Shown here piece by piece: positions 1 through 64,000 of a DNA stretch of 64,000 bases. Position numbers and translations under genes: made by a program. The stretch comes from an uncultured Oscillospiraceae bacterium (lineage in GTDB: Bacteria; Bacillota; Clostridia; Oscillospirales; Ruminococcaceae). Position 1 is the first letter of the stretch. Each line of letters starts with the position of its first letter. The notes under the pieces were generated by a model. It was not told where the DNA came from, made no database searches, and worked only from the letters and a program-made list of their open reading frames with translations. The stretch spans positions 1 to 64,000 of the forward strand of contig UQGL01000012.1 in assembly GCA_900540595.1 (NCBI GenBank). The letters are read 5' to 3'.

Positions 1-530
1 AACTCGCCCCTCATCCGGCCTGCGGCCACCTTCCCCCAGAGGGGGAAGGCTCTCCCCAAAAGGCTTCTCCTTCGGGAGAAGCTGCCGCCCGCAGGCGGCT
101 GATGAGGGGCGGCTTGACTCTATTACCCTTTTACTGAGTTGCTGCCGGAAACTCGCCCCTCATCCGGCCTGCGGCCACCTTCCCCCAGAGGGGGAAGGCT
201 CTCCACAAAAGGCTTCTCCCTTCGGGAGAAGCTGCCGCCCGCAGGCGGCTGATGAGGGGCAACTTTAACTCTATTGTCCCTTTACCGAGTTGCCGCCGGA
301 AACTCGCCCCTCATCCGGCCTGTGGCCACCTTCCCCCAGAGGGGGAAGGCTCTCCCCAAAAGGCTTCTCCCCCCCGGGAGAAGCTGCCGCCCGCAGGCGG
401 CTGATGAGGGCGGAGTTCGCGCGGTCTCACTTTTAACGAGCAGCACCCGCAGGCTCTCCCCTCATCCGTCCGCGGGCGGGGCCTGCGGCCACCTTCCCCC
501 AGAGGGAGAAGGCTCCACCATTTTTTACTT
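1..530. repeat. Tandem array of ~150 bp GC-rich palindromic repeats (family A)
   Basis: Three near-identical units begin at about 1, 150 and 301 (each opening AACTCGCCCCTCATCCGGCC) and a fourth, partial unit lies at about 454-525. Each unit contains two hairpins (a CCTTCCCC/GGGGAAGG stem and a CTTCTCC/GGAGAAG stem) between inverted CCCCTCATC / GATGAGGGG blocks. The same blocks recur singly at 12.96, 13.75, 19.83 and 27.88 kb. No gene is supported inside it; open frames crossing it read repeat sequence. The array may continue to the left of the window. Confidence 0.85.
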
Positions 531-1917
531 ACTTGCCCACGCAGAAGGTTTCAAACACTTCATCAATCGTTGCCGCTGTCGCATCCTCACCGGTCAAATC
601 GCACAACGCCTGCAGGGCGTCCGTCAGGCAGACGGCGGCAGCGTCCAGCCCAAAGCCGTCCTGCCTTGCGCGGATGGCTTCGGCCAGCGCGTTCCTTGCC
701 CGCGTCGCGGCTGAAAGCTGCCGCGCGCTGCAAAGCTGCGCTGCACCCGGGTCCAGCTGTGCCGTACCCAGCAGGTCGGCCACGGCATCGGTCAGTGCCT
801 GCAGGCCGACGGCGTCCTTCGCACACATCGGCACGATCTTTTTAAAATACGGCTCCAATGTTCCATGTGGAACATCCTGCTCCCCTGCCAGATCCTGCTT
901 GTTCAGCACGGCGATTGCGGGGCGGCCCTGACACCTGCGGGCCAGCTCCAGATCATCATCAGACAGCGGCTGCGCGGCATCGAACACCGCCAGCACAAGG
1001 CCCGCCTCGTCCAGCTTTTTCCAGCTGCGGCGGATGCCCTCGGCCTCGATGGCATCCCCGTCCGCGCCGACCTCGCGCACACCGGCGGTGTCAAACAGAT
1101 TCAGCCGCACGCTGCCCAGCTGGACGGCCTGCTCGACAATATCGCGGGTCGTGCCTGCCACCGGCGTGACGATGGCGCGATCAAAGCCGGCCAGCAGGTT
1201 CAAAAGCGTGCTTTTGCCGACATTGGGGCGGCCCAGCAGCACGCAGTCCACACCATGGCGCAGCACCGCACCGGCACTGTAGCCGTTGATCAGTGCGTCC
1301 AGTTCGGCTTTCTGTGCGGTCAGGGTGCGCACAAACGCCTCATCGGACAATTCCGGCACATCCTCCTCCGGGTAATCGACCCATGCGGTCAGGTGGGCGT
1401 TCAGCGTTTGCAGCGCGGTCTGTATCTTGCCGATGCGCTTTGCCAGCCGTCCGTCCAGTGCCGATTTTGCCAGCGCGGCTCCCTGCCGGCCGTTCGCCGC
1501 AATAACCTCCATCACGGCCTCGGCCTGCGTCAGTGACATTCGGCCGTTTTCCAGTGCGCGGCGGGTAAACTCCCCCGGCCCGGCCGGTACACAGCCTGCC
1601 GTGATCAGTGCCTCCTGCAGGCCGTCTGCCATCGCCGTGCCGCCGTGTACCGACAGTTCGATGACATCCTCGCCGGTGTAGGAGTGCGGTGCCCGGAAAA
1701 ACAGCGCCACACACTCGTCCATCTCGGCCCCGTGCAGCAGGTAGTGGCCCAGCATGGCTGTGTAGCCTTTGGCATCGGCAACGCTTTTGCCCTGCCGCAC
1801 CGGCGCAAAAATTTTACTGACGATGGCGTAGGCGTTCAGGCCGGAAACGCGGACCGTGGCAATGCCGCCCTCGCCCGGTGGGGTCGCCAGCGCGCAGATG
1901 GTTGTATGCAGTTCCAT
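529..1917 (-). CDS. mnmE: tRNA uridine-5-carboxymethylaminomethyl modification GTPase MnmE (TrmE)
   Basis: MnmE works with MnmG to put the (carboxymethyl)aminomethyl group on U34 of tRNAs in the cytoplasm. The 462 aa length is normal for the family. An N-terminal folate-binding TrmE domain (about 1-120, with GPGEFTRRA) is followed by a helical domain split by a G domain: P-loop GRPNVGKST at 229-237, then the GTTRD switch, DTAG and NKQD motifs. The C-terminus ends FCVGK, the family's conserved Cys-Gly-Lys tail that holds the catalytic cysteine. The start follows a GGAGCACCC ribosome site. In many Firmicutes mnmE follows jag; here it is downstream of gyrA on the other replichore arm, and mnmG/rsmG/parAB would be expected left of the window. 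A parS-like palindrome is embedded at 859-874. Confidence 0.97.
   Translation of the reverse strand: MELHTTICALATPPGEGGIATVRVSGLNAYAIVSKIFAPVRQGKSVADAKGYTAMLGHYLLHGAEMDECVALFFRAPHSYTGEDVIELSVHGGTAMADGLQEALITAGCVPAGPGEFTRRALENGRMSLTQAEAVMEVIAANGRQGAALAKSALDGRLAKRIGKIQTALQTLNAHLTAWVDYPEEDVPELSDEAFVRTLTAQKAELDALINGYSAGAVLRHGVDCVLLGRPNVGKSTLLNLLAGFDRAIVTPVAGTTRDIVEQAVQLGSVRLNLFDTAGVREVGADGDAIEAEGIRRSWKKLDEAGLVLAVFDAAQPLSDDDLELARRCQGRPAIAVLNKQDLAGEQDVPHGTLEPYFKKIVPMCAKDAVGLQALTDAVADLLGTAQLDPGAAQLCSARQLSAATRARNALAEAIRARQDGFGLDAAAVCLTDALQALCDLTGEDATAATIDEVFETFCVGK
859..874. promoter_or_regulatory. parS-like ParB/Spo0J binding site
   Basis: The 16-mer TGTTCCATGTGGAACA is an almost perfect palindrome inside mnmE. 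It matches the parS consensus (TGTTNCACGTGNAACA type) except at the centre, CATG for CACG. The same 16-mer occurs again, inverted, at 5013-5028. parS sites clustered near oriC inside coding sequence are standard in Firmicutes; ParB itself is not in the window, so function is inferred. Confidence 0.6.
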
Positions 1918-1978
1918 GTGGGTGCTCCTTTTTTTATGGGAATACTTTAGAATACCATGAATACGCGGTGTTTTTCCA

Positions 1979-1998
1979 GCCTTTTTTATAAAAAAGGC
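1979..1998. terminator. AT-rich palindrome between gyrA and mnmE
   Basis: GCCTTTTTTATAAAAAAGGC is a perfect 20-bp palindrome upstream of mnmE with A/T runs on both sides. It could act as a weak terminator for transcription coming from gyrA. It lies next to the GTAG-type repeat at 2024-2100. Confidence 0.35.
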
Positions 1999-2023
1999 TT
2001 CGGCGAAAAAATTTCAAATGCTT

Positions 2024-2100
2024 GTAGGGAGGGGTCTTGACCCCTCCGTGCCCGTGAAAGGCATGGCAAACTTCCCGGAGCGGTCAAGACCGCTCCCTAC
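2024..2100. repeat. GTAG...CTAC paired palindrome (REPIN-like, subtype GTAGGGAGGGG)
   Basis: Two hairpins in inverted orientation: GTAGGGAGGGGTCTTGACCC at the left and its inverted counterpart, ending in CTAC, at the right, about 25 bp apart. The right arm has GAGCGGTCAAGACCGCTC instead of GAGGGGTC..., a compensated two-arm change that preserves the stem. Related copies are at 7464-7535 and 34854-34931. Confidence 0.75.
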
Positions 2101-2108
2101 AAATCCAC

Positions 2109-2139
2109 CAAAAAGGAGAGGCCAACGCGCGGCCTCTCC
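2109..2139 (-). terminator. Rho-independent terminator of gyrA
   Basis: Read on the minus strand, GGAGAGGCC and GGCCTCTCC form a 9-bp stem 13 bases after the gyrA stop codon and are followed by TTTTT. Confidence 0.8.
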
Positions 2140-2151
2140 CCTGTTGCTTAT

Positions 2152-4731
<2,580 letters not shown>

Positions 4732-4780
4732 TGTATCACCTTAACTCAATCTTACTTGAACTTACTAATTTTACTGCACC

Positions 4781-4875
4781 GTAGGGGCCGGGCATGCCCG
4801 GCCCTCAACTTTGCGTTATTGCCCACAAACGGATCGTTGCTTGTACGCTGCGGGCCGGGCATGCCCGGCCCCTAC
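4781..4875. repeat. REPIN-like pair of GTAG palindromes abutting the RAYT gene
   Basis: It begins GTAGGGGCCGGGCATGCCC and ends with the inverted copy finishing ...CCCCTAC, about 46 bp apart. Each arm is a perfect palindrome around GGGCATGCCC. The right end stops one base before the stop codon of the transposase at 4877. A GTAG tetranucleotide at the foot of a hairpin is the hallmark recognised by REP-associated transposases. Confidence 0.8.
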
Positions 4876-4876
4876 G

Positions 4877-5338
4877 CTATGCGTGTGGGTTATATTCATC
4901 CAAATCCCATTTCAACGGATTTTCCTGAATATATCTTTTAATTTCACAATACGCGTTTTCATCACGAATAATATGATCATAAAATGAACGCTGCCACAAT
5001 GTCACACCCGGATGTTCCACATGGAACATTTTGGACACATACGACTTGTAGCTTCCCACTACGGCGGACAAATTACATTGTTCCTGCGGAAAAACCAATA
5101 TCATATGAACATGATTTGGCATTACCACATATTCATCCACACCCACACCGGGAAAATGTCTGGAAATATCCTTTATTCCTTGTGCGGCCATTTGTCCGAC
5201 GACATTTGGTTTTCCTGCCGCGCCAAACACACATTGTTTATGATGCGCACATACGGTCACAAAATAATAATTTTCTCTTCTATAATCATAATTTTGCAAA
5301 CGGGGATTTTTGCGCGGGCATAAAATCGTATAATCCAT
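4877..5338 (-). CDS. REP-associated tyrosine transposase (RAYT, Y1_Tnp/IS200-like)
   Basis: RAYTs are domesticated relatives of IS200/IS605 TnpA that cleave single-stranded REP hairpins and are thought to spread REPINs. This 153 aa protein carries the family's HUH motif at His76-Val77-His78 (MPNHVHMI) and the nucleophilic tyrosine Tyr136 in RYIQENP; the N-terminal NYYFVTVCAHH strand is also typical. It is flanked by GTAG palindromes at 4781-4875 and 5377-5402. No IS left and right ends or TnpB are seen, which fits a RAYT and not an autonomous IS200. Base composition is clearly lower in GC than the neighbouring gyr genes, suggesting later acquisition. A parS-like site lies inside and encodes MFHVEH (residues 104-109). 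The ORF is intact. Confidence 0.88.
   Translation of the reverse strand: MDYTILCPRKNPRLQNYDYRRENYYFVTVCAHHKQCVFGAAGKPNVVGQMAAQGIKDISRHFPGVGVDEYVVMPNHVHMILVFPQEQCNLSAVVGSYKSYVSKMFHVEHPGVTLWQRSFYDHIIRDENAYCEIKRYIQENPLKWDLDEYNPHA
5013..5028. promoter_or_regulatory. parS-like ParB binding site inside the RAYT gene
   Basis: TGTTCCACATGGAACA is the exact reverse complement of the 16-mer at 859-874. Both differ from the classic parS core at the central step only. It lies about 5.6 kb from the dnaA-dnaN gap. Confidence 0.6.
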
Positions 5339-5376
5339 GATTCATACACCATAAACGGGGCGGTGGTTTTTATGCG

Positions 5377-5402
5377 GCGGGCCGGGCATGCCCGGCCCCT
5401 AC
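5377..5402. repeat. Single GTAG palindrome upstream of the RAYT gene
   Basis: GGGCCGGGCATGCCCGGCCC followed by CTAC, a one-armed copy of the same palindrome as at 4781-4875. It lies between the gyrB stop and the RAYT start, so the transposase is bracketed by its presumed substrate. Confidence 0.75.
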
Positions 5403-5421
5403 ACGGGCGGCGTATGATGTA

Positions 5422-7437
<2,016 letters not shown>

Positions 7438-7463
7438 CTATACATCCCTTTTATGGATGTTCT

Positions 7464-7535
7464 GTAGGGAGGGGTCTTGACCCCTCCGTGTTTACGCGGC
7501 TGCCTGTATGCGGAGGGGTCAAGACCCCTCCCTAC
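7464..7535. repeat. REPIN-like GTAG...CTAC pair upstream of gyrB
   Basis: GTAGGGAGGGGTCTTGACCC and its inverted copy ending CCTCCCTAC, about 20 bp apart. It occupies the gap between the remB-like gene and gyrB, where a gyrB promoter would also be expected, so the repeat is likely transcribed as part of the 5' leader. Confidence 0.75.
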
Positions 7536-7563
7536 AAATCAAAAATAAACGGCAGCCATAATT

Positions 7564-7824
7564 TTAAAATTCTAATTTTTCCGCCCGCTTTTTCAATGCG
7601 GCGGGCGATAATTGGCTGATATACACGGTCTCGTCCGGGAAATCGGTGACCATAAAGCTTTTGGGCAGAGTGCCCGGCGCGCACAGGTCCACAACGGCGC
7701 CCTCGGCCTCGGCATGGCGGAAATATTCCTCGGTCCTCCGCGATGCCCCGGCTGTATCCAGATCAAACACCCCGATCACATCACGTGTGTTCAGTACAAA
7801 ATCCTGCCCGGCGTGAAAGTACAT
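7564..7824 (-). CDS. remB: RemB-like extracellular matrix regulator (DUF370, YaaB family)
   Basis: 86 aa from the ATG at 7824 (MYFHAGQDFVLNTRDVIGVFDLD). That start follows GAGAGGTG at proper spacing, whereas a longer frame would begin inside a GTAG repeat. RemB/YaaB lies between recF and gyrB in Bacillus, the same position as here, and belongs to the DUF370 family together with RemA, a DNA-binding activator of matrix genes. The first half, with INxxxVIAIFD-like spacing, matches the family core; the C-terminal 25 residues are less conserved. Function in this organism is not known. Confidence 0.75.
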   Translation of the reverse strand: MYFHAGQDFVLNTRDVIGVFDLDTAGASRRTEEYFRHAEAEGAVVDLCAPGTLPKSFMVTDFPDETVYISQLSPAALKKRAEKLEF

Positions 7825-7839
7825 TTCCTGCACCTCTCT

Positions 7840-7934
7840 GTAGGGGCCGGGCACGCCCGGCCCTCCACTCTGCGTCATTGCCCGTCAGCGGGCAACCGCC
7901 CTACTGCTGCGGGCCGGACATGTCCGGCCCCTAC
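7840..7934. repeat. REPIN-like pair overlapping the recF stop codon
   Basis: GTAGGGGCCGGGCACGCCC at the left and an inverted GGGCCGGACATGTCCGGCC copy ending CTAC at the right. The stem changes are compensated on both sides of each palindrome. The terminal CTAC provides the TAG stop of recF on the minus strand (7931-7933). Confidence 0.8.
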
Positions 7935-9025
7935 GGCTCTGCTACGGTTCCGCCCTTGACCATCACAATTTTCCCGTTGGTGCGTGCAAATGCCGCAGTG
8001 TCGCAGGTGGTCACGATCGTTTGATGCTCCCCCATGCGGGTCAAAAGATAGGTCTGGCGCTCATCGTCCAGCTCGCTCAATACATCGTCCAGCAAAAGCA
8101 CCGGATGCTCACCGAACAGCTCACCGACCACGGTGGCCTCGGCCAGCTTGAGGGCCAGCACGCAGCTGCGCTGCTGCCCCTGACTGCCAAACACCCGGGC
8201 GGGCTGGCCGTCCAGCAGGATTTCCAAATCCTCCCGGTGCGGTCCTGTCAGGCAGAACCCGGCGCGCAGCTCTGCGGTGCGCATGGCGTGCATCTTTGCG
8301 GCCAGCGCCTCGGCGGTGGGGGCATCGGTACACATCTGGTAGCGCACCTCCAGCACCTCGGCGCCGTGGGATATATCGCGGTAATTCTGCGCCGCGATCG
8401 GGGCAGCCTGTTCCAGAAACTTGCAGCGGTGCTGCATGATCAGCGCGCCATACTCTGCCAGCTGCTCCTCGTAGGTGTCCAGCAGTATGGCACCGTTTGG
8501 CGTAATATCGTAGCTTTTCAGCAGCGCGTTCTTCTGGGCCGTCAGCCGCATGTAGCGCCGCAGCGCCACAAGGTAGGGCCGGTATACCTGACACAGCGCC
8601 GAATCCAGAAACCGGCGGCGTCCCTCGGGGCCGCTCTTGACCAGCCCCAGCAGATCCGGCTCAAACACAACGGCCTGAAAGTTCCCCGCCAGCGCAGCAG
8701 CGCGGCCCATGTCCGCGCCGTTCAGCCTGCCGGTGCGGCCGGGCCGCTGGCTCGTCTTGCTGCCCACCGTCAGGCGTATCTCTTTTTCGATGTCCTGTGT
8801 CTCAAACGCGCCCTCTATGACAGAAAAGTCACAGCCGCGGCGGATCAGCTCGCCATCCTTGGACCCGCGGAAGCTCTTGCCGCCGGTCAGCAGCCAGATT
8901 GCCTCCAGCAGGTTCGTCTTGCCCTGCCCGTTGGGGCCGCACAGCACGGTCAGGTGCGGGTCGGGGTCCAGCACGGCATGGGCAATGTTGCGGTGGTCAG
9001 TCAGTGCAAGGTGGGTCAGGCGCAT
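7931..9025 (-). CDS. recF: DNA replication and repair protein RecF
   Basis: RecF is an ABC-type ATPase that with RecO and RecR loads RecA at gaps and stalled forks. The 364 aa length fits. Walker A is GPNGQGKT (30-37), the signature and Walker B regions read GSQGQQRSCVLALKLAE and LLLDDVLSELDDER near the C-terminus. Its start codon overlaps the stop of the S4 gene (TAATG), implying translational coupling. The final stop codon comes from a REPIN-like repeat. Confidence 0.97.
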   Translation of the reverse strand: MRLTHLALTDHRNIAHAVLDPDPHLTVLCGPNGQGKTNLLEAIWLLTGGKSFRGSKDGELIRRGCDFSVIEGAFETQDIEKEIRLTVGSKTSQRPGRTGRLNGADMGRAAALAGNFQAVVFEPDLLGLVKSGPEGRRRFLDSALCQVYRPYLVALRRYMRLTAQKNALLKSYDITPNGAILLDTYEEQLAEYGALIMQHRCKFLEQAAPIAAQNYRDISHGAEVLEVRYQMCTDAPTAEALAAKMHAMRTAELRAGFCLTGPHREDLEILLDGQPARVFGSQGQQRSCVLALKLAEATVVGELFGEHPVLLLDDVLSELDDERQTYLLTRMGEHQTIVTTCDTAAFARTNGKIVMVKGGTVAEP

Positions 9026-9240
9026 TACGCACCCGCCGCGACCTGCACGGTCTGGCCCTCCAGCTCGACCGTATCACCGGCGCGGCACTTTTTGCCGCGC
9101 ATCGTGCAGACCTCGCCGTTGACCTTGACGGCCCCGCCCTGGATCAGCTCCTTGGCCTCGCCGCCCGTCTCACACAGCCCTGCGAACTTCAAAAGAGCGT
9201 CAAGCTTTATAAAGTCGGTGTTAATACGAATTTTTTCCAT
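9025..9240 (-). CDS. yaaA: S4-domain RNA-binding protein (YaaA/RlbA-like)
   Basis: 71 aa starting at the ATG at 9240 ([21 protein letters not shown]); AGAGGG lies six bases upstream, while the ATG two codons earlier is too close to it. The whole protein is one S4 fold ([32 protein letters not shown]). It sits between dnaN and recF as in Bacillus, where YaaA-type proteins take part in ribosome assembly. Coupled to recF. Confidence 0.9.
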
Positions 9241-9267
9241 ATACATCCCTCTATCGTAACCTCGGCC

Positions 9268-9364
9268 GTAGGGGTCGGACATGTCCGACCCTCAGCCTTG
9301 CTGCAGCAGCCCTTTAGCCGGGCGGCTGATTTTATCTGCAGGGCCGGGCATGCCCGGCCCCTAC
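9268..9364. repeat. REPIN-like pair between dnaN and yaaA
   Basis: GTAGGGGTCGGACATGTCCG at the left, GGGCCGGGCATGCCCGGCC plus CTAC at the right. The two arms belong to different sequence subtypes of the same palindrome, as in the copy at 7840-7934. Confidence 0.8.
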
Positions 9365-9378
9365 AGCACAGCATTGCT

Positions 9379-10488
9379 TCAGCCCTCGTTCTTAAACCGT
9401 ACCGGCAAAACCAGATAGATAAAGTCCTTGCCGTCCTCGGGCAGCAGCTTGACCGGACTCAGGGGGCCGTTGATCTCCAGCACCATCCGCTCACACTTGG
9501 AATAGCGCAGCGCATCGAGCAGATACCGGTTGTTGAAGCCGATCTCGACCGGGTCGCCGGTCATCTCCACGGGGGAGAATTCGTCCACGACCTTGCCCAG
9601 CGGAGTCTGGCAGCGCACAGTCACCCGCTCCTCGCCGAAATTGATGCGCAGCGGGTTCTTCAAGCGCTCGGTAATAATGAGGGAGGCGCGCTCGATCGTG
9701 TCGATGAAGGTCTTGCAATCCACGACAACGCGCGTTTTTTTATCCTTCGGGATGACGCTCTCATAATTGAGGAAGTCCCCCTCGATCAAACGGCTCATGA
9801 TCGTGTAGCCGTTGGAGGTGAACACGACATAGCGGCGGTTTGCATCGATCTTGACATCATCGTCCGCACCGCCCATGATTTTGAGCAGCTCCTGCAGCGT
9901 CTTGGCCGGAATGATAATGCGGATGTCGCGGGTACACTCGACGGCACGCTGGATAATAGCCAGCCGGTAGCCGTCCAGCGCCACGATGGTCAGGCTGCCC
10001 GGCTCAATGACGAACAGCTCGCCGGTGTGGGCGGGCTTTTTGTCGTCTTGGCTGACCGCGTAGATCGTTTTTTCGATCATCTCGCGCAGCATACCGCATT
10101 TCACGGTCATTGTGTTGTCAGCGCCGGTCACCGGCAGGCTGGGATAATCGCTGGCGTTCAGCGCGGGAATCTCAAACTCGGCCACGCCGCCGCTGATCTT
10201 GGCCTGCCCCTCATCGGTCAGCTCGATGCAGATGTCACCGGCCGGCATACGGCTGACCATCGAGCCGAGCAGCTTTGCATCAAGTACCGTTTCACCCGGT
10301 ACAAGTACGTTGCATTCAATGGTGGTCGTGATGCCCATTTCCATATCATAGCCGGTCAGCGTCAGGGTAAAGCCCTCAGCCTTCAGGTAGATGCCCTCCA
10401 GCACAGGGATGGCGGCGCGGTTGGTGATCGCGCGGGAAACGCCGTCGATGGCATTGGCCAGCAGGGTCTTTTCACATTCAAATTTCAT
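9379..10488 (-). CDS. dnaN: DNA polymerase III beta subunit (sliding clamp)
   Basis: The clamp tethers the replicative polymerase and recruits many repair factors. Translation from the ATG at 10488 (MKFECEKTLLANAIDGVSRA) gives 369 aa, the usual length; GGGAGAA lies nine bases upstream, and the extra 29 residues of the longer frame read leader DNA. Three repeated clamp domains are present, and the end (YLVLPVRFKNEG) is close to the canonical M-P-(M/V)-R terminus. It follows dnaA across a 487-bp gap that carries the unwinding element. Confidence 0.97.
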   Translation of the reverse strand: MKFECEKTLLANAIDGVSRAITNRAAIPVLEGIYLKAEGFTLTLTGYDMEMGITTTIECNVLVPGETVLDAKLLGSMVSRMPAGDICIELTDEGQAKISGGVAEFEIPALNASDYPSLPVTGADNTMTVKCGMLREMIEKTIYAVSQDDKKPAHTGELFVIEPGSLTIVALDGYRLAIIQRAVECTRDIRIIIPAKTLQELLKIMGGADDDVKIDANRRYVVFTSNGYTIMSRLIEGDFLNYESVIPKDKKTRVVVDCKTFIDTIERASLIITERLKNPLRINFGEERVTVRCQTPLGKVVDEFSPVEMTGDPVEIGFNNRYLLDALRYSKCERMVLEINGPLSPVKLLPEDGKDFIYLVLPVRFKNEG

Positions 10489-10639
10489 ACTCTGTTCTCC
10501 CGCCCGCTTGTTCAAAGCGGGGCAAAAAGCGTCTGTTTTTTCTTTCTGTTTTCTCTGGTTCGGGTTTTCCACCATCGGGGCAGGTATTTTCCGGGGTAAG
10601 CTGCTCTTTCAGAGCTTCCCTGTTCGCAGAAACTATTAA

Positions 10640-10830
10640 CTATGGTAGTAGTCGTAGTAGGGGCTGTTAGTTCTGTGGAAAACTCCGCCGCGCCCGATAG
10701 CGATGCGGAAAATCGTCCGCTCAGACTTTTGAACAGTCTGTGGAGATTCTTGTTGAAAACCCGGAAACCGCCGTTTTTCAACACGCGCTGTGGAATACCG
10801 CCTGTTGAAAACTAAAAACTTTGTGGATAA
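10640..10830 (-). other. oriC basal unwinding element: DnaA boxes plus DnaA-trio-like tract
   Basis: Reading the minus strand from dnaA towards dnaN: a consensus DnaA box (TGTGGATAA, 10822-10830), TGTGGAATA (10789-10797), TGTGGAGAT (10739-10747), then TGTGGAAAA (10674-10682), then after 13 bases a CTA CTA CGA CTA CTA tract (10644-10660), i.e. 3'-GAT trios on the opposite strand. Box, GC-rich spacer, trios and then AT-rich DNA is the order described for the bacterial basal origin unwinding system, and in Bacillus it lies in this same gap. TGTTGAAAAC 10-mers occur at 10751 and 10803. Confidence 0.65.
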
Positions 10831-10836
10831 AAAGGC

Positions 10837-10862
10837 TTTTCTTTCTTTGAAAAGAAAGAAAC
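10837..10862. other. A/T-rich inverted repeat in the dnaA-dnaN gap
   Basis: CTTTCTTTG and its complement around CAAAGAAAGAAA form a low-GC hairpin next to the consensus DnaA box. It may be part of a dnaA terminator or of the AT-rich origin DNA; nothing decides between these. Confidence 0.3.
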
Positions 10863-10950
10863 AAAGAAACTTTCAAATAATAACCCGTAATGCGCGCTAT
10901 AGAGTGCATTATTTTCTCCCGTCACCGGGAAAAGGCATTAAAAGTTCTTT

Positions 10951-10976
10951 GCCTACTTTCTTTCAAGAAAGTAGGC
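10951..10976 (-). terminator. Hairpin at the dnaA stop codon
   Basis: GCCTACTTTCTT and AAGAAAGTAGGC form a 12-bp perfect stem with a two-base loop and touch the dnaA stop codon. The following T-run on the minus strand is weak, so it may attenuate and not fully terminate transcription into dnaN. Confidence 0.5.
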
Positions 10977-12298
10977 TAGGTGCGGACATTCTTCATGATG
11001 TCACTGCACATCTCCTTGAGGTGCTGGTCGCGGTTGATGTTTTCCTCCATCGTCTTGATGGAATAGACAACGGTGGAATGATCGCGCTGGAACTCCTGAC
11101 CGATAGCCTCCATGCTCATGCCGGTCACCTCGCGGATAATGTACATCGTCATCTGCCGCGCGGCGCTCACATTTGCATTGCGCTTTTTGCCGCGAATGTC
11201 CGCCGGCATTACATTGTAGGTGCGGGCGACCTCATTCAGGATCTTTTCAATCGTGACGGGGATCGGCTGGCTGTCGTTCAGCGTATCCTTGATCGCGGTG
11301 GTCGTCACACCGATGCAGGGCTCAATGCCCTCCAGCATATAGTAGGCGTTCAGCTTTTTGACGGCGCCCTCCAACTGGCGGATGTTCTGCTTCAGATGGT
11401 TGGCGATGTACTCGGCCACATCATTGGGCAGGTCAAGGTTCAGCAGCTCGGCCTTGCGCTTGACGATGGCCACGCGGGTCTCAAAATCCGGCGGCTGGAT
11501 GTCGGCGGTCAGGCCCCACTCAAACCGGGTGCGCAGACGCTCCTCCAGCGATTTGATCTCCTTGGCGGGGCGGTCGGAGGCAATTACGATCTGGCGGCCG
11601 TCGTTGTGCAGCGTGTTGAAGGTGTGGAAAAACTCCTCCTGCGTGCTCTCCTTGCCGGCCAGAAACTGAATATCGTCGATCAGCAGCACATCGGCCTTGC
11701 GGTACCGCTGGCGGAACTGCTCCATCGTGGCGGTTTTGATCGCGGTGATCGTCTCGTTGGTGAATTTTTCACAATCCACATAGACAATGTTGAAATCCGG
11801 ATGGTTTTTCTGGATCTCGATCTTGATGGCGTTCAAAAGGTGCGTCTTGCCCAAGCCGGACGGCCCATAGATGAACAGCGGGTTGTATGCGCCGGAGGGG
11901 TTGGCCGCAACAGCCTGCGCGGCCGCAAACGCAAACTGGTTGGACGGGCCCTTGATGAAGTTCTCAAAGGTGAATTCATACCGGCCGCTGGGCAGGGATT
12001 TTTCGTCCATCTGGTTTTCGCTGTCGCCGGGCTTCACGCCGTCCTCCGGCGGGGCGACCACATAGCGGATCTCTACATCAAAGCCCAGAATGGCCTTGAA
12101 CGCATCCTGCAAAAGTGCTGTGTAGCGGTCCGAAACAATGCCCATCACGAAGTCACTGCGCAGCTCCAGCGTGACGGTCTTGGAATTTTCAAAGCTGACA
12201 GCCTTGATGTCCTTGATGTAAAATGCGTAGGTAGCGTCGGAGGTCTTTTCTTTGCAGTAGGCCTTGACCGCTTCCATTACCTCATTGATGGAATCCAT
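10976..12298 (-). CDS. dnaA: Chromosomal replication initiator DnaA
   Basis: DnaA binds 9-mer boxes at oriC and melts the duplex to load the helicase. From the ATG at 12298 (MDSINEVMEAVKAYC) it is 440 aa; a longer frame adds 12 unlikely residues. Domain I is at about 1-85, a short linker follows, domain III has Walker A GPSGLGKTHL and Walker B LLIDDIQF, and domain IV carries the DNA-recognition helix DHSTVVYSIKTMEEN. It is divergent from rpmH across the AT-rich origin gap, with its own promoter. Confidence 0.98.
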   Translation of the reverse strand: MDSINEVMEAVKAYCKEKTSDATYAFYIKDIKAVSFENSKTVTLELRSDFVMGIVSDRYTALLQDAFKAILGFDVEIRYVVAPPEDGVKPGDSENQMDEKSLPSGRYEFTFENFIKGPSNQFAFAAAQAVAANPSGAYNPLFIYGPSGLGKTHLLNAIKIEIQKNHPDFNIVYVDCEKFTNETITAIKTATMEQFRQRYRKADVLLIDDIQFLAGKESTQEEFFHTFNTLHNDGRQIVIASDRPAKEIKSLEERLRTRFEWGLTADIQPPDFETRVAIVKRKAELLNLDLPNDVAEYIANHLKQNIRQLEGAVKKLNAYYMLEGIEPCIGVTTTAIKDTLNDSQPIPVTIEKILNEVARTYNVMPADIRGKKRNANVSAARQMTMYIIREVTGMSMEAIGQEFQRDHSTVVYSIKTMEENINRDQHLKEMCSDIMKNVRT

Positions 12299-12367
12299 GA
12301 AACTCGATACTCCCCACTTCCTGTTATAAATCAACGCCTTTTACAAGGGCGCAAAAACACTGCATAC

Positions 12368-12396
12368 AGTATACCACAAAATCATGTTTTAAACAA
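12368..12396 (-). promoter_or_regulatory. dnaA promoter
   Basis: On the minus strand, TTGTTT (12391-12396) and TATACT (12368-12373) are separated by 17 bp, about 70 bp upstream of the dnaA start. Confidence 0.6.
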
Positions 12397-12589
12397 CACC
12401 TATATTATAATAAAGTAGGAATTTTTTTACGGCGTGGAAATGTTGAAAATTTTCCCGCAGAAAAGGTATTCTTGAAAGTTTTCCACAGAAAGTGTGTTTT
12501 TCAACAGTGAATAGTACAAAATGTAGTGGATAACTGTTTGTAGCGGAAGATTGTTTGACGCGCAGACGAAAAATTCTGCAAAAAACCTC

Positions 12590-12619
12590 TTGACAAAAGG
12601 GGTGCTTATCGCGTATAAT
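12590..12619 (+). promoter_or_regulatory. rpmH promoter
   Basis: TTGACA (12590-12595) and TATAAT (12614-12619) are both consensus, with an 18-bp spacer, about 85 bp before the rpmH start. Confidence 0.85.
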
Positions 12620-12643
12620 CTAACTCTGCAAGGCTGCCCCAGT

Positions 12644-12676
12644 GTATGGGCGAAGCCCTGAGCAAACAGCCCATAC
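12644..12676 (+). promoter_or_regulatory. Stem-loop in the rpmH leader
   Basis: GTATGGGC and GCCCATAC make an 8-bp stem with a 17-base loop just upstream of the ribosome site AGGAGGAATG. It could affect translation or stability of the L34 message; no family match is claimed. Confidence 0.4.
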
Positions 12677-12702
12677 CGGGATTTCAACAGGAGGAATGAA
12701 AA

Positions 12703-12837
12703 ATGAAGCGTACTTTCCAGCCCAAGAAGCGTCAGCGCAGCCGCGTCCACGGTTTCCTGAACCGCATGGCTACCAAGAACGGCCGCAAGGTCATCGCCCG
12801 CCGCCGTGCAAAGGGCCGCAAGAGCCTGACTGTCTGA
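12703..12837 (+). CDS. rpmH: 50S ribosomal protein L34
   Basis: 44 aa, entirely basic, reading [20 protein letters not shown] and ending KGRKSLTV, the textbook L34 sequence. It is too short for a standard ORF list. A consensus promoter and an AGGAGG site precede it and a strong terminator follows, so it seems largely monocistronic although rnpA is next. Confidence 0.97.
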
Positions 12838-12860
12838 TTTGTTTCAGAGATTATGTGAAC

Positions 12861-12897
12861 AAAAGGGTTGCTGATTGTAAAATCAGCAGCCCTTTTT
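12861..12897 (+). terminator. Rho-independent terminator of rpmH
   Basis: GGGTTGCTGATT and AATCAGCAGCCC pair (one G-U) around a four-base loop, followed by TTTTTT. Confidence 0.85.
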
Positions 12898-12959
12898 TCA
12901 AATAATGGCTTTACAGAAAACGGGATTCATTATAATATAGAAGAATAGGAAAAAATAAA

Positions 12960-13115
12960 ATGCCTTCCCCCTTGGGGGAAGGTGTCCGCGGCCCCGACCG
13001 CGGACGGATGAGGGAAAAGTGCCCCGCAGCTGTTCGGTACAGGGCCGGCAGGGGCAGGCGCGCCCCTCATCAGCCGCCTGCGGGCGGCAGCTTCCCCCCC
13101 TGAGGGGGAAGCCTT
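12960..13115. mobile_element. Family A MITE-like element upstream of rnpA
   Basis: Outer hairpins CCTTCCCC/GGGGAAGG and CTTCCCCC/GGGGGAAGC flank inverted GGATGAGGG and CCCCTCATC blocks; the whole element is an imperfect ~155 bp palindrome. It ends 15 bases before the rnpA start, so it lies in the rnpA leader. Confidence 0.65.
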
Positions 13116-13129
13116 TAGGAAGGAGATCT

Positions 13130-13495
13130 ATGCGTTACCGCACTTTAAATAAAAACTGGCAGTTCAACCGGGTATATGGCCGGGGCAAAAGCTATGTACA
13201 CCCGCACTGTGTGCTGTATGTGGCCAAAAACCGGCTGGGCTATACCCGCATCGGGCTGACCGCCACCAAAAAGGTCGGGCATGCGGTGCAGCGCAACCGC
13301 GCCCGCCGCATCATGCGCGCCGCCCTGTCGGAGCATCTGGCCCAGAATATCGGCGGGTATGACATTATTCTGGTGGCGCGCGGCCAGACCCCCCGCCTGA
13401 AAAGCACCCAGCTGAGCAAAACGCTCGGCCGGCTGTTTGCCAAGGCCGGCCTGCCCGACCTGACCGCCCCGGCTGAGGACGCCGCACAGCAATGA
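13130..13495 (+). CDS. rnpA: Ribonuclease P protein component
   Basis: 121 aa from the ATG at 13130, preceded by AGGAAGGAG; the upstream extension reads repeat DNA. RnpA assists the RNase P RNA in 5' maturation of tRNAs. The conserved basic helix [11 protein letters not shown] and the preceding [14 protein letters not shown] strand are present. The C-terminus ends with an acidic [12 protein letters not shown] tail. The last codons overlap yidD. Confidence 0.95.
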
Positions 13496-13752
13496 TCGCC
13501 CGGGCGCTGATCGCGCTGCTGCGGGGGTATAAGCGGTATATCAGCCCGCACCTCGGGCATCACTGCCGCTTTGTGCCCACCTGCAGCGAGTACGCCATGC
13601 AGGCCCTTGCCACGCACGGCCTGCTCAAGGGCCTGCTGCTGACGGTCTGGCGGCTTCTCCGCTGCCAGCCGTTTGCCCGGTTCGGCTATGACCCGGTCCC
13701 CCCGAAAGGGAGGTGGGTCAGCCCGGACCGCAGGCTGACGCGCAGCCGCTGA
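13492..13752 (+). CDS. yidD: Membrane protein insertion efficiency factor YidD
   Basis: 86 aa with the family signature: an amphipathic N-terminus, then [25 protein letters not shown] and GFDPVP-like GYDPVP. The start ATG overlaps the rnpA stop (ATGA). YidD is a peripheral inner-membrane protein aiding YidC-dependent insertion and normally sits between rnpA and yidC, as here. Confidence 0.95.
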
Positions 13753-13753
13753 A

Positions 13754-13897
13754 AGGCTTCTCCCTTGGGGGAGAAGCTGTCCGCAAAGCGGACTGATGAG
13801 GGGAGAACCTCCCATCGCCGCCCCGCAAAGGGTTGGCCGGGCAAGCCCGCCCCTCATCCGGCCTTCGGCCACCTTCTCCCAAGGGAGAAGGCTTTTT
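13754..13897. mobile_element. Family A MITE-like element between yidD and yidC
   Basis: Begins with the hairpin GGCTTCTCCC/GGGAGAAGCT, then GACTGATGAGGGG, and after ~50 bp the inverted CCCCTCATCCGGCC and CCACCTTCTCCC/GGGAGAAGGC. It separates two genes that are usually close. Confidence 0.7.
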
Positions 13898-13985
13898 AAC
13901 CTTGCTTCTCATGTCTTTGCACTGCGCAGCAGAGACCTACATAAAAATAATGGTCCCGGGCGCAGACGGGGCAGAAGGAAAGGCT

Positions 13986-15008
13986 ATGAACTTTATGTAC
14001 TTCCTGGCCATATTGATTGGCCCGCTGGTGAAGATCCTGTACAGCTTCATCGGCAACTACGCGGTAACGATGGTCGTTGCCACCCTACTCCTCAAGCTGC
14101 TGCTCTTCCCCCTGAGCATCCATCAGCAGAAATCCTCGGCAAAGATGGCTGTTTTTCAGCCGCTGATGAATGAGATCCAGCAGAAGTACAAAAACGACCC
14201 CCAGAAACAGCAGGAGGAGCTGATGAAGCTCCAGCAGGAGCACGGCTTCAACCCCATGGGCGGCTGCATGCCCATGCTGCTGACGATGCTGGTGCTGTTC
14301 GGCTTCCTCGGCGTTGTGTACTACCCCGTGCATTACATCTTTGGTGTGGACAACGCCGCCGTCAAGGCCGCCTGTGAGGCGATCGGCATTGCCACCGCCA
14401 ACACCTCCACGATGCAGACCGCGCTGATTCAGGCCATCCACAACGGCGCTGTGATCGACCCGTCCATCATCCCCGCCAACATCGTGGCAGAGATCCAGAA
14501 CTTCAACACCAGCTTCTTCGGCATGGATATGTGTGATGTCCCCGGCTTCCGCTTTGTGCCCATCGCCATCTTCCCGGCCATCGCAGCGGTCACGATGTTC
14601 GTCAGCTACTTCGTCACCCAGAAGCTCTCCGGCATGGACGCCCAGATGCAGGGCAGCATGAAGGTCATGATGCTGGTCATGAACCTGATGTTCGTTACCT
14701 TCTGTTTCAACGCCCCGGTCGGCTTCTCGCTGTACTACGGCGTGTCCAACCTGCTGCAGATCGGCCAGTCCTATGTCACCTACAAGATCTACAGCCCCGA
14801 AAAGTTCAAGGCCCAGTATGAGGCCGAGCTGGCTGCCAAGCGTGCCGAGCGTAAGAAAAAGCGCACCGTCACGGTTGAGCAGAACGGTGAAAAGATCCAG
14901 AAGGAGGTCACCCTCGGCGAGGCCAACAAGCTGCGTCTGGAGCTGGCCCGCCAGCGCGAGGCCGAGCTCTACAAGGACGAGCGCACCACCCCGCTGAACA
15001 AAGACTAA
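13986..15008 (+). CDS. yidC: Membrane protein insertase YidC/SpoIIIJ (Oxa1 family)
   Basis: 340 aa from the ATG at 13986, preceded by AAGGAAAGG; an in-frame ATG at 13950 lacks a ribosome site. YidC inserts small membrane proteins alone or with Sec. The chain opens with LAILIGPLVKILYSFIGNYAVTM and the LLKLLLFPLSIHQQKSS hairpin loop typical of the family, then MPMLLTMLVLFGFLGVVYYP, IAIFPAIAAVTMFVSYFVT and LMFVTFCFNAPVGFSLYYG membrane segments. It is longer than Bacillus SpoIIIJ because of an extra extracytoplasmic stretch (about 110-185) and a charged C-terminal tail (about 275-340). No lipobox is visible. Confidence 0.95.
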   Translation: MNFMYFLAILIGPLVKILYSFIGNYAVTMVVATLLLKLLLFPLSIHQQKSSAKMAVFQPLMNEIQQKYKNDPQKQQEELMKLQQEHGFNPMGGCMPMLLTMLVLFGFLGVVYYPVHYIFGVDNAAVKAACEAIGIATANTSTMQTALIQAIHNGAVIDPSIIPANIVAEIQNFNTSFFGMDMCDVPGFRFVPIAIFPAIAAVTMFVSYFVTQKLSGMDAQMQGSMKVMMLVMNLMFVTFCFNAPVGFSLYYGVSNLLQIGQSYVTYKIYSPEKFKAQYEAELAAKRAERKKKRTVTVEQNGEKIQKEVTLGEANKLRLELARQREAELYKDERTTPLNKD

Positions 15009-15028
15009 GAAAAGACGCCGCGCAACCG

Positions 15029-15118
15029 TAGGGGCGAGCATTGCTCGCCCGCGCCGTTGGCGGCTGTGAGGGAGTGTATCCCCTGCCGCCGTAGGGGCGC
15101 ATTCTATATGCGCCCGCC
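15029..15118. repeat. Two GTAG palindromes in direct orientation between yidC and jag
   Basis: GTAGGGGCGAGCATTGCTCGCC (15029) and GTAGGGGCGCATTC...GCGCCC (15091) are GTAG-headed hairpins in the same orientation, unlike the usual inverted pairing. Their stems differ in sequence but keep self-complementarity. Confidence 0.65.
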
Positions 15119-15173
15119 CCGCTCCCCTTTGTGATGAACGTAACGATAAGAAATAAGAAGGAGGTTCCCTTTT

Positions 15174-16283
15174 ATGCGCAGTATGGAAATGAGCGCCAAG
15201 ACCGTAGAGGCCGCCGTAGAGGCCGCCTGCGAGGCGCTGGGCGTTGACCGCGATGACATCCATGTCAGCTACGAGGTACTGGAATTCCCCGCCCGCAAGC
15301 TGTTTAAGACCATCCCTGCCAAGGTCCTTGTAAAGGTCGAGGAGCCGGAGCCTGCCCCCGTGGAGGAGGTAAAGCCCGCCGAAGCCGCTGAGCCTGCCGA
15401 GGTCGTTGAGATCTCTGACGAGACCGCCCCTGCTCTGGAGCAGGAGGTCGTGGACGAGATGGTTGCCGAGGCTGACGATGAGACCGAGATCCCCCTCGAC
15501 ATCGAGGCGGACCCCCGCCTGCAGGCTGCGGTTGACTACCTGAGCCCCATCTTTAACCTGATGGGTGTTGAAAACTTCACTATAAGCGCCGTCAAGAAGG
15601 GCGCTGCCACGATCCTGAAGGTCTCCGGCGAGCATATGGGCGCGCTCATCGGCCGCCGCGGCGAGACGATGGAGTCACTGTCCTACCTCGCCAGCCTCGT
15701 TGTGAACCGCATGGAAGGCCCCTATGTCAAACTGGGGCTGGATGTCGGCGGCTACCGCAACAAGCGCGAGGACGACCTCTCTGCCCTTGCCAGACGCATT
15801 GCTGACCGCGTTATCCGCACCGGCTGCTTCTATGAGATGGAGCCGATGAACCCCTACGAGCGCCACATCATCCACACCGCCATCGCCGGTATGGAGGGCG
15901 TGCGCAGTGAGAGCAAGGGCGAAGGCCCGGCCCGCCATGTGGTGCTGTACTCCACCGACCCCGACGCCTGCAACCTGCCTGACCGCGACAATGCCCGCAA
16001 CCAGCGCGGCCCCCGCCGTGACGGCCAGCGTGGCCCCCGCCGCGACAACCGCGGCCCGCGCGGCCCCAGAGCCCCGCGTGAGGGCGGCCGTGGGCCCCGC
16101 TACGGCGCACCCCGCCGCGACCGCAATGACCGCGGCCCGCGCTACGGCGGCCCCCGCTCCAGCGTGCCCGGCCGTGAGTTTGCCGACCGCCCGCGTGACC
16201 CCGATGCAAAGCCGATGGCACCCAAAACCACCGAGCGTATCCACGACGGTGATGATTTCGCCTTTGGCAAGATCGAGTTTTAA
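15174..16283 (+). CDS. jag: Jag/KhpB RNA-binding protein (Jag-N, KH and R3H domains)
   Basis: 369 aa; the start follows AAGGAGG. Jag (KhpB/SpoIIIJ-associated) is an RNA-binding regulator of cell elongation and division in Firmicutes. Jag-N is at about 3-55, followed by an acidic Pro/Glu/Ala linker (56-115). The KH domain includes GALIGRRGETMESL, and R3H includes NPYERHIIHTAI (to about 245). Residues ~272-345 form a low-complexity Arg/Gly/Pro tail made of RGPR and GPRYG repeats, unusual for the family and like eukaryotic RG-rich RNA-binding tails. A terminator follows. It is the end of the rnpA-yidD-yidC-jag string. Confidence 0.93.
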   Translation: MRSMEMSAKTVEAAVEAACEALGVDRDDIHVSYEVLEFPARKLFKTIPAKVLVKVEEPEPAPVEEVKPAEAAEPAEVVEISDETAPALEQEVVDEMVAEADDETEIPLDIEADPRLQAAVDYLSPIFNLMGVENFTISAVKKGAATILKVSGEHMGALIGRRGETMESLSYLASLVVNRMEGPYVKLGLDVGGYRNKREDDLSALARRIADRVIRTGCFYEMEPMNPYERHIIHTAIAGMEGVRSESKGEGPARHVVLYSTDPDACNLPDRDNARNQRGPRRDGQRGPRRDNRGPRGPRAPREGGRGPRYGAPRRDRNDRGPRYGGPRSSVPGREFADRPRDPDAKPMAPKTTERIHDGDDFAFGKIEF

Positions 16284-16295
16284 ACAGAATTGTTG

Positions 16296-16335
16296 AAAAA
16301 AGCAGCCTGACTGTAAAGCCGGGCTGCTTTTTTTG
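16296..16335 (+). terminator. Rho-independent terminator of jag
   Basis: AGCAGCC and GGCTGCT form a stem around a 14-base loop and are followed by TTTTTTT, 13 bases after the jag stop. Confidence 0.8.
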
Positions 16336-16357
16336 GTGGGGGGCGAGGTGGATGTGC

Positions 16358-16486
16358 AAAGCCCCTCCGGCCTCGCAGGCTCGGCCACCTCCCCAAGAAT
16401 GGGGAGGCTTTCACGCGGGCAAAGCCCGCGCAAAAAGGCGCCCCACGAAGTGGGGAGCTGGCCGCGAAGCAGGCCTGAGGGGCTTT
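16358..16486. mobile_element. Family B MITE-like element
   Basis: Terminal inverted AAAGCCCCTC / GAGGGGCTTT with inner hairpins CCTCCCC/GGGGAGG and GCGGGC AAA GCCCGC. The same element occurs at 21856, 25927, 36714 and 42809. About 130 bp, no coding capacity. Confidence 0.75.
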
Positions 16487-16491
16487 CCCCA

Positions 16492-16797
16492 CTTTCCACA
16501 TCGTTTTCCACATGCGTGTTGAAAACTCTTATTTTTCCACAGACTACAACCGGCTATACAGGGGGTGCAAAAGCCCGGCTGCAAACAATATCTAGGCGTA
16601 AATACAGGGCTGCTCCACTACTAATACACATTTTCCACCGGAAAACCGGTTTTCCACCATTTCCCGGGGTTTTCCCTGTGGAAAACTCGTGAAAACTGTT
16701 GAAAACTATAAAATAACGATTATACGAATAAAATGGCTTTCAACCGCGGTGGAAAACTTCCCGCAGCAGGGGTTTTCCTGTGGAAAATGTTGAAAAC
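16492..16797. other. Dense cluster of DnaA-box-like TTTTCCACA motifs
   Basis: Within ~300 bp of AT-richer DNA there are CTTTCCACA (16492), TTTTCCACA (16504, 16533), TTTTCCACC (16631, 16650), TGTGGAAAA (16677, 16779) and GGTGGAAAA (16748), plus TGTTGAAAAC at 16517, 16697 and 16788. The motifs and the TGTTGAAAAC companion are those seen in the dnaA-dnaN and dnaA-rpmH gaps. The cluster lies in the convergent gap between jag and the ABC permease, about 4.2 kb from dnaA. It could be an extra origin module or a DnaA-titration site. Confidence 0.6.
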
Positions 16798-16884
16798 TGC
16801 CTTTAGTTGTGAAAATACACGGTTGAAAAGTCCGAAATGTTGTTAAAAACACAGGTGTAAGCGGAAGAAAAACAATTCCGCACA

Positions 16885-16926
16885 AAAAACAGCGGTCCAC
16901 CCCTGCCGGGCGGGCCGCTGTTTTTA
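16885..16926. terminator. Bidirectional terminator between jag region and ABC permease
   Basis: AAAAAACAGCGG and CCGCTGTTTTTA pair with an interrupted GC stem between them; A- and T-runs on both sides allow action on either strand. It lies 13 bases from the permease stop codon. Confidence 0.75.
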
Positions 16927-16938
16927 TAGACAGTTTTT

Positions 16939-18342
16939 TTAATCGTGCCGGATCGCTTCGAGGGCGCTGATTTTGACTGCCTTGTTTGCGGGCAGGATAC
17001 CGGCCACAAGGCCGACCAGCGTGGCGAACACAAGCGCCGCCAGCATCAGCCACGGCGGAATGATCGAAATTGCGGCGCTGCCGTCGCCGCCCATGTAGTA
17101 GCCGCCGCCCATCATGCCGGACAGGTCAAACCCCTGCCCCAGCACCGACAGATGGTTCAGCACAAAGCTGGCGATCAGGCTGATGATCAGCCCGATCAGC
17201 CCGCCGATGAAGCCGATGGTCGAGCTTTCGAGCAGGAACATCGTGCGGATGTTGCCCAGCTCGCAGCCCAGCACCTTCATGACGCCAATCTCGCGGGTGC
17301 GCTCATAGATGGCCATTGTCATGGTGTTGATGATGTTGATGGCCGCCACCAGCAGCGAGACCGCCGCAATGCCGCCAAAGATCATCTGGCTCTTCATGAC
17401 CTGCTTCTGCATCTCCTCGCGCTGCTGGTTCATCGAGTAGGTGTTGCTGAACCCCAGCTCGTGGATGGCGTTTTCCACATCCGTTACATAGGAGAGGTCA
17501 TCGACCTTGACATAGACCTGCTCGTAGCTTTTCTCCTCAAGCTTGGTTTTGGTCAGGTCGCAGTAGACCTTTTGCAGCATCTGCATATCCTGTATGCGCA
17601 GCACAACACCGGACTGGGTCCAGTAGCCCTTGGCGCCGTCAGGCGTCAGCACGCCCACGATCTCCAGCTGCCAGCTGCGGCTTTTTTCGGTCGAGCCTTC
17701 GCCGGTCTTGATGGTCAGGGTCATCTTGTCCTTGTCGATGTCCACAAAGGGCGGCAGCTCCTTGCCGGAGGCATCGGTCTGGCCCTCGTAACGGTAGCGC
17801 TTGGGGCTGTTGTAGCTCTTGCGGGAATCCTCAAAGTTGTACCCGGTGGAACTGCCCACCAGCACCTGCAGCTTGGTGGCCTTCTCGCTGGCGGGGGTGT
17901 TGGTCGGCCAGCTGCCGCTCTGCAGGGTAAAGCCCATCGGCTCCAGCGCGGTGGGGTCAATGCCGATCAGATTAGAAATGTCCATCGTGTAGCGGTCGTT
18001 GCGGCCCGCCGTGATGGTGCCCTCCAGATTGTACCCCTGTGCGTAGGGCGTTGCCGCCGCCACATGGGGAATCTGCTTGATGTTGGCGATCGCGGCATCG
18101 TCCAGATACAGCGGCTTGCCATCGCTGCCCTGCATCATGCCGTAGCCGTAGATCTGCACCTGGGTCAGGTCGCCCCAGCTCTGCAGCATTTCCTCATTCG
18201 TTTTGGTCTGGGCAATGCCCAGCGAGATCATCAGCACGACCATGCAGGTGCCGATGACAACACCCACCAGTGTAAGTGCCGTGCGGCCCTTGCGGCGCAG
18301 CAGGTTGCGCGCCGACAGGCTGATTTCATCAGAGATCTTCAT
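16939..18342 (-). CDS. ABC transporter permease, MacB/FtsX type
   Basis: 467 aa from the ATG at 18342 (MKISDEISLSARNLLRRKGRT); the longer frame reads the tail of the gene before it. One N-terminal membrane helix (ALTLVGVVIGTCMVVLMISLG, ~20-40) precedes a large extracytoplasmic MacB_PCD-like domain, then three helices near the C-terminus (MIFGGIAAVSLLVAAINIINTMTMA, IGFIGGLIGLIISLIASFVL, PPWLMLAALVFATLVGLVAGILPA) with the FtsX motif YERTREIGVMKVLG. It overlaps the CARDB-like gene by 14 bases and is the third gene of the operon. Such systems act as mechanotransmission exporters or in peptide sensing; the substrate is unknown. Confidence 0.85.
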   Translation of the reverse strand: MKISDEISLSARNLLRRKGRTALTLVGVVIGTCMVVLMISLGIAQTKTNEEMLQSWGDLTQVQIYGYGMMQGSDGKPLYLDDAAIANIKQIPHVAAATPYAQGYNLEGTITAGRNDRYTMDISNLIGIDPTALEPMGFTLQSGSWPTNTPASEKATKLQVLVGSSTGYNFEDSRKSYNSPKRYRYEGQTDASGKELPPFVDIDKDKMTLTIKTGEGSTEKSRSWQLEIVGVLTPDGAKGYWTQSGVVLRIQDMQMLQKVYCDLTKTKLEEKSYEQVYVKVDDLSYVTDVENAIHELGFSNTYSMNQQREEMQKQVMKSQMIFGGIAAVSLLVAAINIINTMTMAIYERTREIGVMKVLGCELGNIRTMFLLESSTIGFIGGLIGLIISLIASFVLNHLSVLGQGFDLSGMMGGGYYMGGDGSAAISIIPPWLMLAALVFATLVGLVAGILPANKAVKISALEAIRHD

Positions 18343-19789
18343 CGCTGTCCTCTGCTTCCAGTGCGGCCAGTGCCTTGGCCTTCTTGCGCTTGCGGACCAC
18401 AACCACGATAATCACCACAACGACTACCGCGCCGCAGACGCCGATCAGCACCCACGCCCAGACCGGCATACCGGTCTGCTCGGGCTGCACATCGTCCATC
18501 GAGGGGTCATAGAAGTCGTCCATGTTCATCTCCTCGGCGCTGACGGAAAAGTCCTTGGAGACGGTCTGCGGGTTGCCGGAGGCATCCTCATAGCTCAGCG
18601 TGATGACGCCGCTGACCGCGCCCGCAGCATCGGGGGTGATGTCAAAATCCACGCTGCCCTCGGTGCCGGCGTTCAGGTTGCCGAGGTACTGGTAGCTGCC
18701 TGCGCCCAGATTGGTGCCGGTCAGGCGGGCCTCAAGGTTGCTGACGGGGTTCTTGCCTTTGTTGACGTAGGAGAGGGAGACGCTGCCGGTATCGCCGACA
18801 TAGATCGTATCGCTGGACAGCTCCAGCTGGCCGACCTCAAACCGGTTGGGCTGGCTGACGGGGACCGAGATCGTCGTTGTGCCGCTGACCTCCTTGCCGG
18901 TGATCGAGCCTGTGCCGGTCATGTTGACGGTGATGTTGGCCACCGTGCCGGTAAACCCGGCCGAGGGCATGACCTCAAAGGTGACATCGCGGGTCTGCTT
19001 GGCGGCGATGGTGCCGACATAGTTGGAAAGGCTGCCGCTGTTGAGCAGGATATTCTCCGGCAGGGTCAGCGAGACAATGACATCGTTTAAATTCTCATTG
19101 CCGTCCGTGGCGTAAAGGCCGAGCGAGAGGGTGAACGGCGTGCCGGCAACGACGCTGTCCCCATAGCTGGAGGTGCGGACGAGCAGATTCGGCGAGGTGG
19201 TCTGGTCCTTGTCCACGCACTGGCCGATCGTTACGCTGAACTGCTGCAGCGGCTTCGAGGTATCCAGATAAGAAAGATTGATCGGCACAGTATTGCCGCC
19301 GCCGTTGTAGATGACATCGCGGAACAAAAGGACGTAGCTGTAGTAGTTGTACTGCGCGTTCTGGGCAATCTCTTCTGCGGTGGCAGAGCCGTTGCGGACA
19401 TTCTGCAGGCGGGTGGCGTTGGGGTCGTCGTTGCTGTCGAACAGCTGGCCGATCTCGCCGGTGCCGGTGTAGGTGAACACGGCCGAGTTGATGCGGGCAG
19501 AGATCTCCTCCGGCTTGACGCAGTACCGGGCCGAGGCGTGGTCAACGACCTTCAGCACAAGGTTGATCCTGTCGCCGACCTCAACGGTCGTGACCTCTCC
19601 GCCTGCTGCGTTGGTGACGGTGTAGGCCGACACATAGACGCCGTCCGAGTTGCTCGTGTCGATGGAGGCAGTCGGGGTGGGCGTCGGGTCGGGCGTCGGG
19701 TCGGTCACGGCGGCATCGTCCGCCAGCACCGGTGCGCAGAGCGCCGTCGCCAGCATCAGGGCGGTAAGTAAGGTGAATAGTCGTTTCAA
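18329..19789 (-). CDS. Secreted, membrane-anchored CARDB-like protein of an ABC system
   Basis: 486 aa from a TTG codon at 19789: GGAGGT lies seven bases upstream and translation then begins directly with a signal peptide (KRLFTLLTALMLATALCAPVLA). An ATG nine codons earlier has no ribosome site. After a Thr/Pro-rich spacer (PDPTPTPTA) come two or three beta-rich domains of the CARDB/COG1361 type (for example FEVGQLELSSDTIYVGDTGSVSLSYVNKG), then a C-terminal helix MPVWAWVLIGVCGAVVVVVIIVVVV and a basic/acidic cytoplasmic tail. Lying between the ATPase and the permease, it probably is the extracytoplasmic partner of the transporter. No enzyme motif seen. Confidence 0.75.
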   Translation of the reverse strand: MKRLFTLLTALMLATALCAPVLADDAAVTDPTPDPTPTPTASIDTSNSDGVYVSAYTVTNAAGGEVTTVEVGDRINLVLKVVDHASARYCVKPEEISARINSAVFTYTGTGEIGQLFDSNDDPNATRLQNVRNGSATAEEIAQNAQYNYYSYVLLFRDVIYNGGGNTVPINLSYLDTSKPLQQFSVTIGQCVDKDQTTSPNLLVRTSSYGDSVVAGTPFTLSLGLYATDGNENLNDVIVSLTLPENILLNSGSLSNYVGTIAAKQTRDVTFEVMPSAGFTGTVANITVNMTGTGSITGKEVSGTTTISVPVSQPNRFEVGQLELSSDTIYVGDTGSVSLSYVNKGKNPVSNLEARLTGTNLGAGSYQYLGNLNAGTEGSVDFDITPDAAGAVSGVITLSYEDASGNPQTVSKDFSVSAEEMNMDDFYDPSMDDVQPEQTGMPVWAWVLIGVCGAVVVVVIIVVVVRKRKKAKALAALEAEDSDEDL

Positions 19790-19827
19790 GTGTGGTACCT
19801 CCAAATTTTTTAACATAGGCGTCACCC

Positions 19828-19974
19828 AAAAGGCTTCCCCTGAGGGGGAAGCTGTCACCGAAGGTGACTGATGAGGGGCAAGCCTGCCGTTATTCCTCTT
19901 TTGCGGGGTTGCTGCGGGAACACTGCCCCTCATCCGCCCTGCGGGCACCTTCCCCCTTGGGGGAAGGCTTTTTT
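19828..19974. mobile_element. Family A MITE-like element overlapping the 3' end of the ABC ATPase gene
   Basis: GGCTTCCCCTGAGGGGGAAGC hairpin, GACTGATGAGGGG, then ~45 bp and the inverted CCCCTCATCCG and CCTTCCCCC/GGGGGAAGG with T-run. The ATPase reading frame enters the element and stops inside it at 19890. Confidence 0.75.
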
Positions 19975-20759
19975 GCGGACTGTTCCTTCGCCGCCTCTCC
20001 GCCAATATCCAGATCCCCTTCCAGATCGGCAAACAGGGCATCGCGGTTTTTCTTCTTCGTCTCCTCGTCCTGCACGACATTGGAGCATACCTTGCCGTCC
20101 AATATCGTCACGATGCGGTCGGCACATTCGGCCAGCTCCGGCTCATGCGTGACCATGACGAAGGTGACATGGTTGTTTTTGGACAGCTCCAGCATCCGGT
20201 ACAGCACCTGCTTGCTGGTGCGGGAGTCGAGGTTGCCGGTCGGCTCATCGGCAAAAATGACCTTGGGGCTGCTGACGAATGCGCGGGCAATGCCGACACG
20301 CTGCTGCTGGCCGCCGCTCATCTCGGTCGGCAGGTGGTTGGCGCGGCCCAAAAGGCCCATGGCCTTCAGCTCCTTACGGGCGCGGGCCAGCCGTGTTTTT
20401 TTGTCCACGCCCTTGAACATGAGCGGCAGGGCCACATTTTCGGCCGCCGTCATGGTGGGCAGCAGATTGTAGCTTTGGAAGATGAACCCCAGATGCTGCT
20501 GGCGGAACGCGGCCAGCTCGTTCTCGGTCATGGCGCTGATCTCATGCCTGCCGATGAACACCTTGCCCGAGGTCGGCTTTTCCAGCCCGGCCAGCTGGTT
20601 CAGCAGGGTGGATTTGCCGCTGCCGGACTGACCAACGATACAGCAGAATTCCCCTTTTTCTATGGACAGATCGACATTGTTCAGCGCGATGACACGCTCC
20701 TTGCCGACGGCGTAGACCTTGCGCAGCTTTTCTGTATGGATAATGGGCGCCAATACCAT
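19890..20759 (-). CDS. ABC transporter ATP-binding protein (LolD/MacB family)
   Basis: 289 aa. Walker A GQSGSGKST near 43-51, Q-loop FQSYNLLP, signature MSGGQQQRVGIARA, Walker B VIFADEPTGNLD and switch His in MVTHEPEL are all intact, so it should hydrolyse ATP. It is the first gene of a three-gene operon with the CARDB-like protein and the permease. After the end of the conserved domain and an acidic linker, the last ~27 residues (from KKPSPKGEGARR) are read from a family A repeat, so the C-terminus seems to be a recent addition. Start is preceded by AAGGGGG; a TATAAT (20787-20792, minus) lies 28 bp upstream. Confidence 0.92.
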   Translation of the reverse strand: MVLAPIIHTEKLRKVYAVGKERVIALNNVDLSIEKGEFCCIVGQSGSGKSTLLNQLAGLEKPTSGKVFIGRHEISAMTENELAAFRQQHLGFIFQSYNLLPTMTAAENVALPLMFKGVDKKTRLARARKELKAMGLLGRANHLPTEMSGGQQQRVGIARAFVSSPKVIFADEPTGNLDSRTSKQVLYRMLELSKNNHVTFVMVTHEPELAECADRIVTILDGKVCSNVVQDEETKKKNRDALFADLEGDLDIGGEAAKEQSAKKPSPKGEGARRADEGQCSRSNPAKEE

Positions 20760-20786
20760 ACCCCCTTTTTGATCGTTATATCCTAC

Positions 20787-20792
20787 ATTATA
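20787..20792 (-). promoter_or_regulatory. -10 element of the ABC operon
   Basis: TATAAT on the minus strand in GGTATAATGTAGG; no good -35 is visible at 16-18 bp, only a T-rich tract. Confidence 0.45.
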
Positions 20793-20849
20793 CCATATGG
20801 CGAAGAAAGAAAAAAGATGGGGAAATTGTAAAATTAATGGCGAAAAGTC

Positions 20850-21112
20850 TCCCTTGTCAAAGGGAGGTGCCGAGCGTAAGCGAGGCGGAGGGATTCCTGC
20901 CCGGCCCGCAAGGGTATGGCAGGTACCCCTTTCCTTTGAACCGTAGAGCGGGGTGAGGGCAGGCCGCCCTACAATCGCCCGGCAGGCAGCTGCTGCCCTG
21001 CGGGGCGTCGAGGACGCCGCCCCCTACAACCGTAGGGGAGGGATTTATCCCTCCCGGGCATGTTGCGCCCGCCGCAATGCCCCGCGGCGGCCAGAGGACT
21101 GGCCGCCCTACT
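20850..21112. repeat. Composite block of GC-rich repeats between the ABC operon and trmO
   Basis: From left: a CTCCCTTTGACAAGGGAG-like hairpin with GAGCGTAAGCGAGGCGGAGGG (a type seen nowhere else in the window), then GTAG/CTAC palindromes including GTAGGGGAGGGATTTATCCC (21032) and GGCGGCCAGAGGACTGGCCGCC plus CTAC (ending 21111). No gene is supported here. Confidence 0.6.
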
Positions 21113-21167
21113 TCCCTTTTTTCTCTCTTTCCTATATAATAAACGCAAAAAGGGGGCAAATGTTACC

Positions 21168-21845
21168 ATGGATTACACGATTCACCCCATTGCGTATATA
21201 CGCAGTGATTTTACGGATAAATTCGGCATCCCGCGGCAGAGCGGTCTTGTGCCGGAGCTGACCGCCCGCATCGTCTTTGCGCCGGAATACCGCGACCCCA
21301 ACGCCCTGACCGGCATCGAGGGGTATGACCGGCTCTGGCTCATCTGGCAGTTCTCGACCGTGGCGGCGGAGTACGCCGCCGGCAAAAGCTGGCGGCCCAC
21401 CGTCCGCCCGCCGCGCTTGGGCGGCAACGAGCGGCGCGGCGTCTTTGCTACCCGCAGTCCCTACCGGCCGAATGCGCTGGGGCTGTCCTGCGTGGAGCTG
21501 GCCGGCGTGGAAAACGGGGATCTGATCGTCCGCGGCGCCGACCTTTTGGACGGTACGCCGATCTTTGACATCAAGCCATACCTGCCCTATGTGGATGCCT
21601 ACCCCGAGGCGCGCGGCGGGTTCACGGATACGACCAGAGCGTACGCCCTGCAGGTGATATGCCCCGATGCGTTATTGTGCAAAGTGCCCGAAGAAAAGCG
21701 CCCCGCCTTGTTGGGTGTGCTGAAAAACGACCCGCGCCCCGCCTACCAGCACGACCCCGCGCGGGTGTACGCGCTGGATTTCGGCTGCAATAAAGTGAAA
21801 TTTACGGTGGACGGGGAGAATTTGACGGTTATTGACATCTTATAG
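21168..21845 (+). CDS. trmO: tRNA (N6-threonylcarbamoyladenosine(37)-N6)-methyltransferase TrmO
   Basis: 225 aa from the ATG at 21168 (MDYTIHPIAYIRSDFTDKFG), after GGGGGC; the upstream extension runs through repeat DNA. TrmO (YaeB/TsaA/VirR-like) methylates t6A37 of some tRNAs using SAM. The family signatures FGIPRQSGLVPEL, the GYDRLWLIWQF strand and RSPYRPNALGLSCVEL are present, with IFDIKPYLPYVDA and the C-terminal DPRPAYQ segment. It stands alone between repeat blocks. Confidence 0.9.
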   Translation: MDYTIHPIAYIRSDFTDKFGIPRQSGLVPELTARIVFAPEYRDPNALTGIEGYDRLWLIWQFSTVAAEYAAGKSWRPTVRPPRLGGNERRGVFATRSPYRPNALGLSCVELAGVENGDLIVRGADLLDGTPIFDIKPYLPYVDAYPEARGGFTDTTRAYALQVICPDALLCKVPEEKRPALLGVLKNDPRPAYQHDPARVYALDFGCNKVKFTVDGENLTVIDIL

Positions 21846-21855
21846 GCAGCGCGGC

Positions 21856-21953
21856 AAAGCCCCTCCGGCCTTTTTTCGGACGGCAAAGCCGTCCGCAGAA
21901 AGCCTCCTCGCGCAGCGGGGAGGTGGCCGAGTTTACGAGGCCGGAGGGGCTTT
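21856..21953. mobile_element. Family B MITE-like element downstream of trmO
   Basis: AAAGCCCCTCCGGCC and inverted GGCCGGAGGGGCTTT ends, inner hairpins GGACGGC AAA GCCGTCC and CCTCCTCGC..GCGGGGAGG. Shorter than the other copies because the central part is replaced. From here to the nifJ promoter (about 22.1 kb) nothing further is recognised. Confidence 0.75.
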
Positions 21954-22117
21954 GCAGACTAGCCCTGCCGCAAGGCTTATCTTAAAAAATTCCACCATCC
22001 GGAACACTGTACAATAAACCGTATCCCAAAACACCCTAAAAACCGCCTTGTTCGTCATTGTGGTCAAAATGCACACAACGAGTTTAAAAATCTGTGCAAC
22101 TTTCTGAACAAAACCCC

Positions 22118-22147
22118 TTTACGAAACGGGGTGTTTTTTGGTACAAT
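22118..22147 (+). promoter_or_regulatory. Likely nifJ promoter
   Basis: TTTACG (22118-22123) and TACAAT (22142-22147) with an 18-bp spacer. The -35 overlaps a small ACCCC/GGGGT inverted repeat followed by T6. The transcript would have a ~135-base leader. Confidence 0.45.
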
Positions 22148-22285
22148 AAAGCTATGCAAAAGCGTTTATCTGGAACTGTGCCCGGAGCAAATTTGGGGCG
22201 CGTGCCAGGCAGCGCGGGATTTGTGCGGCCCTGACAACCGCACAGCTCTATAATGCAAAACTCTAATAAAAACGGAGGAAAGAAA

Positions 22286-25200
22286 ATGCCCAGAGCTAAA
22301 CAGTCTATGGACGGCAATACCGCTGCGGCGCATGTAGCTTATGCATTCACCGATGTGGCTGCCATCTACCCCATCACCCCCTCCAGCCCCATGGCCGACA
22401 CCGTTGACCAGTGGAGCGCTGCAGGCCTGAAGAACATCTTCGGCAACCAGGTCAAGGTTGTTGAGATGGAGTCCGAGGCCGGTGCCGCAGGCGCCGTGCA
22501 CGGTTCTCTCGGTACCGGTGCCATCACCACCACCTTTACCGCTTCTCAGGGTCTTCTTCTGATGATCCCCAACATGTACAAGATCGCAGCTGAGCAGCTG
22601 CCCTGCGTCTTCGACGTTTCCGCCCGTACCGTTGCTACCCAGTCCCTGAACATCTTCGGTGACCACAGCGACGTTATGGCCGTCCGTCAGACCGGCTTTG
22701 CCATGCTGGCCGAGAGCAACCCGCAGGAGGTCATGGACCTGTCCCCTGTTGCTCACCTGTCCGCTATCGAGGGTCGCGTTCCCTTCGTGAACTTCTTCGA
22801 CGGTTTCCGTACCTCCCACGAGATCCAGAAGATCGAGAAGTGGGACTACGAGGACCTGAAGGAAATGTGCAACATGGAGGCTGTCGAGGAGTTCCGTGCC
22901 AAGGCACTGAACCCCGAGCACCCCAAGATGCGCGGTTCTCACGAGAACGGCGACGTCTTCTTCCAGCATCGTGAGGCCTGCAACCCCGCTTACGAGGCTC
23001 TGCCCGCGGTTGTTGAGAAGTACATGGCCAAGATCAACGAGAAGCTGGGCACCAACTACGACCTGTTCAACTACTATGGCGCTGAGGACGCTGACCGCGT
23101 CATCATCGCCATGGGCTCCATCTGCGATGTCGCAGAGGAGGTTGTTGACTACCTGACCGCCAAGGGCGAGAAGGTCGGTCTGGTTCTGGTCCGCCTGTAT
23201 CGTCCCTGGGTGTCCTCCGCTCTGCTGAAGGTCCTGCCCAAGACGGTCAAGAAGATCGCTGTTCTGGACCGCACCAAGGAGCCCGGCTCTCTGGGCGAGC
23301 CCCTGTATCTGGATGTCGCCACCACCCTGCGTGAGGCCGGCATGAACGATGTCGTCCTGACCGGCGGCCGCTACGGCCTCGGCTCCAAGGACACCCCGCC
23401 GTCCAGCGTCTTTGCTATCTACACCGAGCTGGAGAAGGATGCCCCGAAGCCCCGCTTCACCATCGGCATCACCGACGATGTGACCAACCTCAGCCTGCCT
23501 GAGGTCAAGCCCGCTCCCATCACCTCCGCCCCCGGCACCAAGGAGTGCAAGTTCTGGGGTCTGGGCGGTGACGGTACTGTCGGCGCCAACAAGAACTCCA
23601 CCAAGATCATCGGCGACCATACTGACAAGTACATTCAGGCTTACTTCCAGTATGACTCCAAGAAGACCGGCGGTGTCACCATCAGCCACCTGCGCTTCGG
23701 CGACAAGCCCATCCGCAGCCCCTACTACATCAATCAGGCTGACTTCGTTGCCTGCCACAACCCCGCCTACATCCACATGGGCATGAAGATGGTGCAGGAC
23801 GTTAAGCCCGGCGGCGTCTTTATGATCAACTGCCAGTGGACCGATGCCGAGCTGGACGAGCATCTGAATGCTGCCGACAAGAAGTACATTGCCGACAACA
23901 ACATTCAGCTCTACACCATCAACGCTATCGATAAGGCTATCGAGATCGGCATGGGCAAGCGCACCAACACCATCCTGCAGTCTGCCTTCTTCAAGCTGGC
24001 TGATGTCATGCCCATCGACGATGCTGTCGAGTACATGAAGGCCGCCGCCAAGAAGAGCTACGGCAAGAAGGGCGACGCTGTTGTCCAGATGAACTGGAAG
24101 GCTATCGACGCCGGTCTGGACGCTGTCCACAAGGTCGAGGTGCCTGAGAGCTGGCACAACCCCGCTGCTGATCCCGCCCCGAAGGCCCTGAAGGGACCCG
24201 AGGCTCTGGTCAAGCAGATCCGTGACGTTATGGAGCCCATCTCCCGTATGGACGGCGACAGCCTGCCTGTTTCCGCCTTCGAGGGCAACGTCAACGGCGA
24301 GTGGGAGCAGGGTGCTTCCGCTTACGAGAAGCGCGGCACGGCTGTTATGGTCCCCGAGTGGAACGCTGAGAAGTGCATTCAGTGCAACAACTGTGCATTT
24401 GTCTGCTCTCACGCCACCATTCGTCCCTTCTGCCTGACCGCTGCCGAGGCCGAGGCTGCACCTGCCTCCACCAAGCTGGCTGACACCAAGCCCAAGGCAA
24501 GCGAGTACAAGTTCACCATGGCCGTGTCTCCTCTGGACTGCATGGGCTGCGGCGAGTGCGTCACCGTCTGCCCGACTGCCGCTATCGAGATGAAGCCGCA
24601 GGAGAGCCAGTCCGAGCAGCAGGCTGCTTTCGACTACTGTGTCGAGAACATCCGCAAGAAGGACAATGTCCCCGGCGTTGTTTCCGAGGTTTCCGTCAAG
24701 GGCTCCCAGTTCAACCAGCCGCTGCTTGAGTTCTCCGGCTCCTGCGCTGGCTGCGCCGAGACCTCTTACGCCCGCCTGATCACCCAGCTGTTCGGCGAGA
24801 AGATGTTCATCTCCAACGCCACCGGCTGCTCCTCTATCTGGGGTGGTACCGCTTCCATCAGCCCCTACACCACCAACAAAGAGTCCGGTCACGGCCCCGC
24901 TTGGATCAACTCTCTGTTCGAGGATAACGCTGAGCACGGTCTGGGCATGCAGATCGGTTACGAGACCGTCCGCGCCAACCTGATCACCAAGGTTGAGGCC
25001 CTGAAGGGCAAGAATGCTGAGCTGGATGCTGTCATCGACAACTTCCTCGCTACCAAGAACAACACCAAGGCCAACGATGAGCCCGCCAAGGCTCTGGTCG
25101 CTGCCCTCGAGGCCTGCGGCTGCGATGAGGCCAAGGAGATCCTGAAGGATAAGCAGTACCTGGCCAAGAAGAGCTTCTGGATCTTCGGCGGTGACGGCTG

Positions 25201-25825
25201 GGCTTACGACATCGGTTACGGCGGTCTGGATCATGTTCTGGCTTCCGGCCACGATGTCAATGTCATGGTCTTCGACACCGAGATGTACTCCAACACCGGC
25301 GGACAGGCTTCCAAGGCCTCCAACATCGGTGAGGTCTGCCAGTTCGCTGCTGCCGGTAAGGAGATCAGCAAGAAGTCTCTGGCTGAGATCTGCATGACCT
25401 ACGGCTACATCTATGTTGCTCAGATCGCTCTGGGTGCCAACATGGCTCAGGCTGTCAAGGTCATCGCCGAGGCTGAGGCTTATCCCGGCCCGTCTCTGAT
25501 CATCGGCTACGCTCCCTGCGAGCTGCACGGTGTCAAGGGCGGCATGACCAACTGCCAGAACGAGATGAAGAAGGCTGTTGCTGCCGGTTACTGGAACATG
25601 TTCAGCTTCAACCCCGCTGCCAAGGCAGAGGGCAAGAACCCCTTCACCCTGACCTCCAAGGCCGGCGATATGTCCAAGTATCAGGACTTCCTGGCCAACG
25701 AGACTCGTTACAGCCGTCTGGCTCGCGCCTTCCCGGATCGCGCCAAGGCTCTGTTCGAGAAGAACCAGGCTGCCGCCGATGCCCGTTACGAGCATCTGAC
25801 CAAGCTGGTCGACCTGTACAAGTAA
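22286..25825 (+). CDS. nifJ: Pyruvate:ferredoxin (flavodoxin) oxidoreductase
   Basis: 1179 aa from ATG 22286 (MPRAKQSMDGNTAAAHVAYAF), preceded by GGAGGAAAG. The homodimeric enzyme oxidises pyruvate to acetyl-CoA and CO2 with ferredoxin reduction, the key step of anaerobic fermentation. Domains in order: pyrimidine-binding domain I, domain II, gamma domain, CoA region, a two-cluster ferredoxin domain (CIQCNNCAFVCSH and CMGCGECVTVCPT, ~695-780), then the TPP-binding domain with GSCAGCAETSY and GDGWAYDIGYGGLDH. All cluster cysteines are present. Codon use is strongly biased (CGT, GGT, GTT enriched) relative to neighbours, as in highly expressed genes. Confidence 0.98.
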   Translation: MPRAKQSMDGNTAAAHVAYAFTDVAAIYPITPSSPMADTVDQWSAAGLKNIFGNQVKVVEMESEAGAAGAVHGSLGTGAITTTFTASQGLLLMIPNMYKIAAEQLPCVFDVSARTVATQSLNIFGDHSDVMAVRQTGFAMLAESNPQEVMDLSPVAHLSAIEGRVPFVNFFDGFRTSHEIQKIEKWDYEDLKEMCNMEAVEEFRAKALNPEHPKMRGSHENGDVFFQHREACNPAYEALPAVVEKYMAKINEKLGTNYDLFNYYGAEDADRVIIAMGSICDVAEEVVDYLTAKGEKVGLVLVRLYRPWVSSALLKVLPKTVKKIAVLDRTKEPGSLGEPLYLDVATTLREAGMNDVVLTGGRYGLGSKDTPPSSVFAIYTELEKDAPKPRFTIGITDDVTNLSLPEVKPAPITSAPGTKECKFWGLGGDGTVGANKNSTKIIGDHTDKYIQAYFQYDSKKTGGVTISHLRFGDKPIRSPYYINQADFVACHNPAYIHMGMKMVQDVKPGGVFMINCQWTDAELDEHLNAADKKYIADNNIQLYTINAIDKAIEIGMGKRTNTILQSAFFKLADVMPIDDAVEYMKAAAKKSYGKKGDAVVQMNWKAIDAGLDAVHKVEVPESWHNPAADPAPKALKGPEALVKQIRDVMEPISRMDGDSLPVSAFEGNVNGEWEQGASAYEKRGTAVMVPEWNAEKCIQCNNCAFVCSHATIRPFCLTAAEAEAAPASTKLADTKPKASEYKFTMAVSPLDCMGCGECVTVCPTAAIEMKPQESQSEQQAAFDYCVENIRKKDNVPGVVSEVSVKGSQFNQPLLEFSGSCAGCAETSYARLITQLFGEKMFISNATGCSSIWGGTASISPYTTNKESGHGPAWINSLFEDNAEHGLGMQIGYETVRANLITKVEALKGKNAELDAVIDNFLATKNNTKANDEPAKALVAALEACGCDEAKEILKDKQYLAKKSFWIFGGDGWAYDIGYGGLDHVLASGHDVNVMVFDTEMYSNTGGQASKASNIGEVCQFAAAGKEISKKSLAEICMTYGYIYVAQIALGANMAQAVKVIAEAEAYPGPSLIIGYAPCELHGVKGGMTNCQNEMKKAVAAGYWNMFSFNPAAKAEGKNPFTLTSKAGDMSKYQDFLANETRYSRLARAFPDRAKALFEKNQAAADARYEHLTKLVDLYK

Positions 25826-25847
25826 TTTGTAAGGTAGCATAAAAATT

Positions 25848-25881
25848 GCGCCCCACGCTGAAAAGCGTGAGGCGCTTTTTT
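25848..25881 (+). terminator. Rho-independent terminator of nifJ
   Basis: GCGCCCCACGC and GCGTGAGGCGC pair around TGAAAA and run into TTTTTT. Confidence 0.85.
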
Positions 25882-25926
25882 GTTGGGCGGGGCGCGGGGT
25901 GAGGCGGCTGCTGATGGACGCGCTGC

Positions 25927-26057
25927 AAAGCCCCTCCGACTTCGCTTCGCTCGTCACCTCCCCACTGCGTGAGGAGGCTTTCTCGCGGGCAAGCCCGCGC
26001 AAAAGGCGCCCCACGCAGTGGGGAGCTGGCCGAGCCTGCGAGGCCTGAGGGGCTTTT
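25927..26057. mobile_element. Family B MITE-like element downstream of nifJ
   Basis: AAAGCCCCTCCGAC ... GAGGCCTGAGGGGCTTTT ends, with inner GCGGGCAAGCCCGC hairpin and CTCCCCACTGCG / CGCAGTGGGGAG arms. Confidence 0.75.
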
Positions 26058-26086
26058 GGCGCCTCGCGCCCGCCGTCCCCCTTACC

Positions 26087-26734
26087 TCACACCGGCCGCA
26101 GCACCAGCTCCAGCCCATCCTTTCCCCAGCCGAAATCGGCGGCGGCGTAGCCGCGCTCCAGCACGCGGGGCAGGGCGGGGTCGGTCAGGGTGCAGCGGCG
26201 CAGCGGGTCGCGCCATTTGGCCAGCCCGCGCGCCGAGAAAATCAGCATCTGCGCGGCGCCTGCCATCGGGCGCATGCCGCGCAGTGTCAGCCCGGCCGAG
26301 AGATACTGTGCGCAGAGGTCATCACACACATCCGGGCGTTCAATATCCAGCGGCAGCACGGCCCAGACATGATAGCTGGCGTAGCGCTCGGTCGCCCAGC
26401 GCAGCGCTAACCGAAGAAAATGGCGCAGCTGCGTGTAATCATCGCTAAGCACGGGCGGCGTCAGCACCGCGCCCTGCCCGTCTGCCCCGTAACCGGCGGC
26501 GCGCAGGCTGGTCGGCAGCGGGTCCTCGGCATAGAGCGGCAGCAGCGCGGCGGCAGCCTGCAGCTCGTTTTGGCCGGCGTAGTCACCAACGATCTGCCCC
26601 TCCTCCAGCGCAGGGTGCAGGCAGGGCAGCAGCGGCAGTCCGCCCGGGCCGGTCAGGGTGCGCAGCGCGGCGGCGTTGTCGGCCGTCAGCACGCGGGCAT
26701 CAAAGGTATGGGTGCGTTCCAGTGTTTGCAGCAT
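26087..26734 (-). CDS. Protein of unknown function, 215 aa
   Basis: Not recognised. The start follows GGAGGG at ten bases. The protein is soluble, Ala/Leu-rich, with no signal or membrane helix. Features that hint at a GNAT-like or N-acyltransferase-like fold are weak: an N-terminal DARVLTADNAAALRTL strand-helix, and the helix ATERYASYHVWAVLPLDIERPDVCDDLCAQYLSAG followed by LRGMRP. It stands between a family B repeat and a bidirectional terminator, so it is probably monocistronic. Confidence 0.6.
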   Translation of the reverse strand: MLQTLERTHTFDARVLTADNAAALRTLTGPGGLPLLPCLHPALEEGQIVGDYAGQNELQAAAALLPLYAEDPLPTSLRAAGYGADGQGAVLTPPVLSDDYTQLRHFLRLALRWATERYASYHVWAVLPLDIERPDVCDDLCAQYLSAGLTLRGMRPMAGAAQMLIFSARGLAKWRDPLRRCTLTDPALPRVLERGYAAADFGWGKDGLELVLRPV

Positions 26735-26796
26735 AAGTAAAGATCCCTCCGTAAAAAGTCATTACAGGACTTATTGTAAGGAGGGGCGGGCATAAA

Positions 26797-26834
26797 AAAT
26801 GTCGCATCCCGGGGTGAGATGCGACATTTTTTAA
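26797..26834. terminator. Bidirectional terminator
   Basis: AAAAAATGTCGCATC and GATGCGACATTTTTT form a perfect stem with a nine-base loop. It overlaps the last codons of the minus-strand small gene at 26831. Confidence 0.85.
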
Positions 26835-27004
26835 GTATGCTTTGTCTGGCGTTTTTCTTCGATCAGATCCTCAAAGCTGCGCTGTTTCGTGAAAAACCGC
26901 CGATAGGGATTGTCGGGCAGCGGCGGCGATTTCGACTTGGGCGGCTTGGGCGGCTCGATTTTCCGCCGCAGATGCCCCTTCAGCGGCGGCAGCGGGCGGC
27001 TCAT
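26831..27004 (-). CDS. Small basic Pro/Lys-rich protein, 57 aa
   Basis: From the ATG at 27004, which overlaps the stop codon of the gene before it (ATGA), giving MSRPLPPLKGHLRRKIEPPK and ending DLIEEKRQTKHT. Unrecognised. The composition (PPKPPKSKSPPLP, then a charged helix) suggests a cytosolic partner of the coupled membrane protein. The final codons form one arm of the terminator. Confidence 0.55.
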   Translation of the reverse strand: MSRPLPPLKGHLRRKIEPPKPPKSKSPPLPDNPYRRFFTKQRSFEDLIEEKRQTKHT

Positions 27005-27759
27005 TCGGCGGCGGTGGAAACGGCACCGGCGGTCAGCGCGTCCCACAGCGCGGCGCAGTGGGCGTAGTTCTCGGCCTGCTCTTCATCCCAGACGCCGCGG
27101 CGGCCCACATACAGATGCTCCAGCACGCTCTGGTTCGTGCCGGTCGCATCGTCCATCAGGGTGTAGCCGTCATAGCTGCCCAGCTCCAGCCCGGTCAGCA
27201 CGGGGCAGTCCGTCCAGCGGTAAACCATCTCGCGCCAATCGGGGTCGGCAGTCTCGGGGTCATCGTCCACTGTGCCGTCCAGATATTGCAGCACACCGGT
27301 GCTTTTCTCAAAGCCCTCGGGGTCCTCCAGCAGGAAGATGTAGGTCTTGCCGCCGCTGGCCAGCTCGGCGCTCAGCCGGGTGACGCCGGCCATCTGATAG
27401 TAGGCATCGGTGCTTTCGTTCTCGGCGTCAAAATCGACATTGTAGGTCGCAACCTGCACCACGACCTTGCCGTCGCCGTTCTCGTCCTGGCAGAAGGGGG
27501 TCAGCGCGTCCTGCAGGGCATTGACGGTATCGACCGGCAGCTCGTGGGTGCCTACATAGGCGATCTGCACATCGGGCCGGGTCTGAAAGACCGTGTCCTT
27601 GATGATCCAACCGCCGAAGAAAACGGCGGCAACGCCGATCACAACGGCAACCCAATGGTAGTGCCACCAGTTGGCGGCCTTTTCAGCCTTTGTATATTCG
27701 CGCGGGGGCTCCGGCGTCTGGTTGTAGGTTTCGGTGCTGTCCTTCGTGACCCATGCCAT
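27001..27759 (-). CDS. Single-pass membrane protein of unknown function, 252 aa
   Basis: A charged cytoplasmic N-terminus (about 1-32) is followed by one helix, WVAVVIGVAAVFFGGWII (~35-53), and a ~195 residue extracytoplasmic domain that starts with PDVQIAYVGTHELPVDTVNALQDAL, a pattern reminiscent of periplasmic-binding folds, and includes KTYIFLLEDPEGFEKSTGVLQYLDG. No catalytic motif. It is coupled to the 57 aa gene. A TATAAT at 27794-27799 (minus) marks the promoter; SD is AAAAGGAG. Confidence 0.65.
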   Translation of the reverse strand: MAWVTKDSTETYNQTPEPPREYTKAEKAANWWHYHWVAVVIGVAAVFFGGWIIKDTVFQTRPDVQIAYVGTHELPVDTVNALQDALTPFCQDENGDGKVVVQVATYNVDFDAENESTDAYYQMAGVTRLSAELASGGKTYIFLLEDPEGFEKSTGVLQYLDGTVDDDPETADPDWREMVYRWTDCPVLTGLELGSYDGYTLMDDATGTNQSVLEHLYVGRRGVWDEEQAENYAHCAALWDALTAGAVSTAAE

Positions 27760-27793
27760 AGTGTGGATACACTCCTTTTATAATATCTTTCCT

Positions 27794-27799
27794 ATTATA
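27794..27799 (-). promoter_or_regulatory. -10 element for the 252 aa membrane protein gene
   Basis: TATAAT on the minus strand in GTGGTATAATAGG, ~35 bp before the start codon; the -35 is not clear (TTTACA is 21 bp away). Confidence 0.5.
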
Positions 27800-27882
27800 C
27801 CACAAATCGACCGGGAAAATTGTAAACTTATTTTGACCACGCCTTGCAAGCGAGGGGCAAAGAGGGTATGATAAAAAGAGAA

Positions 27883-28024
27883 AAGGCTTCCCCCTTGGGG
27901 GAAGCTGTCTGCGAAGCAGACTGATGAGGGGCGGTCCGCCCATTGCTGCCCGTTACCGGGCTGCCCGGCACACCTGCCCCTCATCCGGCGCTGCGGCGCC
28001 ACCTTCCCCCAGAGGGGGGAAGGC
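27883..28024. mobile_element. Family A MITE-like element upstream of the DUF624-like gene
   Basis: AAGGCTTCCCCCTTGGGGGAAGC hairpin, CAGACTGATGAGGGG, ~45 bp, then CCCCTCATCCGG and CCACCTTCCCCC/GGGGGGAAGG. Ends 28 bases before the next start codon. Confidence 0.75.
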
Positions 28025-28052
28025 AAAGAAATTATCAACAGGGAGAACCACC

Positions 28053-28865
28053 ATGTCCAACCAACCTGAAACAAACGAAACGCCGGCCACCGGCTATACG
28101 CCTGCGCCGCGCAAGGTCGGGCTGCCCCGCTTTTTTGAGCTGCTCGGCCGCGACCTCTGGCCGCTGTATAAGTCCAGCATACTCTGCGTGGCGGGCTTTC
28201 TGCCCGGCACTGCGCTGGCCATTCTCGGCATGATGGGCGGCTCCGCCCTGCTGACCGTGGTGGGCGGCGTGCTGGGCGGCCTTTTGGGCGGGCCGTTTTT
28301 GTCCGGCATGATCGACACGGTGCTGCGCGCACTGCGGGACGAGCCGGGCTACTGGTGGCACACCTACAAGCGCGCATGGAAGCAGAACTGGAAGCAGAGC
28401 CTGCTGCCCGGTGCGCTGCTGGGCCTGTTTGTAGGCAGCTGGAGCTGGATGCTCCGCGCACAGGCGCTGGCCGGCAACACCAGCACCGCGCTGTGGGTGG
28501 CCTCGCTGGCAGGGATCTTTGTCTGCACTGGCTTTTTCAGCTGGCTGCTGGCGCAGGTGCCGCTGGTGGATCTGCCGCTGCCCCAGCTTGCCAAAAACGC
28601 CGGGCTGATGTTCTTCGGCTTCTTCCCGCGCACCTTGGCGGCCGCACTGGTGCTGGCCGTCTACTGGGGGCTGACGCTGCTCTACCTGCCCGCGACCATT
28701 CTGGTGATCGTGGTGTTCGGCTTCTGGCTACCGGTCACGGTGGCCGGTATGATCCTCTACCCCGGCCTTGACAAGGTGTTCAGGCTTGAGGAAACGCTCG
28801 CGGCCCGCCGCGATGCCGAGATCGAGGAACGGATGGAGCAGAACCGCCCCAACTTCGACCATTAA
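28053..28865 (+). CDS. YesL/DUF624-like integral membrane protein
   Basis: 270 aa from ATG 28053 (MSNQPETNETPATGYTPAP), after CAGGGAGAA. About five or six membrane helices: SILCVAGFLPGTALAILGMM, a Gly-rich helix near 70-90, LLPGALLGLFVGSWSWML, ALWVASLAGIFVCTGFFSWL and a long C-terminal pair. The arrangement RxxxxxxWKQNWKQSLLPGALLGL between helices is like YesL/DUF624 proteins, often linked to polysaccharide use. Here it is followed after 15 bp by the 437 aa protein. Assignment is by pattern only. Confidence 0.55.
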   Translation: MSNQPETNETPATGYTPAPRKVGLPRFFELLGRDLWPLYKSSILCVAGFLPGTALAILGMMGGSALLTVVGGVLGGLLGGPFLSGMIDTVLRALRDEPGYWWHTYKRAWKQNWKQSLLPGALLGLFVGSWSWMLRAQALAGNTSTALWVASLAGIFVCTGFFSWLLAQVPLVDLPLPQLAKNAGLMFFGFFPRTLAAALVLAVYWGLTLLYLPATILVIVVFGFWLPVTVAGMILYPGLDKVFRLEETLAARRDAEIEERMEQNRPNFDH

Positions 28866-28880
28866 CAGGGGGAATCCGGT

Positions 28881-30194
28881 ATGGATAAAAATACCGTACT
28901 GCTGCGGGACACCGAGGCGTTCATGCGCGGCGAGCTGGACAATGTGACTGTTGCGCAGAACAGCATTGTGCTGGATCTGGTGCAGGGCAGCTATGTGCCC
29001 TACGGCTGCTACACCAGCGCCCCGCTGCCGATGCCGCTGTTTGACGCGCTGCGCGTCAGCTGGAACGCAGCCAGCCCCGACGGCACGGCGGTCGAGGCAC
29101 AGTGCCGCGTGCTGGTGGACGGCAACTGGACGGCATGGGTCGGCTTTGGCAAGTGGAGCCCCTGCCTGCACCGGGAGGGCGTGCCCTATCAGGAGCGCGG
29201 CCCCGTGCAGCGCTGGCATGACCACCTGCAGCTGGACAGCAAATGCGCCACAATGGTGCAGCTGCGCATCTACCTGTACACCCGGGACGAGAAGGCCAGC
29301 CCCATCGTTACCCTGCTGGGCGCAAGCACCCATGTGGTGGATGTGATCCCCGCGCGCGGGCGGCCTGTCAATGCGCGGATGCATATGATGCCCTACGCGG
29401 TGGCGCACCGCGCCCCGGCGCTGCGCCCGTGGATGGATCTGGCCATTGCGCTGGCAAGCCTGACCAACCGCTGGGGCGCGGACCTGCTGCCCGAGGAGTT
29501 TGCTCAGGTGCTGCGGGACTGGCGCACACCCGATGACCACGACCCGCGCAGCCTGAGCTTTGCCGCTGCAGCTGCCGCACGGTGGGGCTTCCCCGCGTGG
29601 GTAGCCTATGGGGATCTGGCGCTGCTGCGCGCCGAGGCCCGCGCCGGCTACGGTGCGGTGGTGCGCCTGCAGGCGGCCCCGGCGCAGACCGCCACCGGTA
29701 TGCCGGAGACCCGCTATGTGGCGGTGCGCGGTTTTGCCGCCATAGACGGAAACCCGCAGGTGCTGCTCTGTGACCCATGGGCCGGCGAGAACGACTTTGA
29801 CTGCGAGACGGCGATGCCGCTGGATGATTTTATGGTGGCGTGGGACAATGTGGCGCTGCTGATGCGCCAGCGCACCGACAATACGCCCCCGCTCGGCCGT
29901 ACCCGGTGCAGTGCATGGCTGCGTCCGGTGGGCACCGATGCCCCCGGTCTTTACCGGCTTTACATCAACGGCGAGGAGCACCCCCTGCCGGAGGATTTCT
30001 GTGCGCAGGGCGGGGTACTGGCCTACAGCCTGCCCGATGCCTGCCCCCACGCGACTACCGCCCACCGCCGCTTTGTCTATACCGAGCCGACCGACGGCGG
30101 CATCATGCTGGAGCATGGTGACACCGCCCGCAAATACACGGTCTACGCCATCGAAACCGACGGCAGGATGATCGTCGGCGATGTGACGGTGTGA
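28881..30194 (+). CDS. C39-peptidase-like protein lacking catalytic residues
   Basis: 437 aa, no signal peptide. An N-terminal beta-sandwich-like region (about 1-165; WNAASPDGTAVEAQCRVLVDGNWTAW) is followed by a segment that follows the layout of bacterial papain-fold C39_2 peptidases: PALRPWMDLAIALASLTNRWG, then EEFAQVLRDW, then RYVAVRGF...NPQVLLCDPWAGEN. In active members the first segment begins with the nucleophilic Cys and the second with His; here neither is present (Arg and Arg), so it would be a pseudoenzyme. The C-terminal domain ~350-437 is beta-rich. Operon partner of the DUF624-like gene. Confidence 0.5.
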   Translation: MDKNTVLLRDTEAFMRGELDNVTVAQNSIVLDLVQGSYVPYGCYTSAPLPMPLFDALRVSWNAASPDGTAVEAQCRVLVDGNWTAWVGFGKWSPCLHREGVPYQERGPVQRWHDHLQLDSKCATMVQLRIYLYTRDEKASPIVTLLGASTHVVDVIPARGRPVNARMHMMPYAVAHRAPALRPWMDLAIALASLTNRWGADLLPEEFAQVLRDWRTPDDHDPRSLSFAAAAAARWGFPAWVAYGDLALLRAEARAGYGAVVRLQAAPAQTATGMPETRYVAVRGFAAIDGNPQVLLCDPWAGENDFDCETAMPLDDFMVAWDNVALLMRQRTDNTPPLGRTRCSAWLRPVGTDAPGLYRLYINGEEHPLPEDFCAQGGVLAYSLPDACPHATTAHRRFVYTEPTDGGIMLEHGDTARKYTVYAIETDGRMIVGDVTV

Positions 30195-30225
30195 CAGAAA
30201 CGGACGAGGCGGTATAAAAAACGCG

Positions 30226-30332
30226 GTAGGGGCGGGGCTCTGCTCCGCCCGTGGCCGTTTGCCATGTGAGAAACTTTCCCGAAAAAGCGTTGCTATGTCA
30301 GGTCGGCGGGCGGAGCAGAGCCCCGCCCCTAC
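30226..30332. repeat. REPIN-like GTAG...CTAC pair (subtype GTAGGGGCGGGGCTC)
   Basis: GTAGGGGCGGGGCTCTGCTCC at the left and inverted GGAGCAGAGCCCCGCCC plus CTAC at the right, ~60 bp apart. Confidence 0.75.
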
Positions 30333-30390
30333 GAATCCGCAACAAGGACGATATTCTTATCCGGGGGTAAGGTAGTTTTTCGACAGTCTG

Positions 30391-30416
30391 AGAGGAGCTT
30401 CGGCTCCTCTTTTTTT
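30391..30416 (+). terminator. Rho-independent terminator upstream of nadB
   Basis: AGAGGAGC TTCG GCTCCTCT followed by TTTTTT; a UUCG tetraloop hairpin. It insulates the nad operon from upstream genes. Confidence 0.85.
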
Positions 30417-30445
30417 GCGGCGTATGTACAGTTTCTCTTTTACAG

Positions 30446-30479
30446 GTGTCTTGACACATGACATGAACGGTGCTATACT
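30446..30479 (+). promoter_or_regulatory. nad operon promoter with overlapping operator (probable NiaR site)
   Basis: TTGACA (30451-30456) and TATACT (30474-30479), 17 bp apart. The inverted repeat GTGTCTTGACAC (30446-30457) covers the -35. An extended ACAGGTGTC half precedes it and a second TGACATG follows. niaR is in the operon, so autoregulation by nicotinic acid-bound NiaR is the likely use. Confidence 0.7.
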
Positions 30480-30526
30480 GGGCAACACGATCATCCAATA
30501 CAGAGGGACAGGAAATCAGGGAAACT

Positions 30527-31819
30527 ATGATGAGATTTGATGAATACTACGATGTTGTCATTGTCGGCACAGGCGCAGCGGGTTTATACTGCGCGTTGAA
30601 CTTTCCAAAGCGTTATAAAGTGCTGCTGCTGACCAAGCAGAAGGCGGACGAGTGCGATTCCTTTCTGGCGCAGGGCGGCATCTGCATGCAGCACGGCGAG
30701 GCAGACTACCGCTCCTTTTTTGAGGATACGATGCGGGCCGGCCACTATGAGAACGATGCCGCCACGGTGGACCTGATGATCCGGTCCTCCAACTCGATTA
30801 TCCGCGATCTGGTGCGCCGCGGCGTGCGGTTTGCCCGGGACGAAAACGGTGCCCTGCGCTTTACCCGCGAGGGCGCGCACTCCCGCGCGCGGATCCTCTT
30901 TCATGAGGATGTCACCGGGCGTGAGATCACCCAGACCCTCCTTACGGAGGCCCTGCGGTGCGAAAACATCGAGCTGCGCGAGAATACCGTGATGCTCGAC
31001 TTCTTTGCCGATGCGGCAGCCTGCGGCGGCGTTGTTGCGATGGGCCCGGACGGCGCGGTGCGGGCCATCGGCGCGGGGGCGGTCGTGCTGGCCTGCGGCG
31101 GCATCGGCGGGCTGTACAAAAACTCGACCAACTACCCCCATATCACCGGCGATGCCATTGCCATGGCGCTGCGCCACGGCGTGGCCTGCCGCCATCTTGA
31201 TTATATCCAGATCCACCCCACAACGCTGTTCAGCCGCAAAAAGGGCCGCCGGTTCCTCATCTCGGAGTCGGTGCGCGGCGAGGGCGCACTGCTGCTGGAC
31301 AAAAACGGAAACCGCTTTACGAATGAGCTGCAGCCCCGCGATGTCGTCAGCGCGGCCATCCGCGCCCAGATGGAGAAGGACGGCACCGAGCATGTGTGGG
31401 AGGATATGCGCCCCATCGGTGAGGCAGTCATCCGCGAGCATTTCCCCAACATTCTTGAGCGGTGTGAGGAGGAGGGCTACGACCCCCTGCATGAGCCAAT
31501 CCCCGTTGTGCCGGCCCAGCACTATTTTATGGGCGGCATTCAGGCGGACTTAAGCAGCCGCACCGCTCTGCCCCGGCTGTATGCCTGCGGCGAGACCTGC
31601 TGCAACGGCGTCCACGGCCGCAACCGGCTGGCCAGCAATTCCCTGCTGGAATCTCTGGTCTTTGCACAGCGCGCCGCAGATGATATACTGTTTGGGGAGC
31701 CGCCTGCCTTTACGGGCGATGCGCCCGACCTTGCCCCCTACCGGGAGACAGAGCCGCTGTTTGCGGCCTACCGAACCGAAGTTTTGAATGCGATCGAGAG
31801 GAGCAAAAATCATGAATGA
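30527..31819 (+). CDS. nadB: L-aspartate oxidase
   Basis: 430 aa; two adjacent ATGs at 30527 and 30530 follow CAGGGAAA. NadB oxidises aspartate to iminoaspartate, the first step of de novo NAD synthesis. The FAD-binding motif VIVGTGAAGLYCAL is at the N-terminus, QGGICMQHGEADYRSFFEDTM and the substrate region HSRARILFHEDVTGREI follow, and the C-terminal CGETCCNGVHGRNRLASNSLLESLVF is diagnostic. The chain ends soon after, lacking the longer helical tail of E. coli NadB (~540 aa), as in several Clostridia. First gene of nadB-nadC-niaR-nadA. Confidence 0.95.
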   Translation: MMRFDEYYDVVIVGTGAAGLYCALNFPKRYKVLLLTKQKADECDSFLAQGGICMQHGEADYRSFFEDTMRAGHYENDAATVDLMIRSSNSIIRDLVRRGVRFARDENGALRFTREGAHSRARILFHEDVTGREITQTLLTEALRCENIELRENTVMLDFFADAAACGGVVAMGPDGAVRAIGAGAVVLACGGIGGLYKNSTNYPHITGDAIAMALRHGVACRHLDYIQIHPTTLFSRKKGRRFLISESVRGEGALLLDKNGNRFTNELQPRDVVSAAIRAQMEKDGTEHVWEDMRPIGEAVIREHFPNILERCEEEGYDPLHEPIPVVPAQHYFMGGIQADLSSRTALPRLYACGETCCNGVHGRNRLASNSLLESLVFAQRAADDILFGEPPAFTGDAPDLAPYRETEPLFAAYRTEVLNAIERSKNHE

Positions 31820-32678
31820 GATCATGCGTCTTTTAAATGTGGACCCGCTGCTGCTGCAGGCCCTGCGGGAGGATATGCCCGGCGAGGATGTGTCCACCAA
31901 CGCCGTTATGCCCTGCGCCTGCCCCGGCACCGTTGACCTGATCGCCAAGCAGGACGGCATCGTTGCCGGTCTGGATGTCTTTGCGCGCGTCTTTACCCTG
32001 CTGGACCCCGCCACCGAGGTCGAGTTCTTCTGCAAGGACGGCGATGCGGTCAAAAACGGCGAGAAGCTCGGCGTTGTCAACGGCGATATCCGCGTCCTGC
32101 TCTCCGGCGAGCGCGTGGCGCTGAACTACCTGCAGCGGATGAGCGGCATTGCCACCTACACCCATGAGGTCGCGGCTCTGCTGGAGGGCACCGGCATCAC
32201 CCTGCTGGACACCCGCAAGACCAGCCCGAACAACCGCGTGTTTGAAAAGTACGCCGTCCGCGTGGGCGGCGGCTGCAACCACCGCACCGGCCTGTCTGAC
32301 GGCGTGCTGCTCAAGGATAACCACATCGGCGCGGCGGGCGGCGTGGCCAAGGCGGTTGCCATGGCCAAGGCCTACGCGCCCTTTGTGCGCAAGATCGAGA
32401 TCGAGGTCGAGAACCTTGACCAGACCCGCGAGGCAGTCGAGGCCGGTGCCGACATCATCATGCTGGACAATATGAGCGATGCCGATATGCGCGCCGCCGT
32501 GCAGCTGATCGCAGGCCGCGCCCAGACCGAGTGCAGCGGCAATGTCACGAAGGAAAACATCGCCCGCCTCAAGGACATCGGCGTGGACTTTGTCTCAAGC
32601 GGTGCGCTGACCCACTCGGCCCCGATCCTTGATCTCTCGATGAAGCATCTGCGCCCGCTGGACAAGGAGGAAGCCTGA
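31812..32678 (+). CDS. nadC: Nicotinate-nucleotide pyrophosphorylase (quinolinate phosphoribosyltransferase)
   Basis: 288 aa from the ATG at 31812, overlapping nadB by eight bases. NadC turns quinolinate and PRPP into nicotinate mononucleotide. Seen: EDMPGEDVSTNAV, the SGERVALNYLQRMSGIAT helix, LDTRKTSPNNRVFEKYAVRVGGGCNHRTGLSDGVLLKDNHI active-site block and EVENLDQ / MLDNM phosphate-binding strands. Full length. Confidence 0.97.
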   Translation: MNEIMRLLNVDPLLLQALREDMPGEDVSTNAVMPCACPGTVDLIAKQDGIVAGLDVFARVFTLLDPATEVEFFCKDGDAVKNGEKLGVVNGDIRVLLSGERVALNYLQRMSGIATYTHEVAALLEGTGITLLDTRKTSPNNRVFEKYAVRVGGGCNHRTGLSDGVLLKDNHIGAAGGVAKAVAMAKAYAPFVRKIEIEVENLDQTREAVEAGADIIMLDNMSDADMRAAVQLIAGRAQTECSGNVTKENIARLKDIGVDFVSSGALTHSAPILDLSMKHLRPLDKEEA

Positions 32679-33199
32679 TGACCACCGCCGAGCGCCGGGA
32701 GGCCATTCTGGCCCAGCTGGGCCGCAAGCCCATTGCAGCCCGGACATTGGCTGCCAAGTACGGCGTCAGCCGTCAGGTCATCGTGCAGGATCTGGCGGTG
32801 CTGCGGGCCGCGCACCCGAATGTGATCTCGACCGCGCGCGGCTATGTGCGCCAGCAGGCGGAGAGCGCCTGCACCCGCGAGTTCAAGGTGCGCCACACCC
32901 CCGCCCAGACCGGGCTGGAGCTGAACCTGATCGTTGACTGCGGCGGCCGGGTGTGCAGCACCAGCATCAGCCACCGCGTCTACGGGCGCATCACGGTCGA
33001 GCTGGACATACGCTCCCGTCAGGATGTGCTGGAATTTCTGCAGGCGTTTGAGGACAGCGCCTCGACCGTGCTGTCCACCGCTACGGACGGCTACCACTAC
33101 CATCTGGTGGAGGCAGCCACCCCCGAGCGGCTTGATCTGATCGAAAAGGAGCTGCAGGAGCACGGCTTTCTGGCGCCGCTGCAGCCGTGGGAAAAATAA
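32678..33199 (+). CDS. niaR: Transcriptional repressor of NAD biosynthesis NiaR (HTH_11 + 3H)
   Basis: 173 aa. An HTH_11 domain (RREAILAQLGRKPIAARTLAAKYGVSRQVIVQDLAVLRA, ~5-45) is followed by the ligand-binding 3H domain with its conserved histidines (RHTPAQT; SISHRVYG; DGYHYHLVEA). NiaR (YrxA) represses nad genes and niacin uptake when nicotinic acid is plentiful. Its start overlaps the nadC stop (TGATG). Position inside the operon with an operator at the promoter suggests feedback control of all four genes. Confidence 0.92.
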   Translation: MTTAERREAILAQLGRKPIAARTLAAKYGVSRQVIVQDLAVLRAAHPNVISTARGYVRQQAESACTREFKVRHTPAQTGLELNLIVDCGGRVCSTSISHRVYGRITVELDIRSRQDVLEFLQAFEDSASTVLSTATDGYHYHLVEAATPERLDLIEKELQEHGFLAPLQPWEK

Positions 33200-33231
33200 C
33201 GGGCCGTATATAAAGATAGAGGTTGAACAGT

Positions 33232-34149
33232 ATGACAACGCATGAGCTGCAGCAGGAGATCCTGCGCCTGAAGAAAGAGAAGAATGTCTGTATCCTGGCC
33301 CACGCCTACCAGAGCCAGGCCGTGCTGGAGGTTGCCGACTACACCGGTGACTCCTACGGGCTGAGCGTGCAGGCCGCCAAGACCGATGCGGCGGGCGTCA
33401 TCATGTGCGGCGTGCGGTTTATGGCCGAGACCTGCAAGATCCTCAGCCCGGAAAAGACCGTCTGGCTGGCAAACCCGATGGCCGGCTGCCCGATGGCCGA
33501 GCAGCTGGACCTGCCCGCGCTGCGGGCGCTGAAGGCGCAGTACCCCGGCTACACCACAGTGGCCTACATCAACACGACCTCGGCGCTGAAAACCGAGTGC
33601 GATGTCTGCGTGACCTCCTCCAGCGCTGTCAACATCTGCCGTGCGCTCGATGCCGATAAGATCCTGTTTATTCCGGACCCGAACCTTGGCAGCTATGTGG
33701 CTGCGCAGCTGCCCGAAAAGCAGTTTGCGTTCTACCACGGCGGCTGCCCGCGGCATATGGTCGTTTCGGCGGCCGATGTAGCCCGGGCGCGCGCCGCCCA
33801 CCCGGCCGCGGAGCTGCTCGTCCACCCCGAGTGCCGCGCCGAGGTCGTGGCGCAGGCCGACTATGTCGGCTCAACGACCGGCATCATGGCGTATGCGAAA
33901 AAATCCGCCGCGCGGGAGTTCATCATCGGCACCGAGAACAGCATCGTGGAGCATCTCTCCTTCGACTGCCCGGACAAGAGCTTCTACCCGCTGGCCGTGC
34001 AGCTGACCTGCATGAACATGAAGCTGACCACCCTGCCTGACATCTACCGCTGCCTGCTGGGCACCGGCGGCGAGCAGATCACCCTGCCGGACGACATCAT
34101 GGCCGGTGCGGGCCGCTGCATCCGCCGCATGGTTGAGTTGGGCGGCTGA
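33232..34149 (+). CDS. nadA: Quinolinate synthase
   Basis: 305 aa from ATG 33232 (MTTHELQQEILRLKKEKNVC) after AGAGGTTG. NadA condenses iminoaspartate with dihydroxyacetone phosphate using a [4Fe-4S] cluster. The three ligands are visible: Cys86 (NPMAGCPMA), Cys172 (HGGCPRH) and the C-terminal Cys in QLTCMNMK. Length matches the short bacterial type (Thermotoga-like). Last gene of the operon, followed by a terminator. Confidence 0.96.
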   Translation: MTTHELQQEILRLKKEKNVCILAHAYQSQAVLEVADYTGDSYGLSVQAAKTDAAGVIMCGVRFMAETCKILSPEKTVWLANPMAGCPMAEQLDLPALRALKAQYPGYTTVAYINTTSALKTECDVCVTSSSAVNICRALDADKILFIPDPNLGSYVAAQLPEKQFAFYHGGCPRHMVVSAADVARARAAHPAAELLVHPECRAEVVAQADYVGSTTGIMAYAKKSAAREFIIGTENSIVEHLSFDCPDKSFYPLAVQLTCMNMKLTTLPDIYRCLLGTGGEQITLPDDIMAGAGRCIRRMVELGG

Positions 34150-34187
34150 TACGCCCCACGCTGCGGGCGGGCTTTCAGCAGATTGTT

Positions 34188-34229
34188 TGGGGCGCTTTCC
34201 GCTTTTGCGGGGGCGCCCCTTTTTATTTT
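34188..34229 (+). terminator. Terminator of the nad operon
   Basis: GGGGCGC and GCGCCCC stem with an internal CCGC/GCGG hairpin, then TTTTTATTTTT. Confidence 0.75.
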
Positions 34230-34231
34230 TC

Positions 34232-34260
34232 TTGCAAAATCGCTTTTCAGCGGGTACAAT
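34232..34260 (+). promoter_or_regulatory. Promoter of the YfcE-like gene
   Basis: TTGCAA (34232-34237) and TACAAT (34255-34260) with 17 bp between, 20 bp before the start codon, directly after the nad terminator. Confidence 0.65.
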
Positions 34261-34280
34261 AGTATCCGAGGTGAACTACG

Positions 34281-34832
34281 ATGAAGCTGCTCATTGCATC
34301 GGACATCCACGGCGCGGCGGACTGCTGCCGCAGCCTGCTGGACGCATGGGACCGAGAGGGTGCGGACAGGCTGCTTTTGCTGGGCGATATTCTGTACCAC
34401 GGCCCGCGCAACGACCTGCCGCCGGCGTATGCCCCCAAGCAGGTGCTGGCCCTGCTCAATGCGCGCAGGGACCGTATTTTCTGCGTGCGCGGCAACTGCG
34501 ATACCGAGGTGGACCAGATGGTGCTGGAATTCCCCATTCTGGCCGACTATGCCGTGCTCACAGCGGGGCAGCGGCTCATCTACGCCACCCACGGCCACCT
34601 GTACAACACGGCCCACCTGCCGCCGCTGCAGCCGGGGGATATTCTGCTGCACGGCCACACCCATATCCCCGCGTGGGAGCAGTTCGGCCGTGACAACCTG
34701 TACCTCAACCCCGGCTCGGTCTCGATCCCCAAGGAAAACAGCCCCCGCAGCTATATGACGCTGCAGGACGGCGTGCTTGCGTGGAAGGCTTTGGACGGGG
34801 CAGCGTATCATACCCTGACATTTGAAAAATGA
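34281..34832 (+). CDS. yfcE: YfcE-family metallophosphodiesterase
   Basis: 183 aa, the size of E. coli YfcE (184). The calcineurin-like metal motifs are all present: SDIHG (8-12), GDILYHGPRND, RGNCDTE, THGH and HGHTHIP. YfcE cleaves artificial and some phosphodiester substrates with Mn2+; the physiological role is unknown. It has its own promoter and is followed by a GTAG repeat. Confidence 0.88.
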   Translation: MKLLIASDIHGAADCCRSLLDAWDREGADRLLLLGDILYHGPRNDLPPAYAPKQVLALLNARRDRIFCVRGNCDTEVDQMVLEFPILADYAVLTAGQRLIYATHGHLYNTAHLPPLQPGDILLHGHTHIPAWEQFGRDNLYLNPGSVSIPKENSPRSYMTLQDGVLAWKALDGAAYHTLTFEK

Positions 34833-34853
34833 ACAGTCATTTTCGGCAGGTTT

Positions 34854-34931
34854 GTAGGGAGCGGTCTTGACCGCTCCGTGGAGCGCGGCGGCTGCCGCAC
34901 AGTGCCCGGAGGGGTCAAGACCCCTCCCTAC
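34854..34931. repeat. REPIN-like GTAG...CTAC pair
   Basis: GTAGGGAGCGGTCTTGACCG at the left and CGGAGGGGTCAAGACCCCTC plus CCTAC at the right; as at 2024-2100, the two arms carry different but internally compensated stems, in opposite order. Confidence 0.75.
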
Positions 34932-34980
34932 AGAGCGACCCGGCAATTCGTGATTTGATTATAGAAGTAGGAGACCACCC

Positions 34981-35814
34981 ATGAAAATCCCTGCAAAAGG
35001 CTTTACCCACGGCGGAAAATTCCATGCCGATGATGTTTTTTCGACTGCGCTGCTGCAGATCCTGCGCCCCGACATCCAGATCACGCGCGGCTTTACCGTG
35101 CCCGATGACTTCGATGGCATCGTCTACGATGTAGGCGGCGGTATGTTCGACCACCATTCCGAGCCGCGGGAGACCCGCCCCAACGGCGTGCCCTACGCGG
35201 CGTTCGGCCTGCTGTGGCGGGTGCTGGGCGCCCAGCTTGTGGGCGAGCATCAGGCCCGCCTGCTGGACGAGAACTTTATCCAGCCCCTTGACCTGAACGA
35301 CAACACCGGCGAGCAGAACTCGCTGGCCGATGCCATCGGCAGCTTTAACCCGCTGTGGGACGCAAAGGATGACCCCGATGCCTGCTTCTGGCGCGCTGTG
35401 CCGGTGGCAAGGCAGATTCTTGAAAACGAGATCGCCGCCGCCAACGCCGTCAACCGCGCCGATGACACGGTCCGTCAGGCCTATGCCAATATGCGGGATG
35501 GCATTGTTGTGCTGCCCGCCTATATGCCGTGGAAAAACGGCCTCTACAAGACCGATGCGATCTTTGTGGTCTACCCCAGCCAGCGCGGCGGCTACAGCGC
35601 CCAGTGCGTCAATGACCACCGCACCAAGCGCAGCAAGCAGCCCTTCCCGGTCGCGTGGGCCGGCAAGCCGGAGGAGCAGCTGCGCAAGATCAGCGGCCTC
35701 GGCCTGCGCTTCTGCCACCCCAGCCGGTTCCTGATCACCGCCGATGATAAGGCAACTGCCATCGAGGCCTGCCGCCGCACCCTGCGGGCCGCCGGCCGCC
35801 CGGTCAGCGAATGA
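34981..35814 (+). CDS. MYG1-family (UPF0160) metal-dependent hydrolase/exonuclease
   Basis: 277 aa after GTAGGAGA. DHH-type metal motifs are readable: GGKFHADDVFSTALL (10-25) and YDVGGGMFDHHSEP (~50-63), plus the C-terminal region WAGKPEEQLRKISGL and FCHPSRFLITA. MYG1 proteins are predicted nucleases of the DHH superfamily; the human member processes RNA. Bacterial function is not established. The stop codon overlaps the start of the next gene. Confidence 0.85.
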   Translation: MKIPAKGFTHGGKFHADDVFSTALLQILRPDIQITRGFTVPDDFDGIVYDVGGGMFDHHSEPRETRPNGVPYAAFGLLWRVLGAQLVGEHQARLLDENFIQPLDLNDNTGEQNSLADAIGSFNPLWDAKDDPDACFWRAVPVARQILENEIAAANAVNRADDTVRQAYANMRDGIVVLPAYMPWKNGLYKTDAIFVVYPSQRGGYSAQCVNDHRTKRSKQPFPVAWAGKPEEQLRKISGLGLRFCHPSRFLITADDKATAIEACRRTLRAAGRPVSE

Positions 35815-36701
35815 CCGGCACGGCAATGTACGGCCCCGCCCCCAGCACCGCCGCCGACCGCGAGCCGACCCCCGCCCCGGCGTGGGTCTACCTGCTGCGC
35901 TGCGCGGACGGCAGCCTGTACGGCGGCTGGACGAATGATCTTGCCCGCCGCCTTAAGGCGCACCGCAGCGGCAAGGGCGGCGCGCGGTACACAAAAAGCC
36001 ATGGCCGTGCGTCTGTTCAGCTTGCCTACGCTGAAAAATGTGCCGACAAAAGCGCAGCCTTAAAGCGCGAAGCAGCGATCAAAAAGCTGCCGAAGGCTGA
36101 AAAGGAGGCGCTGGCCGCAAAGTGGCGCGCCGACAATGCGATTACCCTGCGCATGGCCGTGCCGGAGGATGCCGCCGCCGTCTGTGCGCTGTACAACTGG
36201 TATGTCCGCCACGGCGTGCAGACCTTTCAGTACACGCCGTCCACGGTCGAGGACTACCGCGCCAACATCGAGGAGGTGCTGCAGCACGCGCCCTTTCTGC
36301 TGGCGGAAAGCGCCGACGGCCGCCTGCGCGGCTTTGCCTGCGCCCACCTGTGGCACACGCGGGAGGCCTACGCATGGGATGTTGAAACGACCGTCTACTG
36401 TGCGCCCGACTGCATTGGTCAGGGCGTGGGCGGCCGGCTCTACCGCGCCCTGCTGGCGCTGCTGAAAAAGCAGGGCTACTACACCGCCTTTGCGCTGGTC
36501 ACGGGCAGCAACCGGCAGAGCAACGACTTTCACCGCGCGCTGGGCTTTCAAAAGATGGCCACTGAGCGGCGCACCGGGTATAAGTTTGGCCAGTGGCTGG
36601 ACCTTGACTACTGGCGCCTGCCCCTGCAGGATGGTGAGGGCGAACCCCAGCCGGTGAGAAAGCAGCTGACCGCAGAGGAAATTGCGGAAGTGACAGGGTA
36701 A
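35811..36701 (+). CDS. Fusion of a GIY-YIG (UvrC-like) nuclease and a GNAT acetyltransferase
   Basis: 296 aa. Residues ~22-105 are a compact GIY-YIG domain of the COG2827 type: VYLLRCADGSLYGGWTNDL, RLKAHRSGKGGARYTKSH and EKCADKSAALKREAAIKKL. From ~115 a GNAT domain of the phosphinothricin acetyltransferase type begins (TLRMAVPEDAAAVCALYNWYV...TFQYTP), with the acetyl-CoA loop CIGQGVGGRLYRALL and VTGSNRQSNDFHRALGF. Both are usually separate genes. The start overlaps the MYG1 stop (ATGA). There is no frameshift between the domains. Substrates unknown. Confidence 0.85.
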   Translation: MTGTAMYGPAPSTAADREPTPAPAWVYLLRCADGSLYGGWTNDLARRLKAHRSGKGGARYTKSHGRASVQLAYAEKCADKSAALKREAAIKKLPKAEKEALAAKWRADNAITLRMAVPEDAAAVCALYNWYVRHGVQTFQYTPSTVEDYRANIEEVLQHAPFLLAESADGRLRGFACAHLWHTREAYAWDVETTVYCAPDCIGQGVGGRLYRALLALLKKQGYYTAFALVTGSNRQSNDFHRALGFQKMATERRTGYKFGQWLDLDYWRLPLQDGEGEPQPVRKQLTAEEIAEVTG

Positions 36702-36713
36702 CACCAGCCGGAA

Positions 36714-36847
36714 AAAGCCCCTCCGGTCATCGCTTCGCTCGACCACCTCCCCGCTATGCGAGGAGGCTTTCACGCGGGCAAAGCCCGCGCAAAAAGGCTC
36801 CCCACAAGGTGGGGAGCTGGCCGAGCCTGCGAGGCCTGAGGGGCTTT
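36714..36847. mobile_element. Family B MITE-like element
   Basis: AAAGCCCCTCCGG ... GAGGCCTGAGGGGCTTT ends, with GCGGGCAAAGCCCGC and CCTCCCC / GGGGAG hairpins; the fullest copy in the window. Confidence 0.75.
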
Positions 36848-36879
36848 GCAGCCTTCCCGCAAGCGCCCGCCCCCTGCAG

Positions 36880-36924
36880 AAAACCGCCCCTGCCTTTTTT
36901 GACAAAAGGCAGGGGCGGTTTTTA
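36880..36924. terminator. Bidirectional terminator downstream of trxA
   Basis: AAAACCGCCCCTGCCTTTT and AAAAGGCAGGGGCGGTTTTT form a long stem with a TTGAC loop; usable in both directions between the fusion gene and trxA. Confidence 0.85.
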
Positions 36925-36937
36925 TATTATATAGCTG

Positions 36938-37258
36938 TCAGATTGCGCCGTTCTCGCGCAGCCAGGCCTCCAGTTCGGCGGCGGGGCGGTAGCCGACCGA
37001 GCGGCTGACCTCCTGCCCGTTTTTGAAGAGCAGCAGCGCCGGGATGGCGTCGATCTTGTGGGCCATTGCCAGCTGCAGGTTTTCATCGGTGTTGACCTTG
37101 CCCACCTTCACGGTGGGGTGGGCGGCGGCCAGCTCCTCCAGCACGGGGCCCATCATCTTGCAGGGGCCGCACCAGTCTGCCCAAAAATCGACCACGACCG
37201 GCAGGGCGCTCTGCAGCACCTCGGCATCAAAATTCTGTTCGGTCAGTTTGATAGACAT
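36938..37258 (-). CDS. trxA: Thioredoxin
   Basis: 106 aa from the ATG at 37258 (MSIKLTEQNFDAEVLQSALP); AAGGAGA lies six bases upstream, while an ATG two codons earlier overlaps it. Active site WCGPC with the preceding FWADWCGPCKMMGPVLEEL, then the cis-Pro loop IDAIPALLLF. General disulfide reductase in the cytoplasm. 49 bases downstream of the GH3 gene, probably co-transcribed. Confidence 0.96.
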   Translation of the reverse strand: MSIKLTEQNFDAEVLQSALPVVVDFWADWCGPCKMMGPVLEELAAAHPTVKVGKVNTDENLQLAMAHKIDAIPALLLFKNGQEVSRSVGYRPAAELEAWLRENGAI

Positions 37259-37307
37259 AGTCATTCTCCTTTTGTCCGGTGCAGGGGCGGGCAATGCGCC
37301 CCTGCGG

Positions 37308-39572
37308 TTATTGTACGGCGTCCTGCAGCGCTTCCAGCAGCTTCGTCAGCTTTTCCTCGGCCTGCGGGCCGCCGAAGTTGATCATATTGCGCAGGGTCAG
37401 CGCGTCAAACATCTGGGCCATGGCCTCGGGCGGCATCAGGCCGTCCCCGCCGCCGTTGGTCATTGCTGCGGTCTCGGCGCGCAGGGCGTGCTGCACCACG
37501 GGCGCGGTGCGCGGGTCCGCCAGCAGGATGCCCAGCGGCGTGGTCTCGTCCACCTGCAGCGGCGGCAGGCGGGTGCCCGCGTAGTGCAGCGGCAGCGTGA
37601 CGCGGATGTCCCGGCTGGAATGGCCGATCCGGATCTCATACCGGCCGGGCGCGGCGTACCAGTCATGCAGCGCGGCATCGTAGTGGCTCAGGTCGCGGGG
37701 CGTCAGGGTAAAGGTGACGACCTGCTCCTCGCCGGGCTGCAGCGCGATCTTTTGGAAGCCGCGCAGCACCTGCGGCACCCGCCCGCCGGCCACCGGCGCG
37801 CCGGTCGTATCGGCTACATAAAGCTGCACGACCTCGGCACCCTGCATGGCGCCGCTGTTTTTCACGGTGACCTGCACCGTCACAAGGCCCTGATCCGCCA
37901 GCGTGTTGGCGCTCAGCACGGCATTGCGGTAGACATAGCCTGTGTAGCTCAGCCCGTGGCCGAAGGGCCAGCGCACCGGCATACGGCGGGCATCGTACCA
38001 GCGGTAGCCCACATAGACACCCTCGCGGTAGTCGGCCGTCACGCCGTCACCCGGGAAATCCAGATAGCAGGGCGTGTCCTCCAGCCGCAGGGGCCAGGTC
38101 TCGGGCAGGCGGCCGCAGGGGTCGGCATCGCCCCACAGCAGGGCGTCCTCGGCCTCGCCGACACCCTCGCCCGCAAGGTACATGCAGAGAACCGACGATA
38201 CATCGTCCGCCCACGGACATTCCACCGGCGCACCGGTGTGCAGCACGACCACGGTGTTCTTCTGCACGGCGGCCACCCGGGCAATCAGGTTGTTCTGGCA
38301 GTCGGGCAGGCGCATGTGGCGGCGGTCGCCGCCCTCGCTCTCAAAGCTGTCAGGCAGGCCCGCAAAGATGACCGCCACATCGGCAGCCTCGGCGGCGGTG
38401 ACAGCCCGCAGGAACTCGGTCTCGTCCCGCTGGTCGCGGTCGGCGGGGAAGCCCTCGACATACTGGACCATCCGGTCATGCAGCAGTGCGGCGTCCAGTG
38501 CGCTGACGGCGGTCGTGTTCACATGGCTTGAGCCGCCGCCCTGATAGCGCGGCTGGTCGGCATAGGCACCGATGTAGACGACCTTTTGCCCGCGGTGCAG
38601 CGGCAGTGCGCCAAGGTTGCGCAGCAGCACGCCGCTCTGGGCGGCCAGCTCGGCCGCCAGCCGGTGGTGCGCGGCGCGGTCAAACGCGGCGGGGCGCTGC
38701 GCCAGATCCGCCGCCAGCAGGACGATGTTCAGGATGCGGGTCACGGCGCGGTCCAGCACGGCCTCGTCCAGTGCGCCGCTGCGCACGGCGTCGATGAGCC
38801 TGCGGTCGTTGACCCCCTGCGAGCCGGGCATCTCCAGCTCAAGGCCGGCGGCAATGCCCTTAACACGGTCGTTCACCGCGCCCCAGTCGGACATGACAAA
38901 GCCGTCAAAGCCCCACGCCCCGCGCAGAATGTCGGTCAGCAGCGGCTTGTTCTCGCTCGCATAGGCACCGTTGAGCCGGTTGTAGCTGCACATCACGGTC
39001 CAGGGGCGGGCCTTTTTCACGGCGGTCTCAAAGGCGGGCAGATAGATCTCCTGCAGGGTGCGCTCGTCCACACGGCTGTTTACCGACAGGCGGCGGGTCT
39101 CCTGATCGTTGGCGGCAAAATGCTTGATGCTTGTGCCTACGCCCTCGCTCTGCACACCGTTGATGAACCCTGCGGCCAGCTCACCGGCAAGGTAGGGGTC
39201 CTCGGAGTAGTATTCAAAATTGCGGCCGCACAGGGGGCTGCGCTTGATGTTGACGGCAGGCCCCAGCAGGATCTGCACGCCGTTGGCGCGGGCCTCCCGC
39301 CCGAGGGCGGCACCCATGCGGCGGGTCAGCGCCGGGTCAAACGATGCAGCTGCCGCACACCCGGCCGGGAAGCAGACCGCCTCGATGCTGTCGTTGGGGT
39401 CGGTGCTGCCCTCCCGCTGGGTGCGCAGGCCGTGGGGGCCGTCACTGACCTTGATGGCCGGGATGCCCAGCCGCGCGACTGCCTTGGTATGCCAGAAATC
39501 CGCGCCGGAGCAAAGCCCGGCCTTCTCCTCCAGCGTCAGTGCGGCGACAAGCTCTTGCACAGTAGGGTTCAT
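37308..39572 (-). CDS. bglX: Glycoside hydrolase family 3 (beta-glucosidase-like), cytoplasmic
   Basis: 754 aa without a signal peptide, so intracellular. GH3 N-terminal barrel with LTLEEKAGLCSGADFW, KVSDGPHGLR, KHFAANDQETRR and the nucleophile Asp in VMSDWGAV; GH3 C-terminal domain (VVLHTGAPVECPW); a fibronectin-III-like domain (~575-645, GAEVVQLYVAD) and a last helical extension (~665-754). Enzymes of this type split beta-linked oligosaccharides after uptake; the exact linkage cannot be told. Promoter and a possible operator are upstream. Confidence 0.92.
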   Translation of the reverse strand: MNPTVQELVAALTLEEKAGLCSGADFWHTKAVARLGIPAIKVSDGPHGLRTQREGSTDPNDSIEAVCFPAGCAAAASFDPALTRRMGAALGREARANGVQILLGPAVNIKRSPLCGRNFEYYSEDPYLAGELAAGFINGVQSEGVGTSIKHFAANDQETRRLSVNSRVDERTLQEIYLPAFETAVKKARPWTVMCSYNRLNGAYASENKPLLTDILRGAWGFDGFVMSDWGAVNDRVKGIAAGLELEMPGSQGVNDRRLIDAVRSGALDEAVLDRAVTRILNIVLLAADLAQRPAAFDRAAHHRLAAELAAQSGVLLRNLGALPLHRGQKVVYIGAYADQPRYQGGGSSHVNTTAVSALDAALLHDRMVQYVEGFPADRDQRDETEFLRAVTAAEAADVAVIFAGLPDSFESEGGDRRHMRLPDCQNNLIARVAAVQKNTVVVLHTGAPVECPWADDVSSVLCMYLAGEGVGEAEDALLWGDADPCGRLPETWPLRLEDTPCYLDFPGDGVTADYREGVYVGYRWYDARRMPVRWPFGHGLSYTGYVYRNAVLSANTLADQGLVTVQVTVKNSGAMQGAEVVQLYVADTTGAPVAGGRVPQVLRGFQKIALQPGEEQVVTFTLTPRDLSHYDAALHDWYAAPGRYEIRIGHSSRDIRVTLPLHYAGTRLPPLQVDETTPLGILLADPRTAPVVQHALRAETAAMTNGGGDGLMPPEAMAQMFDALTLRNMINFGGPQAEEKLTKLLEALQDAVQ

Positions 39573-39604
39573 GTTGGTTCTCCTTTAAAAAATAGCATGT
39601 GCAG

Positions 39605-39641
39605 TTTTCCACATTATAACACGCATGGTGTGGAAAATAAA
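39605..39641 (-). promoter_or_regulatory. bglX promoter inside an inverted repeat
   Basis: On the minus strand TTTATT (39636-39641) and TATAAT (39613-39618) are 17 bp apart. TTTTCCACA (39605-39613) and TGTGGAAAA (39629-39637) make an inverted repeat centred on the promoter, so a dimeric repressor could block it. The half-sites also match DnaA-box-like 9-mers. Confidence 0.5.
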
Positions 39642-39668
39642 CGAAAAAAGTGTAAAATTATAGCTGTG

Positions 39669-39702
39669 GGGACACAACCGGGACACAATCCTGCGGTATA
39701 CT
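39669..39702 (+). promoter_or_regulatory. Response-regulator promoter with 11-bp direct repeats
   Basis: GGGACACAA occurs at 39669-39677 and 39680-39688, an 11-bp period, directly before TATACT (39697-39702). The -35 position (39674-39679) is non-consensus and lies within the repeats. This is the layout used by OmpR/PhoB-type activators, suggesting autoregulation. Confidence 0.55.
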
Positions 39703-39725
39703 ACCCCCAAAGGAGAGAAAAAGCG

Positions 39726-40388
39726 ATGAATCACATACTGATCGCAGAGGATGAGCATCTGATCGCGCGGCTCGTTGAGATGACGCTGACCCGCGCCGGC
39801 TACCGCTGCACCGTGGCCGAGGACGGCCGCACAGCGGCGGATCTGATCGAAAAGACGGATTTTGATATGGCGATACTTGACATTATGCTGCCCGGGCTGG
39901 ACGGTTATGACCTGCTGGCCAGCCTGAAGCCGCAGGGCGTGCCAGTCATCTTCCTGACGGCCAAGAGCGCCGTGAAGGACCGGGTGCTGGGCCTGCGGCT
40001 GGGGGCGGACGATTATATCACCAAGCCCTTTGCCGCCGAGGAGCTGGTGGCCCGGATGGAGACCGTGCTGCGCCGCACCGGGCGCGGCGGGCGGGAGCTG
40101 CGCGCCTTTGACATACGGCTGGACACCCAGGACCGCACCGCATGGCGCGGTGATGCGCCGCTGGATCTGCGGCGGCGGGAGTTTGACCTGCTGGAGCTGC
40201 TGATGCGCAACCGGGGCGCGGCGCTCTACCGCGATGTGATCTTTTCGCGGGTATGGGGCGGGGAGCCGGACAGCGAATGTCTGCGCACCGTGGATACCCA
40301 CATTGCCCGGCTGCGCAAAAAGCTGGGCTGGACGACCGAGCAGCTCGAGACGATCTACCGAGTCGGCTACCGCCTTAAAAAAGAATAG
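39726..40388 (+). CDS. OmpR/PhoB-family response regulator
   Basis: 220 aa from ATG 39726 (MNHILIAEDEHLIARLVEMT) after AAAGGAG. Receiver domain with the acidic pair EDE (8-10), phosphoacceptor Asp52 (LDIMLPG), Thr/Ser switch in FLTAKS and Lys in YITKPF; winged-helix output domain (~125-220) with RRREFDLLELL and TVDTHIARLRKKL. Forms a pair with the kinase that starts 214 bp downstream, across a GTAG repeat. Signal unknown. Confidence 0.95.
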   Translation: MNHILIAEDEHLIARLVEMTLTRAGYRCTVAEDGRTAADLIEKTDFDMAILDIMLPGLDGYDLLASLKPQGVPVIFLTAKSAVKDRVLGLRLGADDYITKPFAAEELVARMETVLRRTGRGGRELRAFDIRLDTQDRTAWRGDAPLDLRRREFDLLELLMRNRGAALYRDVIFSRVWGGEPDSECLRTVDTHIARLRKKLGWTTEQLETIYRVGYRLKKE

Positions 40389-40429
40389 GGCGGTGCGGGG
40401 AAAAAACACATTCTTGGCCGATTGCATGT

Positions 40430-40533
40430 GTAGGGGCGATCATTGGTCGCCCGCCAATCTGGCGCAGCGATGTGTTTTACGGGAAGGCTTTTTCACAGGC
40501 AAACGGGCACGGGCGAGCAATGCTCGCCCCTAC
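40430..40533. repeat. REPIN-like GTAG...CTAC pair between regulator and kinase
   Basis: GTAGGGGCGATCATTGGTCGCCC at the left and GGGCGAGCAATGCTCGCCC plus CTAC at the right, ~55 bp apart. Confidence 0.75.
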
Positions 40534-40602
40534 ATTCTCTGCGATGGGAGGCTGTGGGTTTTCGACACCCTCAGGCCCTACTATTTATAAAGGAGAGCTC
40601 TC

Positions 40603-41958
40603 ATGCGTTACGCACAAAAAATGGTCTGCCTGCTGGTGCTGGTGCTGGCGGCGTCCTTCGGCATCGGCGGGTGCGTGCTGCTGTACAGTGATTTCGCCGT
40701 GCAGCGCAGCCGCGCCGCCGTCTCCGATGCTGCCGCCCACGCGCAGGCCTGCACCCTGCTGCAGACGGAGATCATCGACCTGCAGCGCCGCGGTGTCTCC
40801 ATCGGGGACGCCGCCCTCACCGCCCGGGTCGAGGCGCAGCAGCGCCCGGCCGCACTCTGGCGGGGGGACACCCTCGTCTGCGCCACCCTGCCGGGGCTGG
40901 CGGACTTCCCGCTGGAGAATGCCGCCGCCGTCACCGTGCGTACCGAGGGCGCAGTCTACACCGTCTACGCCAGTGACCTGCAGGGCGGGCTGCGGCTCAT
41001 CACTGCCTACGACCGCACCGAGCTGTACCACGGCCGCCGCGCTGCGCTGACCCGTTTCCTTGCGCTTGAGGTCGTGGTGCTGGGGGCGGCAGCGCTCGTC
41101 ACGGCGCTGCTGGCCGCGCGGCTGACCCGCCCGCTGGCTGTGCTGACCGAGGCCGGGGCGCAGATCGCCGCCGGTGACTATGCCCGCCGCACCGCGCTGC
41201 ACACCGGGGACGAGATCGAGACGCTGAGCCGCAGCTTTGACGCCATGGCGGACGCCGTGCAGGAGAAGATCGCCGACCTGCAGGCCGATGTCCAGCGGCG
41301 GGAGGATTTTGTCGGGGCGTTCACCCATGAGCTGAAGACCCCGATGACGAGCATCATCGGCTATGCGGATATTCTGGCCACAATGCAGACCGACCCCGCA
41401 GAGCAGCGCGAGGCCGCGGCAGCCATCGCCCATGAGGGGCGGCGGCTTGAGGCGCTGAGCCATAAGCTGCTGGCGCTGCTTGGCCTGAGCGAGGAGGCAC
41501 TGACCCTGACGGCAGTCCCACTGGACAGCCTGTGGCCCCGGCTGCGGGCGGCCTGCCCGGCAGCGGTGCTGCAGACCCCGCCGCCCCCTGCACCCATCGT
41601 GGCCGGGGACGCCGAGCTGCTGCTGGATCTACTCTGCAATCTCGTGCAGAACGCCGTGCGGGCCGCCGCGCCCGGCAGCCCCATTGCGCTGTACTGCAGC
41701 CAAAGCGGGGAGGCCGTCACCCTGACGGTGGCCGATACCGGCTGCGGCATCCCCCCGGAGGAGCTGCCCCGCATCACCGAGCCGTTTTATATGGTGGATA
41801 AATCCCGCGCGCGCCGTCAGGGCGGCAGCGGGCTGGGGCTGGCGCTCTGCCGGCGCATCGCGGCGGCACACGGCAGTGCGCTGCAGATCGAAAGCGAGCC
41901 CGGCAAGGGCACACGGGTCAGCGTGACGCTGCCCGTCTGGAGGGAGGTGCAGTCATGA
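40603..41958 (+). CDS. Sensor histidine kinase
   Basis: 451 aa after AAAGGAGAG. Two membrane helices (MVCLLVLVLAASFGIGGCVLLY, ~4-26, and LALEVVVLGAAALVTALLAARL, ~150-172) enclose a ~125 residue sensor domain; HAMP follows (~172-225), then HisKA with FVGAFTHELKTPMTSIIGYADILA and HATPase_c with an N box (LLCNLVQNAVRAA), DTGCGIP and GGSGLGLALCRRI. All catalytic motifs intact. The stop overlaps the next gene. Confidence 0.95.
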   Translation: MRYAQKMVCLLVLVLAASFGIGGCVLLYSDFAVQRSRAAVSDAAAHAQACTLLQTEIIDLQRRGVSIGDAALTARVEAQQRPAALWRGDTLVCATLPGLADFPLENAAAVTVRTEGAVYTVYASDLQGGLRLITAYDRTELYHGRRAALTRFLALEVVVLGAAALVTALLAARLTRPLAVLTEAGAQIAAGDYARRTALHTGDEIETLSRSFDAMADAVQEKIADLQADVQRREDFVGAFTHELKTPMTSIIGYADILATMQTDPAEQREAAAAIAHEGRRLEALSHKLLALLGLSEEALTLTAVPLDSLWPRLRAACPAAVLQTPPPPAPIVAGDAELLLDLLCNLVQNAVRAAAPGSPIALYCSQSGEAVTLTVADTGCGIPPEELPRITEPFYMVDKSRARRQGGSGLGLALCRRIAAAHGSALQIESEPGKGTRVSVTLPVWREVQS

Positions 41959-42788
41959 AGCTGTGGGAGCATCCGCGCCTGACGGGGGCGCTCTGCGCGG
42001 CGGCTGTGCTGGCCTGCGCCGCAATGCCCGCCGCCTTTCTGGCAGTGACGGACGCCGCGTACATCGGGCGCGTTGTGCCGGTGGCCGACCCCTACACAGC
42101 GCCCACGCCGGCGGCGGACGACTACTATATCCTGCGCCAGCTGGCTGCCCGCCGTCAGGACAGCGCCGAGCTGCCGCGGGCTGAGGAGCCGACCGCGCCC
42201 GGCACCCCCAAAATGTACATAGGGGCGTCCGCAAGTCTGGAGTCGATGAACTACGCCGATGCCGCCACCGCCGATGCGGCGGAGCAGGCGCTGCAGCGTC
42301 TGGCCGACTGCGGCGTGCTGCCCGGTGTCTGGGCCGCGCAGCAGGACACCGCCGCCGAGGAGGACAGCTACACGGATTATGACGGCCGCTGGTATGACCT
42401 GAGCGCAGCCTTCTGCGCGACAGACAGCCTCGGCTTTGTGACGGTGCGGTGGTATACCCTGCAGGGGGATATGCTGCTGACGCGCAGCAGCGTCACGATG
42501 GACAGCCGCACCGGCGCAGTGGTGGAGGTCTGGCTCTCGCTGCCGGCTGAGGACGGCGAGGCGCTGCCCCTGCCCGATGAGACCGCCCTGCGCACCTTTG
42601 CAGCCCAGGCCGGGCTGGAAAGCCTAGGCGATTGGGCCGTACCCGCCGACAGTGCCTACCGCTGCGCCCTCTGCAGTGAAAACGGCCAAGCGCTCATCAC
42701 GGCCTCGACCCACCCCTATACCTACGGCAGCTACACCGGCACAGCAGGCGACCGGTGGTATTACAGCCTGAGCCTGCAGACAATGTAA
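41955..42788 (+). CDS. Exported protein of unknown function coupled to the two-component system
   Basis: 277 aa; its ATG overlaps the kinase stop codon (ATGA), so translation is coupled. One N-terminal helix (LTGALCAAAVLACAAMPAAFLAV, ~10-33) acts as signal or anchor; the rest is extracytoplasmic. A hydrophilic segment (~40-80) is followed by an alpha/beta region with YDLSAAFCATDSLGFVTVRWYTLQGDM and DSRTGAVVEVWLSLP, the latter like PepSY/YpeB-type repeats. It may be a sensor accessory or target of the kinase. Not otherwise recognised. Confidence 0.65.
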   Translation: MKLWEHPRLTGALCAAAVLACAAMPAAFLAVTDAAYIGRVVPVADPYTAPTPAADDYYILRQLAARRQDSAELPRAEEPTAPGTPKMYIGASASLESMNYADAATADAAEQALQRLADCGVLPGVWAAQQDTAAEEDSYTDYDGRWYDLSAAFCATDSLGFVTVRWYTLQGDMLLTRSSVTMDSRTGAVVEVWLSLPAEDGEALPLPDETALRTFAAQAGLESLGDWAVPADSAYRCALCSENGQALITASTHPYTYGSYTGTAGDRWYYSLSLQTM

Positions 42789-42808
42789 AGGGCGGCAGTG
42801 TCTCCAAA

Positions 42809-42916
42809 CACCCCTCCGCCCTCGCCATGCGGTGCGGCTGTCACGCGGGCGAAGCCCGCGCAAAAGCCGCCCCACGCAGTGGGGAGGTGGCCGAGCCTGT
42901 GAGGCCGGAGGGGCCT
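42809..42916. mobile_element. Family B MITE-like element (short copy)
   Basis: CACCCCTCCGCC ... GGCCGGAGGGGCC with the internal GCGGGCGAAGCCCGC hairpin and GCCCCACGCAGTGGGG arm; the ends are diverged from other copies. Confidence 0.65.
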
Positions 42917-42966
42917 TACCCTCGTCCCTTCACCACCCGCCTGAAAAATCAAAAAAGGAGGCCCAC

Positions 42967-44403
42967 ATGAAAAACTATATCTCCATCATCCTGACCGCCG
43001 CAATGACCCTGACCCTCGCGGCCTGCACCGCTGCCCCCGACCCGGCACCCCTCGCCACCCCCACGCCGGAGCCAACGGCAGCGCCCGCAGCCCCCACGCC
43101 GGAGCCGATGGCAGCGGCCGCAGCCCCCACGCCCGCCCCTGCCGCCGATTTCTACACCCTGAAAAGCTACAACGGCTCCTACGATGACGGCACCGCCTAC
43201 TACGAGTTCGTGCAGCGGCTCGGCTGCACGCTGCTGCTCAAAACCGACTACGCCGCGGCGGTTCAGTCCGTCTGCTGCGCCGTCCCCGGCTGCGGCCACG
43301 ATACCGACGCCTGCCCGGCTTATTTCCCGGGGCGGGCCGGCCGTTATACGGTGGTCGCGGCGGGGGACACCGTGTATGTCTGGCACACCTCGTTTTTCTA
43401 CACCGACCAAAGCTGGGACGACTTTTGGGCAGAAAAACAGGCCAGCGGCATCCGAAATGCAGCGCCCTATGACACCCTGACCGACGATGAATTTGAAGCC
43501 GACTACCGCGGCATCTGGGCCGAGCAGAGCACGCCGCCCTGCCTTTACGCCATTGACCCCGCCGCAGGCAAGACCCGCACCGACTTGCCGCTGACCTACC
43601 GTGACTACACGATGGATGCCTGCGATGGCAGCACGCTCTACGGCGAGCAGATGATCGCCCCGTACAGCTCGCAGGCGTCTGCCGGAAAAATCGGGCCAAC
43701 GCCCGCCTGCCGCATCGACCTTGCCACCGGGCAGGCGGAGACCTTTGTGCTGGAGCCCACCGAGCATTACCTTGCGGGCTTTGACGGCGCACTGCTGACC
43801 CGCCGTTATGTGACCGATGCGCCGCTGCCCACCGATGCGGAGCAGTATGCCGCCGCCATCCAGAGCGCTACAGTGAAGATCGACCGCCTTGACCCCCGCA
43901 CGGGCGCGCGCACCAGCCTGACCGAGCGCCCCTACAGTGATGCCGACTATGAGAAGAACGGCTGCTTTATCGGTGTGTACAACGGCAAGGCCTACTTTGA
44001 GGAGCGCACGATCATACCGGGAAGCGGCTTCCGCCGCACGGTCCTGACGGCGGTGGACGCCGAGGGCCGCGCCGAAACCGTCTGGGACCCGTGGCCGCAG
44101 GCGGAATGGGTGCTGGGCGATGACGGCGGCCGTTATATCTGGCTGTACAGAGATAACTACAATACAAGCTACGCCGCCTGCGCCCTGCTGGATACTGAAA
44201 CAGGGCAGATCACACCGGTGACGCAGGCGCTGCAGACCGGCAGCGGTGCCGTCAGCCTGCGCGGCAAAGCGCACGATGGCCGCTGGCTGGTCGTCATCGG
44301 CGCAGACAGCGCCGGCAGGACCACGGACTACGGCCTGATCGACGCCGATCAGTTTGCCGCCGGCAGCACGGACTGGCAGCCGGTGACAATGTGGCAGGGG
44401 TAA
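42967..44403 (+). CDS. Lipoprotein of unknown function, 478 aa
   Basis: From ATG 42967 after AAAAGGAGG. A lipoprotein signal (MKNYISIILTAAMTLTLAAC, Cys20) is followed by a Thr/Pro/Ala linker with two TPEP repeats (to ~60). The ~415 residue ectodomain has repeated short beta motifs (GDTVYVWHTSFF, PPCLYAIDPAAGKT, PACRIDLATGQAE, KIDRLDPRTGART), suggesting a DUF5050/beta-propeller-like fold. A CCAVPGCGHDTDAC cluster near residues 98-112 could bind metal or form disulfides. Downstream of the two-component set; may belong to its regulon. Confidence 0.65.
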   Translation: MKNYISIILTAAMTLTLAACTAAPDPAPLATPTPEPTAAPAAPTPEPMAAAAAPTPAPAADFYTLKSYNGSYDDGTAYYEFVQRLGCTLLLKTDYAAAVQSVCCAVPGCGHDTDACPAYFPGRAGRYTVVAAGDTVYVWHTSFFYTDQSWDDFWAEKQASGIRNAAPYDTLTDDEFEADYRGIWAEQSTPPCLYAIDPAAGKTRTDLPLTYRDYTMDACDGSTLYGEQMIAPYSSQASAGKIGPTPACRIDLATGQAETFVLEPTEHYLAGFDGALLTRRYVTDAPLPTDAEQYAAAIQSATVKIDRLDPRTGARTSLTERPYSDADYEKNGCFIGVYNGKAYFEERTIIPGSGFRRTVLTAVDAEGRAETVWDPWPQAEWVLGDDGGRYIWLYRDNYNTSYAACALLDTETGQITPVTQALQTGSGAVSLRGKAHDGRWLVVIGADSAGRTTDYGLIDADQFAAGSTDWQPVTMWQG

Positions 44404-44514
44404 AACGGCAGCCTGCCGCCGCAGAACCGGCTGCGGAAGCACAAACTTGTCCTTGTGTAAAACACAGTGGCGCGCCTGCTGCAAACAAAATTTTGAAAAG
44501 TAAACAAAAAACTC

Positions 44515-44543
44515 TTGAAAAATTTCTTTTGTGGTGGTAACAT
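44515..44543 (+). promoter_or_regulatory. gdhA promoter
   Basis: TTGAAA (44515-44520) and TAACAT (44538-44543), 17 bp apart, 40 bp before the start codon. The rest of the gap from 44404 holds AT-rich DNA without other visible signals. Confidence 0.55.
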
Positions 44544-44558
44544 GAAGGCGGTGTTTGA

Positions 44559-45929
<1,371 letters not shown>

Positions 45930-45982
45930 TACAAACGCAGACAGTCCCGGTAATGGACGGTAAACTTTTTTAGAAAAACCTA

Positions 45983-46011
45983 TTGACACACGCGCCGTGC
46001 TGTGGTATTAT
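45983..46011 (+). promoter_or_regulatory. Promoter of the initiator tRNA gene
   Basis: TTGACA (45983-45988) and TATTAT (46006-46011) with 17 bp spacing; a TATAAT also lies three bases further on. 38 bp before the tRNA. Confidence 0.8.
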
Positions 46012-46048
46012 AATCAAGCACCGTGAAACAAGCGCGTGTGTCATATAT

Positions 46049-46124
<76 letters not shown>

Positions 46125-46126
46125 AC

Positions 46127-46166
46127 AAAAGCTCGTTGAAACGACAAGTTTCAACGAGCTTTTTTC
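46127..46166 (+). terminator. Terminator of the tRNA-fMet gene
   Basis: AAGCTCGTTGAAAC and GTTTCAACGAGCTT, a perfect 14-bp stem with a five-base loop, followed by TTTT. Confidence 0.9.
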
Positions 46167-46237
46167 TACATCATGGAAAAAGTGGTAACAAGCTGGTAAC
46201 TTTGACCCCAAAATGACCCCAAAACGGGAAAACGACT

Positions 46238-46280
46238 GCGCCCGGGCGGTTGAGATTTTCAACCGCCCGGGCGCTTTTTG
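46238..46280 (+). terminator. Second, stronger hairpin downstream of tRNA-fMet
   Basis: GCGCCCGGGCGGTTGA and TCAACCGCCCGGGCGC form a 16-bp stem, followed by TTTTT. Between the two terminators lies a GACCCCAAAA direct repeat tract (46204-46225) of the type often found at the end of integrase genes. Confidence 0.8.
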
Positions 46281-46330
46281 TGGATAAATTTTGCGGAGTT
46301 GGCAGGTAAAAATACGAGCGGTCAGTGTAG

Positions 46331-46597
46331 TCAGCTTGCCTTGACGAGTACCAACACGCTGTTGTTTGGCACGACAATCTGTTCCTGTTTGGTGGGAATG
46401 GGAGGGTTCTTGTATTGGCGCAGGGCTTTTTCGATTTGCTGCTTGACTTCGAGCAGGGCAGCATCCAATGTAGGGGTCTGCACTTCAATTTTTGGAAAGT
46501 CAGGAACATGGGCGGTGCAGCCGTCCGGGGATAAGGTGCAGAGTACAGGATATCCCGAACAAACTGTCCATCTCAGGGCGTTTGTTGTAACCTTATA
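46331..46597 (-). pseudogene. HicB-like antitoxin fragment, 5' truncated
   Basis: A minus-strand frame open from 46597 to the TGA at 46331 has no ATG, GTG or TTG start in its first part. It reads YPVLCTLSPDGCTAHVPDFP, then [19 protein letters not shown] and PPIPTK, ending [13 protein letters not shown]. The pattern Y-P-(V/A)..D-G-C..HVPDFP, a helix after TPTLDAAL and a PIP turn is that of HicB-family antitoxins. No hicA toxin is visible next to it. Lower GC than its surroundings. It may be the remnant of an island that was inserted by the tRNA-fMet gene. From 46598 to 46810 nothing is recognised. Confidence 0.45.
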
Positions 46598-46810
46598 CTA
46601 TCGCAGGTTCAGGCGGGAAAGGCAATAGAAATTCTTACACAAAAACAGCAATAATTGTATGTCTTGCGCAAAATGTGTGCGCTTTTCATAAACGGAAAAA
46701 TTTGCAGGTTCCTCATAAAATCGGACATGGGAGAAAGCGCGCAACTGCGCTATGATAAGAGAAACCCACTGCCATGAAAAGCCCGATTTTTAAAGAGAGG
46801 ATGAAAAACC

Positions 46811-49800
46811 ATGAGAAAAGCAAAGCGCAGATGCCAACAGCTGGTTGCAGCGGCAATGTGCGTCGGTATGCTGGCCGGTATGGTCCCCACACAGGTCTTT
46901 GCCGAGGAAGCACAGCCGGCTGCAGCAATCGCGCAGCAGGAGCAGGCCCCTGCACCGTCCGCCAACGAGACGGAAACCCCTGCCCCGACTGAGGAACCGG
47001 CGGCCGAGCAGACCCCTGCCCCGACTGAGGAACCGGCGGCCGAGCAGACCCCTGCCCCGACCGAGGAACCGGCGGCCGAGCAGACCCCTGCCCCGACTGA
47101 GGAACCGGCGGCTAAGCAGACCCCCGCCCCGGCTGAGGAACCGGCGGCTGAGCAGACCCCCGCCCCGGCGGAAGAGCCTGCGGCCGAGGAGACCGCTGCA
47201 CAAGCTGCCGAGGTGATGAGCGCTGCGGTGCAGGACTCCGAGAATGAGAACTTCGGCAAGGTGCTGGAGGATCAAGACCTTGTTGCGGTGCGCAGCGGCG
47301 CTTCTCTGGTGGAGTCGCTGTCCACCGGCAAGCAGGTCAAGGTAACCGCTGAATGGATCAGCGGCAGCAACTCCGCTGTGGACGGCGGCGGTGCCCTGCA
47401 GGAGGGGGACGCCTTCTTCAAGCGCAGCCGCTTCACTCTGTATGCGAATGTCAAATTCGATGCTGCGCATGACAACACCTCGGCGCTGCTTGTCGGCAGC
47501 GATGCCGGTGCAAACTTCCGCATTGTGCCCTGCAAGACGGACGGCACAGCTGTGCTGAAGGTCAACAACGGTACGGAGCACAAGCTCTCCAAGGCGATGA
47601 CCGCCGGAGAATGGAACGCCCTGGCCCTTGTCTATGCCGAGAATGACACCGAGGGCACGGTGGCCGTCTATCTGAACGGCGAGGAGGTCCTGCCTGCCAC
47701 CGGCATCGGCTTCAAGCTCAGCGAGAAGTCCGGCATCGTGGGCGCCGTGGGCGCCACCTTCGGCACCGGCTTTATGCGCACCGGCCTGTATGACGAGCTG
47801 GTCGTGACCGGTGCGGCGGACGCCGAGGCCGCCAAGGTCGAGACTGCCGCCCGCAAGGCGGCGGCCGATGCGGTTGTCGCGGTGGACGGCGTTGTCACCG
47901 TCACCGGTGCGGAGGTCGAGCAGGCCGCCCAGAATGTCAACGGCTGGACCTATAAGGGGCTCGGCATGCTGAACGGCAACTCCACCAGCAACCTGCTGCT
48001 TGACTACAAGGCCGAAAGCCCTGACGCCTACTGGGCCATGATGCGCTATCTGTTCGGCGGTGACTACCCGCTGTTCAGCAACATCAAGATGGAGATGGGC
48101 AACGACGGCAACAACTCTACCGGTGCCGAGGCCTGCACCATGCGGTACGAGGACGAGGAGGCAGATGCCTCCCGCTCGCCCGGCTTTGTCATGGCCGCCG
48201 ATGCCAAGACGATCAACCCGAATGTCAAGGTGTCGATCCTGCGCTGGGGCTGCCCGAACTGGGTCAACGCCTACAAAGGCACAGACTGGTATGCCGCCAA
48301 CTACAAATGGTACAAGGAAACGATCTTTGACGCCTACGAGAAGTACGGCTATGTCGTGGATTACATCAACCCCGACACGAACGAGACCGGCAATCCTGAC
48401 AGCGGGATCATCAAATATTTCGCCAACGCCATTGCCAACGAGACGGATTTCCCGGAATATTTTACCGAGGAGGCCAAGCAGGCCTACCGCAGCATCAAGA
48501 TCGTGGCCTCGGATGAGAACAAGGGCCTGAAGATCGTACCCATGATGCGCGGTGACAAGGACCTGTATGACGCGGTGGATGCCATCGGCTTCCACTACCG
48601 CACCAACGCCACCGATGACTATATCAAGATGGCCGATGTGGATGACAAGGAGGTCTGGTACAGCGAGGGCTGTGCGACCTTCGGTTATTCCGAGCTGCAG
48701 GAGAACAAGACCGCCGAGTACGGTGCAGGCACCATCGGCGGCTACCAAAGCCCGCTGGCGCTGCTGGACAGCTTCCCCAACGCCTTTGTCGGCTCCCGCC
48801 GGACGATGTACATGTTCCAGCCGGCCATCGGCGCCTTCTACGAGGGCATCCAGTACGGCCATAAGGAGCTGCTCTCCGCCCGCGACCCGTGGAGCGGCTA
48901 TATCCACTATGACCCTGTGCTTTACATGCTGGGCCATATCACCAAGTTTGCCAAGACCGGCTGGGAGAATGCAAGCAACACCGCCGGTATCTGGCGCGTG
49001 CTGCCGGGCGCTACCTTTGCGTCCTTCGGTGCCAGCTCGAACGAGCATGCCACCGCAGGCATTGACGGAAACGCCAGCTATATGACGCTGGCAGCACCCG
49101 ACAAGCAGAACTTCTCCACAGTGTTCGTCAACAACACCCGCAACGAAAAGACCTTTGCCGTCAAGCTGTCCGACATGGCGCTGAAGGCCGAGGCCCTGCA
49201 CATCTGGACGACCGCGACCGACAGCTATATGCAGAAGGGCGAGGACGCCAAGATCGAGGGCGGCATCGCCTATGTGACCGTACCGGCCTACAGTGTTGTG
49301 ACCGCCACTACGCTGGATACTGAGCCGGAGCGCTTCCCCACTGAGGACGGCAGCGGCGATTACATCCAGACTGCGACCCGCGCGGTGCTGGACACCGATG
49401 CGACCGGCAAGAAGGCTGATACGGCCGATGACTACCTCTACGCCGATAACTTCGACTATAAGGAGGAGGAACTCAACTACATCGTGGACCGCGGCAATGA
49501 GCCCCGCTACATGCTGGACACCCACGGCGCATGGATCGTGGAGAACGGCCGCTTAAAGCAGGAGAACGCCGCCGGCGTGACCCAGTGGAACGGCGGTGAC
49601 CCGGCTACCATCGTGGGGGACTGGCGCTGGATGGACTACAGCGCTTCGGTGGATATGGAGCTGCCCAACGCCGATGCCAACCGGTATGAGCGGCTGACCA
49701 TCCGTGCGCAGACCGGCATGAACTGGAACAACAGCGGCTACACGCTGGAGCTCAACGGCGCGGGCAGCTGGAAGCTGTTCCGCATCGGCTCCGCTGTGGC

Positions 49801-51949
49801 CAGCGGCAGTGTTGCCAAGGATGATGCTGGCAAGTACAATGTAAAGCTCATCGGCTTGGGCGACACCGTCTATGCCTATATCAACGGCACGCTTGTCACC
49901 AGCTACACCGATGCAAATCCGATGCTCTCCGGCCGTGTGAAGATCAGCTCCAACTGGACGCAGGTCTATGCGGACAATCTGGAAATCAGGACCGTCAAGG
50001 GCGGCATTCCCTACGCCACTGCCATGATCGATGGTCAGGACGATGGCGTTGTCTATGAGGGTGCATGGGCCATCAACAACCCGGGCGGCGGCAGCGCTGA
50101 CAACTGGTACCGCACGATGTCTGAGGCCAGCACCGCCGGTGCGGCGTTCACCTTTGCGGTGGACGGCAGCGGCTTTGCCATCATGGGCAGCAACAACGGC
50201 TCCGCTGTGATCGATGTCTATGTGGACGGCGTGATGAAGGTTGAAAACGCCGCCACCAAGGCCGCCCACACCCGCGGTGAGGCGTACATTCTGTCCGACC
50301 TTGCCGCCGGCAAGCACACTGTCAAGGTTGTGCTGAAATCCGGCACGCTCAAGGTGGACGCGCTGAACACCATCGGCAACCGCCTGCCTGCCGCCGAGGG
50401 TGCAGTTACCGAGGTGCTGACCAAGCTGCCTGCGCTGGAAAGCTATGTCACCGGCAGCGGCATCGGCAGCCTGCCCGCCGCGGTCGAGGTCAAAAAGACG
50501 GACGGCACCACCGCGACCCTGCCTGTGGATTGGAATGTGGATATGAACGCACTGAATGCCAATGCCTACGGTGCGGCCGAGATCCAGGGCACCGTCAAAG
50601 GGGCCGTCAACCCGCTGGGCGAGAAGCTGACTGTCAGTGTCAAGATCGGCGAAGTTATCCCCGGCGATACCGTGGTATTCATCGACAGTGTGGCCGGTGA
50701 TCCGGCAGCCGTCAGCGGCGGCACGACCGAGAGCTATACGCTGTACAAAAAGGCTCTGGGCAGCAAGCTGCTGAATGAAGCCTTTGACCAGCGCAAGACC
50801 GCCGATAATGACTGGGGTCTTGTCGATACGGATGCCGGTACCAAGGGCTACAGCTCCACCGCTGACAAGACCGCGACCGGCATCTACGGCCGCGAAAATA
50901 AAGCGGGCGAGACCCTGACCTACGCCCTGACCCTGCCTGCAGGCAGCTACATCCTGACGAGCGCCCACCATGAATGGTGGGGCCAGAACCGCCCGATGAC
51001 CGCCGTGGTCACCGATGCCGAGGGCAACGCCCTGAGCGAGACCGCGACCCTGAACCTGAACGGCAGCAGCGGGGATATCCTCAACAAGGCTGTGTTCAAG
51101 TTGGACGGTCAAAAAACCGTTTACTACACGGTGACCGCCACCGGCAGCCAGGCACCTGTCATCAGCTGGCTGGGCGTGCAGCGTCAGCCCGCCGAGACGA
51201 AGGTCGTTGTGACGAAGGGCCTGACCAGCGTGCCGGAGGCACTGCAAAATACAGCGTTTACTACAACCGAAAAAATTGAGAAAGAGCTGGTAAAGCAGCT
51301 CTCCGATGAGATCAGCGGCTGCAAGGTGAGCATCTACGATGTGAAGCTGATGCTGGATTTCGGTGACGGTAGCCTGATCGAAGCCGAGGAAAACAGCTTC
51401 CCTGCAGGGGGCATGGATGTCTGGTTCGACCTGCCCGATGGTGTGACCGCAGAGAATTTCAGCCAGTTCGATATTGAAGTGGCGCACATGCTCTGCACCC
51501 GCGACCATGCCGGTGAGGTTGAGCTGCTGAAAGACCCGGAGCTGGACGCTGCGAACGGCAAGCTCAAGGTGCATGTAGGCTCCTTCTCTCCCTTTGCCAT
51601 CGGCTGGAAGGCCAAGCCTGCCTCCGGACCGGTGGTGACGCCGGGCACCGGCAGCACCGGCACGACCCCCGGCGGCAGCACCGGTAGCAACACCGGCAGC
51701 AACACGAATGCCGGCAACAGCAGCAATACCGCAGCAGGCAATGCGGGCGGCACCGCCGCTGCTGCAAGCGGTACCGCCAAGCCTGCAGGCGCAGCCGATA
51801 ACAAGGCTGCGGTGCCTGCCAAGAGCGGGCTGATTCCCCAGACCTCGGACAGCTTCCCGCTGCTCCCGGTCGCAGGCATTGCACTGGTCAGTCTGGCAGC
51901 GGTCGGCCTGCTGGCCCTGCTGAAAAAGAAAAAGCACGAAACGCGCTGA
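46811..51949 (+). CDS. Cell-wall-anchored GH59 galactocerebrosidase-like multidomain protein
   Basis: 1712 aa. Signal peptide ~1-31 (ending TQVFA), then six 12-residue [12 protein letters not shown] repeats (~56-127). A LamG-like domain (~165-330) comes first, then a GH59 catalytic region (~375-830) with candidate acid Glu525 in NPDTNET and nucleophile Glu619 in VWYSEG. A second jelly-roll (~900-1060, LEIRTVKGG end), a CBM-like stretch ([13 protein letters not shown], ~1078-1190), Ig-like segments and a Gly/Ser/Asn linker follow. The C-terminus has a sorting signal: LIPQTSD (from 1674), hydrophobic helix, [10 protein letters not shown]59 enzymes cleave beta-galactosides such as galactosylceramide; the true substrate here is open. 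Two terminators follow. Confidence 0.85.
46976..47191 (+). repeat. Six tandem 36-bp repeats encoding a Pro/Thr/Glu wall-spanning linker
   Basis: Units begin at 46976, 47012, 47048, 47084, 47120 and 47156, each starting ACCCC(T/C)GCCCCG and encoding TPAPxEEPAAxx. The first three are identical or nearly so; the last is most diverged, as expected when expansion occurs from the 5' side. Confidence 0.9.
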
Positions 51950-51980
51950 GCCTCTGACGATATAAGATCGTGTTTGCACA

Positions 51981-52007
51981 GTCCCCGCCCGGAAACGGGC
52001 GGGGATT
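51981..52007 (+). terminator. Terminator of the GH59 gene
   Basis: GTCCCCGCCC and GGGCGGGGAT stem with loop GGAAAC; only a weak T-run follows (TTTGTTG). Confidence 0.6.
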
Positions 52008-52022
52008 TGTTGCTGCTATGAC

Positions 52023-52060
52023 AAAAAGCCGCACACACTGCGAGGTGTGTGCGGCTTTTT
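52023..52060. terminator. Bidirectional terminator
   Basis: AAAAAGCCGCACACAC and GTGTGTGCGGCTTTTT, a perfect 16-bp stem with a six-base loop, between the convergent GH59 and discoidin-like genes. Confidence 0.9.
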
Positions 52061-52075
52061 GCGGCTTGGCGGGGG

Positions 52076-52870
52076 TTACGGTGCCTCGGTGCCCCATGCC
52101 TCAAGCTGGGTCAGCGCGGGGAACGGGGACGGGTCCTCGGCCTTTTTCAGCTCAAACAGCTTCAGGCTTTTTGCGGTGCGCGGGGTGATCGCAAAGGTCT
52201 GCGGGGCGGCGGTCTTGGTCAGCTGCAAAACCTCGCGGCTGCCGTCATCAAACGCCACGGTCGCCTGCGTCCAGTAGCTGTCGTGCGGGAAATCCGCGCG
52301 CAGCGTCAGGCGCAGCTCGTCCACGATCACGGCGCGGCCGAAATCCAGCGTCAGCGCGGCATTGGGGTCGCGGTTAATGCCCCAGCTCTGGTACGGCCAG
52401 GTGCCGTGGGCGTCATTCTCATACACGCCGTCCACGGCGTTGCGGGCGGCAAACACGGCCTCGCCGCGGGTCTCCACATTGGCGGACGCATGGGGGAAGA
52501 AGCCGGTATCACCGTGTTCGTCATAGGGGTTGAACGCAAGGTTGCGCCGCGCCTTGATCTCCGCCTCGGTGGCAAAGCGGGCGCGGATGATGTGGCAGCA
52601 CCCGGAAAAGCTTTTGGGGCTGTAGGTGATGGCCTGCTCGCCGAACGGAATGTGGAAGTTGATCTCCCGCTTGACGACATAGACGAGCGCCGGGGCCATC
52701 GTGTCCTCAAACTGGATCACGATATACTGCCCGGGTGTGCCGATCTCCAGTGCCACGCGGTCCCCCGGCTTGTAGGCGTTCATGTACACAAGGCTGACCT
52801 GCTCCGCACCGGGCGCGGTCATGAGGGTCTGGCCCTCGGCGTCAAGGATCTTTAACTTCAAAAGCTCCAT
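52076..52870 (-). CDS. Discoidin (F5/8 C)-like carbohydrate-binding protein
   Basis: 264 aa from the ATG at 52870 (MELLKLKILDAEGQTLMTAP) after GAAAGGA. No signal peptide. The N-terminal ~100 residues form a beta domain (YKPGDRVALEIGTPGQYIVIQFEDTMAPALVYV). The C-terminal ~140 have an F5/8 C layout: RRNLAFNPYDEHGDTGFFPHASANVETR, AARNAVDG, SWGINRDPNAALTLDFGRAVIVDELRLTLRADFPHDSYW and a C-terminal strand ITPRTAKSLKLFELKKA. It lies 13 bp after the lyase gene in the same operon. Its role, perhaps binding the imported sugar or a partner, is inferred. Confidence 0.65.
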   Translation of the reverse strand: MELLKLKILDAEGQTLMTAPGAEQVSLVYMNAYKPGDRVALEIGTPGQYIVIQFEDTMAPALVYVVKREINFHIPFGEQAITYSPKSFSGCCHIIRARFATEAEIKARRNLAFNPYDEHGDTGFFPHASANVETRGEAVFAARNAVDGVYENDAHGTWPYQSWGINRDPNAALTLDFGRAVIVDELRLTLRADFPHDSYWTQATVAFDDGSREVLQLTKTAAPQTFAITPRTAKSLKLFELKKAEDPSPFPALTQLEAWGTEAP

Positions 52871-52883
52871 GGGTATCATCCTT

Positions 52884-54698
52884 TCAGAAAACGGTAAGGG
52901 CAAGCTGCCCGGTGAAATACAGGCGGGTGCGGTAGAGGGTGTCCGGCCAGGCCTGACGCAGCCGGGCATCGGTGACGGCTACCGCCTCGGTCACGATGCG
53001 CACAGCCCCATCCGCACGGGCGGCCGCTAAGGTGCCGAACTGCACGGTGCTGCCGTCTGCGGCGGGCTTTTCAACGCTCATCAGCGTCAAGGCGACCTCG
53101 CCGGGGTAGTCGGTCTCATCGCACAGGGTCAGCCCATCGGCAGTCAGGCGCACGGCGCGGCGGTAGTACCCCAACCCCGGCACGGCGCCGTAGGCAGGGG
53201 CAAGGTCCATTGCGATGCTGTCCAATGTGTCGGCCACGGCGACCCCGGCAGCGGCAAAGGCCGCACCGGGCTGCTGCTGATACGCCGCACCGTCGGGGTC
53301 AAATTCCGGCAGGTTGTGCCAGCCGGACTGCATCGTCCAGATCTCATACCGCTGCGGGCTGAAGGTCTTTTTGCTGTAGGTCTCCACACCCACATCGATC
53401 AGGAGCGGTGCCCCGTTTTTATACAGCGTCACGCTGCCCACATCGTTGTGGTTGTGGCTGTCGGCGTTGCTGCCCGCCTTGGCGCCCAGTGCATAAGCGC
53501 CGCGGCGGCAGACGAGAATACCGACGCTCGGATACCAGACATCCCCCGGCGCGGCAGGGGATGCGCGCAGGGCAAAGGCAGTCACCTCCTGCTCGGCCAG
53601 TGCGGTCTGAAGATGGTAAAACAGGTTGATGCCCTCGCTGTCATCGGGGTGGTGCAGTCGGTCGGGGTCAGGGGTGCGCAGCGTTTCAGCCCAGTCGTGG
53701 GCGGCCAGCGTCATCAGCGGCAGGCTGCCGACCCGCTTGCCGAACAGGTACTCCCGCACGCCGCGGGCCCCGGCCAGCGGGCTGCAGTCAGCAAAATTCA
53801 GGTAGTACGGCCCGGCAATGTGCATGTTGACAATGTACTCGGCCATGTTTTTGATCTTCGGCTCAGCCCAGATGTCGTCAAAGACGCCGGGGGCGATTTT
53901 GCACAAGAGGTCCAGCGCGTTGAACATCGTCAGCGCGGCGTGGCGGTAGTACTGTGCGCCCTCGCTGCAGCAGCCGTCCGGGCCGTAATCCTTCAAAAAG
54001 CAGTCAAGGCTGTAGGCGGCCTGCCCGACATAGGCGGGCAGCGCCTCAACCGGGGCGCACTGCGCGGCGGCCAGCAGGACATTCTGGGTACACCACGGTG
54101 TCCAGTTGCACATCGGCTCGTCATCGCGGCCCATCCACCAGAAATGCTCGGTACGGTAGGGCGTCAGGATGCGGCGCTCGACCTCATGCTGCAGCCGTGC
54201 CGCCAGCCCGGGCGCGTATTCGTCAAGGGCGGCACCCAGCAGGCCGTACACAGTGGCCAGCAGTGCGCCGGTCTCGGCGGCAAACAGGTCCACGATCGGC
54301 CGCGTTACATCGGGCAGCGGCAGCTGGGGCGTGTCGCGGATATAGCTGTTGTGGGCGGGCAGCTGCCACGCGCTTTCCTCGCAGATCGCCCATGCGGCAT
54401 CGGCGATAGCGGGCAGATAGCTGCCGTCCCCGGTCACGGCCTCGGCCATTGCCAGCGCACAGAGGGTGCGGCGGCGGGCAAAATAGGCGTGTTCCCATCG
54501 GGCGCGGTCTCCGTTTTGGGTAAATTGCAGCCACAGCGAGAGCGGCAGCTGCGGCACTGCGGCGGCATCGCGCAGGGCGGCCTGTCCCGCCGCCTGCCAG
54601 CGCGCAGCGCCCGGCAGGGCCTGCCACGCCGCGCGGTCGCGGTAAGGCGGGTAAAGCGTGGGGCGCATCGCGTCAAAGCGCGGCGTCATCCTTTGCAT
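52884..54698 (-). CDS. Heparinase II/III-family polysaccharide lyase-like protein
   Basis: About 604 aa from the ATG at 54698 (alternatives at 54704 and 54668; GAAGGGA fits best with 54698), overlapping the regulator gene. An alpha-toroid domain (~15-360: WWMGRDDEPMCNWTPWCTQNVLLAA, KDYGPDGCCSEGAQYYRHAAL, EYIVNMHIAGPYYLNFADCSP) precedes a beta-sandwich heparinase_II_III domain with the diagnostic SNADSHNHNDVGSVTLYKNGAPLLIDVGVETYSKKTF. No signal peptide, so it acts on oligosaccharides inside the cell. His/Tyr of the toroid and the HNHND metal segment are intact. The substrate (heparan-, hyaluronan- or alginate-like uronate) cannot be read off. Confidence 0.85.
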   Translation of the reverse strand: MQRMTPRFDAMRPTLYPPYRDRAAWQALPGAARWQAAGQAALRDAAAVPQLPLSLWLQFTQNGDRARWEHAYFARRRTLCALAMAEAVTGDGSYLPAIADAAWAICEESAWQLPAHNSYIRDTPQLPLPDVTRPIVDLFAAETGALLATVYGLLGAALDEYAPGLAARLQHEVERRILTPYRTEHFWWMGRDDEPMCNWTPWCTQNVLLAAAQCAPVEALPAYVGQAAYSLDCFLKDYGPDGCCSEGAQYYRHAALTMFNALDLLCKIAPGVFDDIWAEPKIKNMAEYIVNMHIAGPYYLNFADCSPLAGARGVREYLFGKRVGSLPLMTLAAHDWAETLRTPDPDRLHHPDDSEGINLFYHLQTALAEQEVTAFALRASPAAPGDVWYPSVGILVCRRGAYALGAKAGSNADSHNHNDVGSVTLYKNGAPLLIDVGVETYSKKTFSPQRYEIWTMQSGWHNLPEFDPDGAAYQQQPGAAFAAAGVAVADTLDSIAMDLAPAYGAVPGLGYYRRAVRLTADGLTLCDETDYPGEVALTLMSVEKPAADGSTVQFGTLAAARADGAVRIVTEAVAVTDARLRQAWPDTLYRTRLYFTGQLALTVF

Positions 54699-55956
54699 CA
54701 ACATACGATCCCTTCATTCTCTGGATATATTCGCGGGGGCTGGCTCCCTCCAGCTTTTTGAACACCTTGCTGAAATAGAAGGCGCTGTCAAAGCCTACCC
54801 GGCTGCTGACCTCATAGATCTTCAGGTCGGTGGCGGCCATCAGCTCCTTGGCGGCGGCGATGCGGGCGGTGGTGACATACTCCACAAAGCCGCGCTCACT
54901 GTTTTGTGCAAAAAGCTGGCTCAGGTAGTTGGGGCTGAAGTTGAACACCGCAGCTACATCGTTGAGGGTCAGCTTTTCGGCCAGATGTGCCCGGATGTAC
55001 TGCTGCACCTGCGCCACGACCTGTGCGCGGTGATCCAGCGGGGTGTTGGGCTTCTCATGGTAAAAGGCAAGGGGAGACTCGCTGCGCAGCAGCTGCTGGG
55101 CGGCCAGTGCATCCTGCCGGCTTTGGGAGATCTGCAGAATGTCCGGCACCGCGCGGCCCACGGCCCAGTAGATCTGGGAGCTGAAATAGTTGTAAAGGAT
55201 CTGCCCGGTGGCCTGCAGGGCGGGGGTCAGCGCGGTCTCGGGGTCCTCGCCCTCCTGCAGGGGCAGCAGCGCCGAAAAATGCTGCAGATCCATGCCGATC
55301 ACGCGGCAGGGACGGTATTTGGGCAGCGTTTCAGCCGCCATGCGGGTGACGCCGGTGCTCAGGGTGAGCAGCTGCTCGGTCGAAAGCTCCGGGGTGCGGA
55401 TGCTGCCCAGCGCCACGACATACTGCGGGGCGTGGAAGTCCAGCCCCAGCTCGGCACACTGGCGGTCAAAGGCGGCGCGGTCGGTCAGCAGACCGCCGTA
55501 CAGCTGCAAAAACAGCCGGTCGCGGTAGCTGTCCATGCTCACGGCGGGGGCAGCGGGGGCCTGCAGCCGCCGCTCCTTCTCCACAGCGGCGCGGGCCTTG
55601 TCCAGCGCGGCGGTCAGGCTCTCGGCAGTCAGGTCGATCTTGACAAGGTAGTCCACCACGCCCAGCCGCATGCTGCGCTTTACATAGTCAAATTCCTCAT
55701 AGCTGGTCAGCATGATGAATACCGGCAGGGCAGAGCCGTCCTTGTGGCAGCTCTCCGCCAGCGTAAAACCATCCATGACCGGCATACGGATGTCGGAAAC
55801 AACGATGTCGGGGTAGGTCTCTCCGATGGCCTTGAGGGCCTCGGCCCCGTTGCGGGCGGTGCCGACCACGGTGTAGCCAAGCTCGGCCCAATTCAGCATG
55901 CCCTGCATACCGATGAGGACCAGCGGCTCATCATCGACCAAGAAAATTTTTGTCAC
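54673..55956 (-). CDS. YesN-type response regulator with AraC DNA-binding domain
   Basis: 427 aa. Receiver domain with DDE (8-10), phosphoacceptor Asp55 (VVSDIRMPVMDGF) and MLTSYEEF; a ~150 residue middle region; and a C-terminal AraC/XylS double HTH (LTLNDVAAVFNFSPNYLSQLFAQN ... KIYEVSSRVGFDSAFYFSKVFKKLEGASPREYIQR). The partner kinase is encoded 92 bp upstream. Such pairs sense sugars outside and activate a neighbouring importer and catabolic genes. Confidence 0.95.
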   Translation of the reverse strand: MTKIFLVDDEPLVLIGMQGMLNWAELGYTVVGTARNGAEALKAIGETYPDIVVSDIRMPVMDGFTLAESCHKDGSALPVFIMLTSYEEFDYVKRSMRLGVVDYLVKIDLTAESLTAALDKARAAVEKERRLQAPAAPAVSMDSYRDRLFLQLYGGLLTDRAAFDRQCAELGLDFHAPQYVVALGSIRTPELSTEQLLTLSTGVTRMAAETLPKYRPCRVIGMDLQHFSALLPLQEGEDPETALTPALQATGQILYNYFSSQIYWAVGRAVPDILQISQSRQDALAAQQLLRSESPLAFYHEKPNTPLDHRAQVVAQVQQYIRAHLAEKLTLNDVAAVFNFSPNYLSQLFAQNSERGFVEYVTTARIAAAKELMAATDLKIYEVSSRVGFDSAFYFSKVFKKLEGASPREYIQRMKGSYVDAKDDAAL

Positions 55957-56047
55957 GGTAACACCTCATTTTGGGGGATGCCTTCCTGTTGGGGAGAGGC
56001 AGGGGTATAAACCCATGGGCGGGCAGACGCGGCAAAGCCGGGCTGCA

Positions 56048-57883
56048 TCAGTCTGCTTTGCGGACGGCTTCCCCTGCGGGGGAGGCCTTTTTGGCGTCCG
56101 GCAGCCGCACCGTTACGGTCGTGCCTACGCCCGGTTCACTCTCGATGCGCAGGCCGTAGGCATCGCCGAAGCTGTATTGCAGCCGGCGGTGAACATTCCA
56201 GATGCCCACATGGCGGTATTTGGCGGCGGCCTCCTCGGGGCCGGGCTCCTGCAGGGCTTTGGCGGCCTGCGCAGGGGTCATGCCCACACCGTCATCGCTC
56301 AGGAGGATCAGCACATCGCCGTTTGCAGCGTCCCGCTCGACCCGCAGGGTCACCTCACCGGCGCTGCCCTTCGGCTCAATGCCGTGGAAGATGGCGTTCT
56401 CGACCAGCGGCTGCAGCGTAAAGCGGGGGATCAGGCAGCTGTGGGTAAGGTTTTCGTCCTCGATATAGCTGACATCAAGGGTGATCGTGCCGCCGTAGCG
56501 GTACTGCTGGATCGTGAAATAGTCGTTGAGCAGGGCAAACTCCTCATACAGCGGCACAAGCCGCTCATTGCCCTTGGAAACGCTTTTCAGCAGGCGGGAG
56601 AGCGCCGTGACCATCTCGGCAATGCCGGGCGCATGCTGGATGGTAGCCATCCACTTGATGCTGTTGAGGGTATTGTAGATGAAATGCGGGTTGATCTGGT
56701 TTTGCAGCATCCGGTATTCAAGGTCCTGCTTTTGCTTTTCGTCCTCAAGGCGGCGGTCCATCAGGGCGGTGATGTTGCCCGACATTTTATTGATGCCGCG
56801 GCCGATGTCGCCCAGCTCGTTGTCCCACTCAATGGCCGGGTCAGCGGAAAAATCGCCGCTGCCGACCGCCTCGATCCGGCTTTGCAGCGCCGTGATCGGG
56901 CGGGCGATCATCCTGTGCAGAAGAAATGCCAGCGCACTGCCCAGCGCCAGAATGGCCGCCAGACTGAATATGAGTGAGGCCGACAGATAGGGAATCTGCC
57001 GCTGCAGCGGTCCGTTGGGCAGGACCTCGATCAGGTAGAGATCATGCACCCCGATGGGATACCGCACGATAAGCTGGGTGTTGACGCCGCTGCCGCGCTC
57101 GTATACCTCGGTCAGGCTGTCGAGGGTCTCGGCGTCAAAGGGGCGGGTGTCCTTATAATAAGTACGGTCGGTGTCAAGCTCGGTCAGGGTGTTGTTCTGC
57201 ACGGTGTAGATATGCTCGCCCATCTCCCACAGCAGCTTCCCGCCCTCTGACAGGGTAAAGCCGCGCAGCGGCGCCGTGATGGCGGAAGGGGAAACAAAGA
57301 TGCAGACATGCGCTGTGCGGTCGGTGCCGGGCAGGGTCAGGGCGCGGCAGATCGGGATCGTCTGCGCCGCCTGAGTGGTCAGCGCCAACGGGTCGCGGGT
57401 GATATACGCCCAGCCGTAGCTGGCCTCGTTGTAGCCGGGGATCGTCTGCAGCAGCTCCGGGGTCAGCGCCACGACATTGGTGGCAGCCGTGCCGAACATC
57501 ATCGGCCGCCCGGCGGCGTTGATGAGCATGAACCGCTGGATATACGGCAGCGTGCGCATGGAGTTGTATTTGGCTGAGATCATCGGGTACATCGAAAGCG
57601 CCTGATTGTTGCCGGCGGAATCGGTCAGCAGGTAGGTGCGCATTGACGGATTGTAGGCGCACCAGCTTGCCAGATCGTCCACCTCGTCAAGGTCGCGGTA
57701 GATGGCGGCGGCTGCAGTCTGCAGGGCATACTCGGCATTCAGCAGGGTGGTACGCTCCCACTCAGCGTTGAGCTGGTGCATGTTGCTGACTGTGATGACG
57801 ATCGACACGCCCAGCGTGAACAGCAGGGTCAGCGTCAGCACCCGCAGCTGCAGGCTGCCCCGATGCAGGTTGAATTTGCCCAT
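56048..57883 (-). CDS. YesM-type sensor histidine kinase
   Basis: 611 aa from ATG 57883 (MGKFNLHRGSLQLRVLTLTL) with AAGGAG five bases upstream. TM1 is at ~13-33 and TM2 at ~300-325 (LIFSLAAILALGSALAFLL), enclosing a ~265 residue dCACHE-like sensor. HAMP with MIARPITALQSRIEAVGSGDF, then His_kinase with MLQNQINPHFIYNTLNSIKWMA and HATPase with LLSDDGVGM. The last residues (AKKASPAGEAVRKAD) run into a short GC-rich hairpin like the family A end. First gene of a regulator operon with its own TTGACA promoter, divergent from the ABC importer. Confidence 0.94.
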   Translation of the reverse strand: MGKFNLHRGSLQLRVLTLTLLFTLGVSIVITVSNMHQLNAEWERTTLLNAEYALQTAAAAIYRDLDEVDDLASWCAYNPSMRTYLLTDSAGNNQALSMYPMISAKYNSMRTLPYIQRFMLINAAGRPMMFGTAATNVVALTPELLQTIPGYNEASYGWAYITRDPLALTTQAAQTIPICRALTLPGTDRTAHVCIFVSPSAITAPLRGFTLSEGGKLLWEMGEHIYTVQNNTLTELDTDRTYYKDTRPFDAETLDSLTEVYERGSGVNTQLIVRYPIGVHDLYLIEVLPNGPLQRQIPYLSASLIFSLAAILALGSALAFLLHRMIARPITALQSRIEAVGSGDFSADPAIEWDNELGDIGRGINKMSGNITALMDRRLEDEKQKQDLEYRMLQNQINPHFIYNTLNSIKWMATIQHAPGIAEMVTALSRLLKSVSKGNERLVPLYEEFALLNDYFTIQQYRYGGTITLDVSYIEDENLTHSCLIPRFTLQPLVENAIFHGIEPKGSAGEVTLRVERDAANGDVLILLSDDGVGMTPAQAAKALQEPGPEEAAAKYRHVGIWNVHRRLQYSFGDAYGLRIESEPGVGTTVTVRLPDAKKASPAGEAVRKAD

Positions 57884-57945
57884 AAAGGCTCCTTGTATAG
57901 TATAATAAGGTGAGAAGCAGCTTTTTGAATGGTCCTGTATATACA

Positions 57946-57975
57946 TATATACCCTATCAGACAGGCTGCTGTCAA
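57946..57975 (-). promoter_or_regulatory. Promoter of the YesM/YesN operon
   Basis: On the minus strand TTGACA (57970-57975) and TATATA (57946-57951), 18 bp apart, ~65 bp before the kinase start. The remaining divergent gap to 58238 has no clear plus-strand promoter; only a TATGAT (58155-58160) is seen, which fits an activator-dependent start. Confidence 0.6.
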
Positions 57976-58238
57976 GAATAAAACTGTACAAATATGACAA
58001 AATAGCGCGTATTTGCTTGTCTATAACTGTAAGAAAGATGAATATTGCAGGTTTCTTGAAATATTACATGTTTTGGCGGTCTCCTTTGCGGAACTGCCGT
58101 AAATATTGCAAAAGTAACCAAAAATATACCATCGCTTTCGGCGGGCAGCGGGTGTATGATAATGACAACGAAAGGGACAGGCCCTCTGCAGAAAGCCTTC
58201 CCGCAAGTAACGATTTCTTTTTAGGAGGAGAAATTAGT

Positions 58239-59576
58239 ATGCGTAAAATGCAAAGATTCGCAGCCCTTGGGCTGGCCGGCACCATGGCCCTGAGCCTGGC
58301 AGCCTGCGGCGGCAGCTCCGCTTCCACCACGGACTCCACCCCTGCAAGCACGGCATCTTCCACCGAGGCCACCGCAGAGAGCACGGCCTCCGGCGACAGC
58401 GTCACCCTGAACTGGGCGCTGTGGGACAAGGACTCCACCGCCTACTGGGCAGCGCTGGCAGACGGCTACATGGCCAGCCACCCCGGCGTCACCATCGAGA
58501 TGACCGACCTTGGCTCCACCGATTACATGACCCAGCTGGCCACCCAGCTGGCCGGCGGCAACGGCGAGCTGGATGTCCTCTCCATCAAGGACATCCCCGG
58601 CTACTCCAACCTGATCAACCTCGGTATGCTGGAGCCGCTGAGCGGCAAGCTGACCACCGATGAGAGCAAGTTCAACGGCGTTCTCGATCAGCTGACCGCC
58701 GAGGACGGCAACTACTACGCTGTTCCGTTCCGCTCTGACTTCTGGGTCGTCTACTACAACAAGGACATCTTCGATCAGGCCGGCATCGAGTACCCCACCA
58801 ACGATATGACGATGGCCGACTTTGACGCCAAGATCCGCGAGGTCTACGAAAAGACCGGCATCTACGGCAACATCTACCACACCTGGCGCTCCACCACGAC
58901 GCTGTTCGGCATTCTGGACGGCAAGAACACCGTCATTGACGGCAACTACGACTTCCTGAAGCCCTACTACGAGCAGGTCATGGCCGAGCAGACTGACGGC
59001 GTCATCCCCAACTACGGCGAGCAGAAGACCGCCAACCTGCACTACTCCGGCGCGTTTGAGAACGGTCAGGCCGCTATGTGCAACATGGGCTCCTGGTTCA
59101 TCGCTACCCTGCAGAAGTACAACGCCGAGGCTTCCGCCAACGGTGTCCAGCCCGTCAACTTCGGCATCGTCAAGTATCCTCATCCGGACGGCGCACCTGC
59201 CGGCTCCACGCTGGGCACTGTGACCAGCCTGGCCGTCAACGCCAACTCCGAGAAGAAAGAGGCTGCGCTTGACTTCGTGAACTGGTGCGCTTCTGAGGAA
59301 GGCGCCAAGGCCGTTGCCGCAGTCGGCACCTTCCCCGCCGTTGCCAGCGACGAGACCAACAAGATCATCTCCTCCACCGAGGGCTTCCCCTCTGACGAGA
59401 ACTCCCTCGAGGCACTGAACACCACCGCCATCTACCTTGAGATGCCGCTGTCCGACAAGGCCTCCGAGATCGAGACCATCCTGAACACCGAGCATGACGC
59501 CATCATGACCGAGAGCGAGACCATCGACGAGGGCATCGCCAACATGAACGAGCAGGTTCAGGCACTGCTGGGCTGA
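58239..59576 (+). CDS. Extracellular sugar-binding lipoprotein of an ABC importer (family 1)
   Basis: 445 aa from ATG 58239 after TAGGAGGAG. Lipobox ALSLAAC with the modified Cys at ~22 and a Ser/Thr-rich spacer (to ~55). The mature part follows the family 1 solute-binding layout: VTLNWALWDKDSTAYWAAL, LATQLAGGNGELDVLSIKD, YYAVPFRSDFWVVYYNKDIFDQAGI, FENGQAAMCNMGSWFI. It delivers oligosaccharide to the two permeases that follow. Codon use indicates high expression. No ATPase gene is present; a shared MsmK-type ATPase elsewhere is likely. Confidence 0.93.
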   Translation: MRKMQRFAALGLAGTMALSLAACGGSSASTTDSTPASTASSTEATAESTASGDSVTLNWALWDKDSTAYWAALADGYMASHPGVTIEMTDLGSTDYMTQLATQLAGGNGELDVLSIKDIPGYSNLINLGMLEPLSGKLTTDESKFNGVLDQLTAEDGNYYAVPFRSDFWVVYYNKDIFDQAGIEYPTNDMTMADFDAKIREVYEKTGIYGNIYHTWRSTTTLFGILDGKNTVIDGNYDFLKPYYEQVMAEQTDGVIPNYGEQKTANLHYSGAFENGQAAMCNMGSWFIATLQKYNAEASANGVQPVNFGIVKYPHPDGAPAGSTLGTVTSLAVNANSEKKEAALDFVNWCASEEGAKAVAAVGTFPAVASDETNKIISSTEGFPSDENSLEALNTTAIYLEMPLSDKASEIETILNTEHDAIMTESETIDEGIANMNEQVQALLG

Positions 59577-59651
59577 TTTGAGTGATCACGGCCCCTGCAA
59601 GAAACATTTGCAATCTTCCAACTTTTTCATAAGTTTTCCTTCTTCTTCGTA

Positions 59652-59679
59652 AAGGGGCGGGCGGGCGCGCCTGCCCCTT
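59652..59679 (+). terminator. Attenuator hairpin between the binding protein and the permeases
   Basis: AAGGGGC and GCCCCTT with a GC-rich centre, then TCTCTT; a leaky hairpin that would give more binding protein than permease. Confidence 0.5.
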
Positions 59680-59714
59680 CTCTTATGCAGCTAACCCCCG
59701 AGGAGGTATGATCC

Positions 59715-60632
59715 ATGGCCGAAACCACACAGGCTGTACAGGTGAACCCAAAGCGCGGCATGAAAAAATCCACGCGGGACAGCCTGATCGCCTACAGCTT
59801 CATCGCACCGAACTTCATCGGCTTCTGCGTCTTTACGCTGGTGCCCATGATCTTCGCCATCGCGCTTTCCTTCTGCAACTGGGATGGTGTTCATCCGGTA
59901 GAGTTCACCAGCATCAGCAACTTTGTCGCGCTGCTCAGTGATAAGACCTTCAAGGCGGCGTTCGTCAATACGCTGGTCTACGCCGTCGGCACCGTGCCGC
60001 TGACGCTGGTCTGCAGCCTTGGTCTGGCCATGCTGCTGAACCAGAAGGTCAAGTGCCGCAACTTCTTCCGCACGGTCTCGTTCTTCCCGTATGTTGCCTC
60101 GCTGGTCGCGGTCGCGGCCGTCTGGAACATGATCTTCAGCCCCTCGATGGGCCCGGTCAACCAGATCCTTGCGGGCCTCGGCGTGGAGAACCTGCCCAAG
60201 TGGGCCGCCGGCAAGGACACCGCTATGCTGACGGTCATCCTCTTCAGCGTATGGAAGAACATGGGCTACTACATGGTCATCTACCTTGCCGGTCTGCAGG
60301 GCACGAACCCCGAGCTGGAGGAGGCTGCTGAGCTGGACGGCGCCAACAAGTGGCAGATCTTCTGGAATGTCACGCTGCCGCAGCTCAAGCCCACGACCTT
60401 CTTTGTCATCATCATGCTGACCATCGCCTCCTTCAAGGTGTATGACCAGATGTATATGATCACTCAGGGCGGCCCGGGCAATGCCACGATGACCCTTGTC
60501 TACTACATTTATAATGTTGCCTTTGTCAACACACCCAAGTACGGCTATGCAAGCGCCGTCTCGATGGTGCTGTTTGTACTGGTGCTGTTTGTCACCATCA
60601 TTCAGTTCAAGGGCTCGTCCAACAACGACTAA
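59715..60632 (+). CDS. Sugar ABC transporter permease (MalF/UgpA type)
   Basis: 305 aa. Six membrane helices (FIAPNFIGFCVFTLVPMIFAIALSF first), and the EAA loop at EEAAELDGANKWQIFWNVTLPQLKP that contacts the ATPase. First of two permease genes; 17 bp before the next. SD GAGGAGG. Confidence 0.95.
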   Translation: MAETTQAVQVNPKRGMKKSTRDSLIAYSFIAPNFIGFCVFTLVPMIFAIALSFCNWDGVHPVEFTSISNFVALLSDKTFKAAFVNTLVYAVGTVPLTLVCSLGLAMLLNQKVKCRNFFRTVSFFPYVASLVAVAAVWNMIFSPSMGPVNQILAGLGVENLPKWAAGKDTAMLTVILFSVWKNMGYYMVIYLAGLQGTNPELEEAAELDGANKWQIFWNVTLPQLKPTTFFVIIMLTIASFKVYDQMYMITQGGPGNATMTLVYYIYNVAFVNTPKYGYASAVSMVLFVLVLFVTIIQFKGSSNND

Positions 60633-60649
60633 GGAAAGGAGGATACACC

Positions 60650-61513
60650 ATGGCTACTACCGCTGTAAAAGAAAAGACCGGCTCGATGAAGGCGCAGCAT
60701 ATCGTCAGCCGCGTGCTGATCTACGCGCTGCTTATCATTGTGGCGGCACTGATGCTCATCCCGTTCCTGTGGATGCTGTCTGCATCCTTTAAGCTGAATA
60801 AGGATGTTTTCACCTTCCCCATTGAGTGGATTCCCTCCAACCCGCGCCCGCAGAACTATGTGGATATTTGGACCAAGATCCCCCTGCTGACCTTTATCAA
60901 AAACACCGCCTTCCTGACCATTGTGGTCACGATTTTGCAGGTGCTGACCTCCTCGTTTGCCGCCTATGCGTTCGCCAAGCTGAACTTCAAGGGCAAGAAT
61001 GTGCTGTTCCTCGGCTATATCGCAACCATCGCGGTGCCCTGGCAGGCCTACATGGTGCCCCAGTTCATGATGATGCGTTCCTGGCATCTGAACAACACCC
61101 ACCTTGCCATCATCTGTTTGCAGGCGTTCAGCGCGTTCGGCGTCTTTATGATGAAGCAGTTCTATGAGGGCGTCCCCACCGAGCTGTGCGAGGCCGCGCG
61201 TATCGACGGCCTGTCGGAGTACGGCATCTACGCCCGCATCATGCTGCCGCTGTCGCTGCCGGCTGTGTCCACGCTGGTCATCTTCACCTTTGTGAACACA
61301 TGGAACGACTTCCTCGGCCCCCTGATCTACCTGACCAAGACGGAGCTGAAAACCATCCAAATCGGCCTGCGCATGTTCATCAGCCAGTATTCCGCAGAGT
61401 ACGGCCTGATCATGGCGGCCTCGGTCATTGCGCTGATCCCGGTGCTGATCGTGTTCCTCTCCCTGCAGAAATATTTCGTGCAGGGCGTTGCATCCAGCGG
61501 CCTGAAGGGCTGA
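60650..61513 (+). CDS. Sugar ABC transporter permease (MalG/UgpE type)
   Basis: 287 aa. Six helices, with the EAA loop CEAARIDGLSEYGIYARIMLPLSLPA. The N-terminal helix ends before LNKDVFTFPIEWIPSNPRPQNYVDIW, typical of the MalG-like partner. Terminator follows. Together with the gene before it forms the membrane channel of the importer. Confidence 0.95.
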   Translation: MATTAVKEKTGSMKAQHIVSRVLIYALLIIVAALMLIPFLWMLSASFKLNKDVFTFPIEWIPSNPRPQNYVDIWTKIPLLTFIKNTAFLTIVVTILQVLTSSFAAYAFAKLNFKGKNVLFLGYIATIAVPWQAYMVPQFMMMRSWHLNNTHLAIICLQAFSAFGVFMMKQFYEGVPTELCEAARIDGLSEYGIYARIMLPLSLPAVSTLVIFTFVNTWNDFLGPLIYLTKTELKTIQIGLRMFISQYSAEYGLIMAASVIALIPVLIVFLSLQKYFVQGVASSGLKG

Positions 61514-61531
61514 TACACTACCCATTTGTAC

Positions 61532-61567
61532 GGGGCGCAAGGCGGAAAGCCCTGCGCCCCTTTTTTT
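61532..61567 (+). terminator. Terminator of the importer operon
   Basis: GGGGCGCA.GGC and GCC.TGCGCCCC stem, loop GGAAA, followed by TTTTTTT. Confidence 0.85.
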
Positions 61568-61708
61568 AAGATAAAAGATAAAAATTATGGTGGCGCGTTC
61601 CGCTGCGCTCCACGCAAAAAAACAAAACCGCGAGCCCCGCATTTTGTTTTCGCCCAAGGCGAAAACTCCACCTTATTTATTATCTATTATCTTTTATCTA
61701 TTCTCTAA
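61568..61708. mobile_element. AT-rich MITE-like element with terminal inverted repeats
   Basis: Left end AGATAAAAGATAA...TTATGGTGG, right end CCACCTTATTTATT...TTATCTTTTATCT, i.e. imperfect inverted ends of ~25-32 bp, and an inner GTTTTCGCC CAA GGCGAAAAC hairpin. It is unlike the GC-rich families and fits a non-autonomous element; no target duplication is clear. Confidence 0.5.
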
Positions 61709-61725
61709 GAAAAAAGAGGTTTCCC

Positions 61726-62889
61726 ATGAAAACATTCCCCAATAAAATCCTGACGAAGTCTCAGGCCGAACAGGCGCTGGATACCGCCGTGGCTCTTGTG
61801 CGGCAGAATCTGCCGCTGTATACAGACCATTGCCAGAACCATTCCAGTGTTCATGACATCTATCCCCAATGCGAGAACAACCAGTGGACCTGCGGCTTCT
61901 GGCCGGGCGAGGTCTGGCTCAGCTATGAGCGCACCGGTGATGCGGCGTTCAAAAATACCGCGCTGACGCTGGTGGACAGCTTTCTGTACCGGATTGAAAA
62001 CAAGATCGAGGTAGACCACCACGATATGGGCTTTCTGTACAGCCCGTCCTGCGTGGCAGCCTACAAGCTGACCGGCAGCGAAAAGGGCCGCCGCGCCGCC
62101 ATTCTGGCCGCTGACCAGCTCTGCACCCGCTTTCAGGAGAAGGGCAGCTTCTTTCAGGCATGGGGTCCGCTGGGCGCTAAAGACAACTACCGCTATATCA
62201 TTGACTGCCTGCTCAATGTGCCGCTGCTCTACTGGGCCAGCGAGACCACGGGCGATGCCCATTATGCCGAGCTGGCGCACCGCCATGTCACGACCTGTCT
62301 GGCCAACTCCATCCGGCCGGACGGCTCGACCTACCACACCTTCTTTATGGACCCCGTGACCGGCGCGCCGGTGCGCGGCGCGACCTGTCAGGGCTACAAG
62401 GATGACAGCTGCTGGGCGCGCGGGCAGGCGTGGGGCGTATACGGCACGGCCATCAGCTACCGCTATACCAAGCGCCCGGAGTATCTGGAGGCCTTCCGCC
62501 GGGTGCTGTCCTATTACCTTGACCGCCTGCCCGAGGATCTGATCCCTTACTGGGATATGACCTTTACCGAGGGCGACACCGAGCCGCGGGACTCCTCCTC
62601 GGCATCCATCGTGGCCTGCGGCCTGCTGGAGGCGGCCAAGTACGCCAACCCCGATCAGGCTGCGGAGTACACGCTGCTGGCGGCCCAGATGCTGGGCAGC
62701 GTGGCCGAGCATTATGCCGTCAGGCAGGGGCCGCAGGGCATCGGCCTTGTGCGCCACGGCACCTACAGCAAAAAGAGCCCCTACAACACCTGCACGCCGG
62801 AGGGCGTGGACGAGTGCGTGAGCTGGGGCGATTACTTCTACATGGAAGGTCTGACCCGGCTGACGAAGGATTGGACCCTTTACTGGTGA
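61726..62889 (+). CDS. GH88 unsaturated glucuronyl hydrolase
   Basis: 387 aa, no signal peptide, as in cytoplasmic UGLs. These enzymes hydrate and release the 4,5-unsaturated uronate left by polysaccharide lyases. Signature segments: CGFWPGEVWLSYERTGD, the catalytic Asp in VDHHDMGFLY, the second Asp in YIIDCLLNVPLLYWA, DDSCWARGQAWGVYG, DSSSASIVACGLLEAA and WGDYFYMEGL. Directly downstream of the importer and close to the heparinase-like gene, which would supply its substrate. Confidence 0.9.
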   Translation: MKTFPNKILTKSQAEQALDTAVALVRQNLPLYTDHCQNHSSVHDIYPQCENNQWTCGFWPGEVWLSYERTGDAAFKNTALTLVDSFLYRIENKIEVDHHDMGFLYSPSCVAAYKLTGSEKGRRAAILAADQLCTRFQEKGSFFQAWGPLGAKDNYRYIIDCLLNVPLLYWASETTGDAHYAELAHRHVTTCLANSIRPDGSTYHTFFMDPVTGAPVRGATCQGYKDDSCWARGQAWGVYGTAISYRYTKRPEYLEAFRRVLSYYLDRLPEDLIPYWDMTFTEGDTEPRDSSSASIVACGLLEAAKYANPDQAAEYTLLAAQMLGSVAEHYAVRQGPQGIGLVRHGTYSKKSPYNTCTPEGVDECVSWGDYFYMEGLTRLTKDWTLYW

Positions 62890-62891
62890 CA

Positions 62892-62917
62892 TAGGGGCCG
62901 GGTGTGCCGGCCTCTAC
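62892..62917. repeat. Degenerate GTAG-type palindrome
   Basis: ATAGGGGCCGGGTGTGCCGG followed by CCTCTAC: one-armed, with the GTAG head changed to ATAG and one stem base lost. Confidence 0.5.
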
Positions 62918-62930
62918 AAGAGGTGATCCT

Positions 62931-64000
62931 ATGAACTTACAGACAAAACAAGACTTCACCGCCCTTGCAATGCGGTTTCTCAGCCCCCTTCTGCCGCTCT
63001 ATTCCCCGGGCGGGGCGCTGCTGCATCTGGGCGATACCGGCGCCACCTACCCGCAGCGCACCATCGGGATGGAGGCTTTCTCCCGCCCGCTGTGGGCGCT
63101 GGCACCGCTCTGGGCGGGCGGCGGCAGGGCCGATGCGTTCCTGCCGATCTACCAGAGGGGGCTTGTCAACGGCACCGACCCAGACAGCCCCGAATACTGG
63201 GGCGACCCCAACGATTACGACCAGCTTTTTGTCGAGATGGCGGCGCTGGCCTGCGCTATACTGGAGACACCCGAGAGTGTCTGGAACCCGCTGACGGACA
63301 CCGAAAAGGCAAAGCTGGGCAAGTGGCTCGACACGATCAATCATCACGACCTGCCCGGCTGCAACTGGCTGCTCTTCCGGGTGCTGGTCAATCTGGCGCT
63401 GGATTCCGTGGGTATGCCCTGCAGTATGCAGCAGGCCGCCGCCGACATGGCCGAGGTGGACAAGTGGTATGTCGGGGACGGCTGGTACTCCGACGGGCCG
63501 GCCGAAGTCAAGCCGCAGAAGGACTACTATAACCCTTGGGCCATACAGTATTACACGGTGCTGTACAGCGTGTTTGCCGCCCGGCGCGACCCCGCCCGCG
63601 CAGCGCTCTACCGTGAGCGCGCCGTGCAGTTCGGCCGGCAGTTCGCCCAATGGTTTGACCCGGACGGCGCGGCGCTGCCCTTTGGCCGCAGCCTCGGCTA
63701 CCGCATCGGGCAGAGCGCGTTCTACGCCGCCTGCATCTGGGCGGGGCTGGAGCCGCTGCCCCTGCCCGTCATGAAGGGCATCATCGTCCGCAATCTGGCG
63801 TGGTGGCTGGCCCGGCCCATCTTTGACCGGGACGGTGTGCTGACGATCGGCTACGGCTACCCGCAGATGTACATGGCCGAGCAGTACAACGCCCCCGGCA
63901 GCCCGTACTGGGGCCTCAAGGTCTTTTTGCTGCTCGCTTTGCCCGACGATCATCCGTTCTGGGCCTGCGAGGCAGCCCCCCTGCCGGAGGAACTGACCCG
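62931..64000 (+). CDS. DUF2264 protein, 3' truncated by the window
   Basis: At least 356 codons from ATG 62931 (MNLQTKQDFTALAMRFLSPL) after AAGAGGTGAT. Reads on in frame to the window end. Family signs: EAFSRPLWALAPLWAGGG, EYWGDPNDYDQLFVEMAALACAI, NNW-like CNWLLFRVLVNLALDSVG, YVGDGWYSDGPAEVKPQKDYYNPWAIQYYTVLY and FDPDGAALPFGRSLGYRIGQSAF. DUF2264 members form alpha-toroids related to uronate-sugar enzymes and are often next to lyases and GH88/GH105. Function unproven. Confidence 0.85.
   Translation, partial: MNLQTKQDFTALAMRFLSPLLPLYSPGGALLHLGDTGATYPQRTIGMEAFSRPLWALAPLWAGGGRADAFLPIYQRGLVNGTDPDSPEYWGDPNDYDQLFVEMAALACAILETPESVWNPLTDTEKAKLGKWLDTINHHDLPGCNWLLFRVLVNLALDSVGMPCSMQQAAADMAEVDKWYVGDGWYSDGPAEVKPQKDYYNPWAIQYYTVLYSVFAARRDPARAALYRERAVQFGRQFAQWFDPDGAALPFGRSLGYRIGQSAFYAACIWAGLEPLPLPVMKGIIVRNLAWWLARPIFDRDGVLTIGYGYPQMYMAEQYNAPGSPYWGLKVFLLLALPDDHPFWACEAAPLPEELT

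Follow-up and report, generated by a model that had tools for sequence, protein, structure and literature searches.

A multi-family REPIN/RAYT system in a Gemmiger-like Firmicute, viewed from a RAYT gene between gyrB and gyrA

Palindromes that begin with GTAG bracket a small open reading frame between gyrB and gyrA in an uncultured Oscillospiraceae bacterium, raising the question of whether a REP-associated tyrosine transposase (RAYT) and its repeats are established in a Firmicute, and whether the palindromes around the gene belong to it. We analysed a stretch of 64,000 nucleotides (hereafter the window) together with 35 congeneric genomes. A sequence-only reading had proposed a REPIN/RAYT system at this position, and protein family, fold, tag enrichment and the distribution among congeners all bore it out. 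The best named RecF relative of the window's organism came from Gemmiger sp. (81%), a genus of Clostridia. We judge this REPIN/RAYT system of a Gemmiger-like Firmicute to be real and to comprise several families, and we infer mobility for its repeats and specificity for its enzymes.

The RAYT-A gene and the palindromes of the window

The gene, which we call RAYT-A, and its context are as follows.

2152-4731, minus strand, gyrA, context of RAYT-A
4877-5338, minus strand, RAYT-A gene (REP-associated tyrosine transposase), 153 aa; H76, H78, Y136; GC 39.6%, GC3 0.36
5422-7404, minus strand, gyrB, context of RAYT-A

The protein matched Y1_Tnp in Pfam (6e-10) and scored 77.4 bits against REP_Tyr_transpos (NF047646, NCBIfam), just under the cut-off of 80, with transpos_IS200 far below at 29.5 bits. 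The HVH at 76-78 and Tyr136 given in the sequence-only reading were recovered in our alignments, in which H76, H78 and Y136 supply the HUH motif and single catalytic tyrosine of the Y1_Tnp fold. The predicted structure had a mean pLDDT of 90.9, and its top Foldseek match was 4er8, E. coli RAYT with a REP hairpin (E 4.9e-9, TM 0.70, 23% identity in the Foldseek alignment). W94, Q95, E100, H101 and R104 are tied to GTAG in E. coli TnpAREP, as described in PMC6006769; the 4er8 alignment, matched by spacing, kept W94, Q95, H101 and R104 in RAYT-A, with E100 replaced by D. Public relatives of the protein were 71-97% identical over nearly full length, in clusters of up to 1098 member sequences. Sequence and model together support RAYT-A as a RAYT/TnpAREP with a Y1/HUH fold, one that would bind and cut REPs.

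The palindromes of the window are listed below.

2024-2100, REPIN, family B arms, by REP pattern and pair layout
4781-4804, plus strand, REP, family A, beginning GTAG, outer copy of the REPIN downstream of RAYT-A
4852-4875, minus strand, REP, family A, inverted partner, 24-bp unit missing from G001
4781-4875, REPIN formed by these two, GTAG outward, one 95-nt hairpin, z -8.9
5379-5402, minus strand, REP, family A, GTAG palindrome upstream of RAYT-A
7464-7535, REPIN, family B; same site holds B in G007 and a family A REPIN in G001
7840-7934, REPIN, family A; same site in G007 holds a 28-bp double-foot REP
9268-9364, REPIN, family A, missing from G001, where the spacer is down to a few bases
15028-15050, plus strand, REP, family C
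15091-15115, plus strand, REP with a different arm sequence, in direct order with the 15028 copy
21002-21027, minus strand, REP with the sequence found inside RAYT gene G001:C90
21032-21111, REPIN-like pair, unlike arms
30226-30332, REPIN-like pair
34854-34931, REPIN, family B arms, by REP pattern and pair layout
40430-40533, REPIN with family C arms, its first copy being a variant

The gene is bracketed as proposed: three family A REPs occupy the 690-bp gyrB-gyrA spacer, and of the inner ones one follows the RAYT-A stop codon after 1 bp and the other precedes its start codon by 40 bp. Family A arms start with GGG and end with CCC, giving three G-C basal pairs, and the four REP pairs of the window that were folded gave strong folds. 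The window REPs are perfect palindromes, as described for group 3 in PMC8266576, and have no E. coli bulge. At least ten further inverted pairs had been counted, of which eight outward pairs stand (2024, 7464, 7840, 9268, 21032, 30226, 34854 and 40430). Two looser cases make up the rest: the copies at 15028 and 15091, read as a pair at 15029, are in direct order, and 62892, missed by our script, is by eye a single degenerate palindrome with a tag-like foot at both ends. Another palindromic repeat, with arms like CTTCCCCC or CTTCTCCC, occurs at 29-384, 12963-13112, 13756-13891, 19833-19967 and 27886-28023; its feet are often AAAG or GCCA, none is GTAG, and it stands outside the REP families.

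The idea that these palindromes form one system did not survive comparison with the genus. Counterparts of family B (2024, 7464, 34854), of family C (15028, 40430) and of the 21002 copy lie within three other RAYT types, so RAYT-A is not the sole candidate driver of the window's repeats.

GTAG tags and REP families across the genus

A degenerate REP pattern found 12 matches in the window and none in 100 shuffles. When hairpins were defined by an arm of at least 8 and a loop of at most 4, a GTAG foot was present at 17 of 49 in the window (0.31 expected, 55-fold) and at 61 of 214 in 400 kb of G001, the nearest relative compared (1.23 expected, 50-fold). A lack of GTAG enrichment at hairpin feet, named beforehand as a refuting outcome, was therefore not what we saw. 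Enrichment was also seen in 13 sampled RAYT-bearing congeners (228 of 706 hairpins, 3.8 expected), these densities being upper estimates because several of the sampled regions came from contigs known to hold REPs or a RAYT. For G027, and for G005, which has no detected RAYT, the sampling was distributed along the chromosome. Among 11 sampled congeners without a detected RAYT, there was no enrichment (1 of 207 hairpins, 0.95 expected). RAYT-bearing genomes varied: no GTAG-footed hairpin was found in the sampled 20 kb of G008 or 10 kb of G030, G032 had one in 40 kb, and G027 had two in 400 kb (0.54 expected), with 19 family D copies genome-wide. GTAG faced outward in 34 of 51 neighbouring REP pairs from the window and the 400 kb of G001. 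Dispersal of the REPs that flank RAYT-A was evident in both: G001 held 114 REP matches, and density there was 73.9 per 100 kb outside open reading frames of at least 150 aa (46 REPs) versus 4.7 inside them (16 REPs), a 16-fold difference.

A profile built from 22 RAYTs matched 19 of the 35 congeners, two of which (G025 and G013) gave a weak or partial match only. Several unlike RAYTs occur per genome, with matches at up to five places (G028 and G030), some being fragments; two fragments sit at contig starts in G030. The G018 RAYT is followed downstream by 12 GTAG hairpins arranged head-to-tail with a period of about 31 bp (L004:1983-2349).

We counted six REP families in these genomes using exact patterns, that of family A being loose, and regarded a RAYT as matching a family if it carried, or was bracketed by, that family's sequence. 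At least five copies were present in 14 of 16 genome-family combinations with a matching RAYT versus 12 of 194 without one, shared ancestry being ignored. Likewise, one or more of the searched families reached five copies in 14 of 19 genomes with a detected RAYT versus 3 of 16 without (Fisher p 0.002, shared ancestry again ignored). Equal copy numbers in relatives without a RAYT were mostly not observed, with exceptions: family D had 10 copies in G005 and 12 in G035, and G024 (71% complete) had 31 copies of family G and 23 of an arm variant of family A, no RAYT being detected in any of the three. The family A copies of G004 and G032 were counted without being listed. Family A, the window's main family, was commonest in G007, with 210 copies and no RAYT-A. 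A strict rule of one family for each RAYT is rejected as universal because of family A in G007 and family D in G005 and G035; for the RAYT-F genes of G028 and G008, no dispersed exact REP copies were found. The Gemmiger-like organism of the window has several REP families, not one system, and dedicated RAYT enzymes appear to spread them.

Individual sites differ between genomes. The site at 7464 carries family B in the window and G007, and family A in G001. The site at 7840 carries a REPIN in the window and G001, the second REP being shortened in G001, and in G007 a 28-bp double-foot REP (L237:6663-6690). Central deletion was suggested as the origin of double-foot REPs in PMC6006769, and this site offers comparative support for it. 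At 9268, the difference from G001 exceeds the REPIN, and we rejected the reading of this G001 site as cleanly empty.

REP pairs inside RAYT genes

Many congeners have a RAYT gene that itself contains two in-frame REPs. We compared 103 RAYT genes, namely that of the window, 22 from loci of the genome search and 80 from named relatives, the latter being the best 80 of at least 510 among 591 stretches found with a search profile (A1) rich in two-site genes. The 23 other rows are intact-looking genes; L001, L002, L014, L016, L017, L019, L020, L031 and L033-L037 were left out as broken, partial, repeated or distant, broken RAYT rows being kept as broken. Both sites were present in L014, L016 and L031 among those left out, and one site in L002, L017 and L020/L035. 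A neutral RAYT sample drawn from the class with NF047646 was not used; its best matches were mostly frames of about 250-300 aa belonging to a different group.

Both REP sites were present in 36 of the 103 genes, the second only in 32, the first only in 5 and neither in 30, the window's RAYT-A having neither. The 36 two-site genes comprised 17 of the 23 non-named rows (16 of the genus, where they make up 16 of 22 rows, and 1 of the order) and 19 named loci; among the named RAYTs, as the best 80 of at least 510, these were 19 of 36 from Bacillota and 0 of 44 others (7 without a stated phylum). The first REP starts in codon phase 0 in 35 of 36 genes (GTA GGG, Val-Gly), and the phase following the second is identical in 31 of 36. 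The pair spans 158-239 bp (median 194) and encloses the HUH codons in all 36 genes. In the model of RAYT-B, the first REP corresponds to residues 34-41 and the second to 94-102, predicted mostly as loops flanking the HUH strand.

The two REPs of a gene match each other. Over nine arm bases, 8.75 agreed on average and all nine agreed in 27 of 36 genes; random re-pairing of genes gave 5.03, and never more than 6.11 in 10,000 trials. The REPs were more conserved than the remaining gene in all nine pairs examined, as in the gyr-spacer RAYTs of G027 and G029, where 48 of 48 REP bases are identical against 59.7% for the remaining gene. The earlier view that structure and not sequence is selected was too strong, for arms are matched between the REPs of one gene and conserved within families. 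In a tree with the REP residues masked, the two-site state was clustered without forming one clade (18 changes versus a shuffled mean of 30); this tree has few columns and many open forks, and the number of gains and losses is unsure because well supported branches force only 4 changes.

In L014, the RAYT of the gyr spacer of G023, three forward REPs, separated by two inverted ones, are read through without interruption of the frame, as if, judging by the arrangement, a REPIN had been inserted at the first site and then repeated in frame.

It is conceivable, and we propose it tentatively, that the Clostridia RAYT gene is its own specificity record. The substrate REPIN would be carried in two surface loops round the HUH motif, with one REP in each. 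Enzyme and recognised hairpin would then evolve jointly, be transferred horizontally as one and found a fresh REP population in every new host. The gene might even be a substrate of its own product, in that cleavage at the internal REP pair would excise the HUH codons.

Exchange of the gyr spacer and the nature of the locus

We matched gyrA in 33 of the 35 congeners by its first 120 residues and retrieved 30 loci, at 27 of which both gyr ends were visible; a RAYT occupied the spacer in 10 of the 27, and the spacer of G018 had a short RAYT remnant. Eight gyr-spacer RAYTs formed one clade (support 96/89) with the window's RAYT-A falling outside, yet a single clade including RAYT-A passed the AU test (p 0.41), and for this reason we refrain from proposing that one RAYT type replaced another in the spacer.

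Comparison of the window with G001 delimited one further feature.

4721-5432, tract without substitution relative to G001, 712 bp, flanked by gyrA and gyrB sequence 7-10% diverged

The spacer was identical at 666 of 666 positions, whereas gyrA differed by 9.8% (450 bp) and gyrB by 7.2% (597 bp), the last gyrA difference being at 4720 and the first gyrB difference at 5433. The chance of no differences in 688 bp at the flank rate is about 3e-28, and among ten other genome pairs only the G005-G035 spacer (98.2%, no RAYT) was as conserved as the gyr flanks. The sole difference within the tract was a 24-bp gap, a REP with its tag at about 4851-4875, present in the window and missing in G001. One REP was accordingly gained or lost very recently; slippage could account for it because a 2-bp CG repeat flanks the unit. 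GC3 was 0.36 for RAYT-A versus 0.80-0.83 for gyrA and gyrB, and 0.49-0.75 for 20 other RAYTs of the genus. We read RAYT-A as an AT-rich, probably foreign gene recently exchanged between species, by homologous exchange together with the whole gyrB-gyrA spacer.

Movement of the tract as a transposing unit would suit its length of only 712 bp. We consider it improbable: homologous recombination at the gyr genes is the better explanation because identity continues past both REPs, taking in the 49 bp ahead of gyrA as well as 11 bp of either gyr gene, and the location is the same in the window and G001. Separately, 44447-64000 is 99.35% identical to G001 versus 74-95% in the other aligned blocks of the window; by its identity, this segment too was apparently shared recently, and it greatly exceeds the RAYT tract in size.

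Very probably, the locus is a REPtron, that is, a RAYT (TnpAREP) with its REPs, in a Gemmiger-like member of the Clostridia that has several such families, operating by the following copying mechanism. The RAYT would bind a single-stranded REP hairpin through its 5' GTAG guide, and Tyr136 and the HUH metal site would cut and rejoin the REP DNA, such that outward-facing REP pairs (REPINs) would be copied at a low rate into intergenic DNA. Every RAYT type would serve its own REP arm sequence. In many Bacillota RAYTs that arm is fixed in the gene by two in-frame REPs, encoding surface loops that flank HUH. RAYT-A is an AT-rich member without in-gene REPs, and its action would be on family A in particular.

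The main competing account is that RAYT-A is a newcomer or a spent gene, the family A REPs around it having been spread by another RAYT, for example of the B or C types. The 210 family A copies of G007, which has no RAYT-A, would agree with this, as would the AT-richness, recent exchange and lack of in-gene REPs of RAYT-A; three family A REPs so close to the gene, with tags outward as in other REPtrons, and the intact catalytic and guide residues make it rather unlikely. Transcription terminators or mRNA stabilisers with no relation to the RAYT would also be mostly intergenic and strongly folded, as the palindromes are. Terminators do not need a GTAG foot, and the enrichment of that foot, seen in RAYT-bearing congeners but absent from the others, together with the in-frame REP pairs with matched arms inside RAYT genes, renders this account very improbable. 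An ordinary IS200/IS605 insertion sequence with hairpin ends would share the Y1 fold and the hairpins on both sides, but is scarcely credible given that G001 has a single copy of RAYT-A (full-length, 100%) against its 114 REP matches and that REP_Tyr_transpos outscores transpos_IS200 so clearly.

The REPtron reading places the locus close to known systems. By its described features, it resembles subclass 2.4 of TnpAREP/RAYT as Quentin and colleagues describe it (PMC6006769): an HUH-Y1 protein without C-terminal extension (153 aa in RAYT-A), long canonical GTAG REPs with G-C feet, double-foot REPs and scattered occurrence over phyla. RAYTs of the genus also share with that subclass an in-frame in-gene REP between HuH and Y, which is missing in RAYT-A. 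In-gene REPs are described there as generally lying between HuH and Y, and an 8-aa insertion is placed where helix alphaB ends. Unlike in that description, many Bacillota genes here have a second, upstream REP between the first strand and the first long helix, the outward pair encloses the HUH codons, and the window's RAYT has neither REP; part of this layout may already be shown in the supplements of PMC6006769. Similarly, Di Nocera et al. 2013 (PMC3733652) describe GTAG palindromes in outward dimers mostly 20-100 bp apart, with several families per genome and family-specific REPtrons, and Pseudomonas fluorescens REPINs (PMC3116915) are outward REP doublets that form one hairpin and are dispersed between genes. 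Also close are E. coli TnpAREP (4er8) and the S. maltophilia and Marinomonas REPtrons (PMC8266576), with GTAG needed or favoured for activity. GTAG repeats are given for Proteobacteria, Cyanobacteria, Chloroflexi and the PVC group in PMC3733652, the main text of which does not use the word Firmicutes. In the open-access literature, judged partly by title and with subscription papers and preprints outside the scope, we found no account of REPIN/RAYT in Firmicutes/Bacillota. RAYT with Clostridia returned PMC6006769 alone, RAYT with Faecalibacterium or Gemmiger returned only gut microbiome or virome surveys as judged from the listing, and extragenic palindromic with Faecalibacterium prausnitzii returned papers unrelated by title.

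Collectively, these observations add a Gemmiger-like genus of Firmicutes to the range of GTAG REPIN systems. PMC8049555 describes RAYTs as present in single copy and inherited vertically, and PMC6006769 takes a patchy distribution to fit horizontal transfer; the several unlike RAYTs per genome and the recent cross-species exchange seen here are unlike the former, and the exchange of RAYT-A bears on vertical inheritance versus frequent transfer. The in-gene REP pairs touch on two questions, namely how a RAYT retains a REP family of its own and what lets RAYTs persist. These pairs are a natural tag of cognacy across many RAYTs: the likely substrate can be read from the gene, which makes enzyme-REP specificity directly testable.
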